Assembly: GCA_016278515.1 (NCBI GenBank)
Contig: JADQBR010000085.1
Location: forward strand, 1-64,000
Reading direction: 5' to 3'
DNA from: Bacillota bacterium
GTDB taxonomy: Bacteria > Bacillota > JADQBR01
Length of the DNA: 64,000 nucleotides
Shown piece by piece: positions 1 through 64,000 of this stretch. Made by a program: the position numbers and the translations under genes. Positions within the stretch are counted from its first letter, which is position 1. Every line of letters starts with the position of its first letter. The notes below the pieces were generated by a model that was not told where the DNA came from, made no database searches, and saw nothing but the letters and a program-made list of their open reading frames with translations.

Positions 1-43
1 GTTTTGGCATGCCCCTTGCGGGTAGACCCTCCTGCATTTAACA

Positions 44-63
44 TAAGGGGGCATACCCCCTTA
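44..63. other. Small G/C hairpin at the left edge
   Basis: An 8-bp inverted repeat, TAAGGGGG and CCCCCTTA, with a 4-nt CATA loop. No T-run follows on either strand, so a rho-independent terminator is not well supported. I see no gene in bases 1-109. Confidence 0.35.
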
Positions 64-72
64 ACAACCCCA

Positions 73-122
73 TGTCTATGTATAGGAAATTATCCACAAC
101 CATAATTTCCTATACATAGACA
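73..122. repeat. Perfect 21-bp inverted repeat overlapping the end of a gene
   Basis: Arms at 73-93 and 102-122 are exact reverse complements around an 8-nt loop. The right arm supplies the last codons and stop of the minus-strand FixH-like gene. The sequence is A/T-rich and not followed by a T-run, so it resembles the end of a small mobile or palindromic element rather than a terminator. It may mark the event that cut off the 3' part of that gene; this is inference. Confidence 0.6.
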
Positions 123-598
123 AAGGACATCGGCTGCTTTTGCAACTCGATGTTGTAACCAAGAACTATGGGAGAAGACGGCTGGCGTACAATACGGTCT
201 GTAAATTCCACCTGAAGATTTTCTCCATCCTTTGTTAATAAAAGCGTCAGCTGCCAAACACCTTCCTGGGGAAACTGCAGGACAGTTTCATATTCCCCGC
301 TGTTTATCTTTTTAAAGACAGCCGTTTCATTCTTATTACCAGCAGTTTGTGACTGTGCAGCCAGCTCAATCTGCCAATTATTCAGTGCCCTACCCCCGGC
401 ATCAGTGAAGGTCACAACGTAACGGTGCCCTTCCTCCCTGGGGAAACTGGACAGCTTAATTACCTTACCGGCAACTGTCTTTGTCATCGACCCCATGTGG
501 GCAAAAGCTGGTGAGGCAACCGCAAATAATAATATCATCACCGCCAAAAAGGCAGTTGGTTTGTTAATCCGTTGGCAAAAAAAAGAGTTCTGCCCCAT
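110..598 (-). CDS. Secreted FixH/YtkA-like protein, probably 3'-truncated
   Basis: 162 aa. Residues about 14-33 form an export signal ending in an Ala-x-Ala type site (SPAFAH). The rest looks like a FixH/YtkA-like beta domain, a family found with cytochrome oxidases and copper proteins. The segment VEFTDRIVRQPSSP followed by LGY is almost identical to the start of the polyferredoxin gene near 7.4 kb, where LGY leads straight into a membrane helix. Here the reading frame instead leaves homology after LGY and ends inside a perfect hairpin. I infer that this copy lost a C-terminal membrane/iron-sulfur part. The ribosome binding site is weak. Function is uncertain; a role in metal or cytochrome handling outside the membrane is plausible. 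Confidence 0.6.
   Translation of the reverse strand: MGQNSFFCQRINKPTAFLAVMILLFAVASPAFAHMGSMTKTVAGKVIKLSSFPREEGHRYVVTFTDAGGRALNNWQIELAAQSQTAGNKNETAVFKKINSGEYETVLQFPQEGVWQLTLLLTKDGENLQVEFTDRIVRQPSSPIVLGYNIELQKQPMSFVYV
156..259. repeat. 104-bp repeat, copy 1 (partner at 7321-7424)
   Basis: Aligned by eye without gaps to 7321-7424: 97 of 104 bases agree. Both copies lie in coding sequence in the same orientation and frame. Homology stops abruptly on both sides. Confidence 0.9.
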
Positions 599-624
599 TT
601 GTTTAGGGCAGCCCCCATTTAACG

Positions 625-954
625 CTACTGGAAATGCTTTCTTTTACATTTACCCCGTTGTGGGATAAAACCGTTTTGTTCAATCCTCTCATAGCGTTTT
701 TCCAACCGAGACAAAATCTTATCTGCTTTTTCTTGGGGAATGACTCCATACTCAACGTATTTGGATATCACTTGTTTCTTCTTATCAAGAATCTCTTTGT
801 GCAGAGTCGCTAACTCTTTCTTTTGGGTATCAGTTAACTGTACAGTCACCTTTCCTGGATCCACTGATGCATCTGCTGCTAGCGCCGGAAATGCTCCTAA
901 TACTGCTACAAACATAAACATAGAAGCCACTAAAGTCATCCAGAATTTTTGCAT
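625..954 (-). CDS. Exported DUF2680 (YckD-like) protein
   Basis: 109 aa. An N-terminal signal peptide (residues about 1-27, ending FPALAAD) is followed by a charged helical segment containing LTDTQKKEL, KKKQVISKYVEYGVI and QEKADKI, the layout of DUF2680/YckD-type proteins. The gene starts at an ATG behind a good site, AAAGGAGTGAG. It precedes the FixH-like gene on the same strand by 26 bp, so they may be co-transcribed. It is divergent from the response regulator gene. The function of DUF2680 proteins is unknown; here it is presumably outside the membrane. Confidence 0.7.
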   Translation of the reverse strand: MQKFWMTLVASMFMFVAVLGAFPALAADASVDPGKVTVQLTDTQKKELATLHKEILDKKKQVISKYVEYGVIPQEKADKILSRLEKRYERIEQNGFIPQRGKCKRKHFQ

Positions 955-1198
955 GAAAAATCACTCACTCCTTTCTCAGTTGGTATTGTTATTTTCTGCA
1001 GTTTTTTTATTTTCATGTAAAATCGCAGTCAAATTTAACTTTCCAAAAAATAAGTATTATCCCTAAAGTTAGCATATTAACCCAAGTTTGGCGACAATAT
1101 TTTCCAACACCTTATAAATACTCTGTATGCTAAAACAGGGATTTAATTGGGCACAAGAGAATTATATACTCATATCAATTATAAGGAGCACGAACATT

Positions 1199-1888
1199 AT
1201 GCACGAAAAAATCCTGGTCATTGAAGATGCAGAAAATCTGTGCAGCCTGATTAAACTGTATTTAGCCAAAGAAGACTTTGAAGTTATTATCGCCAACGAC
1301 GGCGTAAAAGGATTAGAACTATTTAAGCAGGAAAGTCCGGACTTGGTGCTGCTGGACATCATGCTACCCGGCCTTGACGGATGGCAAGTTTGCCGGGAAA
1401 TGAGAAAGATCAGTCAGATTCCCATCATTATGATTACTGCCAAAGGAGAAGAGTTTGATAAAGTATTGGGCCTTGAACTGGGAGCAGATGATTATGTGGT
1501 CAAGCCTCTTAATTTTAAAGAACTGATTGCCCGGATTAGGGCAGTACTTAGGCGTTACCGTCCTGTCGGCCCGGACCCTAATAAATTAGTTTTTCCAGGC
1601 TTAACCATAGATGCGGACACCTATTCAGTTACCGTAAACAAGCAAGAGATCACCTTGCCGCCGAAAGAATTTGAACTGCTGTACTTTCTAGCCAACAACC
1701 CGAATAAAGTTTTCACCAGGCAGCAATTGTTGGATCATGTCTGGGGATTTGATTTTGCCGGCTCTACTCGTACTGTGGACGTACACATTGACCGGATTCG
1801 GAAAAAATTGCAGTCATCAAATAACGCCGCACAGCTAAGCACGGTATGGGGAGTCGGATATAAACTTGAGGTGATAAACCGTGTTTAA
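1199..1888 (+). CDS. OmpR/PhoB-family response regulator
   Basis: 229 aa when started at the ATG at 1199, which follows AAGGAG; an in-frame TTG at 1127 lacks such a site. The receiver domain has acidic residues ED at 9-10, the phosphoacceptor Asp53 (LLDIMLPG) and the KPLNF switch lysine. The C-terminal winged helix contains LPPKEFELLYFL and STRTVDVHIDRIRKKL and ends in the usual VWGVGYKLE. The kinase gene overlaps its stop, so the two form a translationally coupled two-component system. The signal is unknown; nearby targets could be the divergent DUF2680/FixH-like genes or the downstream respiratory genes. Confidence 0.93.
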   Translation: MHEKILVIEDAENLCSLIKLYLAKEDFEVIIANDGVKGLELFKQESPDLVLLDIMLPGLDGWQVCREMRKISQIPIIMITAKGEEFDKVLGLELGADDYVVKPLNFKELIARIRAVLRRYRPVGPDPNKLVFPGLTIDADTYSVTVNKQEITLPPKEFELLYFLANNPNKVFTRQQLLDHVWGFDFAGSTRTVDVHIDRIRKKLQSSNNAAQLSTVWGVGYKLEVINRV

Positions 1889-3314
1889 GGGTATTTTTGG
1901 GCGGCTGCTGCTTACTTCTCTTGGTGTTATATTAATTATCACTGCTATCCTATTATTGCTGCTTTCTTATACTTACACGAACTTTTACACCGCAGAAAAA
2001 GAAAAAAGACTGACTACGGCCGGGAAAGAAATAACCAACTTGGCGGAAAGGTACCTACAAGGAGAAATAGCAAAAAGTGATCTGACCGATAAACTAAAAG
2101 GAACTGCCCATAAGCATGATTCGGAAATTAGTATCTTTCCCCTAGAGACGAATTTGGGTATAGAAAAAAATGCTGAAGGCTTAAAACGTTTTACCACCCA
2201 CCTTACCAATGACTATTTCTCCAGTACGGATATCGCTAGGGTGTTGGCCGGCGAAACTGTCAGCAAAGTAACTCCGGAACCGGAAATAAACCTGATGTCT
2301 GTGGCCGTGCCCCTGAAATTTGAGGGTAAGGTAATCGGCGGGGTTTCCCTCCATTCGCCTATGTACGACGTAACCGCAGCTTCCGCCAGACTGTATCGTC
2401 TTAGTGCCGTTATTATCGTTATTGCAGCATTAGTTGCAATCATACTAGCCTATTTTTTCTCCGATTACTTCAGCCGCCCGCTGCAACAAATGAGTCGCGC
2501 AGCATTACAAATTGCCCAGGGTAATTTTTCCGAAAAAGTAACTGTTAAGACCAAGGACGAGCTGGGTGCACTTGCTGATAGCTTTAATCATATGGCCGGG
2601 CAGTTGGCAAAGGTAGAGAAAACAAGGCGCGAATTAATTGCCAACATCTCCCATGAACTGAGAACACCGATGTCCTTTATCAGCGGTGTTCTTCAGGGTG
2701 TTAATGATGCCACCTTTAGCGACCGTGACAGGGAGAAGTATGTTACTCTAGCCCTCAGTGAAATTGAGCGGGTTAACGGTCTCATCAACGACATGCTGGA
2801 CCTTGCCCGTTTGGAGCACGGAGACGTTAAGTTAGAGCGGCAAAAAGTAAATGTGCAGGAATTGATTTTGGAAGTGTTGGCAGAAAAGGAGCCTGACTTT
2901 CTCCAGAAAAAATTAGAGCCACATTTGCATTTCAAGGAGGACCCTTATGTTTTAGCCGACCCCAACCGTGTCAAACAAATGATAATAAATTTGCTGGATA
3001 ATGCCATTAAATTTAGCGGGCAGCACAGCTTAATCCAAGTCGGGGTTGATATCGCAGATGGCATGGCTGAAGTTTGGATCAAAGATTTCGGGCCGGGAAT
3101 CCCCGAAGAAGAACAGGAATATATCTGGGACCGGTTCTATAAAGTGGATAAAACCAGAAAACCGGAGCAAGGCGGGTCGGGTCTGGGATTAGCCATTACC
3201 AAGATGCTGGCCTACGCCCACAACGGCACTGTGGGCGTAAAAAGCGAAATTGGTCAGGGCAGCACCTTTTATTTTATGCTGCCGCTTTGGCAGGCTGAAG
3301 AACGCTGGTGCTAA
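1881..3314 (+). CDS. Membrane sensor histidine kinase
   Basis: 477 aa, GTG start at 1881 overlapping the regulator stop by 8 nt. Order of parts: membrane helix (about 9-30), extracytoplasmic sensor region (31-172), second helix (173-193), HAMP linker (about 194-246), HisKA with His258 in ISHELRTPM, then a HATPase domain with N box (MIINLLDNAIKFS), G1 (DFGPGIPEEE), F box (WDRFYKVD) and G2 (GGSGLGLAITKM). It is a full-length ResE/VanS-like kinase with a double-membrane-pass sensor. It partners the preceding response regulator. The ligand cannot be read from the sequence. Confidence 0.93.
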   Translation: MFKGIFGRLLLTSLGVILIITAILLLLLSYTYTNFYTAEKEKRLTTAGKEITNLAERYLQGEIAKSDLTDKLKGTAHKHDSEISIFPLETNLGIEKNAEGLKRFTTHLTNDYFSSTDIARVLAGETVSKVTPEPEINLMSVAVPLKFEGKVIGGVSLHSPMYDVTAASARLYRLSAVIIVIAALVAIILAYFFSDYFSRPLQQMSRAALQIAQGNFSEKVTVKTKDELGALADSFNHMAGQLAKVEKTRRELIANISHELRTPMSFISGVLQGVNDATFSDRDREKYVTLALSEIERVNGLINDMLDLARLEHGDVKLERQKVNVQELILEVLAEKEPDFLQKKLEPHLHFKEDPYVLADPNRVKQMIINLLDNAIKFSGQHSLIQVGVDIADGMAEVWIKDFGPGIPEEEQEYIWDRFYKVDKTRKPEQGGSGLGLAITKMLAYAHNGTVGVKSEIGQGSTFYFMLPLWQAEERWC

Positions 3315-3422
3315 AATGCAAGCTTTAACAGGTTATTCTTTTGGCTTCCCGGGGCTGCTAACGCCCCCTTAACGTTATAGCTATCATTTTCCTTCAACCC
3401 CTATTTAACCTGTCCGGCCTCG

Positions 3423-3470
3423 CCCTCCTATATACGATGCTGGGTAGTGCAGCATACCGAGTTAGGGGGA
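3423..3470 (+). other. Possible structured RNA element downstream of the kinase
   Basis: An outer pairing CCCTCCTA (3423-3430) with TAGGGGG (3463-3469, one G-U) encloses an inner hairpin ATGCTG/CAGCAT (3437-3442 and 3450-3455). It lies in the 242-bp gap between the kinase gene and a small ORF, so it could be a 5' leader. I could not match it to any riboswitch family I know. Confidence 0.25.
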
Positions 3471-3556
3471 TCTCACACCGGTTTTTACGCCGCGGCTATT
3501 GTCATTACCCCCAATGGGTATTATAATTATTATAGCGGTTTTACGGAGGGATTACT

Positions 3557-3709
3557 GTGACTAAAGCAATCTGGCCTTTGTTCACGTCTATTTTAAGTAT
3601 CGTTTTTACTATCTTATTGTTACTTCAGTTCAAAGACAGGCGTAAAATACACCAATGGGTTTGGGCCTTGGGCTTAAATAAAGGCTATATAAAGAGACCT
3701 TGCGGTTAG
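3557..3709 (+). CDS. 50-aa single-helix membrane protein
   Basis: Reads from GTG at 3557 to TAG at 3707. A strong site, ACGGAGGG, sits 6 bases before the start. Residues about 5-24 (IWPLFTSILSIVFTILLLL) form one membrane helix, followed by a basic segment QFKDRRKIHQW and a short tail ending KRPCG. A terminator hairpin overlaps its end, which supports a real transcript. No family recognised. It stands between the two-component system and the convergent cytochrome b operon. Confidence 0.55.
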   Translation: MTKAIWPLFTSILSIVFTILLLLQFKDRRKIHQWVWALGLNKGYIKRPCG

Positions 3710-3726
3710 ATGACTGCAAGGTCTCT
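3693..3726. terminator. Hairpin between convergent genes
   Basis: Perfect 11-bp stem AGAGACCTTGC / GCAAGGTCTCT with a 12-nt loop, placed between the small ORF ending at 3709 and the cytochrome b gene ending at 3734. A/T-rich sequence flanks both sides but there is no long T-run. Probably a bidirectional terminator. Confidence 0.6.
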
Positions 3727-3733
3727 GATACTC

Positions 3734-5185
3734 TTATTGAAATAACTTAACCGCCGCCTCTATACTTTCCCTGCTGTGGCCCAACAGGTTACTTGCTTCT
3801 GCAGCATCAGGCTGGGGTTTTTCCAGAATTTCGCCCAGTTCATGGACGTGTTCCTCGATATCCGCCGCTGCATCGCTGTCCTTGGCCGCTATCTTATCCG
3901 CGATGGCATCAAACACTTCATCCAGCTCCGCGGCTTTTTCCGCCGCCGCTGCCAAATTCTGCCCATCCAATGCGCTCTGGATTTCGGAAATAACTGCTAA
4001 GGCGTTGTCCAGTTGAGCAGCTATCAGTGTAGCTTGCTCATCTTCACCGGTCTCAGCTTGATTATCCGCTTGCCCTGAATTGGTCTGGTCATCAGCTGTA
4101 CTAACCTGTCCGCCCGCCTGCTCAGTTTCTTCACCCATGCCAATGTGCTGCTCAGGCTTGGCAACGTAGGCATTAATAGTGAGACCGAACGCCAGTAGCA
4201 CTGCAACAGCTCCTAGGGTAACAATGGCTTTTCTCTGCTTGAGATTATTGGAGACGGCGCGGTCAACAAACGGAACGGCAATGAGGGCCAACGCCAGCAG
4301 TGCGGCACTCCCCAACAATCCCGGCAGACCGGCCCAGTTTTCAATGGAAAATATGCTTAAAAATAACCAGGGCGGTTTGGTGGCCTCTATTCCCGCTACG
4401 GGAACCGCCCCTAATTTTGGCGGTAGAAAAACTGCCAGTATCATCACAGCGCCCGTCAATACAAAACCATAGCCGACCAGCTTTTTCAAATGCCGAGAAA
4501 ACATTTCCTTAGAGCCGTTGTGCCCGCTATTCCACGGCAGCGGCGATATTTGTAACAGTTTTACCAAAAGCAGATGCCCTGCCAGCAGTCCTATAACCAA
4601 CAGGGGCAGCACGCTGGTGTGGAGGGAAAACATTCGCGTCAGCAGCGGTACCCCCTTGGCGAAGCTGTCTGCAAACATAAAACCGAACACACCTACCAAC
4701 TTCGCTGCCGCCTGGGTATGGGCTAAAGCCTCAAAAGCTTCCTGGTCCCATTTTAGAATTGTTCCCGTGTAGTATAGCCCCATCATCCCGAAAAACAATC
4801 CCACTCCCAACAGCCAATTAATTTCCCGGGGACGCTTATAAGAACCATAAATAAATACCCGCAATAGGTGTAATATGACAGTAACCATAGCTATTTGAGC
4901 AGCCCAGAAATGTATGCCCCTGATCAATGCGCCTATCTTCACTTCCGTCATCAGCACTCTGATGCTCTGATTGGCAGTGTCCGGGCTGGCTGTGTAAAAC
5001 TGGGCCAAAATAACCCCGGTAACAATTAAAATAATAAAACTAATCAGCGTAATTCCACCCAAAGAAAATAGCAACGTATTGGCATGCTTGGGCACTTCAT
5101 AGTCCAGACCGGATACTGCCAAGCGTTCCCTGACCCATGTCCCCAAACCTTTATTACTCTTTTCATTTGCAGGATTTTTAGCCAT
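3734..5185 (-). CDS. Cytochrome b (b6 plus subunit IV-like) of a menaquinol oxidoreductase
   Basis: 483 aa from the ATG at 5185, which follows GGGGG and overlaps the upstream stop (ATGGCTAA); an in-frame ATG at 5215 has no ribosome site. The four expected haem ligands are His92, His106, His189 and His204, with 13 and 14 residues between the pairs as in cytochrome b6. A C-terminal subunit-IV-like part follows, with PPWLFL in place of the quinol-site PEWY motif. The protein ends in an unusual extension of about 120 residues, acidic and Gln/Ala-rich, with predicted helices and two His residues in EEHVHEL. No Rieske protein or cytochrome c gene is adjacent, so the electron acceptor is unclear. 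It forms a two-gene operon with the preceding anchored protein. Confidence 0.85.
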   Translation of the reverse strand: MAKNPANEKSNKGLGTWVRERLAVSGLDYEVPKHANTLLFSLGGITLISFIILIVTGVILAQFYTASPDTANQSIRVLMTEVKIGALIRGIHFWAAQIAMVTVILHLLRVFIYGSYKRPREINWLLGVGLFFGMMGLYYTGTILKWDQEAFEALAHTQAAAKLVGVFGFMFADSFAKGVPLLTRMFSLHTSVLPLLVIGLLAGHLLLVKLLQISPLPWNSGHNGSKEMFSRHLKKLVGYGFVLTGAVMILAVFLPPKLGAVPVAGIEATKPPWLFLSIFSIENWAGLPGLLGSAALLALALIAVPFVDRAVSNNLKQRKAIVTLGAVAVLLAFGLTINAYVAKPEQHIGMGEETEQAGGQVSTADDQTNSGQADNQAETGEDEQATLIAAQLDNALAVISEIQSALDGQNLAAAAEKAAELDEVFDAIADKIAAKDSDAAADIEEHVHELGEILEKPQPDAAEASNLLGHSRESIEAAVKLFQ

Positions 5186-5636
5186 GACTGATGCCCCCGT
5201 TTCTATGGGAAACATTTTTTTTGCTGCTGCTAATAAACAGCCCTCCGGCAGCTATAAGAACTATTCCTAATACTATCACTGCATAATCAGCGGCATCACC
5301 CTTAAATCCAGGGTGGAGTGCAAGTTCCTCCGCTGTGGCGGACTGCTTACCTAAGGATTGCACTAGAAAACTTTTAGCCTCTTCCATGTTACCATCTGCC
5401 AGGGCTTGCCGCGCCTGCATCAGCATCTCCCGGTTAACCGTTTCACCGTTAAGTTCCAAAGCTTCATTGATGCGTTCCTCTGCCTCCGCGACATTACTAG
5501 TCCCTTCTAAAAATGCGATAGACTGGCGCACATAGGTAGGCGCATCAACCACACCGCCGCCCCCATGGGCATAGGCATAAGATGAAGCGCCAAAAATGGC
5601 TGTGGCTATAAATAGTAGCAAAATCATTCTTTTCAA
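5178..5636 (-). CDS. Exported, C-terminally anchored partner of cytochrome b
   Basis: 152 aa. TTG start at 5636, nine bases after AAAGGAGG. It has a signal peptide (residues about 5-23, YAYAHGGGG after it), a helical domain rich in Glu/Ala (about 32-105) and one membrane helix near the C-terminus (about 117-136) followed by KK. There is no CXXCH haem motif and no Rieske cysteine pattern. Its last 8 nt overlap the cytochrome b start, so the two products are probably made together and may form a complex. The helical domain resembles in style the C-terminal extension of the cytochrome b. No named family recognised. Confidence 0.6.
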   Translation of the reverse strand: MKRMILLLFIATAIFGASSYAYAHGGGGVVDAPTYVRQSIAFLEGTSNVAEAEERINEALELNGETVNREMLMQARQALADGNMEEAKSFLVQSLGKQSATAEELALHPGFKGDAADYAVIVLGIVLIAAGGLFISSSKKNVSHRNGGISHG

Positions 5637-5834
5637 TTCTATTAACCTCCTTTTTCAATATGTAAAACACCTATTGCTACTAATGATAACAGCCAATTAT
5701 CACGTACTTATCAACAGATTGTAAACAATTAAAAAAAGCTATGGTGAGGGGCTTTTTTGTTTGCCAGCGGGAGATGGATAGTAAGGGAATACTTCGTTTG
5801 CCACTGAATGGTAGCGGGATGGGAGATAAACAAT

Positions 5835-5867
5835 AAAAGGACCAACCATTATCGGTTGACCCTTTTT
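5835..5867 (-). terminator. Terminator after the polyferredoxin gene
   Basis: An imperfect stem (AAAAGGACCAACC with GGTTGACCCTTTT, two mismatches) lies 19 bp past the stop of the minus-strand polyferredoxin gene. On that strand it is followed by TTTTATTG. The rest of 5637-5834 contains no gene that I can support. Confidence 0.6.
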
Positions 5868-5885
5868 GAATAGGCGTAAATTGCT

Positions 5886-7376
5886 TTAGCTGCGCAACAT
5901 CATCGGCTGACCCAACATCCAGAAGTTTAACAGCACAAAACCTGTAAGCACCAGTAGAAATGCAGCAGTTACCACAGGTGAAATTCGTTTGCTTTGATAT
6001 AACTTGTAGACTGCATAAAATGACCCCGCTGCCCCTAACAGCAGCGTTATATTTTGCAGTGCCACTATGGTCGGTTGGTCCAACAACATAATCGATGTGG
6101 GGTTTGCAGCCACATTCATTGAAGATACTGCCGTCGCTCCCGTGGAAATACAATCTCTTACCATCACTACAAGTAGCTTTCCTTCCGCTAGTAAATGCAG
6201 CAGGTTGTGAGCCACATGGGAGCCAAGGTTAAAAGGAATTAGGGCTAGCCCCAGCAGGCCAAACTTTTCAACCCTTGACTGCCCTGCACCTAACCGGGCA
6301 ATAAGCCAAACTAGTAAAGTAGGTAATAAGATCACTGCAGCGAAAAAGATGGAAAACGCGGATATGCTGCCCACACCTAATAAGCTAACTAAGCCGGCGT
6401 TGATTTGCTGCCACATTTCCAGCATTACGAAATTCTGAACAAAAACTACCCCTACCAGTACTGCCACAGCAATGCTGGGTTTTCTAGCCTCCTGTATTTC
6501 CAGCACCGGGGCACGCAAATTTAGTTTCACCGCATCCCGGGGGCATGCCTTAATACAGTTTGCACAAAGGTTACAGTGCCGGCTGCTTTCCAGGGTACGC
6601 GGAACCACCAGCATCGGACAACCCGCAGATTTTTCATTACCCCGGTAACAATCCACGGTGCGACATCCTTGACAGCGATTTTGGTCAGTGCGAATTTCCA
6701 GCAAACTGGTGACATTATAGTTACCCCACAATCCGCCTAGAGGACATAAATAACGGCAAAATGCTCTGCGCTTGAACAAGATATCTACTAAAATTGCAGA
6801 CAATGCTATGATTAGCAATAACATACCGCTGGCTCTGACTTCATCCACCAGGCCAAAGGCATAGTCATACCAAGTGATAAAAAGGAAAATCACATTTACT
6901 ACCCAAATACCATATTTCCGTAAAAACTGTGGTACCGGTTTATGTCTGCCGAAGAACTTTTGAAAAAAGTCGCTGATTGCAGCCAACGGACATACAGCAC
7001 ACCACAATCTTCCCAGCAGCAATATGGTAATAGGTACCAACGGCCACCAGATGAGCCATGTTATCGCCCAGCCTAGATTACCATGGGTATCAACGGGACC
7101 CCAAAACAAAATAATGGTGATGACGATAAAAACAAGCACTGATATCAGTCGGAATAAGCCCGGGTACCACCTGCTTCTCAGGAACTTATTGACCCCCGGA
7201 TACTGCAGCAGGTTCCAGGTCTTTGCCGCAACAGTTTTATTACGCCTGTACTCTACTGTGCTTTCTCCCTTCTTCAAATACCGCTTCGCTGTCCCCCACA
7301 GCAGTATTATTAATAGCAAGTAACCAAGAACCACGGGAGAAGACGGCTGACGGACAATACGGTCAGTAAATTCCAC
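5886..7376 (-). CDS. NapH/NosR-like membrane polyferredoxin, 5'-truncated
   Basis: 496 aa from a GTG at 7376. Multiple membrane helices are interrupted by NapH/NosR-type cysteine motifs (CAVCP and CRYLCP) and by a cytoplasmic two-cluster ferredoxin segment with CQGC, CPML, CNLCANC and ACPRD. Such proteins pass electrons across or along the membrane. The N-terminus MEFTDRIVRQPSSP matches the C-terminal part of the FixH-like protein at 110-598. Upstream, the same frame continues in homology through WQLTLLLTKDG and then meets a TAG codon, so the gene appears to have lost a signal peptide plus FixH-like domain. It may still be translated: GGACGGAG precedes the GTG. Partner enzymes are not identified. 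Confidence 0.8.
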   Translation of the reverse strand: MEFTDRIVRQPSSPVVLGYLLLIILLWGTAKRYLKKGESTVEYRRNKTVAAKTWNLLQYPGVNKFLRSRWYPGLFRLISVLVFIVITIILFWGPVDTHGNLGWAITWLIWWPLVPITILLLGRLWCAVCPLAAISDFFQKFFGRHKPVPQFLRKYGIWVVNVIFLFITWYDYAFGLVDEVRASGMLLLIIALSAILVDILFKRRAFCRYLCPLGGLWGNYNVTSLLEIRTDQNRCQGCRTVDCYRGNEKSAGCPMLVVPRTLESSRHCNLCANCIKACPRDAVKLNLRAPVLEIQEARKPSIAVAVLVGVVFVQNFVMLEMWQQINAGLVSLLGVGSISAFSIFFAAVILLPTLLVWLIARLGAGQSRVEKFGLLGLALIPFNLGSHVAHNLLHLLAEGKLLVVMVRDCISTGATAVSSMNVAANPTSIMLLDQPTIVALQNITLLLGAAGSFYAVYKLYQSKRISPVVTAAFLLVLTGFVLLNFWMLGQPMMLRS

Positions 7377-7424
7377 CTGAAGATTTTCTCCGTCCTTAGT
7401 TAATAAAAGCGTCAGCTGCCAAAC
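7321..7424. repeat. 104-bp repeat, copy 2 (partner at 156-259)
   Basis: Gap-free match to 156-259 with 7 differences. Homology ends within the polyferredoxin N-terminus on one side and just before an in-frame TAG on the other. Confidence 0.9.
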
Positions 7425-7500
7425 TATAAACTATTTTCATCTCTATTGCTATTGTATCTGTATTATTTTTCCTTCAAAAGTATAAATAAATACTTTATAC

Positions 7501-7917
7501 CTACATTCCCATGCCGCCACCCATCATAGAGCCGGTACCGTGCATGGAGTTATGCATATCCTGCACAGCAGGATTATTATGCATTTCTGTATGATATTCT
7601 TGAATAACCGGGTCATTCATCAACTGCGCCATTTCCTCCATGGCTTCGGGGTTATTCATGAGGTCTTGCATGGCCTCAAAATCTTGCTTTTCCATGGCCT
7701 TAAACATTTCTTTGCCAAACTTGGTTTGTTTCATCGCCTTCCAAAGTTCAAGATAGTCTTCATCACTTTTCCCGCTGGTATCCCAAATGTTCTGGTTCAT
7801 TGCCATCTGTGACTTGTCTCCCTGCTTAGATAAGTCTACCGAACCTGCAAAAGCCGCGGAAAATGCCATCAGAGAAAAGGCCGCAATCAATACTGCAATA
7901 ATATAAGATTTCTTCAT
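7501..7917 (-). CDS. Met/His-rich exported protein, probably copper-binding
   Basis: 138 aa with an excellent site, AAAGGAGGTGA. A signal peptide (about 1-24, ending AAFAG) is followed by a helical region packed with Met, Glu and Gln, then a His/Met-rich tail (HTEMHNN, MHNSMHG, GSMMGGGMGM). Such Met- and His-rich tails bind Cu(I)/Cu(II) outside the cell membrane. The gene sits next to copA and has a CsoR-like palindrome in its promoter. I infer a copper-buffering or chaperone role; no specific family is recognised. Confidence 0.7.
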   Translation of the reverse strand: MKKSYIIAVLIAAFSLMAFSAAFAGSVDLSKQGDKSQMAMNQNIWDTSGKSDEDYLELWKAMKQTKFGKEMFKAMEKQDFEAMQDLMNNPEAMEEMAQLMNDPVIQEYHTEMHNNPAVQDMHNSMHGTGSMMGGGMGM

Positions 7918-7948
7918 TGTCCGTTCACCTCCTTTATGGAGTCATGTT

Positions 7949-7962
7949 TACCTTATTGGGTA
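7949..7962. promoter_or_regulatory. CsoR-like operator (weak copy) before the Met-rich gene
   Basis: TACC-TTATT-GGGTA, upstream of the gene starting at 7917. It matches the half-sites of the better palindromes upstream of copA and the CcmH-like gene, and lies in a comparable position in the promoter. Confidence 0.45.
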
Positions 7963-8079
7963 TAGTAATAATATAGCAGGTGTTTGTGTCTAATCTATGG
8001 AGTATCTATTAAGATTTTGTGATAAAAATTTAAAATATTTTTAAATGGTTCATAAGTTGATGAGTATGTTATTTAAATA

Positions 8080-8378
8080 TCACATATTATCATCGTTTAA
8101 GTCGGTTCCAATCGGCAATGTAAAATAGAATCTGCTGCCTTTACCAGATTCACTCTCAGCCCAAACCCAGCCTCCATGGGCTTCAACCAACTGCTTAACT
8201 ATAGCTAAGCCAATGCCTGAACCGCCGCTGGATCTGGCACGGGATGCATATGACCCATACCCAGATAACTCCAGAACTGATCGGTGATATTAACTTTAGC
8301 TATATACGCTGCAACTAAAGCAGATACAGATACCACAAGCAGAAAAGAAAGTGTTAACTTCCACCTAATGCTTTTCAT
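8080..8378 (-). pseudogene. Histidine kinase remnant with large internal deletion
   Basis: On the minus strand an ATG at 8378 begins MKSIRWKLTLSFLLVV, a typical kinase first membrane helix, and continues for about 45 residues. At a junction near 8245 the sequence switches frame to [20 protein letters not shown] and [13 protein letters not shown], a HATPase G2 box and C-terminus, ending at TGA 8080-8082. Everything between, including the His box and most of the ATPase, is missing. It is therefore a dead two-component kinase, probably once serving the copper genes. Confidence 0.8.
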
Positions 8379-8523
8379 ACCATCCCTCGACTATTCGAAT
8401 TAATCCCTCTTTGTTGCTCTTAAGCTTCGCCTTTAATGCTGCCAATTCATTATCTACGTCGGACCCGCCTCGGTAAAACACTCTTCCAGATAAACTTGTG
8501 GGAAAATAAGGGGAGGGAACCAT
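8365..8523 (-). pseudogene. 52-codon ORF, likely remnant upstream of the dead kinase
   Basis: An open frame from an ATG at 8523 to TAG at 8365 contains SDVDNELAALKAKLKSNKEG and ends VEGWYEKH, overlapping the kinase start by 14 nt as in coupled genes. The only ATG lies inside a palindrome and has no ribosome site, so I read it as the 3' end of a gene lost in the same deletion process. Family not recognised. Confidence 0.3.
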
Positions 8524-8534
8524 ATGGTTCCCTC
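8513..8534 (-). terminator. 22-bp perfect palindrome, probable copA terminator
   Basis: A perfectly self-complementary 22-bp sequence centred on CATATG, 40 bp beyond the copA stop. On the minus strand it is followed by CCCCTTATTTTCC, a modest T-rich tail. It could also be a regulatory palindrome. Confidence 0.5.
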
Positions 8535-8573
8535 TACACTCAACAAAATATTCGTTATTTATCTGAAAATGTA

Positions 8574-11009
8574 CTACATAGCTTGGCTGGCTTCAGTTTC
8601 TCCAGTTTCCATGTGAAAGCGCCATCTCTTAAGGCGAAGGGCATTAGATACTACGGAAACCGAACTAAACGCCATGGCTGCACCGGCAATAATCGGATTT
8701 AATAAACCAATCGCTGCCACAGGTATGCCGATAGTATTATAGATCAGAGCCCAAAATAGATTTTGTTTAATATTACGCATGGTGGCTTTGCTAAGCTGAA
8801 CAGCAGCAACAATACTGCGCAGGTCCCCGCGCATGAGTGTAATATCCGCAGCTTCCATGGCTACGTCAGTGCCCGTACCTATTGCCATACCTATATCCGC
8901 CGTCGCTAAAGCCGGGGCATCGTTAATACCATCACCAACCATGCCAACATGTTTTCCGGCATCCTTTAATTTTTGTACTTCTTTTGCCTTATCCTCCGGC
9001 AGTACCTCTGCCAGTACGTTATCCACTCCAACTTGCCTGGCTATAGCATTTGCGGTACGACGATTATCACCCGTAATCATATAAACTTCAATACCCATTT
9101 TTTTAAGTTCTGCAATTGCTACTTTAGAATACTGTTTCACGGTATCAGCCACTGCAATTAAACCGGATGCATGCCCGTCTACTGCCATAAGCATTGCGGT
9201 TTTACCTTCGTCTTCCAGTCTAGACTTCTGTTCTTCAAAACCAGAAACATCAATACCCCGGTCAATCATTAGCTTGGTATTACCTATCAAAATTTCTTTT
9301 CCTCCAACTTGTGCCTCAATACCATGACCGGGAACAGCGTTGAAATGATCAGTTTCCGGCAGTTTAGCATCTTCTTGAGCTTTTTTCACAATAGCTTGGC
9401 CCAGTGGGTGCTCGGAGTTTTTTTCCACCGCACCTGCAAGAACAAGTAAATCTTCTTCTTTAGATCCATCCAATGAAACCACATCCGTGACTTCAGGCTC
9501 TCCTTTGGTAATAGTACCTGTTTTGTCAAGTACAATAGCGTTCAACTTATGGGCCTTTTCAAGATGCTCTCCACCTTTAAAAAGGATGCCCGTTTCTGCC
9601 CCTTTACCCGTACCAACCATAATAGAGGTTGGGGTTGCCAATCCAAGGGCACATGGGCAGGCAATAACTAGAACAGCGGTAAAATTGATTAGTGCTACGG
9701 GTAAATTGCCGGGAGTGACGATGAAATACCAGATTAAAAATGTTATCACAGCTATCACAACCACAACCGGCACAAAATACCCCGAAATAATATCAGCCAT
9801 TCTTTGGATAGGTGCCTTTGATCCTTGGGCATCCTCCACAACTTTAACAATCTGAGCAAGAGCCGTATCCTTACCCACCTTAGTTGCTTCAAATTTAAAT
9901 GCCCCATGTTTATTAATAGTGGCACCGATAACTTCGTCACCAGCATTTTTATCAACTGGGATGCTTTCACCCGTCAGCATCGATTCATCTACTGCCGATG
10001 TCCCCTCAATGACCTTGCCATCTACCGGGATTTTTTCGCCGGGACGGACTATAATTACATCGCCTAATACAACTTCATCGACTGGGATGTCCATTTCCTG
10101 CCCGTCACGAATAACTCTAGCAGTCTTGGCTTGAAGCCCCATGAGCTTTTTGATAGCTTCCGAGGTTCTACCCTTGGCAACTGCTTCTAGTAAGCGCCCC
10201 AATAAGATTAAAGTAATTAAAATAGCTGCTGTCTCATAATAAAGCGGTCCGCCAATAAATGTATTCACCACGCTGTAAAAATAGGCCGCTGAAGTCCCCA
10301 TTGCAACCAATACGTCCATATTAGCCGACCCGTGTTTAAGATTGAGATAAGCACCACGATAAAACTGCCAACCTGCAACAAATTGCACGGGAGTAGCCAG
10401 TAACCATTGGACCCAGGGTGATATTAGAATTTCCGGGTACCAAGCCCATTCAAGAATATGAGCAAACATACTTATTAGTAAGGGAATAGATAATATAGCT
10501 GAACCGATAAATAGATTTCGCTGGCGGGTAATCTCACCCTCACGCTGCCGTCTTTCCTTATCCTCATTATTTTCTTCAGCTAAATCCGCCGTATAGCCGA
10601 TACTTTCAACCGCTTTTCGCAATTGTTGAATTTTGATTTCTGTGGGCATAAACTCAACAGTTCCCTTTTCAGTTGCAATATTTACTCCTGCCTTTATTAC
10701 TCCCTTAAGACCATTAAGTTGTTTTTCTACCCTGCTAGCACATGCAGCACATGTCATACCGCCAATCTTCAGTTCCACCTTTTCAGTACCAATGTCATAT
10801 CCAATGTTTCGAATAGTTTGGATAAAATCATCTACCCCTACTTGATTAGGATGGTATTCAAGTGTTACTTTTTCGACAGCAAAATTCACATTAGCCTTGT
10901 CAACACCCTCAAGCTTATTAAGTGTTTTCTCAATTCTACTAGCACATGCCGCGCAAGTCATTCCGGTTACAGGCAGGTTTATTGTAGATGTATTAACTCC
11001 AGACGCCAT
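8574..11009 (-). CDS. copA: Copper-exporting P1B-type ATPase
   Basis: 811 aa from the ATG at 11009, which follows GAGGGG; the open frame extends to a TTG at 11051 without a good site. Two heavy-metal-associated domains carry GMTCAAC (Cys19/Cys22 and Cys87/Cys90). Then come the P-type ATPase membrane helices, TGES at 346-349, the transport motif CPC at 451-453, the phosphorylated Asp495 in DKTGT, a SEHPLG His-Pro motif and GDGINDAP. Length and motifs match Cu(I) exporters, which pump cytosolic copper out of the cell. Its promoter has a CsoR-type palindrome between -35 and -10. No csoR or copZ gene is next to it in this window. Confidence 0.96.
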
Positions 11010-11077
11010 AATTAATTCCCCTCTTTCCTGCGATAAATATTTCCCTTTCAAGATATATTTTTAAACCTTCTCTTTAT

Positions 11078-11107
11078 ATCTTATTACCCCTATAGGGTAT
11101 TAGTCAA
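11078..11107 (-). promoter_or_regulatory. copA promoter with CsoR-type operator
   Basis: On the minus strand, TTGACT (11102-11107) and TAAGAT (11078-11083) are separated by 18 bp. The palindrome TACCCTATAGGGGTA (11085-11099) fills the spacer. This matches the known form of CsoR operators (TACCC and GGGTA half-sites), where apo-CsoR blocks the promoter and Cu(I) releases it. Confidence 0.75.
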
Positions 11108-11171
11108 GGTGCTAGACCTTAAAGTTTTTGCCTTCAGCATAGGAAAAATGAGAAAAGTCTATATATGCCCG

Positions 11172-11789
11172 TTATTCCGGAGACGCAATAATAAGTTTAA
11201 GTATTTTCCCTAAGTTATCTTGAATTTCAACAGGTTTGATTTGTGCCTTTTGAACATTCTCAACCGTACGCCTATTGATATTTGATCCGACCATGTATAG
11301 TGACATCGGGTTTAAGATATCCATTAAGGCCCCCAAAATTACATTCTCGCTCCTGACGTGCTCTAGTAATATAACTCTACCTTGGGGCTTGCAGACTCTG
11401 CGCACCTCCTGCAGCCCTTTCACAGGATCGGGAACTGAACAAAAAACACAGGTAGCTACCACCGTATCGAAAGTTTCATCTTCAAAAGACATATTCTGGA
11501 CATCCATTTCGATCAAGTCAACCGGTACTTTTGCTAGGTGCAGCTTTTGGTGTGCCTTGGCAAGCATGCCAGGGCTAAAATCAATTCCCGTTACTTGACA
11601 ACCCTCAGGATAAAACTCCAGATTCTTTCCTGTTCCTACTCCAACTTCCAGTACTTTACCATTGGCATAGGACAGAGCTTCTTTTCTCATTCGGGGATTA
11701 ATCATTCTATCCATCCAATCGTAGAATCTAGCTGTCCGGTTATATCTTCTCTTGATTATTTCTGTTTTATCATCAACATATGGAGCCAT
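11172..11789 (-). CDS. SAM-dependent methyltransferase (UbiE/Methyltransf_11 type)
   Basis: 205 aa from the ATG at 11789, which follows CGGAG; a TTG at 11807 is the only earlier start. Class I fold: motif I VLEVGVGTGKNLEFY, then GIDFSPGMLAKA, DVQNMSFEDETFDTV and a Pro-containing motif near VFCSVPDP. It resembles the UbiE/COQ5-like phospholipid or quinone methyltransferases that carry an N-terminal RYNRTARFYDWMD segment. The substrate is not readable. It lies between copA and the CcmH-like gene on the same strand with its own spacing, so a link to copper is only positional. Confidence 0.8.
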   Translation of the reverse strand: MAPYVDDKTEIIKRRYNRTARFYDWMDRMINPRMRKEALSYANGKVLEVGVGTGKNLEFYPEGCQVTGIDFSPGMLAKAHQKLHLAKVPVDLIEMDVQNMSFEDETFDTVVATCVFCSVPDPVKGLQEVRRVCKPQGRVILLEHVRSENVILGALMDILNPMSLYMVGSNINRRTVENVQKAQIKPVEIQDNLGKILKLIIASPE

Positions 11790-11923
11790 TCTGTCATCTC
11801 CGTTCAAAATTAAAGCGCTTTGTAATCAATAGTTCTATAGTTCCCCTAAATATTCTCCCCCCACCATCACAAATCAATTCCAACCATGGAACTACCGTGA
11901 AATAGTTAGCGGCGCTATATACA

Positions 11924-12061
11924 TCATGCGTATGAACTAACATAGTTCTGTGATGCATGCTCTTCCCCTTCTGGAGCCGGCGGATGACTTCTGTAAGCCA
12001 AATAAAATAACGTCACGAAAATAAAAATAATAAATGTTGTTAATACTAGTCCTCTTTTCAA
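11924..12061 (-). CDS. 45-aa single-helix membrane protein
   Basis: TTG start at 12061 behind a strong GGAGGGG, stop TGA at 11924. Residues about 4-22 (GLVLTTFIIFIFVTLFYLA) are one membrane helix; the outer part is YRSHPPAPEGEEHASQNY. It lies just downstream of the CcmH-like gene on the same strand. By position and size it recalls CcmD-like helpers of cytochrome c maturation, but I see no sequence proof. The rest of 11808-11923 holds nothing I can support. Confidence 0.45.
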   Translation of the reverse strand: MKRGLVLTTFIIFIFVTLFYLAYRSHPPAPEGEEHASQNYVSSYA

Positions 12062-12158
12062 AGAAATCCCCTCCAAAAATTCTTTATAATATTCACTATG
12101 AAAATCACTGGGTAAGCATACTTTTTGTAGTACTATTCATGCGTTACCTAGCCTTAAA

Positions 12159-12635
12159 TTAATAATATCGTTTGATTTCGTCCTCCACTGCCTCCTCATA
12201 CTCAGCCATATCTGCTTCATCTACCGATAATTCTGCAGATGTTTTTCTATAGAATACCCATTTATCTAATGACAAATAGATAACCAGCCCACCTACAAGA
12301 ATGACTAAGAAGGGAGTCACCCATGCTGTAAGGTTAAACAGTACACTAGGTGGCGGTGCAGCCATTACTTCTTCTCCATAAATGCTAATCATGTACCCAT
12401 AAATCTGTTCCGGGGTCTGCCCTTCTGCAAGTTTTGTACGAATGTCTTGCCGCATCTGCTGCGCTGTGGCGTTATCACATGCCTTCAAATACATCCCACA
12501 TCCGTCGGTACATACTAACGAGGCCTCAACTTCCCTAAATACGTCCTCATCAAATGCTCCTTCTGCGAATGCGGGAGGCAGCACAGACAGACTTAGAATT
12601 ATACCCAGTGCTATCATTCTTATGAAACGAAACAT
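12159..12635 (-). CDS. CcmH/NrfF-like thiol protein, unusual cysteine motif
   Basis: 158 aa. Signal peptide (about 1-24, PAFAEG), a three-helix domain with SLVCTDGCGMYLKAC, GQTPEQIYGYMISIYGEEV and AAPP, a membrane helix (about 104-124) and a cytoplasmic tail. This is the CcmH/CycL layout: a membrane-anchored thioredoxin-like partner that reduces apocytochrome or metal-site cysteines. The usual redox motif is LRCXXC; here Cys42 and Cys46 are separated by three residues, with Cys53 further on. Other ccm genes are absent. A CsoR-type palindrome lies in its promoter, so a role in copper-site assembly rather than haem ligation is possible. Confidence 0.75.
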   Translation of the reverse strand: MFRFIRMIALGIILSLSVLPPAFAEGAFDEDVFREVEASLVCTDGCGMYLKACDNATAQQMRQDIRTKLAEGQTPEQIYGYMISIYGEEVMAAPPPSVLFNLTAWVTPFLVILVGGLVIYLSLDKWVFYRKTSAELSVDEADMAEYEEAVEDEIKRYY

Positions 12636-12653
12636 TTAACTCCCCCCAACATC

Positions 12654-12670
12654 GTACCCCCTTAGGGTAC
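12654..12670. promoter_or_regulatory. CsoR-type operator before the CcmH-like gene
   Basis: GTACCCCCTTAGGGTAC, with GTACCC and GGGTAC as inverted half-sites, 18 bp upstream of the start codon. On the minus strand TTGAAT precedes it, giving the same -35/operator geometry as at copA. Confidence 0.65.
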
Positions 12671-12676
12671 AATTCA

Positions 12677-12701
12677 ATAATACTACTCACTGTAGTATTA
12701 T
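12677..12701. promoter_or_regulatory. 10-bp inverted repeat resembling a BlaI/MecI box
   Basis: ATAATACTAC and GTAGTATTAT with a 5-nt spacer, an exact inverted repeat. TACTAC...GTAGTA half-sites are typical of BlaI/MecI/CopY-family repressors. Related sequences GTAGTACTA and GTAGTACTAC occur at 12127-12135 and 12831-12840. The remaining bases 12702-12852 contain a weak A/T-rich hairpin and no gene. Confidence 0.4.
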
Positions 12702-12852
12702 GTCAAGTATATCCCCAAAGAATGAAAATCTCAACAATCTCTTATAAATAAAAGTTAAGCAAAAAAAGTTTTAAGCTTTTTGGTATCGTTGAAATTTTAG
12801 TACAAAGACTTCGTCAACAATTAATCTCCTGTAGTACTACCGAGTTAATACC

Positions 12853-14484
12853 TTAGTATTGTTGAGTGTTTGCCTGTTCTACTATATGCTCTGCCGTGCG
12901 GGCAGCAATAGCCATGATGGTTTCCGTGGGGTTGCCCCCGCCGGAGGTTACAAAGACGCTGGCATCGCAGATATATAAGTTAGAAATATCGTGGCTTCTG
13001 CAAAACTCATTCACAACGAATTGGGTAGGATCTTTTCCCATCCTTGCCCCGCCCAGCAGGTGGGCGGTATCAGGTACTGTAAAAGCCGGTTTACCACCTG
13101 CTGCTTGAAGAATTTCATTAGCTTTCTTAACACCATGGTCAATGAGTTTACGGTCGTTCTCTCCGTAACTAAAAGAGACGACCGGTTTGGGCATACCGTA
13201 CTCATCGATTTCCTGCCCCAAAGATAAGTTGTTATTGATATCGGGCAGCACCTCACCCACCTGAGTAATTCTCCCATAATAATTATAATCACGCATAATT
13301 TCGTACAAGTCCTTACCCCAAATTCCGGCACTTTTGGCCAAGCCCTGAGCCATTTCAACCGGTCTGGAACCATGGGCATGAAGTGTATAGCCTCTGGCAA
13401 AGCCACGGCTTTTGTCAGTTTCATAAAACTCCTGGGATGTAGCCAGTACCGGAGTCCCCTTATAAAGCCTAACTTCTTGGTCAAATTTGGCGTACATATC
13501 ATGCCCCGTATGAGGCATCATGTATTTGCCTACTAAGCCGCTGCTATTAGCCAACCCATCGGGAAACTGAGGACACGCTGAGTGAAGCAGTAATCTGGGA
13601 GTTTCTACTGCAAAGGCAGCTAAAATAACCAGCTTTGCATTTTGGCGGTATTCTTTATTATCATGCACAAAAGTTACGCCGCTTGCCTTACCTTGCTTAT
13701 CCACGTTAATTCGAGTGACCATACAATCACTGAGTACTTCTGCACCATTATCGATGGCTTTGGGTATATGGTGAACTAAAGTACTGAACTTGGAATTGGG
13801 CATGCAACCCTGATTGCAAAAACCTCTGTTAATACAGGGCGGACGTCCGTCAAATGGGGCAGAAATAATGGCTAGAGGAGCTACTACGCTGGGAATACCC
13901 AGTTTTTCACAGCCTTCCCTAAAAACTTGGGCGTTGGCACTAATAGGCACTCTTTCCGGATATGGATAAGGTCCATGAAAATTACCCCATGGAAAATGCT
14001 TAGGTCCGGAAACAGCGATATCACGCTCGATTTTATTATAATACGGTTCTAAATCCTGGTAAGTAATGGGCCAATCCTCACCCACTCCATCTAGAGTCTT
14101 TGTTTTAAAGTCACTTTCATGAAACCGCAGAAAAACTCCTGTAAAATGAACTGTACCACCCCCGACTCCTCGGCCGGAGTTATTATGTCCAAAAGTTAAG
14201 GGATTTTCCCCAGTTGATAAGCGAGTATCTTGCCAGGCTAAAGATTGTGCTACCAACTCATCACTGGCGAAGTCGGTCTGAGGATTCCAAAAGGGACCCG
14301 CTTCAATGGCTACGACTTTAAAGCCGGCTTTACTTAGTTCATAAGCCAGTACTCCCCCGGCTGCACCTGTACCTACTATACAGATGTCCGCCTCATCCTC
14401 ATATTTTCTATTGTTTAAGTGGCTATACCTATGTCCATCAAAATGGTCACAATTGTGAGTTACATAATCATTATTGTTTTGCAT
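12853..14484 (-). CDS. GMC-family FAD oxidoreductase (dehydrogenase large subunit)
   Basis: 543 aa from an ATG at 14484, nine bases after GGGAGG and overlapping the upstream gene by 14 nt. The Rossmann FAD site is ICIVGTGAAGGVLAYELSKA with a downstream IEAG. Further GMC features are GRGVGGGTVHFTG, CINRGFCNQGC and a C-terminal HLLGGARMG followed by GGGNPTETIMAIAA with the His/Asn active-site region. It resembles the flavoprotein of gluconate 2-dehydrogenase or sorbitol dehydrogenase and oxidises an alcohol, probably of a sugar or sugar acid. Its neighbour is a subunit-3-family protein. There is no Tat signal and no cytochrome subunit, unlike the proteobacterial complex. Confidence 0.85.
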   Translation of the reverse strand: MQNNNDYVTHNCDHFDGHRYSHLNNRKYEDEADICIVGTGAAGGVLAYELSKAGFKVVAIEAGPFWNPQTDFASDELVAQSLAWQDTRLSTGENPLTFGHNNSGRGVGGGTVHFTGVFLRFHESDFKTKTLDGVGEDWPITYQDLEPYYNKIERDIAVSGPKHFPWGNFHGPYPYPERVPISANAQVFREGCEKLGIPSVVAPLAIISAPFDGRPPCINRGFCNQGCMPNSKFSTLVHHIPKAIDNGAEVLSDCMVTRINVDKQGKASGVTFVHDNKEYRQNAKLVILAAFAVETPRLLLHSACPQFPDGLANSSGLVGKYMMPHTGHDMYAKFDQEVRLYKGTPVLATSQEFYETDKSRGFARGYTLHAHGSRPVEMAQGLAKSAGIWGKDLYEIMRDYNYYGRITQVGEVLPDINNNLSLGQEIDEYGMPKPVVSFSYGENDRKLIDHGVKKANEILQAAGGKPAFTVPDTAHLLGGARMGKDPTQFVVNEFCRSHDISNLYICDASVFVTSGGGNPTETIMAIAARTAEHIVEQANTQQY

Positions 14485-15076
14485 CACGCTTAGCCTCCCA
14501 TGGGTCTGTAAGCCATCGTTCCACCCTGACATAACCGCGGGGATATGCAGGCCCTCCATAACCGATTTCTGACCAAACGGTTGGGTGAGAGTAATAGGCA
14601 CTGACTATTTCTGCAGCCAGCTTTTTAAACAATTCTTTTTGAGGCACTTTAGCCCATTCGGGAACATCCTCAGCCTTTCCGTTTTGAAGTGCAGCCAATA
14701 TGCCGAACTGTTGTTTTTCATCCAGTCCCAAAAATACAGCTTTATACTTTATAGTCGCCACTTTATCGATAGCTTGTAAACCCCAACGAATTAAATCTTT
14801 TGCCGGCGGAGCTTTGGGTGCTCTTTGACCCTCACCAATATTCGAGGTTAAGCTTTGATCTATATGATGAATAATCCAGTCCATTATTTGTGACCTATTA
14901 TCAAACACAAGATGATTAGCGATAATCTTAAGCATCTGAACCTCATTTTCCTGTAAAAACTTGGGCTTGGGAAAAGGTCCCAACCTTTTTAATACAATCT
15001 CTCTTGTATGAGGATCCCATTCTTTTTGTTCTTTTAATATATCATAACCGGGATACCGAGTACGTATATCCTGCAT
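14471..15076 (-). CDS. Gluconate 2-dehydrogenase subunit 3 family protein
   Basis: 201 aa, start at an ATG after GGAGGTGATG. Sequence features such as FLQENEVQMLKIIANHLV, MDWIIHHIDQ, FLGLDEKQQFGILAAL and SHPTVWSEIGYGGPAYPRGY fit the subunit-3 family, small helical proteins that accompany GMC flavoproteins. Members of the periplasmic complexes have a Tat signal; this one has none, so the complex probably works in the cytoplasm, perhaps on the membrane protein encoded just before it (4-bp gap). Overlap with the GMC gene indicates coupled translation. Confidence 0.8.
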   Translation of the reverse strand: MQDIRTRYPGYDILKEQKEWDPHTREIVLKRLGPFPKPKFLQENEVQMLKIIANHLVFDNRSQIMDWIIHHIDQSLTSNIGEGQRAPKAPPAKDLIRWGLQAIDKVATIKYKAVFLGLDEKQQFGILAALQNGKAEDVPEWAKVPQKELFKKLAAEIVSAYYSHPTVWSEIGYGGPAYPRGYVRVERWLTDPWEAKRDAKQ

Positions 15077-15080
15077 ATCA

Positions 15081-15470
15081 TCACCTCCAATAAAGTGCTA
15101 TCAATCCTAAAACACTTATAGCCAGAACCATCATTGGCAGCACAACAGGCGGCCCGACCATAAAATTATTAAGATTGTAACCGCCGACTCTCTCGCTGAC
15201 TCCACTGGTATGCAGTACAAAACCAGTCGTTCCCGCAGCCACACCTACGAAATACAATATCCCAGCAGTTACGACGACAATAGGACTAATGTAGAAAACT
15301 GCTGCTAATGATACTACCGACAGCACCGGCAGGGCCAAAACGGGAACCCATTGGGCCCAATGCTGGAAATTCTGACGGTAGTGAAACATAGTCACTTGAA
15401 TAAAAATTGCTGTAAATACTACTGATATAAATAATAGTATCACTCTAGAAATTGGCCATCCAATCCACAT
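15081..15470 (-). CDS. Four-helix membrane protein of the GMC operon
   Basis: 129 aa with a good site (TAGGAGTGA). Four hydrophobic helices are visible at about 8-28, 42-60, 65-85 and 107-127. His30 and several aromatic residues (MFHYRQNFQHWAQW) lie at the first loop. No family recognised. Its place between a TPP enzyme and a GMC dehydrogenase suggests a membrane anchor or quinone-reducing subunit for the dehydrogenase; this is inference. Confidence 0.6.
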   Translation of the reverse strand: MWIGWPISRVILLFISVVFTAIFIQVTMFHYRQNFQHWAQWVPVLALPVLSVVSLAAVFYISPIVVVTAGILYFVGVAAGTTGFVLHTSGVSERVGGYNLNNFMVGPPVVLPMMVLAISVLGLIALYWR

Positions 15471-15505
15471 GAACCGTCACTCCTAAACGTGTTTTTTGTT
15501 ACTTA

Positions 15506-17104
15506 CTATTTAAGTATCGGTAAGGAGATATCGCTAAGGTGTACATCTATTACCGTGGTTTTACTGTCAGTAAAACTTTCCATCAGAGCTTTTTCTAACT
15601 GGTCAGCTTGGGTAACAGATATGCCTTTGGCCCCAAATGACTGGGCCAGCTTACTGAAATCTGGTACTTTAATATCATAACCAAAGGGGGTCATCCCTGC
15701 TGCCTCCATCTTACTTTTCTCAAGATTATACTGATGGTTATTAGCCACTACCACGATAATCGGTAGCTTATATTTAACCGCTGTGGCTAATTCGCCCAGG
15801 GACATTAGAAGCCCGCCGTCTCCTACCAACGCCACTACCGCTCTGTCCGGCCGGGCAATGCAGGCACTTAGTGCTCCGGGCAATCCTCCTCCCATACTGC
15901 GCCAATGACTGGACACCATCACCTCTTGGTCCTGTGCTTGAAAGTAGGTATCAAACCAATGGATGAATCCTCCGACATCACATACAATGGTAGCATTGGC
16001 CGGCACTGTCTTGCTCAAAGCAATCATCAGGTAAGCAGGCTGAATGGGTGTAGTATTATTCTCTTCCTGCTGCGCAATCATACTAACTAACCCTTGTTTT
16101 TCCGCGGCTACTGCTTGTAACCAATCAGCATTTTGCTTCGTATTAACTCTTTCCGCCAGTAGTTTTATTAATTGTGCCAGATCACCAATGATATATTGAG
16201 AGGCTCTACTGTAATCCACAGCAGTAGAGTTATCCGCCAATTGGATCAGTTGTGTGCCCGAAGGTATAAACTTCTTTTCAAAAGAAGCTGCACCAACCAA
16301 CAGAATATTATCAGCTTGGCCAATTATTGTCGGTGCGTTTGCCTGGCCTATTCCACCGATTACAGTTGGATGATTATCAGGTATTACTCCCTTGGCCTGT
16401 TGGGCTAAGATAATGCCCGCATTTAACTTATCCGCTAGTTTAATCAGATTCTTACGCCATGCTTGTTTGGCTTGCCCAACTATTATTAAGTTTTTTTGAC
16501 TGCTATTCAACATCGGAATGATTTTTTCAAGTTGGTCTGCAAAACCGGTCCCCCAAGAGTTCCCGGCATTGACTGAGATTTGCGGTTTGACAGAATTTGG
16601 CACTGCTTTAGTAAACAAATCTTCAGGTATGGATACGTGGGTCACTGTTTTACTGTTAACTGCTTGAGCCAATGCTTTAGCAAGTACAGGTAAAACACTT
16701 TCGGCACTAGTTATCAATTCAGAGCTCATGGTAACACTTTGTAACAGCTGTTGTTGATTAAGATACTGCTTAGCGTTGGTACCAATTTTTTTAGTACTTA
16801 CCTGGCCGGTAATTGCCAGTACCGGAGCTTGATCAAAATATGCTTCTGCCAATCCGTTTATTAGATTAGCCGTTCCCGGCCCGGAAGTAGCCATACAAAC
16901 ACTTGCCTTCCCCGTCAGTTTGGCCTGATAGGACGCCATAAAGGCAGCTCCGACCTCATGGCTGGCACCGTAATACTTAATCTTATCCTGCTTCCCTAGC
17001 TCATCAAAAAAGGGAAATACTGCATCACCTATCACACCAAAGATATTATTGATGCCATTAGACTGCAGCAGACTTATAATCCCTTGCGCTACTGTTTGGG
17101 ACAT
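15506..17104 (-). CDS. TPP-dependent 2-oxoacid enzyme (acetolactate synthase/pyruvate oxidase family)
   Basis: 532 aa. The catalytic Glu50 lies in ASHEVGAAF; ATSGPGTANLINGLAEA follows in the pyrimidine-binding domain, a central Rossmann-like domain comes next, and the TPP/Mg motif starts with GDG at 428-430 and ends in NN near 456. Length and layout match the acetolactate synthase/pyruvate oxidase superfamily. No small regulatory subunit or branched-chain pathway gene is adjacent, so anabolic acetolactate synthesis is unlikely. Cotranscription with a GMC dehydrogenase suggests a catabolic role on a 2-oxo acid. Good start: AAAGGATG before ATG at 17104. Confidence 0.85.
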   Translation of the reverse strand: MSQTVAQGIISLLQSNGINNIFGVIGDAVFPFFDELGKQDKIKYYGASHEVGAAFMASYQAKLTGKASVCMATSGPGTANLINGLAEAYFDQAPVLAITGQVSTKKIGTNAKQYLNQQQLLQSVTMSSELITSAESVLPVLAKALAQAVNSKTVTHVSIPEDLFTKAVPNSVKPQISVNAGNSWGTGFADQLEKIIPMLNSSQKNLIIVGQAKQAWRKNLIKLADKLNAGIILAQQAKGVIPDNHPTVIGGIGQANAPTIIGQADNILLVGAASFEKKFIPSGTQLIQLADNSTAVDYSRASQYIIGDLAQLIKLLAERVNTKQNADWLQAVAAEKQGLVSMIAQQEENNTTPIQPAYLMIALSKTVPANATIVCDVGGFIHWFDTYFQAQDQEVMVSSHWRSMGGGLPGALSACIARPDRAVVALVGDGGLLMSLGELATAVKYKLPIIVVVANNHQYNLEKSKMEAAGMTPFGYDIKVPDFSKLAQSFGAKGISVTQADQLEKALMESFTDSKTTVIDVHLSDISLPILK

Positions 17105-17135
17105 TGGCAGTCATCCTTTCCATCATCAGTCAGGT

Positions 17136-17552
17136 TTAGGTTTCCCTCTGAATTGTGTCATATTCAGATTGGGGCATAAATTTGGCCTTAACGGCCATTT
17201 CAACTTCTTCTTTCACACTAGTAAGTTTTTTTATCTTATCATTTACTTGACTGAGCTGTTCCTCAAGTAATGTGAGACTTGCTGAAATTCTCTCTTTCTT
17301 AGTTGTTTCTCCATCACTAGGTCTAAATAGCTCTTTTATGTCATCTAAAGAAAAACCTAGTTCTTTAAAACGCTTAACAAATAACAACTTTCTTAAATCT
17401 AGCTTTGTATATAAACGAAACCCTCCCGGGCTAGTTTTTGTCGGTGATATGAGGCCTAGTTCTTCATAGTATCTTATAGTGCGCACTGTTACGCCTGCGC
17501 ACTTTGCTAAATCCCCTATTTTGATAAGGTCATTAGGCTCATTTTCGTCCAT
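17136..17552 (-). CDS. MerR-family regulator
   Basis: 138 aa when started at the ATG at 17552, which follows AGGAGG; the open frame runs upstream without a site. N-terminal winged helix IGDLAKCAGVTVRTIRYYEE and LISPTKTSPGGFRLY, then a dimerisation coiled coil. The C-terminal effector region lacks the cysteine pattern of metal-sensing MerR proteins, so it probably senses an organic signal or acts without one. It is the first gene of a five-gene run ending with the GMC dehydrogenase (31-bp gap to the TPP enzyme), which it likely controls. Confidence 0.88.
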   Translation of the reverse strand: MDENEPNDLIKIGDLAKCAGVTVRTIRYYEELGLISPTKTSPGGFRLYTKLDLRKLLFVKRFKELGFSLDDIKELFRPSDGETTKKERISASLTLLEEQLSQVNDKIKKLTSVKEEVEMAVKAKFMPQSEYDTIQRET

Positions 17553-17745
17553 AGTAATCCTCCTATGCCCATAGATTATGATAGACACTTGTCCCTCAGG
17601 ATTAATAATATATATCATGTTGGGTAAGTTACCGTACAGCTTTTGTCCTATTCTCTTTGAAGAAGATGATGGTGAAAACCTTAAAGGTAATGAAGAAAGT
17701 TTACTATTGACTTCATTGGTAAAGTAGCATAAAATTTTAGCCAAG

Positions 17746-17765
17746 AAATGAACTTGAATTCATTT
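17746..17765. promoter_or_regulatory. TetR operator, copy 1
   Basis: AAATGAACTTGAATTCATTT, a 20-bp palindrome-like site immediately before the tetR ribosome binding site. Its reverse complement is nearly identical to the site at 20928-20947 (19 of 20 bases). Confidence 0.75.
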
Positions 17766-17778
17766 TTAGGGGGTTGCA

Positions 17779-18390
17779 ATGGTATATCAAAAGACGGAAA
17801 AGGTAAAAGCAAAATTAAGTAGCAAAAGAAAAAAAATAATTGAAGTTACCAGGGAAATTTTAGCCGAAAACAGCTACCGTGAAACCTCAATCAAAGCGAT
17901 TGCAACAAAAGCAGGTATTGCTACCGGAACCTTTTATCTATATTTTTCTAATAAGGACGTACTGATTGACACCATGGTGGAAGAAATGTACCAGGAGCTG
18001 CTGGTTGAAATTAAAAAAGAACGGTCAAAACATAGCGATATTTTTGATAAGCTTGAGGCCTCTATGCAGACATGCATTAAGCTGTTTGTAAAGGAAGAAA
18101 ATCTTGCAAAAATCTTTCTTGTTAAACTGCCGGGCATAAATAACGCTTTTAACAAAAAACTTGCTGAAATAGAAAGAGATCTTATCAAGCTGACGAAAAA
18201 AGATCTTGACGACTTAAAGGGCAAGGGTTTTCTGCCTGAACAGGATACTTTGGTAAGTGCGACCGCTTTTGTCGGTACCTTTCGCCAGGTTTTGATCAGT
18301 TGGCTTAAGGAAGGTGAACCTCGGGACTTGGAAAGTGCCTTTCAAACTTTAATGCAATATAATATGCGTGGATTGGGAAAGAAGGGTTAG
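17779..18390 (+). CDS. TetR-family repressor of an ABC transporter operon
   Basis: 203 aa, start after AGGGGG. N-terminal helix-turn-helix: KIIEVTREILAENSYRETSI, then GIATGTFYLYFSNKDVL. The C-terminal ligand domain is helical and not conserved. The ATP-binding gene starts 7 bp after its stop, so the repressor and transporter are one operon. A palindrome covers its own promoter and a second copy lies before the distant binding-protein gene, which indicates autoregulation and control of both units. Confidence 0.9.
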   Translation: MVYQKTEKVKAKLSSKRKKIIEVTREILAENSYRETSIKAIATKAGIATGTFYLYFSNKDVLIDTMVEEMYQELLVEIKKERSKHSDIFDKLEASMQTCIKLFVKEENLAKIFLVKLPGINNAFNKKLAEIERDLIKLTKKDLDDLKGKGFLPEQDTLVSATAFVGTFRQVLISWLKEGEPRDLESAFQTLMQYNMRGLGKKG

Positions 18391-18397
18391 TTTCCAC

Positions 18398-19144
18398 ATG
18401 AGTTATATAACTATTAAATCTCTCAACGTTGATTTTAAACAAAAAAATGAAAAAACAACTGCGCTTCAGTCAGTTAATTTGGCGCTGGACGAGGGTAAGA
18501 TAGGAGTTATAATCGGGCCCTCGGGCTGCGGCAAAAGCACATTATTAAACGTTTTGAGCGGTCTTAACCCAAACTACAGCGGTGAGGTGCTGATAGGAGA
18601 TACACTTCCGCACCAAACCAGGGAGACTGCGCTCATTTTACAGGAATACGGATTATTACCCTGGAAAACTGTGTGGGATAATGTCAGTTTGGGTTTATTA
18701 ATCAGAAAGCCGACAAAAGAAGAGATTATAGCCAGGACGGGAAAAATACTTGAGCAATTAGGGCTTAGTTCACTTGCCAAAAGATACCCCGCCCAATTGA
18801 GCGGCGGCCAGCGGCAAAGGGTAGCTATCGCCCGCTCCTTAGTGCTGGAACCTAAACTCTTGTTGATGGATGAACCCTTTTCATCGTTGGATGCTTTAAC
18901 CAGAGAGGAAATGCAGAATTTACTGTTGAAAATTTGGCGGGAAAAAGATCTTACTATTCTATTGGTAACTCATAATATTGAAGAAGCGGTATTTATAGGG
19001 CAGCGGATTTTTATTATGACTCCTTGTCCGGGGAATATCGTGCAAGAAGTAAATAATGAAATTGCAGGAGATTATGATCTAAGAGGAAAAATTGAATTTT
19101 TGAAGATATGTAATCAGCTTCGTTATTTCTTTCACAGGGGGTAA
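18398..19144 (+). CDS. ABC transporter ATP-binding protein (NitT/TauT type)
   Basis: 248 aa from an ATG at 18398 behind GAAGGG. Walker A GPSGCGKST, Q-loop LQEYGLLPWKTVWDN, signature LSGGQRQRVAIARS, Walker B LLLMDEPFSSLD and switch His in VTHNIEEA. The PWKTVWDN stretch is typical of the nitrate/sulfonate/thiamine-precursor importer group (TauB, SsuB, ThiZ-like). Energises the permease encoded next. Confidence 0.92.
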   Translation: MSYITIKSLNVDFKQKNEKTTALQSVNLALDEGKIGVIIGPSGCGKSTLLNVLSGLNPNYSGEVLIGDTLPHQTRETALILQEYGLLPWKTVWDNVSLGLLIRKPTKEEIIARTGKILEQLGLSSLAKRYPAQLSGGQRQRVAIARSLVLEPKLLLMDEPFSSLDALTREEMQNLLLKIWREKDLTILLVTHNIEEAVFIGQRIFIMTPCPGNIVQEVNNEIAGDYDLRGKIEFLKICNQLRYFFHRG

Positions 19145-19150
19145 GTGTTA

Positions 19151-19906
19151 GTGCAGACGGTAATCAACGGTTTAAAAAAATTAAATTACCTATGGGTAAT
19201 TGCACTATTAGTAATAATGTGGTGGAGCTTATCAGCTCTTTTGGAAACCGCTGCTCTGCCTTCTCCTTGGTTGGCTTTTGCAAGTTTTTTCTCCAGCCTG
19301 CAGGATGGTTTGTTAGTCCATATTGAGGTAAGCCTTTATAGAGTGCTTTCCAGCTTGGTATTGGCAACACTATTGGGAGTACCTTTGGGTCTGTTTTTAG
19401 GAAAAAACCCGCAGGTTGACAAGTACGTTGCTTTGCTAATCTATTTAACATATCCCATTCCCAAGGTGGTCTTTATGCCTATCCTCTTAATTTTATTGGG
19501 GATAGGGGATGTTTCCAAAATAGTGTTAATCACCCTGATTGTTTTTTATCAAATTTTGGTTACCACTCGTGATGCAGCTAAAAACTTTAAAAAGGAATAT
19601 GTACTTTCGGTGCAGTCGCTGGGCGCCACTTCCGGTGAACTGTACCGCCATGTCTATTTGCCCGGATGCCTGCCGGCCATCCTCACTTCTCTCAGATTAG
19701 GGTTGGGAACTGCACTGGCGGTGCTTTTTCTGGTAGAAACCTATGCCACGCAAAAAGGGGTAGGTTATTTTATTATGAATGCGCTCAGCCGGATGGCTTA
19801 TGAGGAAATGTTCGCAGGTATCATTGCCATGGGCGCAATTGGCTATGTACTATACCTTATCCTCGATGTAACGGAAAAGTTTCTCTGCTCCTGGGCTAAA
19901 CTATAG
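19151..19906 (+). CDS. ABC transporter permease (NitT/TauT type)
   Basis: 251 aa from a GTG at 19151, nine bases after GGGGG; a GTG at 19145 directly abuts the upstream stop. Six hydrophobic segments. The EAA-like loop is visible as VQSLGATSGELYRHVYLPG. The stretch KVVFMPILLILLGIGDVSK is typical of SsuC/TauC-type permeases. Works with the ATPase before it and, by the shared operator, with the lipoprotein at 20981. Confidence 0.9.
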   Translation: MQTVINGLKKLNYLWVIALLVIMWWSLSALLETAALPSPWLAFASFFSSLQDGLLVHIEVSLYRVLSSLVLATLLGVPLGLFLGKNPQVDKYVALLIYLTYPIPKVVFMPILLILLGIGDVSKIVLITLIVFYQILVTTRDAAKNFKKEYVLSVQSLGATSGELYRHVYLPGCLPAILTSLRLGLGTALAVLFLVETYATQKGVGYFIMNALSRMAYEEMFAGIIAMGAIGYVLYLILDVTEKFLCSWAKL

Positions 19907-19914
19907 TAGTATAT

Positions 19915-20832
19915 TTAAAGAATAAGTTTATCAATAACATAGCCTAAGGAAAATAATATGCCGTAAAGAAATCCCAAGCGGGCTGTTTCCGCTAGTGTCT
20001 CATTGAGGGAAGAGCCTTTGTTGCTGAAGATATCCTTGAATAAGAGGACGGCTAACGGTAAAGAGAACCAGGTTATGAGTATCATTGCCGTGGTGAGACC
20101 CGCAAGCCAAATAACCACAGGGACCGCATAAGAGAAAGCTAAAAGAACTATATATTCAACCTGAGTGCTCTTGGCCCCCAAACGGACGGCGAGGGTTTTT
20201 TTGCCGCCTTTGCGGTCGGTTTCAATATCGCGTAAATTATTTACCACTAAAATTGCAGTTACCAAAAATCCTGCCGGTAAGGATGCCCAATAACTGATAG
20301 TACTTACCGTACCTGCCTGAAGATAATATGTAGCGCACACTGCCACGGGTCCAAAAAAGATAAAAACAAAAATATCTCCCAGCCCGTTGTACCCCAATGG
20401 ATAAGGGCCTCCGGTGTAGACAATTCCCGAAAAGATGGATAGAATTCCTATGAGTAGAATTGGCCAGCCGCCAATTACTACCAAATAGAGACCAATTAAA
20501 AATGATACACCAAAAACAACCCACATACCTGCTAAAACCTGATTTGGCGTTAAAAGTCCGGCATTGGTAACTCTAAGAGGCCCAGTTCTTTCCTGAGTAT
20601 CGGTTCCTTTTTTAAAATCAAAAACATCGTTTGCGAAATTTGTTCCAACTTGAATTAATAGTGCTGCTAAAAGTGCCGCCAAAGCAGGCCCAAAATTAAA
20701 GCTTCGGTCACCAAGTGCAAGAGCCGTACCGACAATCACAGGTATTGCTGCTGCAGGGAGTGTCTTCGGCCGGGCCGCAAGCATCCATGCTTTGAATTTA
20801 GTTATTTTTTGCAGTTCAGAGTGCTCAGTCAT
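19915..20832 (-). CDS. menA: 1,4-dihydroxy-2-naphthoate polyprenyltransferase
   Basis: 305 aa from an ATG at 20832 that follows GGGAGAAG; a few in-frame codons precede it. UbiA superfamily: first Asp-rich motif NFANDVFDFKKGTD (about 65-78), second motif NNLRDIETDRKGGKKTLA (about 196-213), and about eight membrane helices. MenA attaches the prenyl tail to DHNA in menaquinone synthesis, so the organism respires with menaquinone. Other men genes are not in the window. It is convergent with the transporter and sits between the two TetR-controlled units. Confidence 0.87.
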   Translation of the reverse strand: MTEHSELQKITKFKAWMLAARPKTLPAAAIPVIVGTALALGDRSFNFGPALAALLAALLIQVGTNFANDVFDFKKGTDTQERTGPLRVTNAGLLTPNQVLAGMWVVFGVSFLIGLYLVVIGGWPILLIGILSIFSGIVYTGGPYPLGYNGLGDIFVFIFFGPVAVCATYYLQAGTVSTISYWASLPAGFLVTAILVVNNLRDIETDRKGGKKTLAVRLGAKSTQVEYIVLLAFSYAVPVVIWLAGLTTAMILITWFSLPLAVLLFKDIFSNKGSSLNETLAETARLGFLYGILFSLGYVIDKLIL

Positions 20833-20927
20833 GTTTCTCACTTCTCCCGTCAAATGTTGGGTTCATGTTTTATTGTTCTATCCTATTTTAAGGTATTGAC
20901 TTTATGAAGACAAGCATATATGATAAA

Positions 20928-20947
20928 AAATGAATTTAAGTTCATTT
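20928..20947. promoter_or_regulatory. TetR operator, copy 2
   Basis: AAATGAATTTAAGTTCATTT. Its reverse complement differs from the site before tetR by one base. It lies 34 bp before the GTG start of the binding lipoprotein. Confidence 0.75.
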
Positions 20948-20980
20948 TTTGAAAAAACATACTTTAGGGAGTGGAGAACC

Positions 20981-21946
20981 GTGGCCAGTAAGTCCAACTT
21001 AACAATAATTACCGTACTTATTGTTATTGTCTTAGCAATAGCAGGGTGCAACGGTAAAACAGATACGGATAAAGAGCCGGTAACACAAAAGTTGAAAATC
21101 GGTGCACTTCCCATAGAGGATATATTGCCTATAGTTACAGCGGAACAAAAAGGGTATTTTGCCGAGGAAAATTTAGAAGTTGAGCTGATGCCGTTTCAAA
21201 GTGCGCTGGAAAGTCAAATTGCCATGCAATCCGGTGAATTGGACGGAATGGTAACGGATATCATCGTAGCTACTTTACTAAAGGATTCCGGTTTGGATAC
21301 TAAGATAACTTCGCTCACACTGGGGGCATCACCTCAAGAGGGACGCTTTGCTATTATTGCAGCTCCAAAAAGCGGTATAGAAACGATGGGCGATTTAAAA
21401 GGAAAAAGCATTGGCATTTCCAATAACTCAATTATTGAGTATATAACTGACGGACTGTTGAGAGAAGCAGGCATGGAGCCTTCAGAAGTCAATAAAACCT
21501 CTGTGGCAAAAATACCGATTCGCCTGGAAATGCTCTTAAGCGGTCAGATTGATGCCGTTACTTTGCCGGACCCTTTGGTAACATTTGCCGAATTCAAAGG
21601 AGCAAAAATTGTTGCTGATGACACAAAAAAGAATCTTTCACAGGCTGTAATTATTTTCAAAGAGAAGACTCTTAAAGAGAAGAAAAAGGCGGTTGAAAGC
21701 TTTTATCGAGCTTATGAAAAGGCTATAGAAGATATTAATGCACGCCCGCAAGAATTTAAGGATGTGCTGGTTGAGAATATTAATATCCCGCAGCCGATTG
21801 TAGATATCTATAATGTGCAGCAATATCCGGTACCTCAGCTTCCTTCAAAGAAAGACATCAATAATATACTTGACTGGCTGAATAAAAAGGAACTATTGAA
21901 AAATGACCTTAAATATGAGGAACTTGTACAAAGCATTCTTTATTGA
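20981..21946 (+). CDS. Substrate-binding lipoprotein of the NitT/TauT transporter
   Basis: 321 aa from a GTG at 20981 behind GGGAG. A lipoprotein signal ends in LAIAGC. The mature part, from LKIGALPIEDILPIVTAEQKGYFAEENL, follows the SsuA/NMT1-like fold: two lobes, with GRFAIIAAPKSGIETMGDLKGKSI and a DAVTLPDP region. It captures a small molecule outside the cell and hands it to the permease at 19151. The ligand is unknown; nitrate, sulfonate or a thiamine precursor cannot be told apart here. It is separated from the transporter by menA but shares its operator. Confidence 0.87.
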   Translation: MASKSNLTIITVLIVIVLAIAGCNGKTDTDKEPVTQKLKIGALPIEDILPIVTAEQKGYFAEENLEVELMPFQSALESQIAMQSGELDGMVTDIIVATLLKDSGLDTKITSLTLGASPQEGRFAIIAAPKSGIETMGDLKGKSIGISNNSIIEYITDGLLREAGMEPSEVNKTSVAKIPIRLEMLLSGQIDAVTLPDPLVTFAEFKGAKIVADDTKKNLSQAVIIFKEKTLKEKKKAVESFYRAYEKAIEDINARPQEFKDVLVENINIPQPIVDIYNVQQYPVPQLPSKKDINNILDWLNKKELLKNDLKYEELVQSILY

Positions 21947-21980
21947 CAGCTGGTTTCACATTTTGGGGGACTTCCTGTTA

Positions 21981-22026
21981 GAACCTCCAGAAATTCCTAA
22001 TTTTGATTTCTCGCTCCATAAATCAT
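21981..22026. repeat. Diverged ~45-bp repeat, copy 1
   Basis: Begins ACCTCCAGAAATTCCT and ends near CTCCATAAAT. It matches 23951-23994 at most positions. On the minus strand both read as a similar peptide (LWSEKSKLGISGG here), so they may be tails of a decayed mobile-element gene. The rest of 21947-22091 shows no gene. Confidence 0.45.
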
Positions 22027-22091
22027 GCTAAATATGCCGATCTTTTCAGCTTTTAAAGTTGTTTCTGGTTTTAGCCCTGTTAATTTACTGT

Positions 22092-22748
22092 CTATAAGGA
22101 TAAATAGATGTGCTTTTTATCTACATCCACTAACCCTTCTTGCTTCATTTTCTTTAAGGTATTCGTAACCATCACTCGAGAAGCATTTACTAATGATGCC
22201 AAGTCCTGATGGGTCAACGACAAGTTTATTTTAACTCCCCTTTCGGTTGTCACTCCGTAATCTTGTCCAAGCTTATAGAGGGTTTTTATCAGCCGTCCTT
22301 GCACGTCCTCAAAAGCCAAGGTTGCAACTTGTTCAGTATAACCGGATACCTTTTCCGATAGTCCCTGAATAATTTTTAAGGCTATCGGTGGGTGCTTCAA
22401 GATTAGGTTTTTAAAGTCATTGCGAGTACAAGCACAAACAAAAGATTGCTCTAATGCCTTTGCATTAAAAGTATGTTTCTGGTCATCAAAGATGCTGCTC
22501 TCGCCCAAGCAATCATCTGGTTGAAGAATGCCCAGAGTAAGTTCTTTTCCGCCATGAGATAGCTTGTATAGTTTAATTTTACCTGTCCTAACCAAATAGA
22601 TAACATCGTTGGGATCTCCTTCCCGGAACAGTTCTTCCCCGGGTCGGTATGCTTTTTTTATAGCCAGTTCGCCAATTTTGTTTTTTTCTTCTTCATCCAG
22701 CGGCGTGAATAAACTTAAGTCCTTCATGCACGCAAATTTACGGGTCAT
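22092..22748 (-). CDS. Crp/Fnr-family transcription regulator
   Basis: 218 aa from an ATG at 22748 that follows GGAGGTG. An N-terminal cyclic-nucleotide-type beta roll (YRPGEELFREGDPNDVIYLV, GKELTLGILQPDDCLGESSIF) leads to a helix-turn-helix LTHQDLASLVNASRVMVTNTL. There is no Fnr-like N-terminal cysteine cluster; the cysteines are scattered, including CAC near the beta-roll end. It probably senses a small ligand. It is divergent from the MTH865/DUF1638 genes, with GCCT/AGGC repeats in the shared promoter region. Confidence 0.9.
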   Translation of the reverse strand: MTRKFACMKDLSLFTPLDEEEKNKIGELAIKKAYRPGEELFREGDPNDVIYLVRTGKIKLYKLSHGGKELTLGILQPDDCLGESSIFDDQKHTFNAKALEQSFVCACTRNDFKNLILKHPPIALKIIQGLSEKVSGYTEQVATLAFEDVQGRLIKTLYKLGQDYGVTTERGVKINLSLTHQDLASLVNASRVMVTNTLKKMKQEGLVDVDKKHIYLSL

Positions 22749-22761
22749 TAATAACACCTCC

Positions 22762-22819
22762 ATGCCTAAATTTTATTCATTAAGGCATCACAAGTCAATA
22801 CAATGCCTAAATTCAGGCG
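22762..22819. promoter_or_regulatory. Inverted GCCT repeats in a divergent promoter
   Basis: ATGCCT (22762-22767) faces AGGCAT (22783-22788); a second pair GCCTAAATTCAGGC follows at 22805-22818. TGCCTAAATT also occurs as a direct repeat. Position between crp-like and MTH865 genes suggests an operator for the Crp-like protein. Confidence 0.45.
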
Positions 22820-22885
22820 AATCGTGTAAACTGGTTTACAGCTTTATTCACTAATAGGTGGTAAGATTCATTTGGAGGTGATACC

Positions 22886-23125
22886 ATGAATGTGGCCGAT
22901 ATTATTAAAAAGCAAATTATTGGTGCTTTAGCGGACGCTGCTTTTCCTATCGCTACCCCTGAAGAATTGTTGAAGGCTTTCCCAATGGGTGCGGATACTA
23001 CCTGCCAGGCTGGAGATGTTAAGGTTACTGCAGGAGAAGCGGGCAAACTACTAAGGGTGGAAGATTTCCCTTTTAGCTGCGCACAAGAAGTTGCTGCAAT
23101 TATTGTTGAGCGAGCTGCTCTATAA
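22886..23125 (+). CDS. MTH865-like small protein
   Basis: 79 aa behind TTGGAGGTGAT. Residues ALADAAFPIATPEELLKAFP, DTTCQAGDVKVTAGEAGKLL and DFPFSCAQEVAAIIVE match the pattern of the MTH865 family, small proteins best known from methanogens and some anaerobic Bacillota. Function unknown. It forms a pair with the DUF1638 gene 14 bp downstream. Confidence 0.75.
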   Translation: MNVADIIKKQIIGALADAAFPIATPEELLKAFPMGADTTCQAGDVKVTAGEAGKLLRVEDFPFSCAQEVAAIIVERAAL

Positions 23126-23139
23126 GGAGTTTTTAAAGT

Positions 23140-23721
23140 ATGAAATTGATTGCATGCGGTATCTTTGAACGTGAATTAAAAAAGTTAATGCAGGATGATC
23201 CTCAATTATTTGTGGGAGTCGAACCGGTATTTCTTACCCCAGCATTACATGTCGATTTGACAGCTTTAGAGAAAGAAATTAATGGACGATTAGAGACCGA
23301 ATCTATAAAGTCGCTATTATATGGTTGTAATTGTCATCCGGACTTAAAAGAAAAATGCCATGAAAAACAGTGCTTGCTTCCTACGGAAGTGGACTGTGCC
23401 GAAATTCTTGCCGGTAAAGAATTTCTAACGGAAATTAACCAGGGAGGAGATGAGTTTTACCTAACTCCCGGTTGGTTGGAGTACCGTGACGAAATCTTTA
23501 AACAAGGCCTAGGCTGGGATACCATCGATGCACGACAAAACCTAGGCTTTTATAACCGAGTAGTACTCTTGAACACGGGCGTAAGACCTATCGACGATTT
23601 GGAGATACTGGAATTTTATGACTATTGCCAGATACCGGTCGAGACTGTACCTTTATCACTAGAATATTTTAAAAGCCGCCTGGAGAACCTGCTGAATGAA
23701 ACCAACAGAAATAAGTTCTAG
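23140..23721 (+). CDS. DUF1638-family protein
   Basis: 193 aa, start after AAGGAG. The opening KLIACGIFERELKKL, the YGCNCHP region and the VDCAEILAG motif fit DUF1638, whose members usually begin IACG and carry a DC plus L-G motif and occur with corrinoid methyltransferase systems in anaerobes. Extra cysteines (CHEKQC) could bind metal. The family has no proven function. Co-transcription with the MTH865-like gene is likely. Confidence 0.65.
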   Translation: MKLIACGIFERELKKLMQDDPQLFVGVEPVFLTPALHVDLTALEKEINGRLETESIKSLLYGCNCHPDLKEKCHEKQCLLPTEVDCAEILAGKEFLTEINQGGDEFYLTPGWLEYRDEIFKQGLGWDTIDARQNLGFYNRVVLLNTGVRPIDDLEILEFYDYCQIPVETVPLSLEYFKSRLENLLNETNRNKF

Positions 23722-23756
23722 CCCAAAATCAATGCCAATCTTAACTAATATTTAAA

Positions 23757-23796
23757 TTAACCAAGCTTTGTAATAGCTAAGGCTTGGTTAATTTTT
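23757..23796 (+). terminator. Rho-independent terminator after DUF1638 gene
   Basis: Stem TTAACCAAGC / GCTTGGTTAA with TTTTT after it. The following stretch to 24000 contains one copy of a diverged 45-bp repeat and no gene. Confidence 0.85.
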
Positions 23797-23950
23797 AAAA
23801 TGTTTACTCAAGCATTTTATCCTTCAGTTCATAATACCTGCCCTTTATAACTATAGTCCATCTTTTGGGCTACCATGACCCGGAAGGCATAGCCAGCCCT
23901 TCAAAGATAGGTAGTTTATGTAAGCAAACTATACACCTGGCCATACATCA

Positions 23951-23994
23951 GACCTCCAGAAGTTCCTTTTTTAGATTTTCGGATCCATAAATTT
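23951..23994. repeat. Diverged ~45-bp repeat, copy 2
   Basis: Related to 21981-22026: CCTCCAGAAGTTCC here against CCTCCAGAAATTCC there, then a shared A/T-rich part ending in CCATAAAT. Lies just after the flavoprotein gene. Confidence 0.45.
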
Positions 23995-24000
23995 ATATGT

Positions 24001-24639
24001 TTATGCCTTGTTCCGTAATATTGAATCTAACAGTTTACCTGTTTTGTGTACCTGAAAAACTGTATCATCTTGTCCTTCAAAACAAGGCGGATAATGTTCT
24101 TCCTCAATTTTTTCTATAAACCCATGTGTCCTAACAATATTCCCTGCCTCACAATCAAGGCCATATCCACATGTATAACATTGAGAATATCCATGGGCAG
24201 AGACAGTATCAATTACTGCCATCATGTTAGAACTCATAATTCTCTTAATTATTAAATGTACTGGATCTTCCTTTTCTTTACCATAACTTGTGCTGACAGA
24301 CACACCTAATTTCCCTGCTAAATTAAATACTCCTCTATGACGAAAGCAGAAAGTTCGCTCTAAACATGCATGACCAAGAGCATTAATTGTTCCTTTATAA
24401 TTAGGTGCACCAAAAACAATTGCATCTGCTTTTTTCATCTTTTCCCCTATTTCAATCCAATCATCTTCAACCTTGCATTGATTGTCGGCAGCACACCGAG
24501 TACATCCTATACACCCATTAATTCTTTTACCAGCAAGCGATATATATTCAGTTTCTAGATTACTTGTTTCTAATATAGTTTTAACCACCTTACTAGTAAT
24601 GCCATCTTTTCTGCCACTTGCACTAATACCTAGTATCAT
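24001..24639 (-). CDS. Iron-sulfur flavoprotein (flavodoxin-like, Isf type)
   Basis: 212 aa from an ATG at 24639 that follows GAGGGGGAGAG. The N-terminus ILGISASGRKDGITSKVV is a flavodoxin-like FMN fold. The compact cysteine motif CIGCTRCAADNQC (CX2CX2CX5C) is the [4Fe-4S] site of Isf-type proteins. FGAPNYKGTINALGHACLERT is the second flavin loop. These proteins carry out electron transfer or detoxify O2/H2O2 in anaerobes. An A/T palindrome lies in its promoter. Confidence 0.85.
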   Translation of the reverse strand: MILGISASGRKDGITSKVVKTILETSNLETEYISLAGKRINGCIGCTRCAADNQCKVEDDWIEIGEKMKKADAIVFGAPNYKGTINALGHACLERTFCFRHRGVFNLAGKLGVSVSTSYGKEKEDPVHLIIKRIMSSNMMAVIDTVSAHGYSQCYTCGYGLDCEAGNIVRTHGFIEKIEEEHYPPCFEGQDDTVFQVHKTGKLLDSILRNKA

Positions 24640-24662
24640 ATCATCTCTCCCCCTCATTATAT

Positions 24663-24691
24663 ATATTAGTATATATTATATATCCTAATAT
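24663..24691. promoter_or_regulatory. A/T-rich inverted repeat before the flavoprotein gene
   Basis: ATATTAG and CTAATAT face each other across 15 bp, within a longer alternating A/T palindrome. It lies about 24 bp before the start codon and could be a repressor site. Confidence 0.4.
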
Positions 24692-24855
24692 TAGCTGTAA
24701 AATATTTTACTTATCTGTCAGTTATTTAAATTACTTTGATTCTGCAGAGGCGCCAAAAATGTAGTATTTTCTCAATCCAAACTGTGCGCTGAGACACAAC
24801 TTTACCAAGAGTTTTTTGGTATTATACACTAAACTATTCTTTTGGCGGTGATATA

Positions 24856-25041
24856 ATGGAATATGTACCCGAATCTGTGATTGCGGAAATATTCACCCAT
24901 CCTAAAGGGGGATATTTATTGGTGTCTTATGGTGCTGACTGCTGCCTTACCTGTTCTAACGCATATGATGAATCTATCAAGCAGTTGTGCCAAAAACATG
25001 GTATTAACATGGCTGAGTTGCTGCAAAAACTAAACAATTAG
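24856..25041 (+). CDS. 61-aa cysteine-containing protein
   Basis: Starts after GGCGGTGAT and is followed by a clear terminator, so it is likely real. The core GADCCLTCSNAYDESIKQLC holds four cysteines (CC, C and C) that could bind metal or form a redox site. No signal peptide or membrane helix. Family not recognised. Confidence 0.55.
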   Translation: MEYVPESVIAEIFTHPKGGYLLVSYGADCCLTCSNAYDESIKQLCQKHGINMAELLQKLNN

Positions 25042-25066
25042 AATATGGCTGCAAATCAGTAAGCAA

Positions 25067-25096
25067 AGAGGTTCCCGTATAATTACGAGAACCTCT
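25067..25096 (+). terminator. Terminator after the small Cys protein
   Basis: Stem AGAGGTTC / GAACCTCT continued by CGTA / TACG with one C-A mismatch, followed by TTTATCTATTTT. Confidence 0.75.
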
Positions 25097-25131
25097 TTAT
25101 CTATTTTAATGGGAGTAGGGCCTATATAAAG

Positions 25132-25237
25132 TGCCGCGGCAAATAACTGACAAGGCGGCGGCATAATCTGACTGTAAGTTCACCTTAATTACGCTTCACT
25201 GGCATACAGTCAGACTGGCAATGTTATTGCCGCGGCA
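25132..25237. repeat. Nested inverted repeat, about 106 bp
   Basis: Outer arms TGCCGCGGCAAATAAC (25132-25147) and GTTATTGCCGCGGCA (25223-25237) pair with one bulge. Inner arms TCTGACTGTA (25167-25176) and TACAGTCAGA (25205-25214) are exact. No ORF lies inside. It looks like a MITE-sized palindromic element or a long structured RNA. Confidence 0.6.
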
Positions 25238-25294
25238 AAATTACTTACATATCTATTTTTATATCTACATCTTCATTTTTATTTAAGGTAAAAA

Positions 25295-25609
25295 TTATTT
25301 AGTTAGCCCTCTCTTTTCTGACCAATCTTCGAATTTTTTTTGAGGCCAATAATTACCGATATCCTCAACTGGTTCGGGAAACTTATCCTTATTTTCCGTC
25401 CTACAGGCTGATACGCAGTCGGGCACATCTTTTCCTTTACACCCGTCACATTTTGTCAAATCTATCATGGTACCTACCGTTTCACCGGTTGACGCCTCAG
25501 CAACCTTTATTCCGGATAATGCGATGCCACCTGCAACGCTTGAGGCTGCAGTTCTTTTAAGAAAATCTCTTCGTGAGAATCCTCCCACTGAAAACCCTCC
25601 TTCTGTCAT
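25295..25609 (-). pseudogene. Tat-exported 4Fe-4S ferredoxin subunit, truncated
   Basis: About 104 aa. A twin-arginine signal (SRRDFLKRTAASSVAGGIAL) is followed by TMIDLTKCDGCKG and VPDCVSACRTEN, the first cluster motifs of DMSO/tetrathionate/HybA-type iron-sulfur subunits, and by an YWPQKKFEDWSEKRG stretch. Family members usually run past 200 residues with three or four clusters; this one stops right after KRGLTK. No catalytic or membrane subunit is adjacent. It is probably a remnant. The start could also be the ATG at 25618. Confidence 0.6.
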
Positions 25610-25727
25610 TGTACCCATCCCCGGTACATATGCTCTGTTTGTTTCTCCTATTATACTATTATATATTTACGCTGTAAACACTTTTTTAGAAAGAAATTAA
25701 TAGTATATTTCACGGCTGAAAAATTCC

Positions 25728-25764
25728 TTAATAAAAAAATTAGACACCTTTAGAACAAGATGTC
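25728..25764 (-). terminator. Terminator after the DUF3999 gene
   Basis: Read on the minus strand: stem GACATCTT / AAGGTGTC with one G-U pair, then TAATTTTTTTATT. It lies 33 bp past the stop at 25797. Confidence 0.8.
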
Positions 25765-25796
25765 CAATCATAGAAATATTTACTTAACCTATTATA

Positions 25797-27011
25797 TTAC
25801 CCTACCTGTTTAACCGTCCTATAGAGAAAAACTCCTGTTCCCAAAGCCAATACAAGTAAGCTGAGCGGCATAAGCCAAGGCATCCGTTCGGTAAGCGGCA
25901 TTCTATTATCAATCTCTGAGAAGTTTGGATTTTCTTCTGCGTTAGCTAGATAAAACTGCTGGTAATCACCGGGAGTGCGGGACAGTTTTAGGTTATTTAT
26001 GTCATAATTTGGTGCCTCCAGCATCTGGTCGCCCCAGTAAACTTCAGATATAAATTCTTCAGGCTCACCTGTGGCATTTACCAATAGATAAGTAGGAACC
26101 GGCTGCACCTTAATCCCTTCAATGGAAAGAGGGTTATTGTCTTCATCTTTAATAGTAAGACGTAAATAATGATAGTTGCCAGGGCTATACTGAACATCTA
26201 ATTTTTCCCCAGTACTATCTTTGAAAATTATGTCCATAGAGATATGCTGCCATTCACCGTCATTCCTCCCCTCCAGCGTTACCTGCCTATAGAAGTTTTC
26301 ATCAGGGGTTTCAATATCAACCCTTTTGGAACGGAAGTATGCATATTGATTATCAATTGTTATCTGGGTCTTCTTCCCTTCATTAGTCACATTATAGGCA
26401 GTAAATTTAGGCTCCCTTTCTTTCACCACTTCCCTTACTCGACTGTATTCCACGGTCTTCACTTCCAGAAGGCCTTCGTTTGGAAGTTGATACTCAATTT
26501 TGATAAAATTATAGGCCACATTGTCTAAAGAAAAACTGTTAAAAGAGTTGTTGACACCATAAAGTGTTTGCTTTTTAAGAAATTGCCAGTTATACCTGTC
26601 ATTACTTCCGTAGATATCAGCTTTAACAAGATACTCGGCCGAATTCAGCTTCACGGTATACTTTAATTCTTCATCATCTAACTTGCCAGGAGGAACAACA
26701 AAGAAAGAATACTTGTTATCAATAAGCCCTTTGTTAAACACTTCCATTTTCTCAGTCAATGTATTATGTCTTTCTACTTCCCGTAGCACCTGGTAACTTA
26801 ATTCGTGATCTGCACTGTATATCCTAAAATCTTTAAAAGATGGATCGGCAACCTCAAGAACATTAGGACTGAGTTCCAAAATAAAGAAATCATCATGCAG
26901 TCCCTGCACTGGTACACTACCTTGGTACTTAAAATGCTTGGTGTCTTCAGCACCCCAAGCGATAGATTGAAAAACAAGCAGAAAAACCAATAGGAATAAA
27001 ATACGCTTCAT
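25797..27011 (-). CDS. DUF3999-family exported membrane protein
   Basis: 404 aa from an ATG at 27011 behind GGGGAGG; the ATG overlaps the stop of the upstream gene (TAATG). Signal peptide (residues 1-21, IAWGAED), a large beta-rich extracellular part with repeated sandwich-like segments (for example YGSNDRYNWQFLKKQTLY and LEGRNDGEWQHI), then one membrane helix near the end (about 379-397, MPLSLLVLALGTGVFLY). The pairing with a DUF2339 gene is the usual context of DUF3999. Function unknown. Confidence 0.8.
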   Translation of the reverse strand: MKRILFLLVFLLVFQSIAWGAEDTKHFKYQGSVPVQGLHDDFFILELSPNVLEVADPSFKDFRIYSADHELSYQVLREVERHNTLTEKMEVFNKGLIDNKYSFFVVPPGKLDDEELKYTVKLNSAEYLVKADIYGSNDRYNWQFLKKQTLYGVNNSFNSFSLDNVAYNFIKIEYQLPNEGLLEVKTVEYSRVREVVKEREPKFTAYNVTNEGKKTQITIDNQYAYFRSKRVDIETPDENFYRQVTLEGRNDGEWQHISMDIIFKDSTGEKLDVQYSPGNYHYLRLTIKDEDNNPLSIEGIKVQPVPTYLLVNATGEPEEFISEVYWGDQMLEAPNYDINNLKLSRTPGDYQQFYLANAEENPNFSEIDNRMPLTERMPWLMPLSLLVLALGTGVFLYRTVKQVG

Positions 27012-28780
27012 TACATTTCCTCCCCACTGTCTTGGCCGATTATCACATCTTTTTTCTTTTGATAAATAAAAGAAACACCCAGTAAACACAACCCGAGAAT
27101 GATAAACAAAATTATTTTATAGACTGTTGCTAAATCAGCAAGGTCAATAAAAAATGCTTTTATTATCACAATGCCGATCAGTCCTAAGCCCCCAAAACGT
27201 AAGTATCGATTATATTTCTTTAGCCCTAAAGCAAATAAGACAATAGCATAAAGCATCCAGATACCGCTCAGACTTAATTGCTCAGGTGATAGCAAAAATT
27301 CAAAATCCTTCGTAGAGAAGAAATGACTGTTCTGCATGGTGAGAAATATAAAGAACTCCACTAGGACTAATCCATGTAGAATATAAGCTAATGACTTTTC
27401 ATCTTCCCTGCCGTTTTTAGCATAGAGCCAGGCAGTTAAGCCGGTGACAACAATTGCATAGAGCCCTATTAGAGTGCGGTAATTCAAAAGAAACATTTCC
27501 TGAGTCATCCACCAAGAATCAACAAATTCCCATACACTTATTAACGCTATGGCTAAGATGATAAGACCGCCCACACGTAGTTTCTTGCTGCTAAGTTTGA
27601 AACTAATAAATATGACACTTAATGCCTCTGTCAGCCAGGCGATAGCTAAATATTGCTCTTTAAGCTGAAGCGGCATGGCGATGGTGATTAAAACAAGTGC
27701 TGTACCAAACAAAACAAAAAGCTGATTTTTATCTTCCCTATATACCGCATAGACGGTCCTCCCGAGATAGACATAGCAGCAGGCTAAAAAGATGGCATAA
27801 AAGCCCATGTAGTCCTCGATAATTGTACCGTCTAAAGCTGCTGTGCTCCAGGCAAAAAGTAGAAAAGCATTGAGACCCATCAAAATGGTCTCTGCTGTAG
27901 TTGAAAGCTTTCGATGCCTGATATTATAGGCAGTGGTTATGCCCACATAGAGAACAAATGTGATAACAAGAAATAGCAATGTGGGTGTAAGATGCTTTAA
28001 ATTAAATTCTCCGATCATCCAAAACAACATAATTATTTGGTTAAAGAAAAAACTCAGGTAATTAAATACTATCCACTTACGGTAGGATGAGACACCAAGA
28101 ACTCCTACTGTCAGAATGGTTAGGTATGTAAAGAGTATCCAAGGGTTCGGGTTATTGCTTCCCACCATAAATGGCGTTGCATAACCACCGATTATCCCAA
28201 GTATACCAATGGCCATGGCATCATACCGTATAGCCATCACCACTGTCAGGGCCATAATTACCACCAGTACAATGAATGTGGCTACCTGGGAATAGAGGTT
28301 ATAGAAGCTATAGCCGGCATAAATTGAAAAAAACATAGCCAGACTACCGCCGCCCAGTAAACCTTGAGCATACCGGGGGTATTTTTTCTTGGTGTATTCG
28401 CCTCCGGCCCATAAGCCAACTCCCAGCAGCATACCGAGGATTATTCGCCCAGTAGGGCCAATCCACTGGTTGTCAAAAGAATATTTTAAGAAAATGGCCA
28501 AGCCAACTATCAGTGCCACCACGCCGAGGCGGTTTAGCAGTTGGCCCAAGCGAAGTTCCAGATTTGCTTTGGGGCGTTTAACCTTAGTCCGAATCTCTTT
28601 TCGTTTTTCCTTATAGGTGTTAATAGTCTTTTTGGCCAGTGGCTGAGGTTCCGTTTGCGTATCCAAAACCGACGTAGCTTTTTTTCTGGTTTCCAAAAAT
28701 TCCAGGCGGCTCCCCAAATCCTTAACCGTTTTTGTAAGTTCCGTTACTTGTTCCTGCAAAGCTTTGATTTCGTTTTCCAC
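27011..28780 (-). CDS. DUF2339-family polytopic membrane protein
   Basis: 589 aa from a GTG at 28780 behind GGGGGCGG; an ATG at 28816 is in frame but lacks a site. A coiled-coil N-terminus (about 1-70) precedes roughly fifteen membrane helices. The LGVVALIVGLAIFLKYSFDN and GRIILGMLLGVGLWAGGEY segments are typical of DUF2339. It is translationally coupled to the DUF3999 gene. The pair is presumably one envelope complex of unknown role. The region 28781-29080 contains an A/T-rich spacer with a CAATTC-GA-GAATTG palindrome and no gene. Confidence 0.8.
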   Translation of the reverse strand: MENEIKALQEQVTELTKTVKDLGSRLEFLETRKKATSVLDTQTEPQPLAKKTINTYKEKRKEIRTKVKRPKANLELRLGQLLNRLGVVALIVGLAIFLKYSFDNQWIGPTGRIILGMLLGVGLWAGGEYTKKKYPRYAQGLLGGGSLAMFFSIYAGYSFYNLYSQVATFIVLVVIMALTVVMAIRYDAMAIGILGIIGGYATPFMVGSNNPNPWILFTYLTILTVGVLGVSSYRKWIVFNYLSFFFNQIIMLFWMIGEFNLKHLTPTLLFLVITFVLYVGITTAYNIRHRKLSTTAETILMGLNAFLLFAWSTAALDGTIIEDYMGFYAIFLACCYVYLGRTVYAVYREDKNQLFVLFGTALVLITIAMPLQLKEQYLAIAWLTEALSVIFISFKLSSKKLRVGGLIILAIALISVWEFVDSWWMTQEMFLLNYRTLIGLYAIVVTGLTAWLYAKNGREDEKSLAYILHGLVLVEFFIFLTMQNSHFFSTKDFEFLLSPEQLSLSGIWMLYAIVLFALGLKKYNRYLRFGGLGLIGIVIIKAFFIDLADLATVYKIILFIILGLCLLGVSFIYQKKKDVIIGQDSGEEM

Positions 28781-29080
28781 ATGACCGCCCCCACCCAGAC
28801 TAATGACCTTATGCATTACTTCATTTTTATAAATTCAAGCTCTAACATACTCTTCGTTAATTTGGCTTTACTTAAGTTAATTAGACATAACATTTCTGCT
28901 TTCCTTTATTTATACTTTAACATGACAGGATTATTGATAAATACCGATTCATTGCAAAAATATAAAAAATGTTTAAAAATGGACGAATTATTTAATCAAA
29001 TATAATTACTAAGTGAATTTTTGTTTGGAAAAAATATGCGCTTATCCATTAGCTAACAATTCGAGAATTGCATGGGGACT

Positions 29081-29338
29081 TTAACCCCCGCTTAACATAG
29101 GAATAAACTCTACAATATCTTCATCTGATAGTTTGAATTTTTTAGGAGGGATATCAGTCTGCCTGACACTTTTGCCATTAACCAAAACAATTGAACCTTG
29201 GGAAACTGTAATCTCATAGTAGGTAAAAAAGTAATCATACACCTCTTGTAATGAAGCCTGGTGCTTGAATTCTAGTTTATGCTGTGACTGCCGGGTAACC
29301 TGCTTTAGTTTACCGTATACTTTTACTGTAATCTTCAT
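29081..29338 (-). CDS. MoaD/ThiS-family sulfur carrier next to AOR
   Basis: 85 aa from an ATG at 29338 that follows AGGTG (a GTG at 29347 is possible). Beta-grasp ubiquitin-like protein with VKVYGKLKQV at the start and FIPMLSGG at the end; the terminal Gly-Gly is the thiocarboxylate site. MoaD-like proteins give sulfur to pterin cofactors. Placed directly after the AOR gene, it probably serves its tungsto- or molybdopterin cofactor. Confidence 0.85.
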   Translation of the reverse strand: MKITVKVYGKLKQVTRQSQHKLEFKHQASLQEVYDYFFTYYEITVSQGSIVLVNGKSVRQTDIPPKKFKLSDEDIVEFIPMLSGG

Positions 29339-29353
29339 ATTTATCACACCTAT

Positions 29354-31228
29354 TTAACTAGGATCATGTACCAGCCAATCCAAGCCCAATTCATAAAGCT
29401 TAGCAGTATTAGGCCGCCCAGTAACCGGATCCCAGCCCATCATTTCATAGTATAACCGCTTACCTTCTTCAAACTGCTTGTAATCAACGGTATTATGTTC
29501 ATCGTCTTCCGGGCCAACAGCCAGCTTAAAAATACGTGAAGGTAATTGGTCATCAGCTTCGGTCAGTCCCTCACGCAGACTATACATCCTAGCCATATTG
29601 ATACTTCGTTCTCCAACTTTAGCTAATTCCCACACTGAAGTATTCCAGCCTGTAACTGCATTAACCATTTCCGCTTGTTTTTCGTAAGGATATGGTGTAA
29701 AAAGACATACAACAAGACAGTTAGCCAAGCTCGTCCAAAAATGCCGGTATACCAATATGCGTACCTTTTGCGGGGTGATTTCTGCCATATTCTGAGCCTC
29801 AACGATTCCTAAAGGCTCAATATCTGCCATCCCCCAACCACCAGGGGCATAATCCTCATCATACATATTATGACAATGATCTGCTCCCGTAGGTGAAATT
29901 GCATATCCCAAACCTAACCCTTGTTTTAGTCTAGGTTCATGCATTGGCAACGGCTGGCCCTTAACGGTCAACACCGCTTCTTTCGCTTCAGGACCTAACA
30001 TTTCCGCAGTCTTCTCGATGCCATTTGCTAATGCATCACCAATACCTTTCCTGTAGGCTATAAGGTCAATCAACTTCAACATAGCTTTTGCATTGCCAAA
30101 ATTCAATTGCAAGCCATGACAATCTTTCTCAGATAGCAATCCTTTTTCATAGCACTCCATGGCAAAAGCAATTGTATTTCCCGTTGTAATAGTGTCTAAA
30201 GAATAGGCATTGCATAGTTCATTAGCCTTGGCGACAGCAGCTAAATCATCCACCCCACACAATGAACCTAACGCTGCTAATGTCTCATATTCCGGGCCAC
30301 CATACACTTTGTTTACATTATAGGGGGCTTTTGTTTCCACTACCAGTTTACAGCGAACGGGACAAGCATAACAACTGTCCCTGCCTACTAGAATTGTCTC
30401 ATGCATTTTCTCCCCGGAGATAGCTTTAGCTCCTTTAAAAGTACCGGATTGAAAGTTTCTTGTAGGTAACATACCCATTTCATTATGCATTAAAACACTG
30501 CCGGGGGTGCCCATCTGGGCTGCCCAACCTGCAAGATCATTTAAGTTATCTCTAAACCATTTGCCAAACATTTTAACAGCATCGGGATTCACAGTTTCAG
30601 GCATTTTATTGCCGCGTACAGCAATAGCTTTCAGATTCTTAGAACCCATCACCGCTCCCATCCCGGTGCGTCCGGCAGCGTGAGTAATATCATTCATAAT
30701 ACAAGCATACTGAACCATATTCTCCCCCGCCGGGCCAATAATGCTAGTACGTACCAATTTATCGTTTAGATCATCCTGCAGCTTTTGATGGGCATCAGCC
30801 ACCGGTCTTCCCCACAGTTGGCTGGCTGAACGTATCTCCACCCTGCCATTGTGTACGCATATATAAGCGGGGTTATCAGCTTTCCCTTTAATAACCACAG
30901 CATCAAATCCGGCTTTCTTAAGCTCTGCTCCCCAAAAACCTCCTGCCTCGGCCTCACCGTAACCTTTTGTGACCGGTGATTTAGCGCCGACACTATTGCG
31001 ACCGCAACCCGGAAGCGGAACTCCGGTAAGAATTCCCGTGGCAAAAATCAAAAGATTTTCTTCGTCATATGGGTCCATTCCTGGTTTAGTCTCATTTAAT
31101 AAGTAATAGGAAATAATGTTTCTACCACCAAAATACTGGCGATAAAATTTATCACTTGGTTTATCAATGGAAATTTCCTTTTTGGTCAGATTAATTTTTA
31201 GAATCTTACCAGTATACCCGTACGGCAT
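29354..31228 (-). CDS. aor: Aldehyde:ferredoxin oxidoreductase (tungsten/molybdenum)
   Basis: 624 aa, start after AAGGAGGG. AOR_N begins MPYGYTGKILKINLTKKEIS and contains GRNSVGAKSPVTKGYGEAEAGG; the [4Fe-4S] ligands are Cys286, Cys289 and Cys293 (CYACPVRC), with a fourth likely in NCLVVCLF. The enzyme oxidises aldehydes to carboxylates and reduces ferredoxin, using a bis-pterin W or Mo site. The upstream 2-oxo-acid decarboxylase-like gene and aminotransferase offer a source of aldehyde. A hairpin lies in the 76-bp gap before it, so its expression may be tuned apart from the transporter. Confidence 0.93.
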   Translation of the reverse strand: MPYGYTGKILKINLTKKEISIDKPSDKFYRQYFGGRNIISYYLLNETKPGMDPYDEENLLIFATGILTGVPLPGCGRNSVGAKSPVTKGYGEAEAGGFWGAELKKAGFDAVVIKGKADNPAYICVHNGRVEIRSASQLWGRPVADAHQKLQDDLNDKLVRTSIIGPAGENMVQYACIMNDITHAAGRTGMGAVMGSKNLKAIAVRGNKMPETVNPDAVKMFGKWFRDNLNDLAGWAAQMGTPGSVLMHNEMGMLPTRNFQSGTFKGAKAISGEKMHETILVGRDSCYACPVRCKLVVETKAPYNVNKVYGGPEYETLAALGSLCGVDDLAAVAKANELCNAYSLDTITTGNTIAFAMECYEKGLLSEKDCHGLQLNFGNAKAMLKLIDLIAYRKGIGDALANGIEKTAEMLGPEAKEAVLTVKGQPLPMHEPRLKQGLGLGYAISPTGADHCHNMYDEDYAPGGWGMADIEPLGIVEAQNMAEITPQKVRILVYRHFWTSLANCLVVCLFTPYPYEKQAEMVNAVTGWNTSVWELAKVGERSINMARMYSLREGLTEADDQLPSRIFKLAVGPEDDEHNTVDYKQFEEGKRLYYEMMGWDPVTGRPNTAKLYELGLDWLVHDPS

Positions 31229-31264
31229 AGCTGACCCTCCTTACTGCGTTCCATTAAAAGCAAT

Positions 31265-31290
31265 AAGGACTCTGTTTGCACAGAATCCTT
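31265..31290 (-). terminator. Hairpin between the binding-protein and AOR genes
   Basis: On the minus strand, AAGGATTCTGT and ACAGAGTCCTT pair over 11 bp with one G-U and a GCAA loop, followed by ATTGCTTTTAA. It is a plausible leaky terminator or attenuator inside the operon. Confidence 0.6.
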
Positions 31291-31304
31291 GCTTGCTGCT
31301 TATT

Positions 31305-32258
31305 TTAAATATAATCATTTTCTTCAAGAAACTCCCGGGCGATATCTTCAGGATTAACTGTTTCAATGTCGTGACGATAATTTAATTTACTCATCTGCTC
31401 GTTACTTATTTCACCACTAATAATCTCTAGAATTTCTTTGAGTTTAGGATATTTTTCAGCAATACTTCCTCTCAACACATACGCACCACTATAATCAGGG
31501 AAGAAACCTTTATCGTCTTCCAATGTAACAAGGTTTAATTCTTCAATTCTTGGGTCAGTCGCATAAGCTGCGATGACATCCACTTCGTCTTTATCAATGG
31601 CTCTGTATATGATACTATATTGCATTGGCAGTACCTTCTTGAACTCGATGCCATACGCCTCAGACCACCCTGGATAAGCATCGGGACGAACATCAAAATT
31701 ATCGTCTCCTGCTAATATCCAATCTTTTGCATATGGTGCCATATCAGATGACTTCTGCAAATCAAGTTCTTGGACTACTTCTTCTTTTGCCGCCATAATA
31801 TATGTGTTATTAAACCCAAAAGGCTTTGTCCAAGTCATATCAAACTGATCTTCAAACCCTTCTTTCACATAATCCCATGTTTCCTGACTGCTCATTTGAG
31901 GTCCTTCATAACCCAAAACACCTGTCAATTGAGTCCCTGTCCATGTTGGGTAAACATCAATTTCATCCTGGACCATAGCTTGATGCAAAACGGAAGAGCC
32001 AGTAAAGTCAGTATTTACATTTACTGTTAACCCAGTATTCTCTTCGATAAGCACTTTTGCAATATGAGCCAGTACAACCGTTTCATTAACGTTTTGGGCT
32101 GCTACATTTAACTCACCTTGATAGTCCATTGGGTCATTACTGTTACTGGCTGAATCATCTGCTTTATCCTCTTGACCCCCGCCGCATCCGGTTAATGTAA
32201 CTAACAACGATAATGCTAAAAAGGTTACTAACAATAGTTTACTTGTTTTTTTATGCAT
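31305..32258 (-). CDS. OpuC-type substrate-binding lipoprotein
   Basis: 317 aa; ATG overlaps the permease gene by 8 nt and follows AAAGGAG. Lipoprotein signal ending LVTLTGCGGG. The mature part matches the OpuAC/ProX-like fold of glycine-betaine/choline/carnitine binders (LNVAAQNVNETVVLAHIAKV, VYPTWTGTQLTGVLGYEG, AAYATDPRIEELNLVTLEDD). The same fold also binds other quaternary or amino compounds. Given the operon, its ligand may be the amino compound degraded by the neighbouring enzymes. Confidence 0.87.
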   Translation of the reverse strand: MHKKTSKLLLVTFLALSLLVTLTGCGGGQEDKADDSASNSNDPMDYQGELNVAAQNVNETVVLAHIAKVLIEENTGLTVNVNTDFTGSSVLHQAMVQDEIDVYPTWTGTQLTGVLGYEGPQMSSQETWDYVKEGFEDQFDMTWTKPFGFNNTYIMAAKEEVVQELDLQKSSDMAPYAKDWILAGDDNFDVRPDAYPGWSEAYGIEFKKVLPMQYSIIYRAIDKDEVDVIAAYATDPRIEELNLVTLEDDKGFFPDYSGAYVLRGSIAEKYPKLKEILEIISGEISNEQMSKLNYRHDIETVNPEDIAREFLEENDYI

Positions 32259-33006
32259 CCATTTCCATCTCCTTTTGATTATTACTATCCTTGGCCTTAT
32301 TTTCCGCTAGCTTATTTAATCTTGCTGCCCGTCTCTTAGGACTCATTGCTTCCTGCAACTTTTTCAGTCCATAATCTATAGAAAGCGCCAGAGTAGTTGC
32401 AGGTAAAGCCCCGGCAAAAATTATATCATTTCTAATGAATGACAAACCAGAAAATATCAAACTACCCAAACCGCCACCCCCAATAGCTGCCGCAAGTGTA
32501 GCAGTACCTATAATCCAAACTGAAGCTACCCTGATGCCGGCAATTATCACCGGCCTGGCCAATGGCAGTTCGACCATCTTTAATATCTGAAATTCTGTCA
32601 TGCCTACTCCTCTGCCGGCTTCTGTAGCTGATTTTGGAACGTTCTTAATGCCGGTATAGGTATTTTGCAGCACTGGTAGTAATGCATAAAGTGTCAATGC
32701 GATGATGGCATTTTTATCACCAATACCGACAACAGAAATTAACATACCCAGTAAAGCCAAGCTGGGTATTGTCTGGCATATATTAGCAAATCCTATTACA
32801 TACGGAGCAAGTTTCTCATTCCTAGTGATGTAAATACCGGTAGGAATACAGATAATTACAGTCAGCAGTAAAGCAATGCCGGATATATAAATATGCTCCC
32901 ATGTTAAGTAGAGTATTTTCATGTAATTTGCCGATACATAGGTGAAAAAATTAACCCAAAACTCTAGAAATTTCTCACTTAACGACTGGATACCCAGTGA
33001 GTACAA
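32251..33006 (-). CDS. OpuC-type ABC permease
   Basis: 251 aa, TTG start at 33006 behind AAGGTGTGAG. About six membrane helices; the EAA-like loop reads SATEAGRGVGMTEFQILKMVELPLA, shown here only by its key part GVGMTEFQ. Features GIYITRNEKLAPYV and VWIIGTATLAAAIGGGGLG are typical of OpuCB/OpuCD. Only one permease gene is present, unlike the classical four-gene opuC operon with two permeases, so it likely works as a homodimer. Confidence 0.88.
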   Translation of the reverse strand: MYSLGIQSLSEKFLEFWVNFFTYVSANYMKILYLTWEHIYISGIALLLTVIICIPTGIYITRNEKLAPYVIGFANICQTIPSLALLGMLISVVGIGDKNAIIALTLYALLPVLQNTYTGIKNVPKSATEAGRGVGMTEFQILKMVELPLARPVIIAGIRVASVWIIGTATLAAAIGGGGLGSLIFSGLSFIRNDIIFAGALPATTLALSIDYGLKKLQEAMSPKRRAARLNKLAENKAKDSNNQKEMEMDA

Positions 33007-33007
33007 A

Positions 33008-34204
33008 TTAACTCACACCTTTCTTATCTGCTCCGTCCGCAGCTAGTTGTGCCTGTTCCTGCATCTTTTTTTGCTTATTTAAGCGACTGATTGTTAATTT
33101 GGCAATCCCATTACTGGTCACCAAGCCGACGAACTTGTTGGTTTCATCAACTATGGGAATAGGCAAGTCTGCATCTATCAGCATCTCTGCTGCGTCACTT
33201 AATACTGCTTCCTCGATATATAATTTCCGGCCAGCCACTGCAGCCTGCTTGACTTTAGCACCCTGGCGGGCTGCTCGCTTAACTTGAGGAAGCTGTGCCA
33301 TACCCAGCCAACGACCGCTTTTGTCCACTATCTGTGCTGATTCCCTTCCTAAATCCTCAATTTGTTCTAATACCAATTGTGCATCTATATCAGGCGTAAC
33401 AACCAGCGGGGCATCTTCCATAATGACATACACAGGAGAATCCGCGCCTACTGAGGCAAGTCTTTCTTGCCCAATAAAATCTGCTACAAACTTATTAACC
33501 GGCTTAGCTTGTATCTCTGCCGGTGTGCCTGCCTGTACCACTTTTCCCTGACGCATTATGACAATTTTATCTGCCAGCTTAAGTGCTTCATCAATATCAT
33601 GAGTAACAAATACTATGGTCTTCTTCAGTCTCTGCTGCAGGTCTATTAGCTCGTTCTGTAGACTTTCCCTACTGATAGGATCCAGTGCACCAAACGGCTC
33701 GTCCATCAGCACAACATTCGGTTCTACTGCCAATGCACGCAGCACGCCTATTCGCTGCTGCTGCCCACCACTCAACTGATCAGGTAAGCGATACTTATAC
33801 TTGGATGGAGGTGTCAGACCTGCCAAAATGAGCAGTTCATCTACTCTCTTGGCCATTTTATTCTTCTTCCATTTATGAAGCTTTGCAACGATAGCAATAT
33901 TCTCTTCAATGGACATATGTGGAAATAGCCCTATTTGCTGGATAACATAGCCAATACTTCTTCTTAATGCAACAGGATTAGTAGAAGAAATATCTTTACC
34001 GTCAACATAAATAGTCCCGGAAGTGGGTTCTTCCAACCTATTAATCATTTTGAGTGATGTTGTCTTCCCACAGCCGCTCGGCCCGATAAGAACAACCAAT
34101 TCTCCTTTTTCAATTTCCAGGTTTAGATTCTGTACCGCCACAGTACCGTCTGGATATTCCTTGCTTACATTCTCAAAAGTCACCACTGATTTAGACACCC
34201 TCAC
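33008..34204 (-). CDS. OpuC-type ABC ATPase with CBS domains
   Basis: 398 aa. Walker A GPSGCGKTTSLKMI, signature LSGGQQQRIGVLRAL, Walker B VVLMDEPFGALD and switch His in FVTHDIDEA. After about residue 270 there are two CBS repeats (DLGRESAQIVDKSGRWLG and DADLPIPIVDETNKFVGLVT), the ionic-strength-sensing module of OpuA/OpuC ATPases. GTG start at 34204. It lies 16 bp after the aminotransferase gene in a same-strand run. Confidence 0.92.
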   Translation of the reverse strand: MRVSKSVVTFENVSKEYPDGTVAVQNLNLEIEKGELVVLIGPSGCGKTTSLKMINRLEEPTSGTIYVDGKDISSTNPVALRRSIGYVIQQIGLFPHMSIEENIAIVAKLHKWKKNKMAKRVDELLILAGLTPPSKYKYRLPDQLSGGQQQRIGVLRALAVEPNVVLMDEPFGALDPISRESLQNELIDLQQRLKKTIVFVTHDIDEALKLADKIVIMRQGKVVQAGTPAEIQAKPVNKFVADFIGQERLASVGADSPVYVIMEDAPLVVTPDIDAQLVLEQIEDLGRESAQIVDKSGRWLGMAQLPQVKRAARQGAKVKQAAVAGRKLYIEEAVLSDAAEMLIDADLPIPIVDETNKFVGLVTSNGIAKLTISRLNKQKKMQEQAQLAADGADKKGVS

Positions 34205-34220
34205 TTAATTCTCTTAGATT

Positions 34221-35321
34221 TTAAGCACATTTATTTATTACTTTTTTTAGTGCATCAAGAAACATTTCGTTCTCCTCGGGTTTGCCAACGGTTACTCTTA
34301 ATGCATTAGGATAACCCCAGCCGGCCGCTGACCGAACAATTACACCTTGATGCATTAATGCTTCAGCTATCTCATCAGCTGAACAATCTGTTTGAAAAAA
34401 TACAAAATTAGTCTCCGCAGGTATTACTTCAAAACCCATGGTTTCTAAGTTGCTTTCCAACTCAGCTCTACTGTTAATGGTCCATTCCAAGGTTTTAGTG
34501 AAATACTCTTTGTCCAGCAGCGCAGCCCTTGCACCGGCTATCCCAATACGATTGGCGTTAAAAGGTTCGCTTACAGTATCAATAATCTTAATTAGTTCCG
34601 GGCGTGCTATTACATAACCTAGTCTGGCGCCGGCTAACCCGTAGGCCTTAGAAAAAGTACGCACTACTATCAGGTTTTTTCCTTCCTTCACGGCATCAAG
34701 ACTTTTTGGGAACAGATCCTTACGAGCAAATTCTGAATACGCCTCATCGATAACCAGCCAAACATGACTTGGCATTTTATCAAGCAGCTCAGTGAATTCC
34801 TTATGATTAAACATAGTACCGGTGGGATTATTGGGATTGCATAACCAAACTAATTTCGTGTTTTCTGTCACCGCATCCAATACTCTTGACAGATCTATTT
34901 TGTAACCGTCCATGGGAGTATTAATAACTTTGGCACCCATAACTTTAGAAATTTCAGGATACAAAGAGTAAGTTGCCTGGGGAACAACTACTTCATCGCC
35001 TTCTTCTATAAAACTTTTGGAAATGGTCTGCAGAACACCTTCAGCGCCATGAGACAATGCAATATACTCTTCATTAACATCACATTTTCCCCCGATTAAC
35101 TTCTTTATCTCCACAAAATTGGCATCAGGATAGCAATTTAGGTTTATAAGTTCCTGCTGCATAGCCTCCAAGACACTGGGAAACGGCCCATATGGGTTTT
35201 CATTAGATCCAAGCTTAACTACATGGGAAATTCCTAGTTCCCTTTGGATCTCCTCTACTGTTTTTCCCGGTATATATTTTTTAACGTTTTTAATAGCTTT
35301 TCTTACTCGATCCATACCCAT
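34221..35321 (-). CDS. Class I/II aminotransferase, HisC-like
   Basis: 366 aa from an ATG at 35321 that overlaps the TPP-enzyme stop by one base (TGATG). PLP fold type I: LGSNENPYGP, NPNNPTGTMF, VIDEAYSEF and the PLP lysine in RTFSKAYGLAGARLGY. The closest type by motif is histidinol-phosphate or aromatic aminotransferase. No histidine gene is nearby, and it is embedded between a 2-oxo-acid decarboxylase-like gene and an amino-compound importer. I infer catabolic transamination of an amino acid to the 2-oxo acid that the TPP enzyme then uses. Confidence 0.87.
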   Translation of the reverse strand: MGMDRVRKAIKNVKKYIPGKTVEEIQRELGISHVVKLGSNENPYGPFPSVLEAMQQELINLNCYPDANFVEIKKLIGGKCDVNEEYIALSHGAEGVLQTISKSFIEEGDEVVVPQATYSLYPEISKVMGAKVINTPMDGYKIDLSRVLDAVTENTKLVWLCNPNNPTGTMFNHKEFTELLDKMPSHVWLVIDEAYSEFARKDLFPKSLDAVKEGKNLIVVRTFSKAYGLAGARLGYVIARPELIKIIDTVSEPFNANRIGIAGARAALLDKEYFTKTLEWTINSRAELESNLETMGFEVIPAETNFVFFQTDCSADEIAEALMHQGVIVRSAAGWGYPNALRVTVGKPEENEMFLDALKKVINKCA

Positions 35322-36955
35322 CAACTTAACCCCCCTGCAACATCTACTTCTATCAGCATAGGGTTTTCCTTAGAAAATGCTTCTTTTAGAGCTTGCTTCA
35401 GTTCTTGAGCGGTTGTAACACGTTGTCCTGAAATACCATAACTAGCAAAGATACGTATAAAATCAGGGTTTTTATGATCTACTGCGATAGTTTCACCGGG
35501 GTGTCGTGCTTTCTCGTTACGTTTAATCTCCCCAAAACAACTATCATTCCAGATAATAATCGGCAGAGCTATATTATGTTCAGCAATAACCGCCAACTCT
35601 TGAAGGGTGAATTGAAAACCGCCATCACCGACTAAAACTAAAGCTTTGTTATGTGTATCTGCCAACTTTACACCAATTGCTGCCGGCAAAGCCCAACCCA
35701 ATGTGCCAAAACCAACAGGATGTAAAAATGTATTTGGATGGTAACTGGGAAACTCACTTAAAGCAACATAGGCCGGTGTAGTCATATCAGCCAAAACAAC
35801 TGCATCTTCCGGAGTTCCTTCACGGATAGCAGCAAGCATCTCCAAAATATAATCCATTTGGTCATTAATTCCGGTGACACTCTTTAATTGACATCTACCC
35901 TGCACTTTAGCGTCTGCAACTTGTTTATGTCTCGCATCAGCATCAAAATCTTTCTCGTCCAAATTGGAAACTATCTTATCTAAGACCATAGCCGCATCAC
36001 CACGTATAGGTATATCCGTTCTATAATTCCGATTAAAATTAGCCGGGTCCATGTCTATTTGAATTAATTTACCATCCAAAGCCAGCGGAACTTCCCACAA
36101 GTCAGTAGGCGCCAATTCTGTTCCCACAGCAACTACAGCATCCGCTCTTTGAACAATTTCTATTACCGCAGGAAGGTGGGACCTTGTGCCTAAACATAGC
36201 GGGTATTTCTCAGACACACTTCCTTTTCCTGCTACTGTTTGCACAATGGGGGCTCCCAGTTTCTCAGATAACTGCATAACCTTATCAGCCGCAGCTATGC
36301 TGCCGCCACCAGTAATTATGACTGTTTGGTCTGCTTTGTTAAGCAGTTTAACAGATTTCAAAATTTGCTCTTCCTGCTGCTCAATGTTCCAGTTTTGATA
36401 ATAGGCTGGATTTTTGAAAAACAATTGAGGGACTGATTCCACAGTATCTTGTAAAATGTCCATAGGGATTTCCAAGTGCACCGGGCCCGGACGACCTGAA
36501 ACAGCTAAATGATATGCTTCTTCTAAATAGTGTCCAATATGTTCTTTCTGTGTAATTGTTCTACTTTCTTTGGTAACACTTTTAGTTAAGTACGTGGGGT
36601 TGTTTAACTCGTGAAGAAAACCTGTGCGTTGGCCGATAAAGGAGGTCGGCATTTGGCTCGAAATAACTATCATGGGAATGGAATCGCCAAATGCTTGGCC
36701 CATGGGAGTAATTATATTTGTTAACCCAGGCCCGGTGATGACTAAACACACACCCGGTTTGTCGGTTACCCGGCTATAGCCATCAGCCATATATCCCGCA
36801 CCCTGTTCATGTTTGGCGGTAATATGTTTAATCTTACTATTAAGAAGTGAATCGTAAATATCTAAATTATGTATTCCGGGAATTCCGAAAAGAATATCTA
36901 CACCTAACTGTTCAAGAGTATCAACCAGCAAATCCGCTCCATTTCTTTTTACCAT
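35321..36955 (-). CDS. TPP-dependent 2-oxo acid decarboxylase-like enzyme
   Basis: 544 aa, start after AAAGGTGAT. Catalytic Glu50 in KHEQGAGYMADGYSR, VITGPGLTNIITPMGQA, a central domain starting near AAADKVMQL, and a TPP/Mg motif from GDG at 443-445 to N470. This is the acetolactate synthase-like superfamily, which also includes arginine-pathway 2-ketoarginine (AruI-type), phenylpyruvate and sulfopyruvate decarboxylases. There is no regulatory subunit. Coupling to an aminotransferase and AOR argues for decarboxylation of a 2-oxo acid to an aldehyde. The exact substrate cannot be read. Confidence 0.83.
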   Translation of the reverse strand: MVKRNGADLLVDTLEQLGVDILFGIPGIHNLDIYDSLLNSKIKHITAKHEQGAGYMADGYSRVTDKPGVCLVITGPGLTNIITPMGQAFGDSIPMIVISSQMPTSFIGQRTGFLHELNNPTYLTKSVTKESRTITQKEHIGHYLEEAYHLAVSGRPGPVHLEIPMDILQDTVESVPQLFFKNPAYYQNWNIEQQEEQILKSVKLLNKADQTVIITGGGSIAAADKVMQLSEKLGAPIVQTVAGKGSVSEKYPLCLGTRSHLPAVIEIVQRADAVVAVGTELAPTDLWEVPLALDGKLIQIDMDPANFNRNYRTDIPIRGDAAMVLDKIVSNLDEKDFDADARHKQVADAKVQGRCQLKSVTGINDQMDYILEMLAAIREGTPEDAVVLADMTTPAYVALSEFPSYHPNTFLHPVGFGTLGWALPAAIGVKLADTHNKALVLVGDGGFQFTLQELAVIAEHNIALPIIIWNDSCFGEIKRNEKARHPGETIAVDHKNPDFIRIFASYGISGQRVTTAQELKQALKEAFSKENPMLIEVDVAGGLS

Positions 36956-37219
36956 TCAATCACCTTTCTGCAGAAAAAATTCTGTCGAATATAACATCAT
37001 CTAAAATTCTATGGCAAACACTGCTATTCGTCAATTACGCTATAGCACAAGCTAGAGCCCTTACCAGTAAATAACAACTATGTCGCTACTTTAACGTAAT
37101 CGTAAGGTAGTAGAACTCTAGATAACTTATGTTAACTCGCTTAGACTTGTCATTGACTTCAGATATTTCAAAATCAACTGTCAAACAATATTAGAAAACC
37201 ACTCAAAGTCTTAAATACG

Positions 37220-40200
37220 TTAAGAGATCTTGAACCTTGCCTTACTACCCTTCTCGATATTTGTAACCTCTAGGCGGGCATCAATTCGCTCTTTCAGTTC
37301 GTTCACATGAGAAATAATCCCGACTAACCGGCCGCCTGCTTGAAGGTCGATCAATGTCTTGATAGCAAAGTCCAATGTCTCAGAATCCAAGGTACCAAAA
37401 CCCTCATCTACGAAAATGGTATCTAAGCGTATACCACCGGAGTATGCCTGTATTACATCAGCCAAACCCAGTGCTAACGATAGTGATGCCAAAAACGTTT
37501 CCCCGCCAGATAGAGTGGATACATGGCGATTGACACCTGTATAGTTATCAAAAACTTCTAGTTCTAAGCCAGCCTGGGCATTACGGCGTGACCGGTCCAT
37601 AGTACGTCTTAATAAGTAACGTCCTTTACTCATCAACTGTAACCTGTTACTTGCAGCAACCAAAACATCATCTAATAAGGCACCAAGGATAAATCTTTCA
37701 AGGGTAATGTTATAATTGTTCTTTCCATTTGCGACGCCAGACAATTTACCAACAACATAATAGCGTTTTTCTGAGTCTGCAATTTTCTTCAGAAGTTCTG
37801 CAATAGCTTTTAACCAGTCTTTTTCATTTTTAATATCCTTCGTAAGATCGCGCTGACGGTCTGCAAGCTGTTCTTTGTTCTGCCCCGCTTCTTTAAAAAT
37901 ATTTTTTAATGTTTCTAAATTAGGCTCTTCAAGACCTTCTGCTTCTTTACTGGCACGCTCTACCCAACCATTAGCAGCAGAAACTTTTTCAATAAAATTA
38001 TTTATTTCTCTATCCAACTGGTTAATAACTTTATCCGGCCGCTTAGCCTGTTGATAACCTTCCTTGTCTTTAAAATCCTTCTCAAGTAATCGGTCGTTAA
38101 ATTTCTCTTCTTCCTTTTTAACTTTTTCACCCATAGTTAGATAAGCAGATTTGGCTTTTTCTACCGTAGTTTTTATGATAGTTAGCTGCTTGGTTATTTC
38201 TTTAACCTCTTCATTAGCAGCTTTATATGCTTCTTCTAATGCTTTTAACCTTGCTTGAGAATTTTTTATAGCTTTGTCCAGAGCTTGCTCACTTCTTAAC
38301 TCCTCAGGTATACCTGTTTCTCTATCTATCAGGATGGCTTGTGCTGTCTGATGTTCATTATTTGCCTCATTAAGTTTATCTTTGGTAATATTAACGCCCT
38401 CTTTTAAATCTTCCTCCTGTTTTTGAAGTTCTTTACAACGCAGTTCCTGTTCGCTCAATGATTCTTTAGCTTGGCGGACAATATTTAATTCTCCCTCTAA
38501 GTTTTCTTTCTCTTCCCCCAATTGTTTCAAAGGTATGTCCGCTTTATCTACTAGTTCACCCTCAATATTTTCTACCTTTGCCTCCAGCGCCGCTTTTTTC
38601 ATGCTCAAGTCAGTTTGTTTTTTCCTCTTTTTCTCTAATAAGGACTCTAAGTTTTTTACTTCCTCCTGGGCCTCTTTTAACTCAGATTCTGAGGGAATAT
38701 CCCCCTTACTCTGAGCCGGCAAAGGGTGCTCCATGCTTCCACAAACAGGACATGGGGTGTTTTCTTCAAGAGACTGTGCCAGAACCGCTGCTTGCCCATC
38801 CTGCCATTTACTTTGGAAAGAAGAAAGCTTATTTTTCGCATCTTTATAGGCTGCTTCAGTTTTTTTCTGCCCTGCTTCAGCACTTTTATACTTTTCTTTA
38901 ACAGTATAGTATTCATTAAGGATTCCGTCGAGTTCTATTCGTTTATTGACAAGTTTAATAATTTCATTAAATTTTGTTTCTACTACTGGCAAAGTAAAAG
39001 CCTGTTTTGTCGCACTTTCTTTACTTTCCATAACCTGTTTCAGTTCCTGCTGTAGGCTTTTATGTTTTTTATTTACCTCATCAGAATTCCGTTGTACTCG
39101 GGTAAGATTTTTTGCCAAGTCATTTACCTGTTTTTTGGCCGCATCAAGTTTTATGACATTTTCTTTTAGTCCATCTAAGTTTATAATCTCCTTTGATAAA
39201 ACTTCCCGGTCAGGCGCTTTATTTTCTTCTTCTATAAATACCTTCTCGGCCTCATAAGCTTTTTTCCGGACAATTTCTAAATTACTCTCTTCATTATTTA
39301 ATACCTGTAAGGCCTCTTTCTGCTCGTGAAGCCTTTGTTCAAGATTATTCTCAGCATCAACAAGACTTGCTGCCTGTTTTGCTAGTTCCATCTCTTTTCT
39401 TTTAGTATCTATTTCATCCTTTAAAGCATTAAGCTCTTTTAGAGCATTTCCGGCTTTTTCTTTTTCTTCAATCCTTTCTTTCACCTTTTGAGCTGCTTCC
39501 AGCCTACTGTCTGCGACTTTTTCTTCTTCTTTTGCTTGTTTAAGCGCCACTTCTATTACCTTTAAATCTTCCATATGCTCATCGTATTTTTCTTGAAGTT
39601 GGTCAATACCCACACATCCGGTAACTTCCAGCTTAGCGGCTTTTGCCGTATTTAACTGTTCTATTTCATTTTCTAAGTCTTTGGCAGCTTCCTTAAGCTT
39701 TAGCTCTATTAAATGATAGTACTCGGTTTTAAATAATGTCGTTAATATCTCTTGGCGATCTTTGGAATTTGCCAGTAATAGCTTCCGGAAGTCACCTTGG
39801 GGAAGTAACACTACCTGTCTAAATTGGCTGCTTTTAAATCCCAATAATTCTTCTACCTTACTATTTACATCGGTTATACCATCAGCAAGCACCATTCCTT
39901 CTTCATTGTCGCTAAATCCAGTATAGTTCCAGACAGTAGCACTGGCAGGTGCAGTTGTAGTGCCTTCACCAACCCGTTTGGGACGCTCTTGCTGCGGCTT
40001 GCGCTCAATACGATAATTATTGTCTCCCAAAGCAAAGTTAAACACCACTTTTGTGGTTGTATCCATATCGGCATAATCACTGCGCATTTGTTTACCGTCC
40101 CTAATATTACCACTGGTATCACCATAAAGCACAAAACTAATAGCGTCCAATATAGTCGTTTTGCCTGAACCTGTGGGACCGCAAATTAAGAAAAACGAAC

Positions 40201-40282
40201 GATTACCTAGCTCGCTAAAGTCTATAACTTGAGTATTAGCGTACGGACCAAAGCCGGTCATTGCTAACTTAAGTGGTTTCAT
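37220..40282 (-). CDS. sbcC: Exonuclease SbcCD, ATPase subunit SbcC
   Basis: 1020 aa from an ATG at 40282 that follows GGAAGGTGGT and begins one base after the sbcD stop. Rad50-like: N-terminal Walker A GPTGSGKTTILDAI, long coiled coils (about 200-500 and 540-830), a central zinc hook CPVC near residue 510, and a C-terminal signature LSGGETFLASLSLALGLAD with Walker B FVDEGFGTLD. With SbcD it opens hairpins and palindromes and processes DNA ends. The 36956-37219 spacer holds the promoter region of the TPP operon and a small hairpin near 37105; no gene seen. Confidence 0.95.
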   Translation of the reverse strand: MKPLKLAMTGFGPYANTQVIDFSELGNRSFFLICGPTGSGKTTILDAISFVLYGDTSGNIRDGKQMRSDYADMDTTTKVVFNFALGDNNYRIERKPQQERPKRVGEGTTTAPASATVWNYTGFSDNEEGMVLADGITDVNSKVEELLGFKSSQFRQVVLLPQGDFRKLLLANSKDRQEILTTLFKTEYYHLIELKLKEAAKDLENEIEQLNTAKAAKLEVTGCVGIDQLQEKYDEHMEDLKVIEVALKQAKEEEKVADSRLEAAQKVKERIEEKEKAGNALKELNALKDEIDTKRKEMELAKQAASLVDAENNLEQRLHEQKEALQVLNNEESNLEIVRKKAYEAEKVFIEEENKAPDREVLSKEIINLDGLKENVIKLDAAKKQVNDLAKNLTRVQRNSDEVNKKHKSLQQELKQVMESKESATKQAFTLPVVETKFNEIIKLVNKRIELDGILNEYYTVKEKYKSAEAGQKKTEAAYKDAKNKLSSFQSKWQDGQAAVLAQSLEENTPCPVCGSMEHPLPAQSKGDIPSESELKEAQEEVKNLESLLEKKRKKQTDLSMKKAALEAKVENIEGELVDKADIPLKQLGEEKENLEGELNIVRQAKESLSEQELRCKELQKQEEDLKEGVNITKDKLNEANNEHQTAQAILIDRETGIPEELRSEQALDKAIKNSQARLKALEEAYKAANEEVKEITKQLTIIKTTVEKAKSAYLTMGEKVKKEEEKFNDRLLEKDFKDKEGYQQAKRPDKVINQLDREINNFIEKVSAANGWVERASKEAEGLEEPNLETLKNIFKEAGQNKEQLADRQRDLTKDIKNEKDWLKAIAELLKKIADSEKRYYVVGKLSGVANGKNNYNITLERFILGALLDDVLVAASNRLQLMSKGRYLLRRTMDRSRRNAQAGLELEVFDNYTGVNRHVSTLSGGETFLASLSLALGLADVIQAYSGGIRLDTIFVDEGFGTLDSETLDFAIKTLIDLQAGGRLVGIISHVNELKERIDARLEVTNIEKGSKARFKIS

Positions 40283-40283
40283 A

Positions 40284-41438
40284 TTAAGCACCACCTTCCA
40301 AGTCTATGGTCCCAAGTATGTCAGAGAAAACATCTTTTTGCTCTTCGTTAAGTTCAATATCTGTTACCTGGTTAAAAAAGTCATCAAATAACTCGACTAT
40401 ACCCTTGTTCTTATAGTCCCTACTAGGCCCGGCAAGACCATTTGTTGCAGTTACGAATGGCCGATCAATATGTAGGACATTAGGGTAAACCTCCCGCAGC
40501 TTGCTCATTGGGTCGAGTAACGCCCCATCGTCAGTTAACGTAACCATAAAATAATCTTCTTTATATTTTTCGCTTTGCGCATCTTTAAGCACTTGCGCTA
40601 GATTACCTTCAATGCGGCGAACATCCCGCTTTGGGTTTAAAGATACCGTTTCGATAGATGCTTTCCCCATTTCATCAAGTTCAACTATGGTTACACCCTT
40701 TTTATGTCCAGATTCGTTAAAAGAATATTTCATGAGTGATCCGGCATATCGAATATTATCTGCGCCGGCTGCTTGTGGCCTATGCAAATGGCCTAACGCT
40801 ACGTAATTAAATTCGTTAAAACAAGCATTATCTACAGCCCCTGTGCCGCCAACCGATATAGGCCTTTCGGAATCTGTTTGATCACAACCAGCAATGAAGG
40901 CGTGTGCTAAAATTACTTTTCTTACATTCTTAGGAGTATTAGATAATGCGCCAAGAGCCGCTTTTGTCATGCAAGACATAGCGGTATTATAATCTATTGC
41001 CTTTTTATCACCCAAACGTTCTCTAACTATTGCCGGTTCTGAAAAAGGTAGTCCACTAAAATAAACCGGTCCAAAGTCATCTTTAACTATAATTGGTTCT
41101 ATCTTTGGCGTTAATCTTCCAACTACATGAACCCCTTGGCTTGTCATTAAACGATAGCCAAAGCCTAAACGATCCGGACTATCGTGATTACCGGCAATCA
41201 GTATTATCGGTATCTTACAATCTAGACTGACCCGTGATAGAAAATCATCCAGCAGGTTTACTGCATCTGCCGGTGGTACTGACCGGTCATAAATATCACC
41301 GGAGATTAACATCACGTCAATCTTCTCAGCTTTAATTAGATTGGCTAATTGTTCTAGTAAGTGTGATTGATCTTCAGTTAAGTGGACCCCATGAAATACT
41401 CTTCCTAAATGCCAATCAGCAGTATGTAATATTCTCAT
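40284..41438 (-). CDS. sbcD: Exonuclease SbcCD, nuclease subunit SbcD
   Basis: 384 aa, start after GAAGGGG. Mre11-like calcineurin phosphoesterase motifs: HTADWHLGR, SGDIYDRSVPP, GNHDSP, LAHAFIAG and LGHLHRPQ, all with the metal-binding residues present. First gene of the sbcDC operon. Confidence 0.95.
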   Translation of the reverse strand: MRILHTADWHLGRVFHGVHLTEDQSHLLEQLANLIKAEKIDVMLISGDIYDRSVPPADAVNLLDDFLSRVSLDCKIPIILIAGNHDSPDRLGFGYRLMTSQGVHVVGRLTPKIEPIIVKDDFGPVYFSGLPFSEPAIVRERLGDKKAIDYNTAMSCMTKAALGALSNTPKNVRKVILAHAFIAGCDQTDSERPISVGGTGAVDNACFNEFNYVALGHLHRPQAAGADNIRYAGSLMKYSFNESGHKKGVTIVELDEMGKASIETVSLNPKRDVRRIEGNLAQVLKDAQSEKYKEDYFMVTLTDDGALLDPMSKLREVYPNVLHIDRPFVTATNGLAGPSRDYKNKGIVELFDDFFNQVTDIELNEEQKDVFSDILGTIDLEGGA

Positions 41439-41477
41439 TTTTATCCCCTTCTAACCTCATATACTGATACTACCATT

Positions 41478-41804
41478 TTGACAATTTACTTCTCATCTCC
41501 TGTTATATGTGAAATATTTTTAATAGTTGATTTTCCTGAACCATTAGAAACTCCACCTGGCTCTTTAGAAACATCTAAAAAAGTGACAATCCTTGAAAGT
41601 CAATCTGAAGAATTTATTCCAAAACAGCAATCATCAGAGTATCCTCTTCAAACTTTTAATGTTTTACTACTAGGGATAGATGCAAGAAATATAGAATTGT
41701 CTCGCACTGATTTAATAATGCTCGCCAATATAAATCCAACTACGAAAAAGATACATGTCATCTCTATTCAGATGCCTTATTTTGTGATGACGACAAGCTT
41801 CTAA
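41478..41804 (+). pseudogene. LytR-CpsA-Psr (LCP) protein remnant
   Basis: About 108 codons. The segment FNVLLLGIDARN followed by SRTDLIMLANINPTTKKIHVISI is the start of an LCP catalytic domain, which attaches glycopolymers to peptidoglycan. Frame then ends in MPYFVMTTSF instead of the expected IPRDT and the remaining two thirds of the domain are absent. The N-terminal membrane anchor is also degraded. Non-functional. Confidence 0.7.
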
Positions 41805-41905
41805 AATATTGATAAATCCAACTATATTTGAATAACCCAAGAAAATATTTACACAATATAGTAATAATGGTAAAGTATAAGTATATTTTGAAAGGGGTTG
41901 GAAAA

Positions 41906-43312
41906 TTGATTTATCATCATTTATACAACAAATTCCGCAAGCAAGAAAATGTAAAAGCAGGAGTTATCGGAGCTGGTCAATACAGTACTGCAGTTATTAC
42001 CCAATCTATGTTCAATCCATTTTTAACAATACCCGTTGTCGCTGACCAAGACATTAACGCCGCTAAATTAGCATATCATCGCGCAGGTATACCAGATGAA
42101 AATATTGTTGAATGCGAAAAATACTCTGATGCAATAAAAGCGATAGAAGCTGGAAAGTATGTAGTAACTACTGATCCAATGATATTAATGAAACTTCCCC
42201 TAGACATCATTGCAGAAGGTACTGGTGTGCCTGAAGCAGGGGCACTCTATGGTTACGAAGCTATCAAAAATGGTAAGCATGTTGCTATGATAAATAAGGA
42301 GACTGATTCAGTTGTAGGACCGATCTTAAGGCACCTGGCCGAAAAGGCAGGTTTAGTTTATACGCCCGTTGACGGAGACCAGCATGGCTTATTGATGGGA
42401 CTAGTATCCTGGGCAAGAGGTTTAGGCCTGGAGGTAATATCTGCCGGCAAGGCGCGGGATGCAGAATATGTTTATGATAGAAAGACAAATATAATTACCT
42501 GTGAGGCCGATGGAAAGACTGTTCTTGAAACTAAGAAGGTCCATCTAACGAAGGAGACTGAGAAATATATAAATCCACTTACAGATGATGTTAAAAATTA
42601 TATTTGTAGGCGCCGTGAGATAATGTCTGACCTCCCCACTGCCGGCGATTTTGACTTGTGTGAATTACAAATTACTGCCAATGCCACAGGGCTAATGCCC
42701 GGTACTCCTACTACCTATCAACCCATTAGTCGCATTAGTGAAATACCAAAGGTTCTGTGTCCTGTAGATGAGGGTGGCTTATTAGAAAACAAAGGAATAA
42801 TCGATGTGGTTACCTGTTTTAGAGAACCACATGAAGCCGGATTAGGCGGCGGAATATTTATAGTTGTTTCCAGTGAAAACGAATACTCAAGAATGATCTT
42901 AACGACCAAAGGACTTTTGTCAAATAGCTCAGGTACAGCTTCATTGATTTATCGTCCCTATCACCTATGTGGTGTAGAAACTCCAACATCGTTGCTATGT
43001 GCAGGACTATTGGGGATATCTACTGGAAATGATGAATATCTACCTAGCTATGACTTAGTAAAAGTAGTGCAAAGAAATATGAAAAAAGGTGAAATACTGG
43101 GCGGTGATTATACCCCTGATCTTAAAGCCTCTATCCTCCCTGCCGAGGCTACAGCTAATGGTGCACCTATCCCTGCTCATTTATTAAATGGTAACAAGTT
43201 GATTAAAGATATTCAGGCAGGAACATTACTGACATATGAAATGGTAGAACCGCAAAGCGACTCAATCTTGTGGAAACTGAGAAAACAACAAGATGAACTA
43301 TTCTTAAGGTAG
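41906..43312 (+). CDS. COG4091-type homoserine-dehydrogenase-like protein with SAF domain
   Basis: 468 aa from a TTG at 41906 behind AAAGGGG; earlier in-frame starts lack a site. N-terminal NAD(P)-binding segment AGVIGAGQYSTAVITQ, then VTTDPMILMKLPLDIIAEGTG and HVAMINKETDSVVGPIL as in the homoserine dehydrogenase-like family COG4091. The C-terminal part (after about 380) has the SAF-like sequence GDYTPDLKASILPAEATANG with PIPAHLLNGNKLI. Members act on carbon backbones in poorly known catabolic routes. An SDR gene follows 59 bp later, suggesting a shared pathway. Confidence 0.7.
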   Translation: MIYHHLYNKFRKQENVKAGVIGAGQYSTAVITQSMFNPFLTIPVVADQDINAAKLAYHRAGIPDENIVECEKYSDAIKAIEAGKYVVTTDPMILMKLPLDIIAEGTGVPEAGALYGYEAIKNGKHVAMINKETDSVVGPILRHLAEKAGLVYTPVDGDQHGLLMGLVSWARGLGLEVISAGKARDAEYVYDRKTNIITCEADGKTVLETKKVHLTKETEKYINPLTDDVKNYICRRREIMSDLPTAGDFDLCELQITANATGLMPGTPTTYQPISRISEIPKVLCPVDEGGLLENKGIIDVVTCFREPHEAGLGGGIFIVVSSENEYSRMILTTKGLLSNSSGTASLIYRPYHLCGVETPTSLLCAGLLGISTGNDEYLPSYDLVKVVQRNMKKGEILGGDYTPDLKASILPAEATANGAPIPAHLLNGNKLIKDIQAGTLLTYEMVEPQSDSILWKLRKQQDELFLR

Positions 43313-43371
43313 TCTAACCAGGAAATTATATCTTCTTTATAAGAACTTATATAATAGGAAGGATGGGACTT

Positions 43372-44115
43372 ATGAATGACGTAAAAGGAAAGGTTGCCTT
43401 AATAACGGGCGCTGCTACAGGCATCGGAAGTTCTGTAGCAATAATGTTGGCTGAAAAAGGAGCAAATATTGTTATTAACTACTCGAAATCCGCAAAAGAC
43501 GCGGAAGATACACTTAAAGAAGTGCAAGGGCTTGGTGTTGAGGGCATTACCTGCCAAGCTGATGTTTCAAAAGATGCCGAAGTTTGTCAAATGGTTGATA
43601 AAGTAATAGAAAGGTTCGGCAGATTAGATATCTTAGTTAACAATGCCGGGACCACAAATTTCGTGGAACTACATGACTTAGAAGGCTTAAAGGAAGAGCA
43701 TTGGGATCGTGCCTTCAATACTAATTCCAAGGCCATCTTTTTTGTCAGTAGAGCCTGCGCTGAAGAATTAAAGAAAAACAAAGGGTGTATTGTCAATACT
43801 ACTTCAATAGCTGGTCAAACCGGCAGAGGAAGTTCTATGGCTTATGCCGCTTCCAAAGCCGCAGGAATCAGTATTACAAAATCCTTGGCATTGGTTTTAG
43901 CACCAGAAGTTCGAGTAAATTCAGTTGCACCAGGGATAGTTACAACCCGCTGGGTGGAAGGTAAAGAGGACCATGTGAAAAAACTATCTGAAGGTACTCC
44001 TATAGGAAGACCAGCAAATGCGGAAGACGTAGCAGAAGTAGTGCTAAGCTTAATTACAAGTGCCGGTTTAGTAACGGGCCAGACAATAGTGGTAGATAGT
44101 GGGTTTACCATATAA
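43372..44115 (+). CDS. Short-chain dehydrogenase/reductase
   Basis: 247 aa from an ATG at 43372, nine bases after GGAAGG (the ATG at 43363 abuts that site). Classical SDR: cofactor motif TGAATGIG, NNAG, catalytic Ser and YxxxK in TTSIAGQTGRGSSMAYAASK, and a C-terminal TGQTIVVDSGFTI as in FabG-like enzymes. It reduces or oxidises a carbonyl/alcohol with NAD(P)H. Pairs with the COG4091 gene upstream. Confidence 0.88.
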   Translation: MNDVKGKVALITGAATGIGSSVAIMLAEKGANIVINYSKSAKDAEDTLKEVQGLGVEGITCQADVSKDAEVCQMVDKVIERFGRLDILVNNAGTTNFVELHDLEGLKEEHWDRAFNTNSKAIFFVSRACAEELKKNKGCIVNTTSIAGQTGRGSSMAYAASKAAGISITKSLALVLAPEVRVNSVAPGIVTTRWVEGKEDHVKKLSEGTPIGRPANAEDVAEVVLSLITSAGLVTGQTIVVDSGFTI

Positions 44116-44135
44116 ATAAAACTGAAAAAAATTGC

Positions 44136-44174
44136 AAACGCCAACCCCTTCCTTCACCTGGGGTTGGCGTTTTT
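44136..44174. terminator. Bidirectional terminator
   Basis: Stem AAACGCCAACCCC / GGGGTTGGCGTTT with T-runs on both sides, between the convergent SDR and MFS genes. Confidence 0.92.
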
Positions 44175-44191
44175 AGTTACCTTTGGCTTCC

Positions 44192-45418
44192 CTAAGTCAT
44201 AGCTTTAGCGTTTCTCAGTTCTGCGTGATAAACAAGAAACAGCAGGGGTAAAGAAAGCAATAAAATACCGGCTACAGCAAGATATGTAGGCGTAAATCCC
44301 CATGACATCGCTAGTTGGACCCCGACTATAGGGCCTAGAGTTCCCCCAATATCCCCAAAAAACTGATAGACTGCAACGGATTTTCCGCGGATTTCTTGGG
44401 GTGTTATATCACCCAAAACGGTAATCAGCGGGATGTTTGTGGCGCCCATAGACATCCCGAGAAGGATCAGGCTGGAAATTAGTATTAAAAGATTATGAGT
44501 CAAGGCCAGTAAGACATAACCTGCTATTAACCCTCCTAGAGCAGGAAAGTTAATCAAAGTGCGAGTACGGGTTTTATCTATGATGCGTCCTACAATCATA
44601 GAAATGCCCGCAGAAGAAAGAATTAAAAATGACATAGTAATCCCGGATACCGCTTGGCTTTTTAGTCCCCAAAAAGATAGTCCTCTTTCTTCCGTAAACA
44701 ATACCAATGTGGTCAGTAAGACACCTTGCATTGAGAAAAAAATTAGGGTGTTGAATAAGCACACGACCAAAAAACTGGGGTTTTTAAAGGACACCTTCAA
44801 AGAATACAGCAAGCCCGGGTCGTCTCTTTTCTCTGTTGAATGGGGTACTTCTTTCACTCCGTACATTACTAAACCTGCCCCAAACAGCGCTACTAAGCTG
44901 GAAGCCCAAAAGGCGACGTGCTCACCAAAAAAACCGGCTAAAATTCCGCCAACTATTAGACCCCCCGGCATTCCCAAGCCTTGGGCGGTTCTAACTGAGG
45001 CCGTCGAGCGTCCTCTGTTCGCGTGGTTGGATAAATTAAGGGCCAAGGTATTGGCCCCAATCAATAGCAGTGCCGAACCAATACCGAAAATTATCCTCCC
45101 AATGAGCAGCAGAAGACCTGTCATCTGTGAAGATAAAGCAAGTACGTAGAAAAAACTGCCAATACTTTCAATGGCCAGACCGACAGCGAGGGGCAGTTTT
45201 CCCCCGACCTTATCCACAAAGATACCCGCGGGCTGACTTACGAGCAGGCGCGATGCCCTTGGGGCAGAGAGAATTATTCCAATTAAGGCGGCACTGAGAT
45301 GATACTTTACCCCTATTAAGGGAATAATGGGGAAGGCGGCACCGCCTCCAATCCCCCCTAAAAAAACACTGATAGGTATTGCAAAACCCGTTCCTTCTTT
45401 AGACTTTAATGCTGCCAT
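44192..45418 (-). CDS. Major facilitator superfamily transporter
   Basis: 408 aa from an ATG at 45418 behind GAAGGG; the open frame continues upstream without a site. About twelve membrane helices. The loop 2-3 motif region reads SQPAGIFVDKVGGKLPLAVG, and GNTLALNLSNH-like and RGRSTASVRTAQGLGMPGG features are typical of drug- or metabolite-exporting MFS proteins. Substrate not readable. Monocistronic, ended by a strong terminator. Confidence 0.85.
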   Translation of the reverse strand: MAALKSKEGTGFAIPISVFLGGIGGGAAFPIIPLIGVKYHLSAALIGIILSAPRASRLLVSQPAGIFVDKVGGKLPLAVGLAIESIGSFFYVLALSSQMTGLLLLIGRIIFGIGSALLLIGANTLALNLSNHANRGRSTASVRTAQGLGMPGGLIVGGILAGFFGEHVAFWASSLVALFGAGLVMYGVKEVPHSTEKRDDPGLLYSLKVSFKNPSFLVVCLFNTLIFFSMQGVLLTTLVLFTEERGLSFWGLKSQAVSGITMSFLILSSAGISMIVGRIIDKTRTRTLINFPALGGLIAGYVLLALTHNLLILISSLILLGMSMGATNIPLITVLGDITPQEIRGKSVAVYQFFGDIGGTLGPIVGVQLAMSWGFTPTYLAVAGILLLSLPLLFLVYHAELRNAKAMT

Positions 45419-45624
45419 ATGCAGCCCTTCTTTCCATATCAAAGCAGTATTGCTGATTAGATGGCTTCTTTCGAACATCGTTTTAGTAACAATTTGCCAC
45501 CTATGTTTGGCACGGCTTCTATTCTAGGATAATATAAATCATACTCCCAATAAGTCATCTATGTCAATAATGCACTAGAATAATAAGCAAAGCAAAACCA
45601 GACCAACAAAGTATCCTTCCAATA

Positions 45625-46986
45625 TTATTGTCTCATCAATTTAAGATACCTTATAAATAGGCTGATTGAACCTGCAGAAAGCCTTAATACACTAAAGACT
45701 CCGAATTTCTTAATGAGATACATAATATTATTCCGCGCTAGATTTACATGAAGATTAGTCTTTAGTATTTCATAGTAATACCTTCTTAGGCTCATACCTG
45801 ACGGCTGTATGGTTACCTCACCAAAACTCCACTTTTCATATTCTTCTTTACCTACCAAAAGCCTGTCCTGGTATTCTGCGTACAGAGGCAAGTTTGGAAA
45901 AGGTGTCAGAGGAGAAAAACTAGATACTTCCGGATCCAAAGTTTTTAAGTACTTCCTAAAGTCTTTAAAGTCCTCTACGCTCCAATCCGGGTGGAGCATG
46001 AAAGACGCCCACACGTCAAGACGAATTTCCTTCAAGAATCGGCTTGCTTCTATATTATCCTGAATAGTTGATTTTTTATTGTAGCTGTTAAGCTCATCAT
46101 CCTTGAAGGTCTCATACCCTATCAGTACAGCCTTTAAGCCTAGATTTTGAAACCTCTTGATCACTTGCTTATTTTTCAAGACGCTTTTCACACTGCCATA
46201 GCAAATAAAATTCTTTTGGATCTGCTCCATTTCTAAAAAATCACATAGTTCCCTTATACGGTGCGAATTATGTAGAAAATCATTATCAAAGATCATGATA
46301 TTATCTTCTTTAATATTCAAGATATCCTCTTTAACAAAATCTATAGGAAAATAGCTTTCTTTAGCGCCTTCAATCCTCCATCTTAAGCAAAAACGGCAGT
46401 TTTGAGCACATCCTTGGGATGTACCCATAATAGCAGAGGGTTTATAGCCAAAATAGGAGTATTTGCTTCTGTACTTTGCTGTAGACTCCCTGTTGGGAAG
46501 TACATATTCATTTCTATCATGTTTATTGGTGGTCTGGTAATCATTTATCCGACTGCAAATTCCATCAATAATGGGCGGCTCTGCTCCTAATTCTAGGTAA
46601 TTATACAGCTGAGCAATATTCTCGGTAGTAGTGTACTTCATTACATGGTCTACTGCATCAGAAAAAAAAGCTTTACTATTTAAAAGTGCCTGAGTACCGC
46701 CAATAATGGTAATAATATTTCCACCATATTTTTTTACTCTTTCCGCCAACTCCTTGACTGCCGGAACGTCTATGCAAAGTGTAGTGATTCCTACTACCTG
46801 AGGCTCGTAATCTGCCAGTTTATCTTCTATGCAAATTTTCTCTGACATCAGGTCCAATATTTCCACCTGGTGCTTAGCCTCCAACATGGCATACACCATT
46901 TCGAGACCAATAGGTTCGCTGTACATAAATTCACCCAAGGCAATAGCTTTTTTTATTCTTGGGGGTCTTACCAAAAGTACCTTCAT
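45625..46986 (-). CDS. B12-binding-domain radical SAM enzyme 1
   Basis: 453 aa from an ATG at 46986 behind GAGG. N-terminal cobalamin-binding-type Rossmann domain (KVLLVRPPR, QVVGITTLCID, ITIIGGTQA), then the radical SAM triad CAQNCRFC (Cys193, Cys197, Cys200) and a TIM barrel, with a C-terminal helical tail MSLRRYYYEILKTN. The B12 domain lacks the DxHxxG lower ligand, as in many class B enzymes. Such enzymes methylate unactivated carbons or rearrange them. It is paralogous to enzymes 3 and 4 of this operon and is the last gene of the set. Confidence 0.85.
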   Translation of the reverse strand: MKVLLVRPPRIKKAIALGEFMYSEPIGLEMVYAMLEAKHQVEILDLMSEKICIEDKLADYEPQVVGITTLCIDVPAVKELAERVKKYGGNIITIIGGTQALLNSKAFFSDAVDHVMKYTTTENIAQLYNYLELGAEPPIIDGICSRINDYQTTNKHDRNEYVLPNRESTAKYRSKYSYFGYKPSAIMGTSQGCAQNCRFCLRWRIEGAKESYFPIDFVKEDILNIKEDNIMIFDNDFLHNSHRIRELCDFLEMEQIQKNFICYGSVKSVLKNKQVIKRFQNLGLKAVLIGYETFKDDELNSYNKKSTIQDNIEASRFLKEIRLDVWASFMLHPDWSVEDFKDFRKYLKTLDPEVSSFSPLTPFPNLPLYAEYQDRLLVGKEEYEKWSFGEVTIQPSGMSLRRYYYEILKTNLHVNLARNNIMYLIKKFGVFSVLRLSAGSISLFIRYLKLMRQ

Positions 46987-46998
46987 CAATCTGCCTCA

Positions 46999-48315
46999 CT
47001 AAATTATATTTGGAGTAATCCTCCGTTTAATTTGATATCTATAATATAAATTAACCATAAGATAAAATGTATATCTGTCCATCCTCTTTAGAAAGTCTTT
47101 TCTGAGTATAATTCTATTAAATATAGATTTCATTGAAAATACTTTATCATAAAGTTCCCAGTATGCATCTGTTAACTCTTGGAGAGTCATGTTTTTGGGT
47201 ATGTGAACAGCCTCGCTGCCGTTATAAGAATATATATCTGTCTTATAAATCCTGTTTTCTTCCTGCAGAATTTCAAAATATTTTGTTCCGGGAATGGGAG
47301 TAAGTATATAAAACCTTGGTATTACAATTTTATTCTCTTCAATAAACGCAGCTGTCTCCTTAATGGACTGAAGAGTATCGCCGTCAGCCCCCACCACCAT
47401 TTCTGTGGATACATCTATCCCTGCTTCTTGAATATTGTTTATCATGGCCGAATAATCAGAAGGATGCGCCCAAGACTTATTGAGATATTTGAGGCTTTCT
47501 GCCGATATGCTTTCCAGACCAAAGCTTAATGCTATGCAACCGCTGTCCGCCACAATTTCCAGTAGTTCTCTATCCTCTCCAATTTTAATAGAGCATTGGG
47601 AAGCCCATTGCATGTTAAGTTTCTTAATTTCCCTGCATAATTCTATTAAATACGCCCGCTCCGATATGATATTATCATCTAATAATAAAAATTTATGAAA
47701 ACCTAATTCCTTTACCTGAGTTATATCCCTGATAACCTCTGAAATGTCTCTTTTCAAATACTTATTCTTATAAAGGCAGTACACGGAGCAAAAGCTGCAA
47801 GAATTTGGACAACCTCTTCCAGCCTGTACGGGTAGAAAATCTCCGATATTTTTATTAACTATTAGATCAAATCTTGGCAACGGCGTAGAAAGGCTATCTA
47901 ATTCTTCTTTATAGCACTTTTTTAATAGTCCACTTTCAAAATCACGGATGACTTTTTCCCACACTTCTTCCGCATCGCCAATAACAACGCTGTCACAGTA
48001 CCGCTGCGCTTCCTCGGGCATCAGGCTTGCCATATAACCACCCAAGATAACGGTCTTACCCCTTTTCTTAAATTCCTTAGCAATATCTATAGAACGTATG
48101 ATAGCATGTCCCATACTGCCGACAGCGATAATATCTGCATCTGTATCAAAAGGAATATCCTCGATAGTTTCCAAGATAATTTGTACATCCCAGTCTTCTG
48201 GCGTTAGGGCAGCCAACAGGGGTAGACCCAGCCCCACAAAATAGAGTTTTTTCTTTTTTATAGGATTCCTAAACGAATCATATGGTGTTGATTGAATGAG
48301 AAGCAGCTTTTTCAT
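46999..48315 (-). CDS. B12-binding-domain radical SAM enzyme 2
   Basis: 438 aa. N-terminal GLPLLAALTPEDWDVQIILE and DIIAVGSMGH, ILGGYMASLMPEE form the cobalamin-like domain; the cluster motif is CPNSCSFC (Cys169, Cys173, Cys176), followed by LLLDDNIISERAYL and GLESIS. It resembles the HpnP/BchE-like group more than its three neighbours do. Three-base gap to the previous gene, RBS AGAGGTAA. Likely carries out a methylation or other radical step different from that of its paralogous neighbours. Confidence 0.85.
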   Translation of the reverse strand: MKKLLLIQSTPYDSFRNPIKKKKLYFVGLGLPLLAALTPEDWDVQIILETIEDIPFDTDADIIAVGSMGHAIIRSIDIAKEFKKRGKTVILGGYMASLMPEEAQRYCDSVVIGDAEEVWEKVIRDFESGLLKKCYKEELDSLSTPLPRFDLIVNKNIGDFLPVQAGRGCPNSCSFCSVYCLYKNKYLKRDISEVIRDITQVKELGFHKFLLLDDNIISERAYLIELCREIKKLNMQWASQCSIKIGEDRELLEIVADSGCIALSFGLESISAESLKYLNKSWAHPSDYSAMINNIQEAGIDVSTEMVVGADGDTLQSIKETAAFIEENKIVIPRFYILTPIPGTKYFEILQEENRIYKTDIYSYNGSEAVHIPKNMTLQELTDAYWELYDKVFSMKSIFNRIILRKDFLKRMDRYTFYLMVNLYYRYQIKRRITPNII

Positions 48316-48318
48316 CTA

Positions 48319-49665
48319 TTAATTACCTCTTACTAACTTTTTTATATACTGTATGGTTACAACACTGCTTCCTAGAGATAGCTTTAATACATCTTTCAAT
48401 CCGTATTTTTTAATAAGCCGGGCAACATTTCCCGGGGCCATAGTTATTTTGTAATATAACTTTATCATTTCAAAATAATATCGGCGCACAGACATTTTCT
48501 CTGGTTTTAATACTAGGTGAGCCAAATCCCATTTTTCAAACTGCTCACCGTCAACGATTAAATCCTCTTTATACATTTGATAAATCTCCGTACCTCGCAA
48601 TGGAGTTAACGGCTGTAAATTGATAAAGACCAGCCCCATTCTTTTTAACCACTTATACAGATTATGAAAATCCTCTTTGGAAAAGTCCATATCTAAGATT
48701 AAGGTTCCATACACTTCTATATCATACCTTTTTAGTATTCTAACGGCCTTCTCGTTCTCCCGAATGCTGGTCCGTTTATTATATTTATCTAGTACCTCGT
48801 TTTTAAAGGATTCCAGCCCCACTATCACTGCCTGCAGACCATGATCACGAAAGACCTTTATTACATGTTCATTATTACTTATGAAATCCGCCCTGCCATA
48901 AACCAAGAACTTTTTATTCAGATTATTTTCCTTTAGTTTCTGGCAAAATTCCAATATCCGATCACCTGAAACCAGAAAATCATCATCCACAATGTAAATT
49001 TCTTGTTCAGGGATTTGTTTTAACTCCTCAATAACGGAATTTACACTTCTGGTAAAATATTTTCCCTCGGTTATTTCTTTGCAGAAACAGAAGCTGCAGC
49101 TATAGGGACAGCCAAAGGAAGTCTTAATCAAAGCGCACGGATTATGGAACATATAGTAATACTTCCTTCGATACTTCCCCACCTTCTGACGGTCAGGAAA
49201 CTTATAGTTAAATGAGGCGTCTTTGACATTCTGTCTGCCTTCCCTATAGGTACCCTGGACATCCATTAACTCTAAGTTGTCTAGGATAGCGTTAAAGGTG
49301 CTTAATCCGTTGGCGTCTACAATGAAATCTATGTGCTCATCCGTAAAATCCTGGGGCTGCACCTCTGCATGGACTCCCCCCACCACCTTACAGTCCGGCC
49401 GAATATCTTTAATTCTCCTGGCATAATCTTTTATGACATTGACATGGGTGATATAGCCACTGATACCCACAACATCAGGTTGATACCTTTTTATAAAGTA
49501 TTGTAGGGACTTCTTTTCTAGAATCATATCAATAATCTCGACATTAGCATCCGTTCTATCAATATTGGCAGCTAAATACTCCAGTTCCAGGGGTTCACAA
49601 ACCATTACATGCTGCAATCCAATGGTCTCTTTGTCGGGTTTAGGTCTAATTAGCAGGATGTTCAT
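48319..49665 (-). CDS. B12-binding-domain radical SAM enzyme 3
   Basis: 448 aa, start after GGGGAATGAG. Cobalamin-like domain NILLIRPKP, DVVGISGYITHV, VVGGVHAEVQ; radical SAM motif CPYSCSFC (Cys186, Cys190, Cys193) followed by FCKEITEGKYFTRS; then VDDDFLVSGDRILEF, GLESFKNEVLDKYNK, and a tail SVRRYYFEMIKLYYKI. Clear paralogue of enzymes 1 and 4 in both halves. Three bases after the methyltransferase gene. Confidence 0.86.
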   Translation of the reverse strand: MNILLIRPKPDKETIGLQHVMVCEPLELEYLAANIDRTDANVEIIDMILEKKSLQYFIKRYQPDVVGISGYITHVNVIKDYARRIKDIRPDCKVVGGVHAEVQPQDFTDEHIDFIVDANGLSTFNAILDNLELMDVQGTYREGRQNVKDASFNYKFPDRQKVGKYRRKYYYMFHNPCALIKTSFGCPYSCSFCFCKEITEGKYFTRSVNSVIEELKQIPEQEIYIVDDDFLVSGDRILEFCQKLKENNLNKKFLVYGRADFISNNEHVIKVFRDHGLQAVIVGLESFKNEVLDKYNKRTSIRENEKAVRILKRYDIEVYGTLILDMDFSKEDFHNLYKWLKRMGLVFINLQPLTPLRGTEIYQMYKEDLIVDGEQFEKWDLAHLVLKPEKMSVRRYYFEMIKLYYKITMAPGNVARLIKKYGLKDVLKLSLGSSVVTIQYIKKLVRGN

Positions 49666-49668
49666 TTC

Positions 49669-50319
49669 TCATTCCCCTTCTAGAGGATACTCGTCACACA
49701 TTTTGAGTACAAAACAATAAATGGAGGGCATAAAAACACGGTCCTTAATCCTGAGGACTCTTTCACATTGAAAGAATTTCTCCGTCATGCTTAATACATT
49801 TTCGACACTTAAATATTTGGCCTTGCCCGTCGTCATTTTCACAAAAAGCATTGCCGCATGATCGTATAAATTATTCTGTGATGCCTGGGCCAAAAGCAAG
49901 TGCCCCCCAAGCTTTAATCTATCTTTGAATTGCCTAATCGCATAATCCTGTCTCTCATAATAAGGAAAAGAGTGAGTACAAATTATTATGTCAAACCCTT
50001 TTCCTAAGCTATCTATATCACTAACATCCAGTTGCGGATAGCGAATGTTACCACCCATGCTTGTTGCTCTATTAACCATACTCTTAGAGAAGTCTATTCC
50101 TGTCAGTTCCAAATCGTATTCGGCAAACTCAGCTTCTATTTCCCTTAGAAGCTGACCTGTGCCGCAGCCTACATCCAGAATACTGTACCGTTTACCTGCT
50201 ATGAGCAGCATTTTTAATTGCCTCAATATCTCTCCCCGAGTAGGCGCCAGGGAATACTTTTGTATCCATAGTCGTTCATAATACCCGGCCCAGAAATCCC
50301 AAATCACCTGTTTATTCAT
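49669..50319 (-). CDS. SAM-dependent methyltransferase of the radical SAM operon
   Basis: 216 aa. Class I methyltransferase: ILDVGCGTGQLLREI, LTGIDFSKSMVNRA, and IIICTHSFPYYE. Overlaps the upstream radical SAM gene by 4 nt (ATGA). It may methylate the product at N, O or C, complementing the radical enzymes. A helical C-terminal part reads FFQCERVLRIKDRVF. Confidence 0.85.
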   Translation of the reverse strand: MNKQVIWDFWAGYYERLWIQKYSLAPTRGEILRQLKMLLIAGKRYSILDVGCGTGQLLREIEAEFAEYDLELTGIDFSKSMVNRATSMGGNIRYPQLDVSDIDSLGKGFDIIICTHSFPYYERQDYAIRQFKDRLKLGGHLLLAQASQNNLYDHAAMLFVKMTTGKAKYLSVENVLSMTEKFFQCERVLRIKDRVFMPSIYCFVLKMCDEYPLEGE

Positions 50320-51638
50320 TGCTTCCTCCAGGGTTTAATAATATTTTTTAATGCTTTATAAACAAGACTTCTTGCCGGCCTGCTTCTTAACAACTGATCA
50401 GCATAAATTAAGTAAAAATAAAAATAGAACAACAAAGCATTCATGTGTACAGGCTTTATTGTTAAATGTAAGAAATCCCATTTGGAATAATCTTTGACCT
50501 CTATCTGACTTTCATATGCCTGATAAATTGCGGTTCCCTTTAGGGGAGTGAATATGGAAATAGTATAATAGTTTAGCCTCAGTTTTCTAATCCAGTCTCT
50601 AAGCCTCTTAAAATCTTTCCTAGTAAAATCAATCCCGGCAATAAAAAGTGCCGTTAAATTTACATTGTTCTTTTGTAAAATATCTGTAGCCTTGATACTG
50701 TCATTAAAGGTGTATTGCTTATTAAAACCCTCCAAGATTGTATCATCTACCGCCTCCATTCCCACTATCAGCTCAACAAAACCTATGCCGGCCAATTTGC
50801 TGATAATGTCAGGGTTATTTGCGATAAAATCAATTCTAGAATAGGCAATAAATTTCTTAGCTATTCCTTTTCTTCCAATCTCATCAATAAACTGTAAGAT
50901 GCGCGTTCTATCTAACAGGAAACTATCATCCACAATCCAAACATACTCCCCTTTAATTGCTTCAATTTCCTCTACCACAGACTCGATACTCCTAGCAGCA
51001 TAGATACCCATATTCAGCATCCGACAATAACAAAAGTTACATTTAAAAGGACAGGATATAGCTGTCTGTATTATGGCAATAGGACTGTATCCCAAGTATT
51101 TGGTTCTACTTTGATACTTTTCGAAATAATTTCTGTTAGGCAATGACATGTTTTCTAAAGAAGTAGACTTTTTTCTATTTGCCTGCCATTTCCCCTGGTG
51201 AAAAAAGGCGATACCATCAATGGCTGCTGCCTTCTCGCCCTGAAAACCGCTTTTCAGTAATTGTTCCAGAGAATTGACCGAGTCCGAATGAACAATAAAA
51301 TCTACGGTATCCACAAAAAAATCTTCATAGTTTACCGCGGCATGAACCCCACCAACAACAACTTTAACATGATCTTGCCTGTTCTTAGCATAGCGAGAAT
51401 AGCTTACAATGGTATCCACTGCCGTTATATATCCGCTCAGTACCAGTACATCCGGTCTATAATCGTTAAATACTTTTTCAAAACTGCCACCTTCCATTAA
51501 CGGGTCGTAAACTCTATAAGGTACCGTCAGCCTGTCTAATAACCCTGCCAAATACTCCAACTCAAGGGGTTCTGTGACAATTGGCCCTATTCTTGAAAAA
51601 AAGGTCTTTTTATGACATTTTACCAACAGGATTTTCAT
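50316..51638 (-). CDS. B12-binding-domain radical SAM enzyme 4
   Basis: 440 aa from an ATG at 51638 behind AAGGGGGAAGAGG; overlaps the upstream gene by 29 nt. Cobalamin-like domain KILLVKCHKK, DVLVLSGYITAVD, VVVGGVHAAVN; cluster motif CPFKCNFC (Cys196, Cys200, Cys203), then CYCRMLNMGIYAARS, WIVDDSFLLDRTRIL and GMEAVDDTILEGFNK. Paralogue of enzymes 1 and 3. Confidence 0.86.
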   Translation of the reverse strand: MKILLVKCHKKTFFSRIGPIVTEPLELEYLAGLLDRLTVPYRVYDPLMEGGSFEKVFNDYRPDVLVLSGYITAVDTIVSYSRYAKNRQDHVKVVVGGVHAAVNYEDFFVDTVDFIVHSDSVNSLEQLLKSGFQGEKAAAIDGIAFFHQGKWQANRKKSTSLENMSLPNRNYFEKYQSRTKYLGYSPIAIIQTAISCPFKCNFCYCRMLNMGIYAARSIESVVEEIEAIKGEYVWIVDDSFLLDRTRILQFIDEIGRKGIAKKFIAYSRIDFIANNPDIISKLAGIGFVELIVGMEAVDDTILEGFNKQYTFNDSIKATDILQKNNVNLTALFIAGIDFTRKDFKRLRDWIRKLRLNYYTISIFTPLKGTAIYQAYESQIEVKDYSKWDFLHLTIKPVHMNALLFYFYFYLIYADQLLRSRPARSLVYKALKNIIKPWRKQ

Positions 51639-52620
51639 CCTCTTCCCCCTTAAACACCGTATGGACAATTTCATAATGTTTATAGGAAAACCTGCCTGCC
51701 AGCCTATCAAATAGGATACTTAACACAGGATTACTATGATGTATATACATAGATTTCGGCTGCTGCAGAGCACCTAGTTTCATCTTGGTTTCCTCAGCAG
51801 TCTGTCCCAAGTCGATGCATTTATAACCGTTTTCAATTCCATAGCGTATGATAAGGAGCAGCATATTCATATATAAATCATATTTATGATTTATATCGTG
51901 TTGAAACCCTCCAAGTAAAAAGATCAATTCATCTCCGTTTTCCACCAATTGAATAAATGCAATCACTTCGCCGTTGCTTATAAATGTGAGTATTTTTGAG
52001 GGATAATTCTTGAAAAAGCGTATTGGCAGCTTTTCTAATTTTTCATTGGAGTTCTCATATACATTGAGATAAAGGTTGTACATTTCTTTATCAAACAACT
52101 TATTATCTTGTAACTCCTTAATTTCGGTACCGGAAAATCTTCGAAGTGCCTTTTTCACTCTATGCCGGTAATGACTTCTCATACTTTTAAGATAGTCATC
52201 AAAACTATTCCATCTAATTGCAATTTTGCACGTGGGAAGGGTACTGCCTTTAGCAATTTTAAATTCATCATCACTATTTAGAATAAGATAAAACCCTTTT
52301 AACGATTTTACATACTTACTAACATCAACCTTATTCCTAGGGCAACAAATAGAATAACCGCATTTAGAAACAGACATTGGAATGCCAATTATATTGACAG
52401 GTATTTTAAAGGACAAATACTTAGAAAAAGTCAACAGGTCAAGTTTTAATTTATAGGATACCAAAACAATATTTTTTTCCTGGTTTAGATGGTATGATTG
52501 ATTGCACGGGTTCAATTGCTCCAGGTTTTGTAACGAATCTCTTTTTAAGAACGGATTGTCTCCGGCTAAATCATCCCACATTTCAGGCAAATTACCCGCA
52601 TCATTATAAACTTTAAACAT
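51610..52620 (-). CDS. GNAT/FemAB-like acyltransferase 1
   Basis: 336 aa, start after AAAGGACAGG. The C-terminal half has the fold seen in GNAT/FemAB-type transferases: YLKSMRSHYRHRVKKALRR, YENSNEKLEKLPIRFFKNYP, GEVIAFIQLVENGDELIFLL, and YLYMNMLLLIIRYGIENGYKCIDLGQT-like segments of which only short parts are quoted. Such proteins transfer acyl or aminoacyl groups to amines. Donor and acceptor unknown. Second gene of the operon. Confidence 0.7.
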   Translation of the reverse strand: MFKVYNDAGNLPEMWDDLAGDNPFLKRDSLQNLEQLNPCNQSYHLNQEKNIVLVSYKLKLDLLTFSKYLSFKIPVNIIGIPMSVSKCGYSICCPRNKVDVSKYVKSLKGFYLILNSDDEFKIAKGSTLPTCKIAIRWNSFDDYLKSMRSHYRHRVKKALRRFSGTEIKELQDNKLFDKEMYNLYLNVYENSNEKLEKLPIRFFKNYPSKILTFISNGEVIAFIQLVENGDELIFLLGGFQHDINHKYDLYMNMLLLIIRYGIENGYKCIDLGQTAEETKMKLGALQQPKSMYIHHSNPVLSILFDRLAGRFSYKHYEIVHTVFKGEEDENPVGKMS

Positions 52621-52633
52621 GGACCTGTCCTTT

Positions 52634-53710
52634 CTACGTATCTATCGTAAATACTTGATAGTGCTTATACTCTTGATCAGCCCATCTCATACCTAATCCT
52701 CTTGATGCCAGGTTATCCTCCAGTATCCATCCTGATTCACAATAATCATAGCGTCCCTGCACCAATTCCCTGCATTTATGAAATAATGCCAGCACTGCTC
52801 CCTTTTTATGATATTGGGGAAGCACACCCAACTCTACTATCTTAAATTTACTTATTTTATTGGGGAAAAGCTTATTCTTTAAAACAGTTTTCAATCCAAC
52901 AGTTTCTCCAGGTCTTATTAATTCATTAAAGTCAGGATACCAAAGCATAAAACCGATAGGAATCCCCTGATCCTCTAAAAATAGCATATTTTCCTCTTTT
53001 AACAATACCTTAAATTGCTTAAATAGCTCTAAATCCTCTTCCAGCCTTCTTTGATAGTAGAACTTATGGTTCTTAAAAGCCTCATTATTAAGATTGGTAT
53101 AGGTCTCTATTTCCCCTGTAAAATTGCCAAAATCCATCGTTCGCACGTTATACTTTGCAGCAACCCTATCTACCAGCCTGTTATCCAGACGTGCATCAAA
53201 ATTTTCCATCTTAGTCAAATAGCTAACTAGGTTAAATTGTTCATCAGCGTACGGTTTAAAATAATCAATGTAATAAGAAGGATTATAAGCTGTACCAAAA
53301 CTCGGAACAAATTCATGCTGGTCTGCCAGTAGACCTAATCCATAATTCACATGGAAGTTCAGCCCCAGTAAAATTTTACTGGCACCGTACCTACGTGCCA
53401 ACTTTTTCCCATAATCCACTATCATTTTCACTGCTTGTTCTTGATTATCTAGTGCTTCAAAAAAAGTAATCTGCAAAGTATCACTAAGCCTATCCACCAA
53501 AGCAAATATACAGACTGCAACAATTTTATTCGAATCCACTACCATTACAGGTACCACCGTGCTGCTCTTACAAATCTGCGCCTTTCCCATTAAGATACTC
53601 TTCAGAATTGTACTCATGCTATCCCTGTAATAGGCATCGTTTGTATATACCTCTTTACAAAAGGCCATATAATCCTTAATGGAGGCTCTGTCAACAATTT
53701 CTATTCTCAT
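52634..53710 (-). CDS. GNAT-fold N-acyltransferase 2
   Basis: 358 aa, start after GAGGTGACAT. First gene of the operon. N-terminal IVDRASIKDYMAFCKEVY, middle KKLARRYGASKILLGLNFHV, and a C-terminal GNAT-like core with IPIGFMLWYPDF and FKIVELGVLPQYHKKGAVLALFHKC, where QYHKKGAV resembles the acetyl-CoA binding loop. Likely an N-acyltransferase for a small molecule. Family beyond the GNAT fold not recognised. Confidence 0.7.
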   Translation of the reverse strand: MRIEIVDRASIKDYMAFCKEVYTNDAYYRDSMSTILKSILMGKAQICKSSTVVPVMVVDSNKIVAVCIFALVDRLSDTLQITFFEALDNQEQAVKMIVDYGKKLARRYGASKILLGLNFHVNYGLGLLADQHEFVPSFGTAYNPSYYIDYFKPYADEQFNLVSYLTKMENFDARLDNRLVDRVAAKYNVRTMDFGNFTGEIETYTNLNNEAFKNHKFYYQRRLEEDLELFKQFKVLLKEENMLFLEDQGIPIGFMLWYPDFNELIRPGETVGLKTVLKNKLFPNKISKFKIVELGVLPQYHKKGAVLALFHKCRELVQGRYDYCESGWILEDNLASRGLGMRWADQEYKHYQVFTIDT

Positions 53711-53827
53711 ATGTCACCTCAAACTGCTTGGGAAAGATTTAAGCTTATTAAACAATTATATAACTTTTCGGTAATTCCTTTAGTTCATTTTTTCCTTTCT
53801 GCTCTCCAACTGCAATTCCAAGAAAAT

Positions 53828-53886
53828 GGGACGCGGGGATGTTTCATCTGTCTTGTCGAAAGACAACTGAAACGTCCCCGCGTCTC
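53828..53886. repeat. REP-like hairpin element, complete copy
   Basis: Arms 53828-53846 and 53868-53886 pair almost perfectly (GACGCGGGGA and TCCCCGCGTC at the outside, GTTTCA/TGAAAC inside), with an inner hairpin TGTCTT/AAGACA. G-rich, about 59 bp, intergenic. It resembles REP sequences mobilised by IS200-like RAYT transposases. Confidence 0.7.
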
Positions 53887-53892
53887 CGTCAG

Positions 53893-55059
53893 TTATAAGT
53901 TTTCGATGAATAAACGGACTACGTTGGCTCCACCAATCACCGTACCTAAAGTGCTGCCTAAATTTGTCAAGACTACTATAAGTAGAATGCGAGTTACCTT
54001 ATTCCTCCAGAAACCTTTAACTGTTAAAACATCTTCTGACAGATTTTGAAAGTCTTCTACCATCGGTCGGCGGAGATAGGCTTGAGCAATTCCCGCAAAC
54101 CATCCAGCTGCCATTAGTGGATTTAAGGAGCTTAATGGAGCTATAACCAAGGCTGTAATAATGGTGAGAGGATGTCCAAGAGCAATCGTGGCCCCAATTG
54201 CTGAAAATAAACTATTCCATAAAACCCAGTTCATTGTTTGCTCGAATCCTGCAGATGGATTTGCATAAATTGTATATCCAATAATACCAAGAATGAGTAG
54301 TGGTATTGCCCAAGCAATAACTTTAGGAGCTTTAGATTTGGTAGGAAGTTGAGATAATGCTACTAAGTCATGTTCTTTTTTAATTTCTTCTTTAATGCCT
54401 GGAACATGGGCAGCTCCTACGACAGCAATAACCTTATTTCCTGAAGCCTCTTTGATTTTCTGGGCCAAATACTGATCTCGCTCATCAATTAAAGGAATCT
54501 TTAATTGAGGATAGGATAGGGTGAAATCATTCAGCATAGAGTTAAGCATATCTTGTGATTTCAATTTTTCCAATTCCTCTTCTGAAATACTCTCTTCACT
54601 GAAGATACTGTAGACAATCTGCAGAAGAAGGTTAACCTTCCCCCATAGCCCTATTCCATGCCAAATTCGCGAAAAGGTTGTTTGAATATTCCTATCAGCT
54701 AATACTAGGTTAGCACCTGTCTCTTTAGCTGATTCAATACCCTGAATCATTTCTTGTCCAGGCTTAATACCAAATTGCTTTGCTAAACGTTTTTGAAAGG
54801 AGGATATCGAAAGATTCATTAAAAGAAAAGTAGCTTTCTTTTCTTTAATAACCTTAAAGATATCCATCTGCTTCCATTGATCACCAGCCGTGATAGATTG
54901 ATATCTTTGCTCATCTAATTCTATACAGACAGAGTCTGGTCTTTCAAATTCAATAACTTCCTTCACTTGTTCTGCACTCTGCTTAGATATGTGGGCAGTT
55001 CCGATAAGTATCAATTCCTTACCATCTAAGCATATTCTAGTTATATTCTCTTCAACCAT
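53893..55059 (-). CDS. TraB/PrgY-family membrane protein
   Basis: 388 aa, start after AAGGAAGG. N-terminal TraB domain: LILIGTAHISKQSAEQV, DSVCIELDEQRY, ADRNIQTTFSRIW and VVGAAHVPGIKEEI. The C-terminal third has three to four membrane helices (about 246-263, 275-320, 360-380). TraB/PrgY proteins are putative peptidases; PrgY limits peptide pheromone activity. Substrate unknown. Separated from the radical SAM operon by a REP-like hairpin. Confidence 0.88.
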   Translation of the reverse strand: MVEENITRICLDGKELILIGTAHISKQSAEQVKEVIEFERPDSVCIELDEQRYQSITAGDQWKQMDIFKVIKEKKATFLLMNLSISSFQKRLAKQFGIKPGQEMIQGIESAKETGANLVLADRNIQTTFSRIWHGIGLWGKVNLLLQIVYSIFSEESISEEELEKLKSQDMLNSMLNDFTLSYPQLKIPLIDERDQYLAQKIKEASGNKVIAVVGAAHVPGIKEEIKKEHDLVALSQLPTKSKAPKVIAWAIPLLILGIIGYTIYANPSAGFEQTMNWVLWNSLFSAIGATIALGHPLTIITALVIAPLSSLNPLMAAGWFAGIAQAYLRRPMVEDFQNLSEDVLTVKGFWRNKVTRILLIVVLTNLGSTLGTVIGGANVVRLFIENL

Positions 55060-55147
55060 TTTAGCTACCTTCCTTTTAAAGAATTATTATAAATCAACGT
55101 AAGGTTTTCAGCGTCTTCCCTTCTACTGTAGAATTATATATATTCAC

Positions 55148-55975
55148 CTATGCTTCTGCGCGAGAAAACCTAAATGTTGCTAAAATAACAAAAACAATAC
55201 CTAGTAATGCTACGCCTAATATCTCATCTGAAAAAGTAATCAAATGATTAAAAACAGTTAAATCTAACCCCATTGCCTTTCTTAAAGCTGGTTCCATTTT
55301 TTCGGGTTGAAGAATTATTTTCTTAAACATATCAACAGAATAGGTTAATGGATTTATTTTTACTAAAAAGTTCATCCAAGCCGGCATACCGCTTAGTGGG
55401 AATAGTGCTCCGGATAAAAATAGCATCGGGAAAACCAATACTTGTATAACCATCTGGAACCCTTGCGCTGTCTTTAAAGAACTGGCAATTATAAGCCCTA
55501 TTGAAGAAAGCGTAAATGCTACCAAAAACATTATAGGTATTAATTTTAACACCATCATCACTGAAATAGCTACCCCAATAAAAGGTACGAAAATAAGCAT
55601 CATTAACCCTTGGAAAACTGCTACAGTACTTCCTCCTAATACTTTTCCAATAGCTATTGAAACCCTAGAAATCGGTGAAACCAAAATTTCTCTCATATAG
55701 CCAAATTCTTTATCTTGTACCACGGACAGCGCAGAGAAAATAGCCGTGTTAAACACTGTCATACCAATAATACCGGGAAACATAAACTGAACAAAATCAA
55801 AATCAGCTAACGGTCCAGATCCAGCGCCTCCCATCATTGAAGATATTGCTCCACTCATTCCACTGCCAAATAAAATTAGAAACATGAACGGCATTGCAAA
55901 GGAACCAACAAGGCGAGCGCGATCCCTAAAAAATTTGATTACATCTCTTTGCCAAATCGCTACTATCCCTTCCAT
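55148..55975 (-). CDS. ABC-2 type permease, drug-export (DrrB-like)
   Basis: 275 aa, six membrane helices in the ABC-2 order, with the internal DKEFGYMREILVSPISR motif typical of DrrB-like exporters and LFPLSGMPAWMNFLVKINPLTY near the fifth helix. Starts one base after the ATPase stop. Exports a hydrophobic compound or lipid; substrate unknown. Confidence 0.9.
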   Translation of the reverse strand: MEGIVAIWQRDVIKFFRDRARLVGSFAMPFMFLILFGSGMSGAISSMMGGAGSGPLADFDFVQFMFPGIIGMTVFNTAIFSALSVVQDKEFGYMREILVSPISRVSIAIGKVLGGSTVAVFQGLMMLIFVPFIGVAISVMMVLKLIPIMFLVAFTLSSIGLIIASSLKTAQGFQMVIQVLVFPMLFLSGALFPLSGMPAWMNFLVKINPLTYSVDMFKKIILQPEKMEPALRKAMGLDLTVFNHLITFSDEILGVALLGIVFVILATFRFSRAEA

Positions 55976-55976
55976 T

Positions 55977-56954
55977 TTAGTGCATCCCCCTTCGCATTTT
56001 ATTTCTCCTTATATCTTTTTGCGCAACTGTTTCATCACGTATTTCTCTACCAGTAAGTTGTAAAAATACATCATTTAGCGTTGGTTTTCTTAAATTTACG
56101 CTCTTAATAGGAATATCGAATTGCTTGATAAAATCAACTAAAAACTCGCTACCTTTGGCTACACGGAAACTAAGATGAGCATTTTCAATTTCAATTACTT
56201 CAGTCTGATAGTTTTTTTCTATTAATACTTTTGCTGCAGAATTGTCTTCTGTAGAAACTTCAATAATATCTCCACCAACGTTGGACTTTAATTGTTCCGG
56301 TGTGCCAAGTGCAATTAATTCGCCATGATCAATTACTGCAACGCGGTCACATATCTCAGCTTCGTCCATGTAGTGTGTTGTCATAAAAATAGTAATGCCT
56401 GCTTTTTTCTTTAGTTTTAGGATATATTCCCAAACATGTGTCCTTGTCTGGGGATCTAAGCCAACTGTGGGTTCATCTAAAAATAGCACCTTTGGATAGT
56501 GGAGCAGGCCTCTAGCAATTTCCAGCCTTCGTTTCATTCCACCCGAAAAAGTTTCTACAATATTTGTCCTTTTATCTGTTAAATCTACTATTTGCAACAC
56601 TTCTTGAATACGCTCTTCTCTTATTTCCTTTTTTACACTATAAAACTTACAATGCAGCATTAAGTTTTCATTTGCTGTTAACTTTTCATCCAGCGTAGGT
56701 TCTTGGAAAATCAAGCCTATACTGGCGCGCACCTTATTTTTCTCCCGGACGTTATCATACCCATTAATTTTTGCGGTTCCTTCTGAAGGTTTTGTAATCG
56801 TAGACAACATATTTATCGTAGTGCTTTTTCCAGCTCCATTGGGGCCAAGAAACCCAAAAATTTCCCCCTCTTTTACATTTAAGTCGACACCTTTTACAGC
56901 CTCAAAATCTTTATAGGATTTTTTTAACCCTGATACTTCAATAATGTTACTCAT
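55977..56954 (-). CDS. ABC transporter ATPase, drug-export (DrrA-like)
   Basis: 325 aa, start after AGGAAGGA. Walker A GPNGAGKSTTINML, signature FSGGMKRRLEIARGL, Walker B VLFLDEPTVGLD, switch His in TTHYMDEAE. The C-terminal extension with KPTLNDVFLQLTGREI is typical of DrrA-type ATPases. Works with the following ABC-2 permease. Confidence 0.93.
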   Translation of the reverse strand: MSNIIEVSGLKKSYKDFEAVKGVDLNVKEGEIFGFLGPNGAGKSTTINMLSTITKPSEGTAKINGYDNVREKNKVRASIGLIFQEPTLDEKLTANENLMLHCKFYSVKKEIREERIQEVLQIVDLTDKRTNIVETFSGGMKRRLEIARGLLHYPKVLFLDEPTVGLDPQTRTHVWEYILKLKKKAGITIFMTTHYMDEAEICDRVAVIDHGELIALGTPEQLKSNVGGDIIEVSTEDNSAAKVLIEKNYQTEVIEIENAHLSFRVAKGSEFLVDFIKQFDIPIKSVNLRKPTLNDVFLQLTGREIRDETVAQKDIRRNKMRRGMH

Positions 56955-57029
56955 CTGAATCGTCCTTCCTATTTTAATGTCAACGTCACATGTTTAAGCA
57001 TCTCTGTTATTTAACAATTTGCATATCCG

Positions 57030-57060
57030 GGAGACGCGGAGACGTTTCATCTGTCTTGTC
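57030..57060. repeat. REP-like hairpin element, half copy
   Basis: GGAGACGCGGAGACGTTTCA followed by TCTGTCTTGTC matches the left arm and loop of the element at 53828-53886; the right arm is missing. Confidence 0.65.
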
Positions 57061-57084
57061 TAATTTTCACTCCAGGTTAAAAGT

Positions 57085-57429
57085 CTAATTTTCAAGTACG
57101 CAACAACTTATCCAAGTCATTTTTGACTCTTTTATTTGCCAGTTTTCATCTTTAGAGTAAACCGTAACTTCTACACCAATAGCACCATCACCTGCCCTAT
57201 ATTTAGAGCCTTTAAAGAAGATATTATTATTAAATTTAAATTCAACTTCCTCTATACTTAGCAGAACACCCTCTAAAACCATCGTATCAGGATTATATAA
57301 GCCTTTTTCTTTCAGTTCTTCAAATGTAGCTTCCATTACGTCGATTTTATACTTTTCTTTAAAATAACCTAAGACTTCTTCTTTTTCTTGTTTGCTTAAA
57401 TTTACCCATTTTGGTCTGCAAACCACCAA
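57085..57429 (-). CDS. 114-aa unrecognised protein, probably 5'-truncated
   Basis: Begins at a TTG inside the end of the ABC permease gene, with no ribosome site. The homologous-looking part starts VNLSKQEKEEVLGYFKEKY and continues with ATFEELKEKG, LEGVLLSIEEVEF and a C-terminal beta part ending KMTWISCCVLEN. Proteins of this style are usually secreted with a signal peptide, which is missing here. It is likely the 3' remainder of a larger gene cut at the permease junction. Function unknown. Confidence 0.4.
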   Translation of the reverse strand: MVVCRPKWVNLSKQEKEEVLGYFKEKYKIDVMEATFEELKEKGLYNPDTMVLEGVLLSIEEVEFKFNNNIFFKGSKYRAGDGAIGVEVTVYSKDENWQIKESKMTWISCCVLEN

Positions 57430-58184
57430 AAGCTCAATGTACTGATAAAACCTATCAAGCTTGTGATGAGGATGATGCTTACACCTGTGACACTTAATAG
57501 GTTGCCTTCTCCTGTCACATTACTGAACAGGGCCGGGATGGACCAAGGAAAAAAACTGCCATAACCGATAGCACCAATAATTTGAGACAGAATCATCGTC
57601 ATAATAACAAACCCCAGCGGTGCTAAATAGCCACGCCCGTAGCAAGCGAACAAAGCAACCGGAGTACTTAATAAAATAGTTAGCACAGAAGTTACTACAA
57701 GCACATACAACCCGTGCTGCCATACCTCAGCTGACCATTGTGGTAAACCGATAACTTGCCCAACAATAAAACCAATCCCAATTACCCATGCAGTTACTAG
57801 TGTTGACCATATCAATGCAGTTATAAATTTAGCTATCGGTACACTGGTCCGCGGAAAAGGAAGAGCTAGCAAATCCTTTACTGTTCGGTCGGAATACTCT
57901 CTGCCAAAAATCCAACTTGTAATAAAACCAAATACAAACAGCCCCCCTATCGCGATTCCCTGTGCGAGCAAACTAAAAAAGGAAGGCCAATCCGCACTTC
58001 CCGCAAGTTGTGCTTTAGCACCCAATAAACCCGACGTTTTCGCAAAATCAGGATGTTTTAACACAAACATAAAAAAACCACCCATAATTGGTAATAACGT
58101 AAAGGAAATAAAAGTTATCCAAATAACTTTCGATTTACGAGATTTAAGTAACTCCGTTGATATAAGTTTACGCATTTGATTCAT
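57402..58184 (-). CDS. ABC-2 type permease (bacitracin/lantibiotic-export type)
   Basis: 260 aa from an ATG at 58184 behind GGGGGAC; overlaps the ATPase gene by 17 nt. Six helices. Starts MNQMRKLISTELLKSRKSKV, the usual cytoplasmic opening of BcrB/NatB-like permeases, and includes WIFGREYSDRTVKDLLALPF. Forms an exporter with the ATPase before it. Confidence 0.87.
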   Translation of the reverse strand: MNQMRKLISTELLKSRKSKVIWITFISFTLLPIMGGFFMFVLKHPDFAKTSGLLGAKAQLAGSADWPSFFSLLAQGIAIGGLFVFGFITSWIFGREYSDRTVKDLLALPFPRTSVPIAKFITALIWSTLVTAWVIGIGFIVGQVIGLPQWSAEVWQHGLYVLVVTSVLTILLSTPVALFACYGRGYLAPLGFVIMTMILSQIIGAIGYGSFFPWSIPALFSNVTGEGNLLSVTGVSIILITSLIGFISTLSFWWFADQNG

Positions 58185-59106
58185 GGAGCGCGTCCCCCTT
58201 TTTATCAATTACACGCAAGAAGTAGGATTCTAAATCCTCTTCCTCCACAAGTACCATTGTCGGTGGATGGTCAGCCTTGACTAAGGCTTTCACCAATTTA
58301 TCTGGATGTCTTACAGCATCCTTACTTTGAGTTTCCAGCAAACCCTTTTTGTTTTCCCTAACAGCATATCCTGAATGAGATAGGCTTTTTATTGCTCCCT
58401 TTATATTCCGCGTCTTTATTAGTAGCTTTACAATACGTTGTTGCTCTAATTCCTTTTTTCCAAGTTCCTGAATTAATCTACCATTATGGATGATTCCAAT
58501 TTTCGTCGCAATTTTAGAAATTTCTCCAAGTATATGGCTTGAGATAAAAATGGTCGCTTCTTTGTTATAAGTAAGTTCCTGTAATAGCTCTCTAATCTCT
58601 ACTATTCCGGCTGGATCTAAACCATTTGAAGGTTCATCCAATAATAAAACCTGCGGCTGATGAAGAAGTGCTTTGGCTATACCTAGTCGCTGCGCATTTC
58701 CCATCGATAAGTGTTTTGCTTTTCTATATTCATAAGCAGTTAATCCCAGTCGTTCAATTACGCGACTGATAGCAGAATCATCGGGGATTTGATGAAGTTT
58801 ACTTGCAATTTCTAGATTCTCTCTAACAGAAAGATCTGGGTATGCGTAAGGAGTCTCCACCATATATCCAACCTGTTTCCATATGTGATAATTACCAGCG
58901 CTCACTGTCTGCCCATTAATAAAGCATGATCCCGAAGTAGGACGAATCATTCCAAGCAGCATACGAATCGTTGTCGTTTTTCCTGCACCATTCAATCCTA
59001 AAAATCCATAGATTTCTCCCCTTTTAACGCGTAAAGAAACATTATCAACTGCACGAAATCCTTGATAACTTTTAGTGAGATCATGCGTACAAATGATATC
59101 CTCCAT
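58168..59106 (-). CDS. ABC ATPase (BcrA-like)
   Basis: 312 aa from an ATG at 59106 behind AAGGAGGAG. Walker A GLNGAGKTTTIRML, signature LSMGNAQRLGIAKAL (variant of LSGGQ), Walker B VLLLDEPSNGLD, switch His in FISSHILGEI. The LSMGNAQR variant is typical of bacitracin/lantibiotic-immunity ATPases. Third-last gene of a TetR-ATPase-permease operon. Confidence 0.92.
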   Translation of the reverse strand: MEDIICTHDLTKSYQGFRAVDNVSLRVKRGEIYGFLGLNGAGKTTTIRMLLGMIRPTSGSCFINGQTVSAGNYHIWKQVGYMVETPYAYPDLSVRENLEIASKLHQIPDDSAISRVIERLGLTAYEYRKAKHLSMGNAQRLGIAKALLHQPQVLLLDEPSNGLDPAGIVEIRELLQELTYNKEATIFISSHILGEISKIATKIGIIHNGRLIQELGKKELEQQRIVKLLIKTRNIKGAIKSLSHSGYAVRENKKGLLETQSKDAVRHPDKLVKALVKADHPPTMVLVEEEDLESYFLRVIDKKGDALHESNA

Positions 59107-59109
59107 CAC

Positions 59110-59718
59110 TTACTCCTCCTTGCTAACAAGTCCTTCAACTATAAAATCTACTAATAACTTAAGTGCTTGGGGATATACACCTTCCCCGATTTCCTTCTTG
59201 TGAAGGCTCATGGTGAATAATGCCCGAAATAAACCTGCCAAAACATCCTCCTCGATCTCACGAACGATACCCATTTTCTTCCACTTAGACGCTACAAGTG
59301 CTACCGTATCGGAATCCTTTTTAAAATGAGCTTCCAACTTTTCCTTAGGCAACTTTCTAAGCAGAGCATCAAAGTTGTTTTCAAACAAAAGCTGACTAAA
59401 CAAAGCGTTCTCTTCAATCATGACAAAGGTTTGCAATAGTAATTTTTTCATTGCTTGTTTTGGATGCTGCGCCATGTTTAAGTCAAAATTCATAAACTCA
59501 TTTTTGATCGTTTCCTCTTCTCTTTCAATGATTTCAAAAAATAATTCTTCCTTAGAATTGAAAAAGGTATAAAAGGAACCAGGCGCAATACCAGCAGCTT
59601 TGGCCAATTCATTAATGCTTGTCTTTTTTAATCCAAATCGACTAAATAGAACTTTCCCCTCTTCCATCAATGTCTGATGGATCTTCTGTTTCTCCTGTTC
59701 ATTAAAACCTCTGGCCAT
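59110..59718 (-). CDS. TetR-family repressor of the BcrAB-like exporter
   Basis: 202 aa with a strong site, AAGGAGGTGAG. HTH: ALMEEGKVLF-like opening, then LGLKKTSINELAKAAGIAPGSFYTFFNSKEELF, of which the key part is AAGIAPGSFYTFF. It is four bases before the ATPase gene and lies under an 11-bp inverted repeat, so it probably represses its own operon and responds to the exported compound. Confidence 0.9.
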   Translation of the reverse strand: MARGFNEQEKQKIHQTLMEEGKVLFSRFGLKKTSINELAKAAGIAPGSFYTFFNSKEELFFEIIEREEETIKNEFMNFDLNMAQHPKQAMKKLLLQTFVMIEENALFSQLLFENNFDALLRKLPKEKLEAHFKKDSDTVALVASKWKKMGIVREIEEDVLAGLFRALFTMSLHKKEIGEGVYPQALKLLVDFIVEGLVSKEE

Positions 59719-59735
59719 AATAGCTCACCTCCTTA

Positions 59736-59770
59736 AATATATGAATAAATATTATTTTCATTCATATATT
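59736..59770. promoter_or_regulatory. Operator of the TetR-ABC exporter operon
   Basis: Arms AATATATGAAT (59736-59746) and ATTCATATATT (59760-59770) are exact reverse complements across 13 bp, 18 bp before the tetR start codon. Confidence 0.65.
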
Positions 59771-59902
59771 ATATATCAAACTAGGACCAGATGTCCATTT
59801 GTTTAAGTCCTTTCACTTTTGTCACAATCTAAATAATACCCTTAATACAAAAAAATTAAATTGAGCCATCAGACTAGCCGTCATCTGTTTAATTTTGACG
59901 TT

Positions 59903-59936
59903 AAAAAAGGCCTTAGCTAAATAGCTAAAACCTTTG
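59903..59936 (-). terminator. Terminator after the ArsP-like permease genes
   Basis: On the minus strand AAAGGTTTTAGCT and AGCTAAGGCCTTT pair over 13 bp (two G-U), followed by TTTTAACG. Lies 65 bp past the permease stop at 60001. A second short hairpin ACACAC...GTGTGT is near 59970. Confidence 0.75.
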
Positions 59937-60000
59937 ATATAAGTTGTGCCGAGGACTATGCCATTGTGAACACACCCTACTATGTGTGCTCAATTAGTCA

Positions 60001-60534
60001 TTAAAAATTCTTTTGTACAGCCTCAAGCACTACCGTTTTTTCCCCATGAGACATCATCCAGTCAACAAGAAAGCCCATCAAAATAATACCGGGAATGTTA
60101 ATTAACCAGCGAGTAACAGCAAAATCAAGACCCAACGCCGACATCTCGAATAAAAACATCGGTATCTTCAGTGTTGACCAAGCTCCCAAAAAAGAAATGA
60201 CGTTTGAATATTTCGCTCCTTTTTTTATCATCATCACCGCTACCGGGAAAGCCGCGTATAATGGTCCCGCTGCTGCTGCACCCAGGAAAATACCTAGTAA
60301 TATCCCCAATAAACCAGATTTATCTCCCATATATTTCACAATAGCCTCCCGGGGTACCCAGATGTCCATCAACCCAAGCAAAATAAAGATGGGGGGAATT
60401 ACAGCCAGCATGGTCCGGAAGTTTAGGACCGTATTTTTGAACACTAAACCACCGTCGCTAGGGCTGAAAATGGAAATAATTATGTCTATAAGTAATATCA
60501 AAATTACCCATTTGTAACGTTTTAGATATTTCAT
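60001..60534 (-). CDS. ArsP-like permease, half 2
   Basis: 177 aa, about four to five membrane helices. GIFLGAAAAGPLYAAFPVAV and FLGAWSTLKIPMFLFE match the DUF318/ArsP permease pattern (gas-vesicle or arsenite/metal permease-like). Overlaps the preceding half by 4 nt (ATGA). In most genomes this is one protein of over 300 residues; here two separate halves are encoded, which may form a heterodimer. Confidence 0.75.
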   Translation of the reverse strand: MKYLKRYKWVILILLIDIIISIFSPSDGGLVFKNTVLNFRTMLAVIPPIFILLGLMDIWVPREAIVKYMGDKSGLLGILLGIFLGAAAAGPLYAAFPVAVMMIKKGAKYSNVISFLGAWSTLKIPMFLFEMSALGLDFAVTRWLINIPGIILMGFLVDWMMSHGEKTVVLEAVQKNF

Positions 60535-61013
60535 GACAGCAGCACCCCCATTGTAAGAGCCACAATTATTGCGTAAATAAAACTCAGCCCATTTCTAAGA
60601 AAAGTCTGCTTCCTGCCAAAATACTTAATTTCAACAGGAAGGGTCACCACACCTACCATCATCAAGGTAGAGACAAAGGTAGCTATAGGCACCAAACCCG
60701 CGCCCTGTTTTAATAAAGATGCTGCCAAAGGAAAAGCAACAAAACCTGGTATTAATGTAATAGAACCTACAATAGATGCTAAGCCAATTCCCCAAACCCC
60801 TGATTCTTCACCAATAAACCGCCCGATAAAATCCGGAGAAATATAAGTCATAAGCAACCCTACCAATAACAATACCAAAGCAAGATCTCCAAATATATTA
60901 ACAAATGCCTTGTAAGACTTTTTAAAAGCCATCTTTGTTTTTTTCCGGTCCTTAGCAAAAGAAGCTGCCAACCCTACCACTGCCAGTATATATGTAATAA
61001 TAGTAAAACTCAT
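60531..61013 (-). CDS. ArsP-like permease, half 1
   Basis: 160 aa behind GGGGTGG. Four to five membrane helices; GSITLIPGFVAFPLAASLL corresponds in position to GAAAAGPLYAAFPVAVMM of the second half, showing the internal repeat of the family. Substrate unknown; family members are linked to metal, arsenic or organic-acid export. Confidence 0.75.
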   Translation of the reverse strand: MSFTIITYILAVVGLAASFAKDRKKTKMAFKKSYKAFVNIFGDLALVLLLVGLLMTYISPDFIGRFIGEESGVWGIGLASIVGSITLIPGFVAFPLAASLLKQGAGLVPIATFVSTLMMVGVVTLPVEIKYFGRKQTFLRNGLSFIYAIIVALTMGVLLS

Positions 61014-61156
61014 GCTACCACCCCACTTATCTCTCTTATTAATCTTTTTTATAAATTTGGACTCTCCCTCCGTTTATATTGAGCATATGCTTAAAACCAT
61101 TATATTTATCACATCGGGTCTTTGTCAATAAAAGCCTAGTCCTTAATTAATTATAG

Positions 61157-63442
61157 TTAAGATTTAATCTTACTCATTTTTAAAAAGCCAATGTCATCCA
61201 CCATCAATTTACCCGGCCCATCTGTAAAAAATATTGTTATTCTTTCAATTTCTTGCAATTGAAGGCCTGCTTTCAATTCTTTAAAAGATTCCAAAGGGAT
61301 TTCATACGTTTGAAATACCGACTCAGTCGCTTCACTATATTTTCCTTCTCTTAAGATATCCTCTAAATAGCGGTTTCTCGTATATTGGGTATGAATAGAA
61401 GGTTCAATTTTCCTAAACCTTTCGAGAGGAACATTCGCTGTTTCCCCACCTCTCGTTTCTAACGTCACACTTAATTTCGGGACAGTCACAGCAGCATCAT
61501 CCTCATGATCCTCCATATTGGCCATTGAGAAAAAGAAACTTTCAAAAGAACCTGTTAAATGTTCCTCACCATAATCTTCTGGGATAAATAATGAGTAAGT
61601 TCCAATGTCCTCCCATTCGAACACCATCCCTTGCTTTTGTTTTTTATTTCCAGACCGATTAACTTCTGATTGGATTTCCCAAACATCAAAACCAATTCCT
61701 TCAGCTGCAATTCCTTCGGAAAATTTTGTTTTACTGTTAGTCTCGTTAAAGTTCACTAGGGGGTGAAATTCACTATTTTCAAATCTAGTCACATACTGTG
61801 TATTCGGCAGCCATTCACTTCCATGGCGCACATCACGAAACAAAGGAATATACTGATCATTACCACCTAAAGTACTTTCAATGAAAGCGGAAACATAAAC
61901 TTTCGCAACTTCCCTTTGATCAGCAGCATCCATAATTTGACTGTAATTAAGAAACAATCCGCCTGGAAGCTTCTGATCCATTCTGCCCCAATCTTCATTG
62001 AATTGGCTATGATTAGCCTCAGCAATATACACACTTGCTTTAAACCTGTCAGAATCACCTTCTATCGATGTCCTGGAAAATTGGCGGTCACCGTGGTAAT
62101 TTTGGACATCCCCATCACGGGCTCCTTGTAGTGTCAAGTAAGATACACTATCTAATTCAGCCCTCTTATTATCTACTCGTCGATCTGTAGGGGCAATTCC
62201 GATAACAGCCTGGATGTCGATGTCTTCCATTCCAGCTATGGAAGGATCGTCATCAAACCATTTCTGATAATCACCCACCATGGCTGCTGCTTGCCCACCA
62301 CGTGAATGACCCATAATTGCGACACGATGCATATCAACTTTTTGATAAAACGGTGATTTTGGCATCTCTTTGTACTTATCAATTTGTAATAGATGCTGTA
62401 TCAACATCCATGTTCGTAACTTCATATCCTCCTTGGGAATCCCTGTCCAACTCGAATAGTTTAAGAAATTTTGATCCACAGATATAGCAATATAGCCTCT
62501 ACTAGCTAATAGCTCGCCTAAATATTCATACCCAGCATCAGAAAATTTTTCCATCCTATGGTTTCCGTGAACCATCAAAACGAGAGGAAACCTTTCTTCA
62601 CCTTCAGGCATCCAAACCCGACCATTAACTGGCAATTCTTTTTCATCAAATCCCCAGAAAAGTTCCCTGAAACTATGCCACTCTTTTATGTAATCTGAAC
62701 CATCGACAACGTCAGATAATACATCTGCATCATTGCTGAATTGTTGACGTTGATTATCTAATCCATTTGCATATGTAAAAAATTTAACCGAGTAATCCCC
62801 TGGTTCAGCAGGATTTTCAGCAGCCAATGGGGTAATGTAGTCATTTTCTTTGAAGGATAGCTCCACATGATCATTCTCAATCATTGGAGACCAAGTGAAT
62901 ATAAATAATATGAAAAACGCAGGAATAATCGATCCTACTGCTTTCCTTAACGGAGTCATCCGGTTCGATCGATAGATCGTTATTATAATCCCGATGCAAA
63001 GACCTAACATTAAATAAACCGCGGTAATAATCCAAGAAAACAAAGACCCCAAGTTTGCTACCGTTAAAATATAATAAGTGATATAAATGGTATAAGATAA
63101 ACTTCCTACAAAAAGCCGTGGTAAAGGAACATAGAATAACGAAAGTAGAAAACCAATGATAGCAGTTGTTAATAAGAACAAAACTGTATTTAAGGACAAA
63201 AACATGAAAAGATCTACATGGGCACCAAACCCTGTAGGTATAGCCAAACTAGCGATGCTAACTGCGGTGAGCGTCATCAACCATAACGAAAGCATCATCA
63301 CTTTTAACTTGGCATCATTCGCTGGTGTTTTATCCATTCGATCTTTCAACCAAGAAAAAATCATCTTTAATTTATATAATAAAACACCTCTAAAAAGAGT
63401 ATTCCTTTCAACAGAAAATTCTCTTCCAAAAATGTTGCTCAT
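61157..63442 (-). CDS. Membrane-anchored alpha/beta hydrolase
   Basis: 761 aa, start after GAGGTGA. Residues 48-184 contain five membrane helices; the rest is a large extracytoplasmic domain. An alpha/beta hydrolase core has VLMVHGNHR (oxyanion region), RGYIAISVDQN and the nucleophile elbow GHSRGG with Ser380, followed by a DxD-like region and a C-terminal beta domain (after about 560). Chlorophyllase/dienelactone-hydrolase-like; probably an outward-facing esterase or lipase. Monocistronic. Substrate unknown. Confidence 0.8.
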   Translation of the reverse strand: MSNIFGREFSVERNTLFRGVLLYKLKMIFSWLKDRMDKTPANDAKLKVMMLSLWLMTLTAVSIASLAIPTGFGAHVDLFMFLSLNTVLFLLTTAIIGFLLSLFYVPLPRLFVGSLSYTIYITYYILTVANLGSLFSWIITAVYLMLGLCIGIIITIYRSNRMTPLRKAVGSIIPAFFILFIFTWSPMIENDHVELSFKENDYITPLAAENPAEPGDYSVKFFTYANGLDNQRQQFSNDADVLSDVVDGSDYIKEWHSFRELFWGFDEKELPVNGRVWMPEGEERFPLVLMVHGNHRMEKFSDAGYEYLGELLASRGYIAISVDQNFLNYSSWTGIPKEDMKLRTWMLIQHLLQIDKYKEMPKSPFYQKVDMHRVAIMGHSRGGQAAAMVGDYQKWFDDDPSIAGMEDIDIQAVIGIAPTDRRVDNKRAELDSVSYLTLQGARDGDVQNYHGDRQFSRTSIEGDSDRFKASVYIAEANHSQFNEDWGRMDQKLPGGLFLNYSQIMDAADQREVAKVYVSAFIESTLGGNDQYIPLFRDVRHGSEWLPNTQYVTRFENSEFHPLVNFNETNSKTKFSEGIAAEGIGFDVWEIQSEVNRSGNKKQKQGMVFEWEDIGTYSLFIPEDYGEEHLTGSFESFFFSMANMEDHEDDAAVTVPKLSVTLETRGGETANVPLERFRKIEPSIHTQYTRNRYLEDILREGKYSEATESVFQTYEIPLESFKELKAGLQLQEIERITIFFTDGPGKLMVDDIGFLKMSKIKS

Positions 63443-63541
63443 ATTATTTCACCTCTAGTTAAAATCATTTAGTCCCTAAAAGCCGTGACACTGGTATTAG
63501 TAGAATAAATGACTGGACAGTTTCACCAGAGGAGATACCTC

Positions 63542-63711
63542 GGCGACTGTAATTTGACCCAACGACGATAAAGATTTTTTAATTGCTAAAGCCGACAGTT
63601 AAATTGACGACCCTGTTAAGTCAATTACGCTGCCGGCTATCTTTTCCCTTTTTATCCGTCATAAAAAACTGACGGTAATTTATTCTATATCGTCAATTAG
63701 TTAGGCTGCCG
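63542..63711. repeat. Cluster of degenerate repeats related to GTCAATT...GCTGCCGG
   Basis: Four related motifs in both orientations: GGCGACTGTAATTTGAC (63542-63558), GCCGACAGTTAAATTGACGA (63591-63610), GTCAATTACGCTGCCGGC (63620-63637), and TCGTCAATTAGTTAGGCTGC with CG (63690-63711). The middle two form an imperfect hairpin (14 of 18). A separate exact hairpin CCGTCA/TGACGG is at 63656-63675. Apart from these, 63443-63816 holds no gene I can support. It could be a transposon end with several transposase sites. Confidence 0.5.
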
Positions 63712-63816
63712 AAGCAAAAGACTTATACGTCTATTTCGTCTGGTACTATCCCATTGTGTTCATTCTATTAGCAAATAATTAGCAAAAGACCGTACCGTGT
63801 TTTGCTAATAAAAAGA

Positions 63817-63842
63817 GGAAGACCAACAAACGTTGGTCTTCC
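63817..63842 (-). terminator. Terminator of a gene running in from the right
   Basis: Perfect 11-bp stem GGAAGACCAAC / GTTGGTCTTCC with an AAAC loop; on the minus strand it is followed by TCTTTTTATTAG. It lies 67 bp past the stop of the partial minus-strand frame at 63909. Confidence 0.85.
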
Positions 63843-63908
63843 AATGGTTTCTGGTGCCGAGGACGCAGATGCAACTAGGTATTTCCCAGCACTTCTAAGT
63901 TACTGCAA

Positions 63909-64000
63909 CTAAAACCAAAATTCTGGATAACGTCTCCGCCCAGCAACGTTATTGCAAATAAGAGCTATAACAAGGAGCACTAATGCACCAAGCCCTACAG
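63909..64000 (-). CDS. Partial small hydrophobic protein, 3' end only
   Basis: An open minus-strand frame enters from the window edge and reads VGLGALVLLVIALICNN then AGRRRYPEFWF, stop. A hydrophobic stretch near the C-terminus and the strong terminator downstream support a real gene. It recalls short sporulation-type (YjcZ-like) proteins, but only 29 residues are visible. Confidence 0.35.
   Translation of the reverse strand, partial: VGLGALVLLVIALICNNVAGRRRYPEFWF

Follow-up and report, generated by a model that had tools for sequence, protein, structure and literature searches.

A recurrent cassette of Clostridia encoding up to four B12-binding radical SAM proteins, a methyltransferase and two GNAT-fold transferases

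Seven genes form a compact operon

The window, a stretch of 64,000 nucleotides from contig JADQBR010000085.1 of a Bacillota bacterium, carries seven ORFs that all lie on the minus strand and run from 53710 down to 45625, namely:

GN7, 52634..53710, minus strand: tandem GNAT-fold acyltransferase, the first gene of the operon, with an ortholog at all carrier loci uncut by a contig end
GN6, 51610..52620, minus strand: Acetyltransf_6 or FemAB-type transferase, with aminoacyl-tRNA-dependent transferases as its nearest folds
RS4, 50316..51638, minus strand: B12-binding radical SAM protein, CPFKCNFC
MT, 49669..50319, minus strand: class I SAM-dependent methyltransferase, fused to RS3 or to RS4 at two other loci
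RS3, 48319..49665, minus strand: B12-binding radical SAM protein, CPYSCSFC
RS2, 46999..48315, minus strand: B12-binding radical SAM protein of a separate lineage, CPNSCSFC
RS1, 45625..46989, minus strand: B12-binding radical SAM protein, CAQNCRFC, accessory

All the ORFs described in the first-pass annotation were found at their positions, together with the gaps of at most 13 bp (13, 3, 3 and 9 bp) and the two overlaps (29 bp between GN6 and RS4, 4 bp between RS4 and MT). For RS4, the ATG at 51638 was chosen as the start over an upstream TTG at 51710. Control by a cobalamin riboswitch was rejected, as positions 36000–64000 give no Rfam match. A strong hairpin (-39.5 kcal/mol, z -6.3) is located upstream of GN7; it was rejected as a cassette-specific element, because it belongs to a repeat that is dispersed in the genome and has partial copies at other sites.

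The cassette is inherited as a unit

Scanning genome contigs for RS3 revealed 16 close orthologs in other genomes (52–73% identity), all 16 of which are adjoined by the other cassette genes, save for losses at contig ends and for RS1. Together with further loci in G048, G013, G304, G279, G097, G368, Acetoanaerobium noterae and G434, this gives 25 loci, i.e. the window and 24 others, nearly all in genomes titled Bacillota or Clostridia. Recurrence in other genomes had been proposed as a check on the operon, and the genes do occur together at the 24 other loci in every checkable case. The notion that the seven are unrelated genes brought together by chance is refuted and has practically no probability left: the same set stands at 25 loci in a shared order amid unrelated flanks, and nothing was found in its favour. 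Thus, the seven genes are supported as one co-inherited biosynthetic unit.

We also searched 399 genomes, sampled evenly across the phylum, for RS2 and RS3. Strong RS2 orthologs (E <= 8e-222) are present in seven of these genomes, in each case inside the cassette, and the next RS2 match (2e-94) is weaker by more than 120 orders of magnitude; with an RS3 profile, these seven again stand apart from the rest by a clear gap. The distribution is patchy, since two genomes of the window's own family (G001 and G002) are without the cassette. Cultured carriers include Alkaliphilus transvaalensis, Acetoanaerobium pronyense, Acetoanaerobium noterae and Clostridium punense. One locus, L018, comes from a genome titled 'Calditrichales'. 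Transfer across phyla is not claimed: the Clostridia-titled carrier G406 is one of the relatives of this genome, and the two are sisters within the clade of RS3; 'Calditrichales' may therefore be a wrong title.

Six of the genes form the core of the cassette. RS1 is accessory and not obligatory, as it is missing from four carrier genomes (G405, G406, G279 and G368), absence being defined as no match beyond an RS3-level score; G279 and G368 are 98–99% complete, and in G407 RS1 falls outside the stretch examined. Most loci share one gene order; the exceptions are L025, L028, L031, L045, L047 and L048, which are rearranged, and L017 and L020, in which RS4 is relocated.

Clustering of the neighbouring ORFs (at least 60 aa) over the loci yields no family in four or more loci besides the seven genes and antisense shadows; the cassette therefore ends sharply at GN7 and at RS1/RS2. 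Among these ORFs, genes for export, resistance or regulation do not recur beside the cassette, and neither do PKS, NRPS or other scaffold families or sugar-nucleotide, glycosyltransferase or aminotransferase genes. Likewise, no extra same-strand family that could be a RiPP precursor recurs among ORFs of at least 60 aa. The first-pass annotation had seen no NRPS, PKS, hopanoid, bacteriochlorin or RiPP precursor gene nearby; this holds across the loci for PKS and NRPS genes, and for the hopanoid and bacteriochlorophyll pathways as described in the last section.

Domains and cobalt site of the radical SAM proteins

All four RS proteins match the Pfam models Radical_SAM (E 2e-15 to 2e-17) and B12-binding (E 3e-8 to 2e-15) above gathering score, which bears out the N-terminal cobalamin-like domain ascribed to them on first inspection. 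The B12-binding domain, a Rossmann domain of the B12 type, is N-terminal and the radical SAM domain follows it, i.e. the class B-type architecture, and the cysteines of the CxxxCxxC motif are invariant across the orthologs of each protein. A DxHxxG string (compare PMC13331322) occurs in none of RS1, RS2 and RS4, and is lacking in 18 of the 19 RS3 sequences. RS1–RS4 are predicted to bind cobalamin without the histidine of this motif.

In TokK and OxsB, the loop after strand 3 places Trp76 and Asn186, respectively, under the cobalt. This loop is TxLCxDV in RS1, an invariant MGH in RS2, YI(T/A/S)HV in RS3 and GYI in RS4. The residue at the cobalt differs from that of the solved enzymes: TokK Trp76 aligns with RS3 Thr73, and the invariant His70 of RS2 lies at about that place, the RS2 loop having been placed by eye and not by profile. 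Since the cobalt-facing loop differs among RS1–RS4, it is unlikely that the four proteins share identical cobalt chemistry. RS2 is the most conserved gene of the cassette (58-80% identity). In addition, all four proteins have basic C-terminal tails, with a mean charge across orthologs of +5.9 to +9.2 over the last 50 residues and of about 0 over the rest. The tails are a family trait, because solitary HpnR-like relatives have them as well (+3 to +8).

By sequence profile, the nearest solved structures are OxsB, CysS, TokK and AprD4; AprD4 is the top match for RS2, for RS4 and, in a single-sequence search, for RS3, and OxsB is that for RS1. The nearest curated families (NCBIfam) include the methylase HpnR, the cyclase BchE and the diol dehydratase AprD4, all far under cut-off, with PhpK and ArsL as further near families. 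The locus had been taken for a biosynthetic pathway in which several inert carbons are methylated or rearranged. Co-inheritance of the genes speaks for a pathway, but the RS enzymes are not established as methylases, because related enzymes also cyclise, contract or dehydrate their substrates; the methyl count of the product is not readable from the number of RS genes.

Origin of the radical SAM genes

In a maximum-likelihood tree of 77 proteins, RS1, RS3 and RS4 are each monophyletic (support 100/99 or better) and together form one clade (100/99) that excludes their closest relatives from elsewhere, namely HpnR-like genes that belong to no such cassette. The tree thus places two duplications of an HpnR-like ancestor before the spread of the cassette, which makes RS1, RS3 and RS4 paralogs. 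RS2 forms a lineage apart from these three. It should be noted that some solitary RS3-like genes lie beside a second recurring gene (L091, L093, L094, L097 and L099), which offers no functional clue.

The methyltransferase and the two GNAT-fold proteins

MT matches the Pfam model Methyltransf_25 (2e-15), as expected from its initial assignment as a class I methyltransferase. It is fused in frame to RS3 at L022 (740 aa) and to RS4 at L027 (621 aa), and these fusions therefore link MT to the RS3 and RS4 steps.

The two acyltransferase-like proteins of the first-pass annotation are recovered as well. GN6 matches Acetyltransf_6 (PF13480; E 3e-7, 31.0 bits vs. a gathering cut-off of 22), and its confident AlphaFold model (pLDDT 90.5) is closest over its whole length to Sbb17/Sba18, MprF and FemX (TM about 0.5-0.57, 7-16% identity). 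As Sbb17, FemX and MprF are aminoacyl-tRNA-dependent transferases, GN6 may transfer an aminoacyl group from aminoacyl-tRNA; the likeness is one of fold. The window's GN7 has no Pfam match of its own at 1e-3, and 15 of 18 GN7 orthologs touch Acetyltransf_1 (best 1.3e-8); its model is a confident tandem GNAT (pLDDT 91.9), with the glucosamine N-acetyltransferase 5kf1 as the best fold match (14% identity). The earlier suggestion that an amine is acylated is thus plausible, but the group moved by GN6 may be an aminoacyl group.

These folds bear on two alternatives to a membrane-associated product. The one that we rank second, and regard as unlikely, is a water-soluble specialised metabolite resembling an aminosugar or nucleoside, in which the RS enzymes would deoxygenate, C-methylate or contract a sugar ring, GN7 would acetylate the amine and GN6 would add an amino acid from aminoacyl-tRNA. 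It would account for the resemblance of GN7 to glucosamine N-acetyltransferase, for the best fold match of GN6 being an enzyme solved with its substrate streptothrisamine (Sbb17/Sba18), and for the top structure matches of the RS proteins, namely the apramycin diol dehydratase AprD4 and, for RS1, OxsB. However, all these matches are at the superfamily or fold level (9-16% identity for the folds), the cassette has no recurring sugar-nucleotide, glycosyltransferase, aminotransferase, exporter or self-resistance gene, and the FeeM-like and phosphatidylserine decarboxylase (PSD)-like inserts described below fit such a metabolite less well.

In the second alternative, which we consider distinctly improbable, the target would be a macromolecule (a protein, an RNA or a peptide of the cell wall), and no free small molecule would be made. 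B12-dependent radical SAM enzymes methylate protein residues, e.g. in methyl-coenzyme M reductase. The FemX/Sbb17 fold of GN6 is used on peptidoglycan and peptides, and the basic C-termini of the RS proteins could bind RNA. Yet no gene for a peptide, a target protein or a recognition domain recurs with the set among ORFs of at least 60 aa.

Inserted genes and a possible membrane-associated product

In three of the 25 loci, genes of the families of the N-acyl amino acid synthase FeeM and of phosphatidylserine decarboxylase are inserted between RS2 and RS4: those of G013 and G097, which belong to one genus, and that of G279, from another family. The window's cassette is without both. The inserted genes score above their Pfam cut-offs. 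FeeM occurs in these genomes only inside the cassette. Each of them has, besides the inserted PSD-like gene, another PSD elsewhere in the genome. PSD was rejected as an obligatory partner, given its presence inside the cassette in 3/25 loci only. Phosphatidylethanolamine is not required, because the inserts are rare and no PSD is seen in several carrier assemblies.

Our preferred reading, which we hold tentatively and at somewhat short of an even chance, is a self-contained anaerobic pathway to a small molecule that bears an acyl or aminoacyl group, is probably associated with the membrane and is made via several radical steps at carbon. From house-keeping precursors, GN7 and GN6 would assemble a small scaffold that is N-acylated, aminoacylated or both. 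RS3, RS4 and RS2, joined by RS1 in most genomes, would act on it in turn, giving three or four radical steps at unactivated carbons, each with a 5'-deoxyadenosyl radical generated from [4Fe-4S]/SAM and a base-off cobalamin free of the DxHxxG histidine ligand. MT would methylate a heteroatom next to the RS3 and RS4 steps, and the product, a modified amino-lipid or acyl-amino-lipid, would remain associated with the cell. Of this reading, the operon, its domains, its co-inheritance, the origin of the paralogs, the MT fusions and the FeeM-like and PSD-like inserts are observed; the order of reactions, the lipid nature of the product, its methylation and the group moved by GN6 are inferred.

Several observations suggest a lipid: HpnR as the nearest curated family of RS1, RS3 and RS4, and the basic RS tails, at the level of sequence; the MprF-like fold of GN6, at the level of its model; and the FeeM-like and PSD-like inserts of G013, G097 and G279, together with the lack of a recurring exporter, resistance or regulator gene. 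Against these stand the rarity of the inserts (3/25 loci, two of them of one genus), the presence of basic tails in solitary relatives, the several carriers that show no PSD, and the lack of any universal substrate-defining gene; moreover, the best folds of GN7 and GN6 would point to an aminosugar just as well. A bolder proposal, which we regard as doubtful, is that the product represents a previously undescribed class of membrane amphiphile or specialised metabolite made without PKS, NRPS or RiPP machinery, in which the RS trio and the fourth enzyme act in sequence on a scaffold made by GN6 through aminoacyl-tRNA-dependent transfer; this would be new chemistry, widespread in anaerobic Clostridia.

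Some of the most demanding C–H reactions in living cells are catalysed by B12-dependent radical SAM enzymes, only a small number of which have a known substrate. The cassette brings up to four of them into a compact conserved set with no other scaffold machinery, and its carriers include cultured anaerobes, so the product can be sought by comparing the metabolomes of mutant and wild-type strains. Should it prove to be a lipid, the known membrane components of anaerobic Clostridia would grow by one, which might also serve as a biomarker.

Comparison with known systems

Among curated families, RS1, RS3 and RS4 are closest to the hopanoid C-3 methylase HpnR (TIGR04367; E 5e-44 to 1e-54), with which they share the B12-binding and radical SAM domains and the length class. 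The three proteins differ from it in scoring 150-186 bits (best 185.9) against a cut-off of 650, and the cassette differs in placing three diverged paralogs side by side without a hopanoid pathway. A hopanoid substrate was rejected as unlikely, since a hopene cyclase above cut-off is found in none of the 23 carrier genomes. The second nearest family is BchE, the anaerobic Mg-protoporphyrin monomethyl ester cyclase (TIGR02026), likewise a B12-dependent radical SAM enzyme and one with a hydrophobic substrate; here the scores are 81-126 bits vs. a cut-off of 481, and no bacteriochlorophyll genes recur beside the cassette. For PhpK the RS proteins reach 100 bits vs. 600, and for the AprD4-type diol dehydratase (NF033070) 57.5 bits at best vs. 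500. With scores under the curated cut-offs, membership in bacteriochlorin, phosphinothricin, arsinothricin or aminoglycoside pathways was rejected. Hence, a variant of one of these known pathways or of hopanoid methylation, which the list of nearest families (HpnR, BchE, PhpK, ArsL and AprD4) would favour, is largely refuted and very improbable.

AprD4, OxsB, TokK and CysS, the radical SAM enzymes of antibiotic pathways, have the same domain order where the Cbl domain is present. Their clusters contain genes for a sugar, nucleoside, carbapenem or cystobactamid scaffold, in which the cassette differs from them. An anti-phage defence island was rejected as well, PADLOC giving weak superfamily-level matches (PDC-M51A 41 bits, mad2 56 bits). 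The first-pass annotation had recognised no described pathway with this gene set, and in agreement with this none is found in NCBIfam, PADLOC or the open-licence PMC literature.

On a plasmid of Citrobacter portucalensis (NZ_CP134684) lies another cluster in which several radical SAM genes are joined by an acyltransferase gene, in a context that resembles that of lipids; it encodes a GH3 protein, five RS2-like radical SAM proteins, an N-acetyltransferase, a PAP2 protein and a fatty acid desaturase. It was rejected as a homologous cassette, as it resembles RS2 only (29-32% identity) and has no ortholog of RS1, RS3, RS4, MT, GN6 or GN7; by sequence comparison, it is an analogue of the cassette and not a member. 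The cassette is an orphan member of the broad kind of B12-radical SAM biosynthetic clusters, distinct in having no recognised scaffold gene and in uniting three duplicated B12-radical SAM enzymes and one more with two transferases.

Features near the cassette and elsewhere in the window

Several further features of the window lie outside the seven cassette genes, namely:

110-598, minus strand: ORF with a shared peptide string
5886-7376, minus strand: polyferredoxin-like membrane protein ORF
31305-36955, minus strand: betaine-type ABC transporter, histidinol-phosphate-type aminotransferase and ThDP enzyme, grouped together
41828-44115, plus strand: NAD-binding/SAF-type oxidoreductase, then short-chain dehydrogenase
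53820-53890, minus strand: hairpin directly upstream of GN7, the tandem GNAT gene that opens the operon

The hairpin is long and almost perfect (-39.5 kcal/mol, z -6.3). Incomplete copies at other genomic sites (C61, C40 and window 57033-57063) suggest that it is a palindromic repeat of the dispersed kind.

Near the window start, the string EFTDRIVRQPSSP(I/V)VLGY is common to the first ORF and the start (at 7376) of the polyferredoxin-like ORF, and this sequence match suggests a local duplication or recombination. The transporter-aminotransferase-ThDP group may be an import-and-degrade operon; its ThDP enzyme scores 526 bits against the NCBIfam cut-off of 500 for the 5-guanidino-2-oxopentanoate decarboxylase family. 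The NAD-binding/SAF-type oxidoreductase had no NCBIfam match at 1e-20.

Labels of two carrier records

The carrier locus L018 is titled ‘Calditrichales bacterium MX18-03’, and its listed relatives include a Clostridia-titled carrier genome; its taxon label may be wrong. In Acetoanaerobium noterae (L058, NZ_CP154629.1), the entire cassette lies on a record listed as plasmid pTPELB2. This record is 2.6 Mb, i.e. chromosome-sized, and none of its genes is listed in the plasmid table.

Other radical SAM gene groups

An HpnR-like B12 radical SAM gene (HpnR being the hopanoid C-3 methylase) paired with an uncharacterised protein of ~460 aa recurs in several families:

L091, 7035-9826: HpnR-like pair
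L093, 6530-9420: HpnR-like pair
L094, 7862-10724: HpnR-like pair
L097, 8375-11170: HpnR-like pair
L099, 7042-9979: HpnR-like pair

Genes resembling RS2, the cassette's separate radical SAM lineage, are also grouped at two loci:

L106 (genome G416), 5673-9344: two RS2-like genes adjoining another radical SAM-like ORF
L054 (NZ_CP134684.1), 10429-21815: Citrobacter plasmid cluster

The two L106 genes are 35-38% identical to RS2, and the group is possibly a further small cluster. Besides five RS2-like radical SAM genes, L054 contains genes for GH3, an N-acetyltransferase, PAP2 phosphatase and fatty acid desaturase; a scan of one of the five RS2-like proteins confirmed its B12-binding domain. It is a multi-radical-SAM cluster in an enterobacterium, apparently likewise orphan, and differs from the window cassette.
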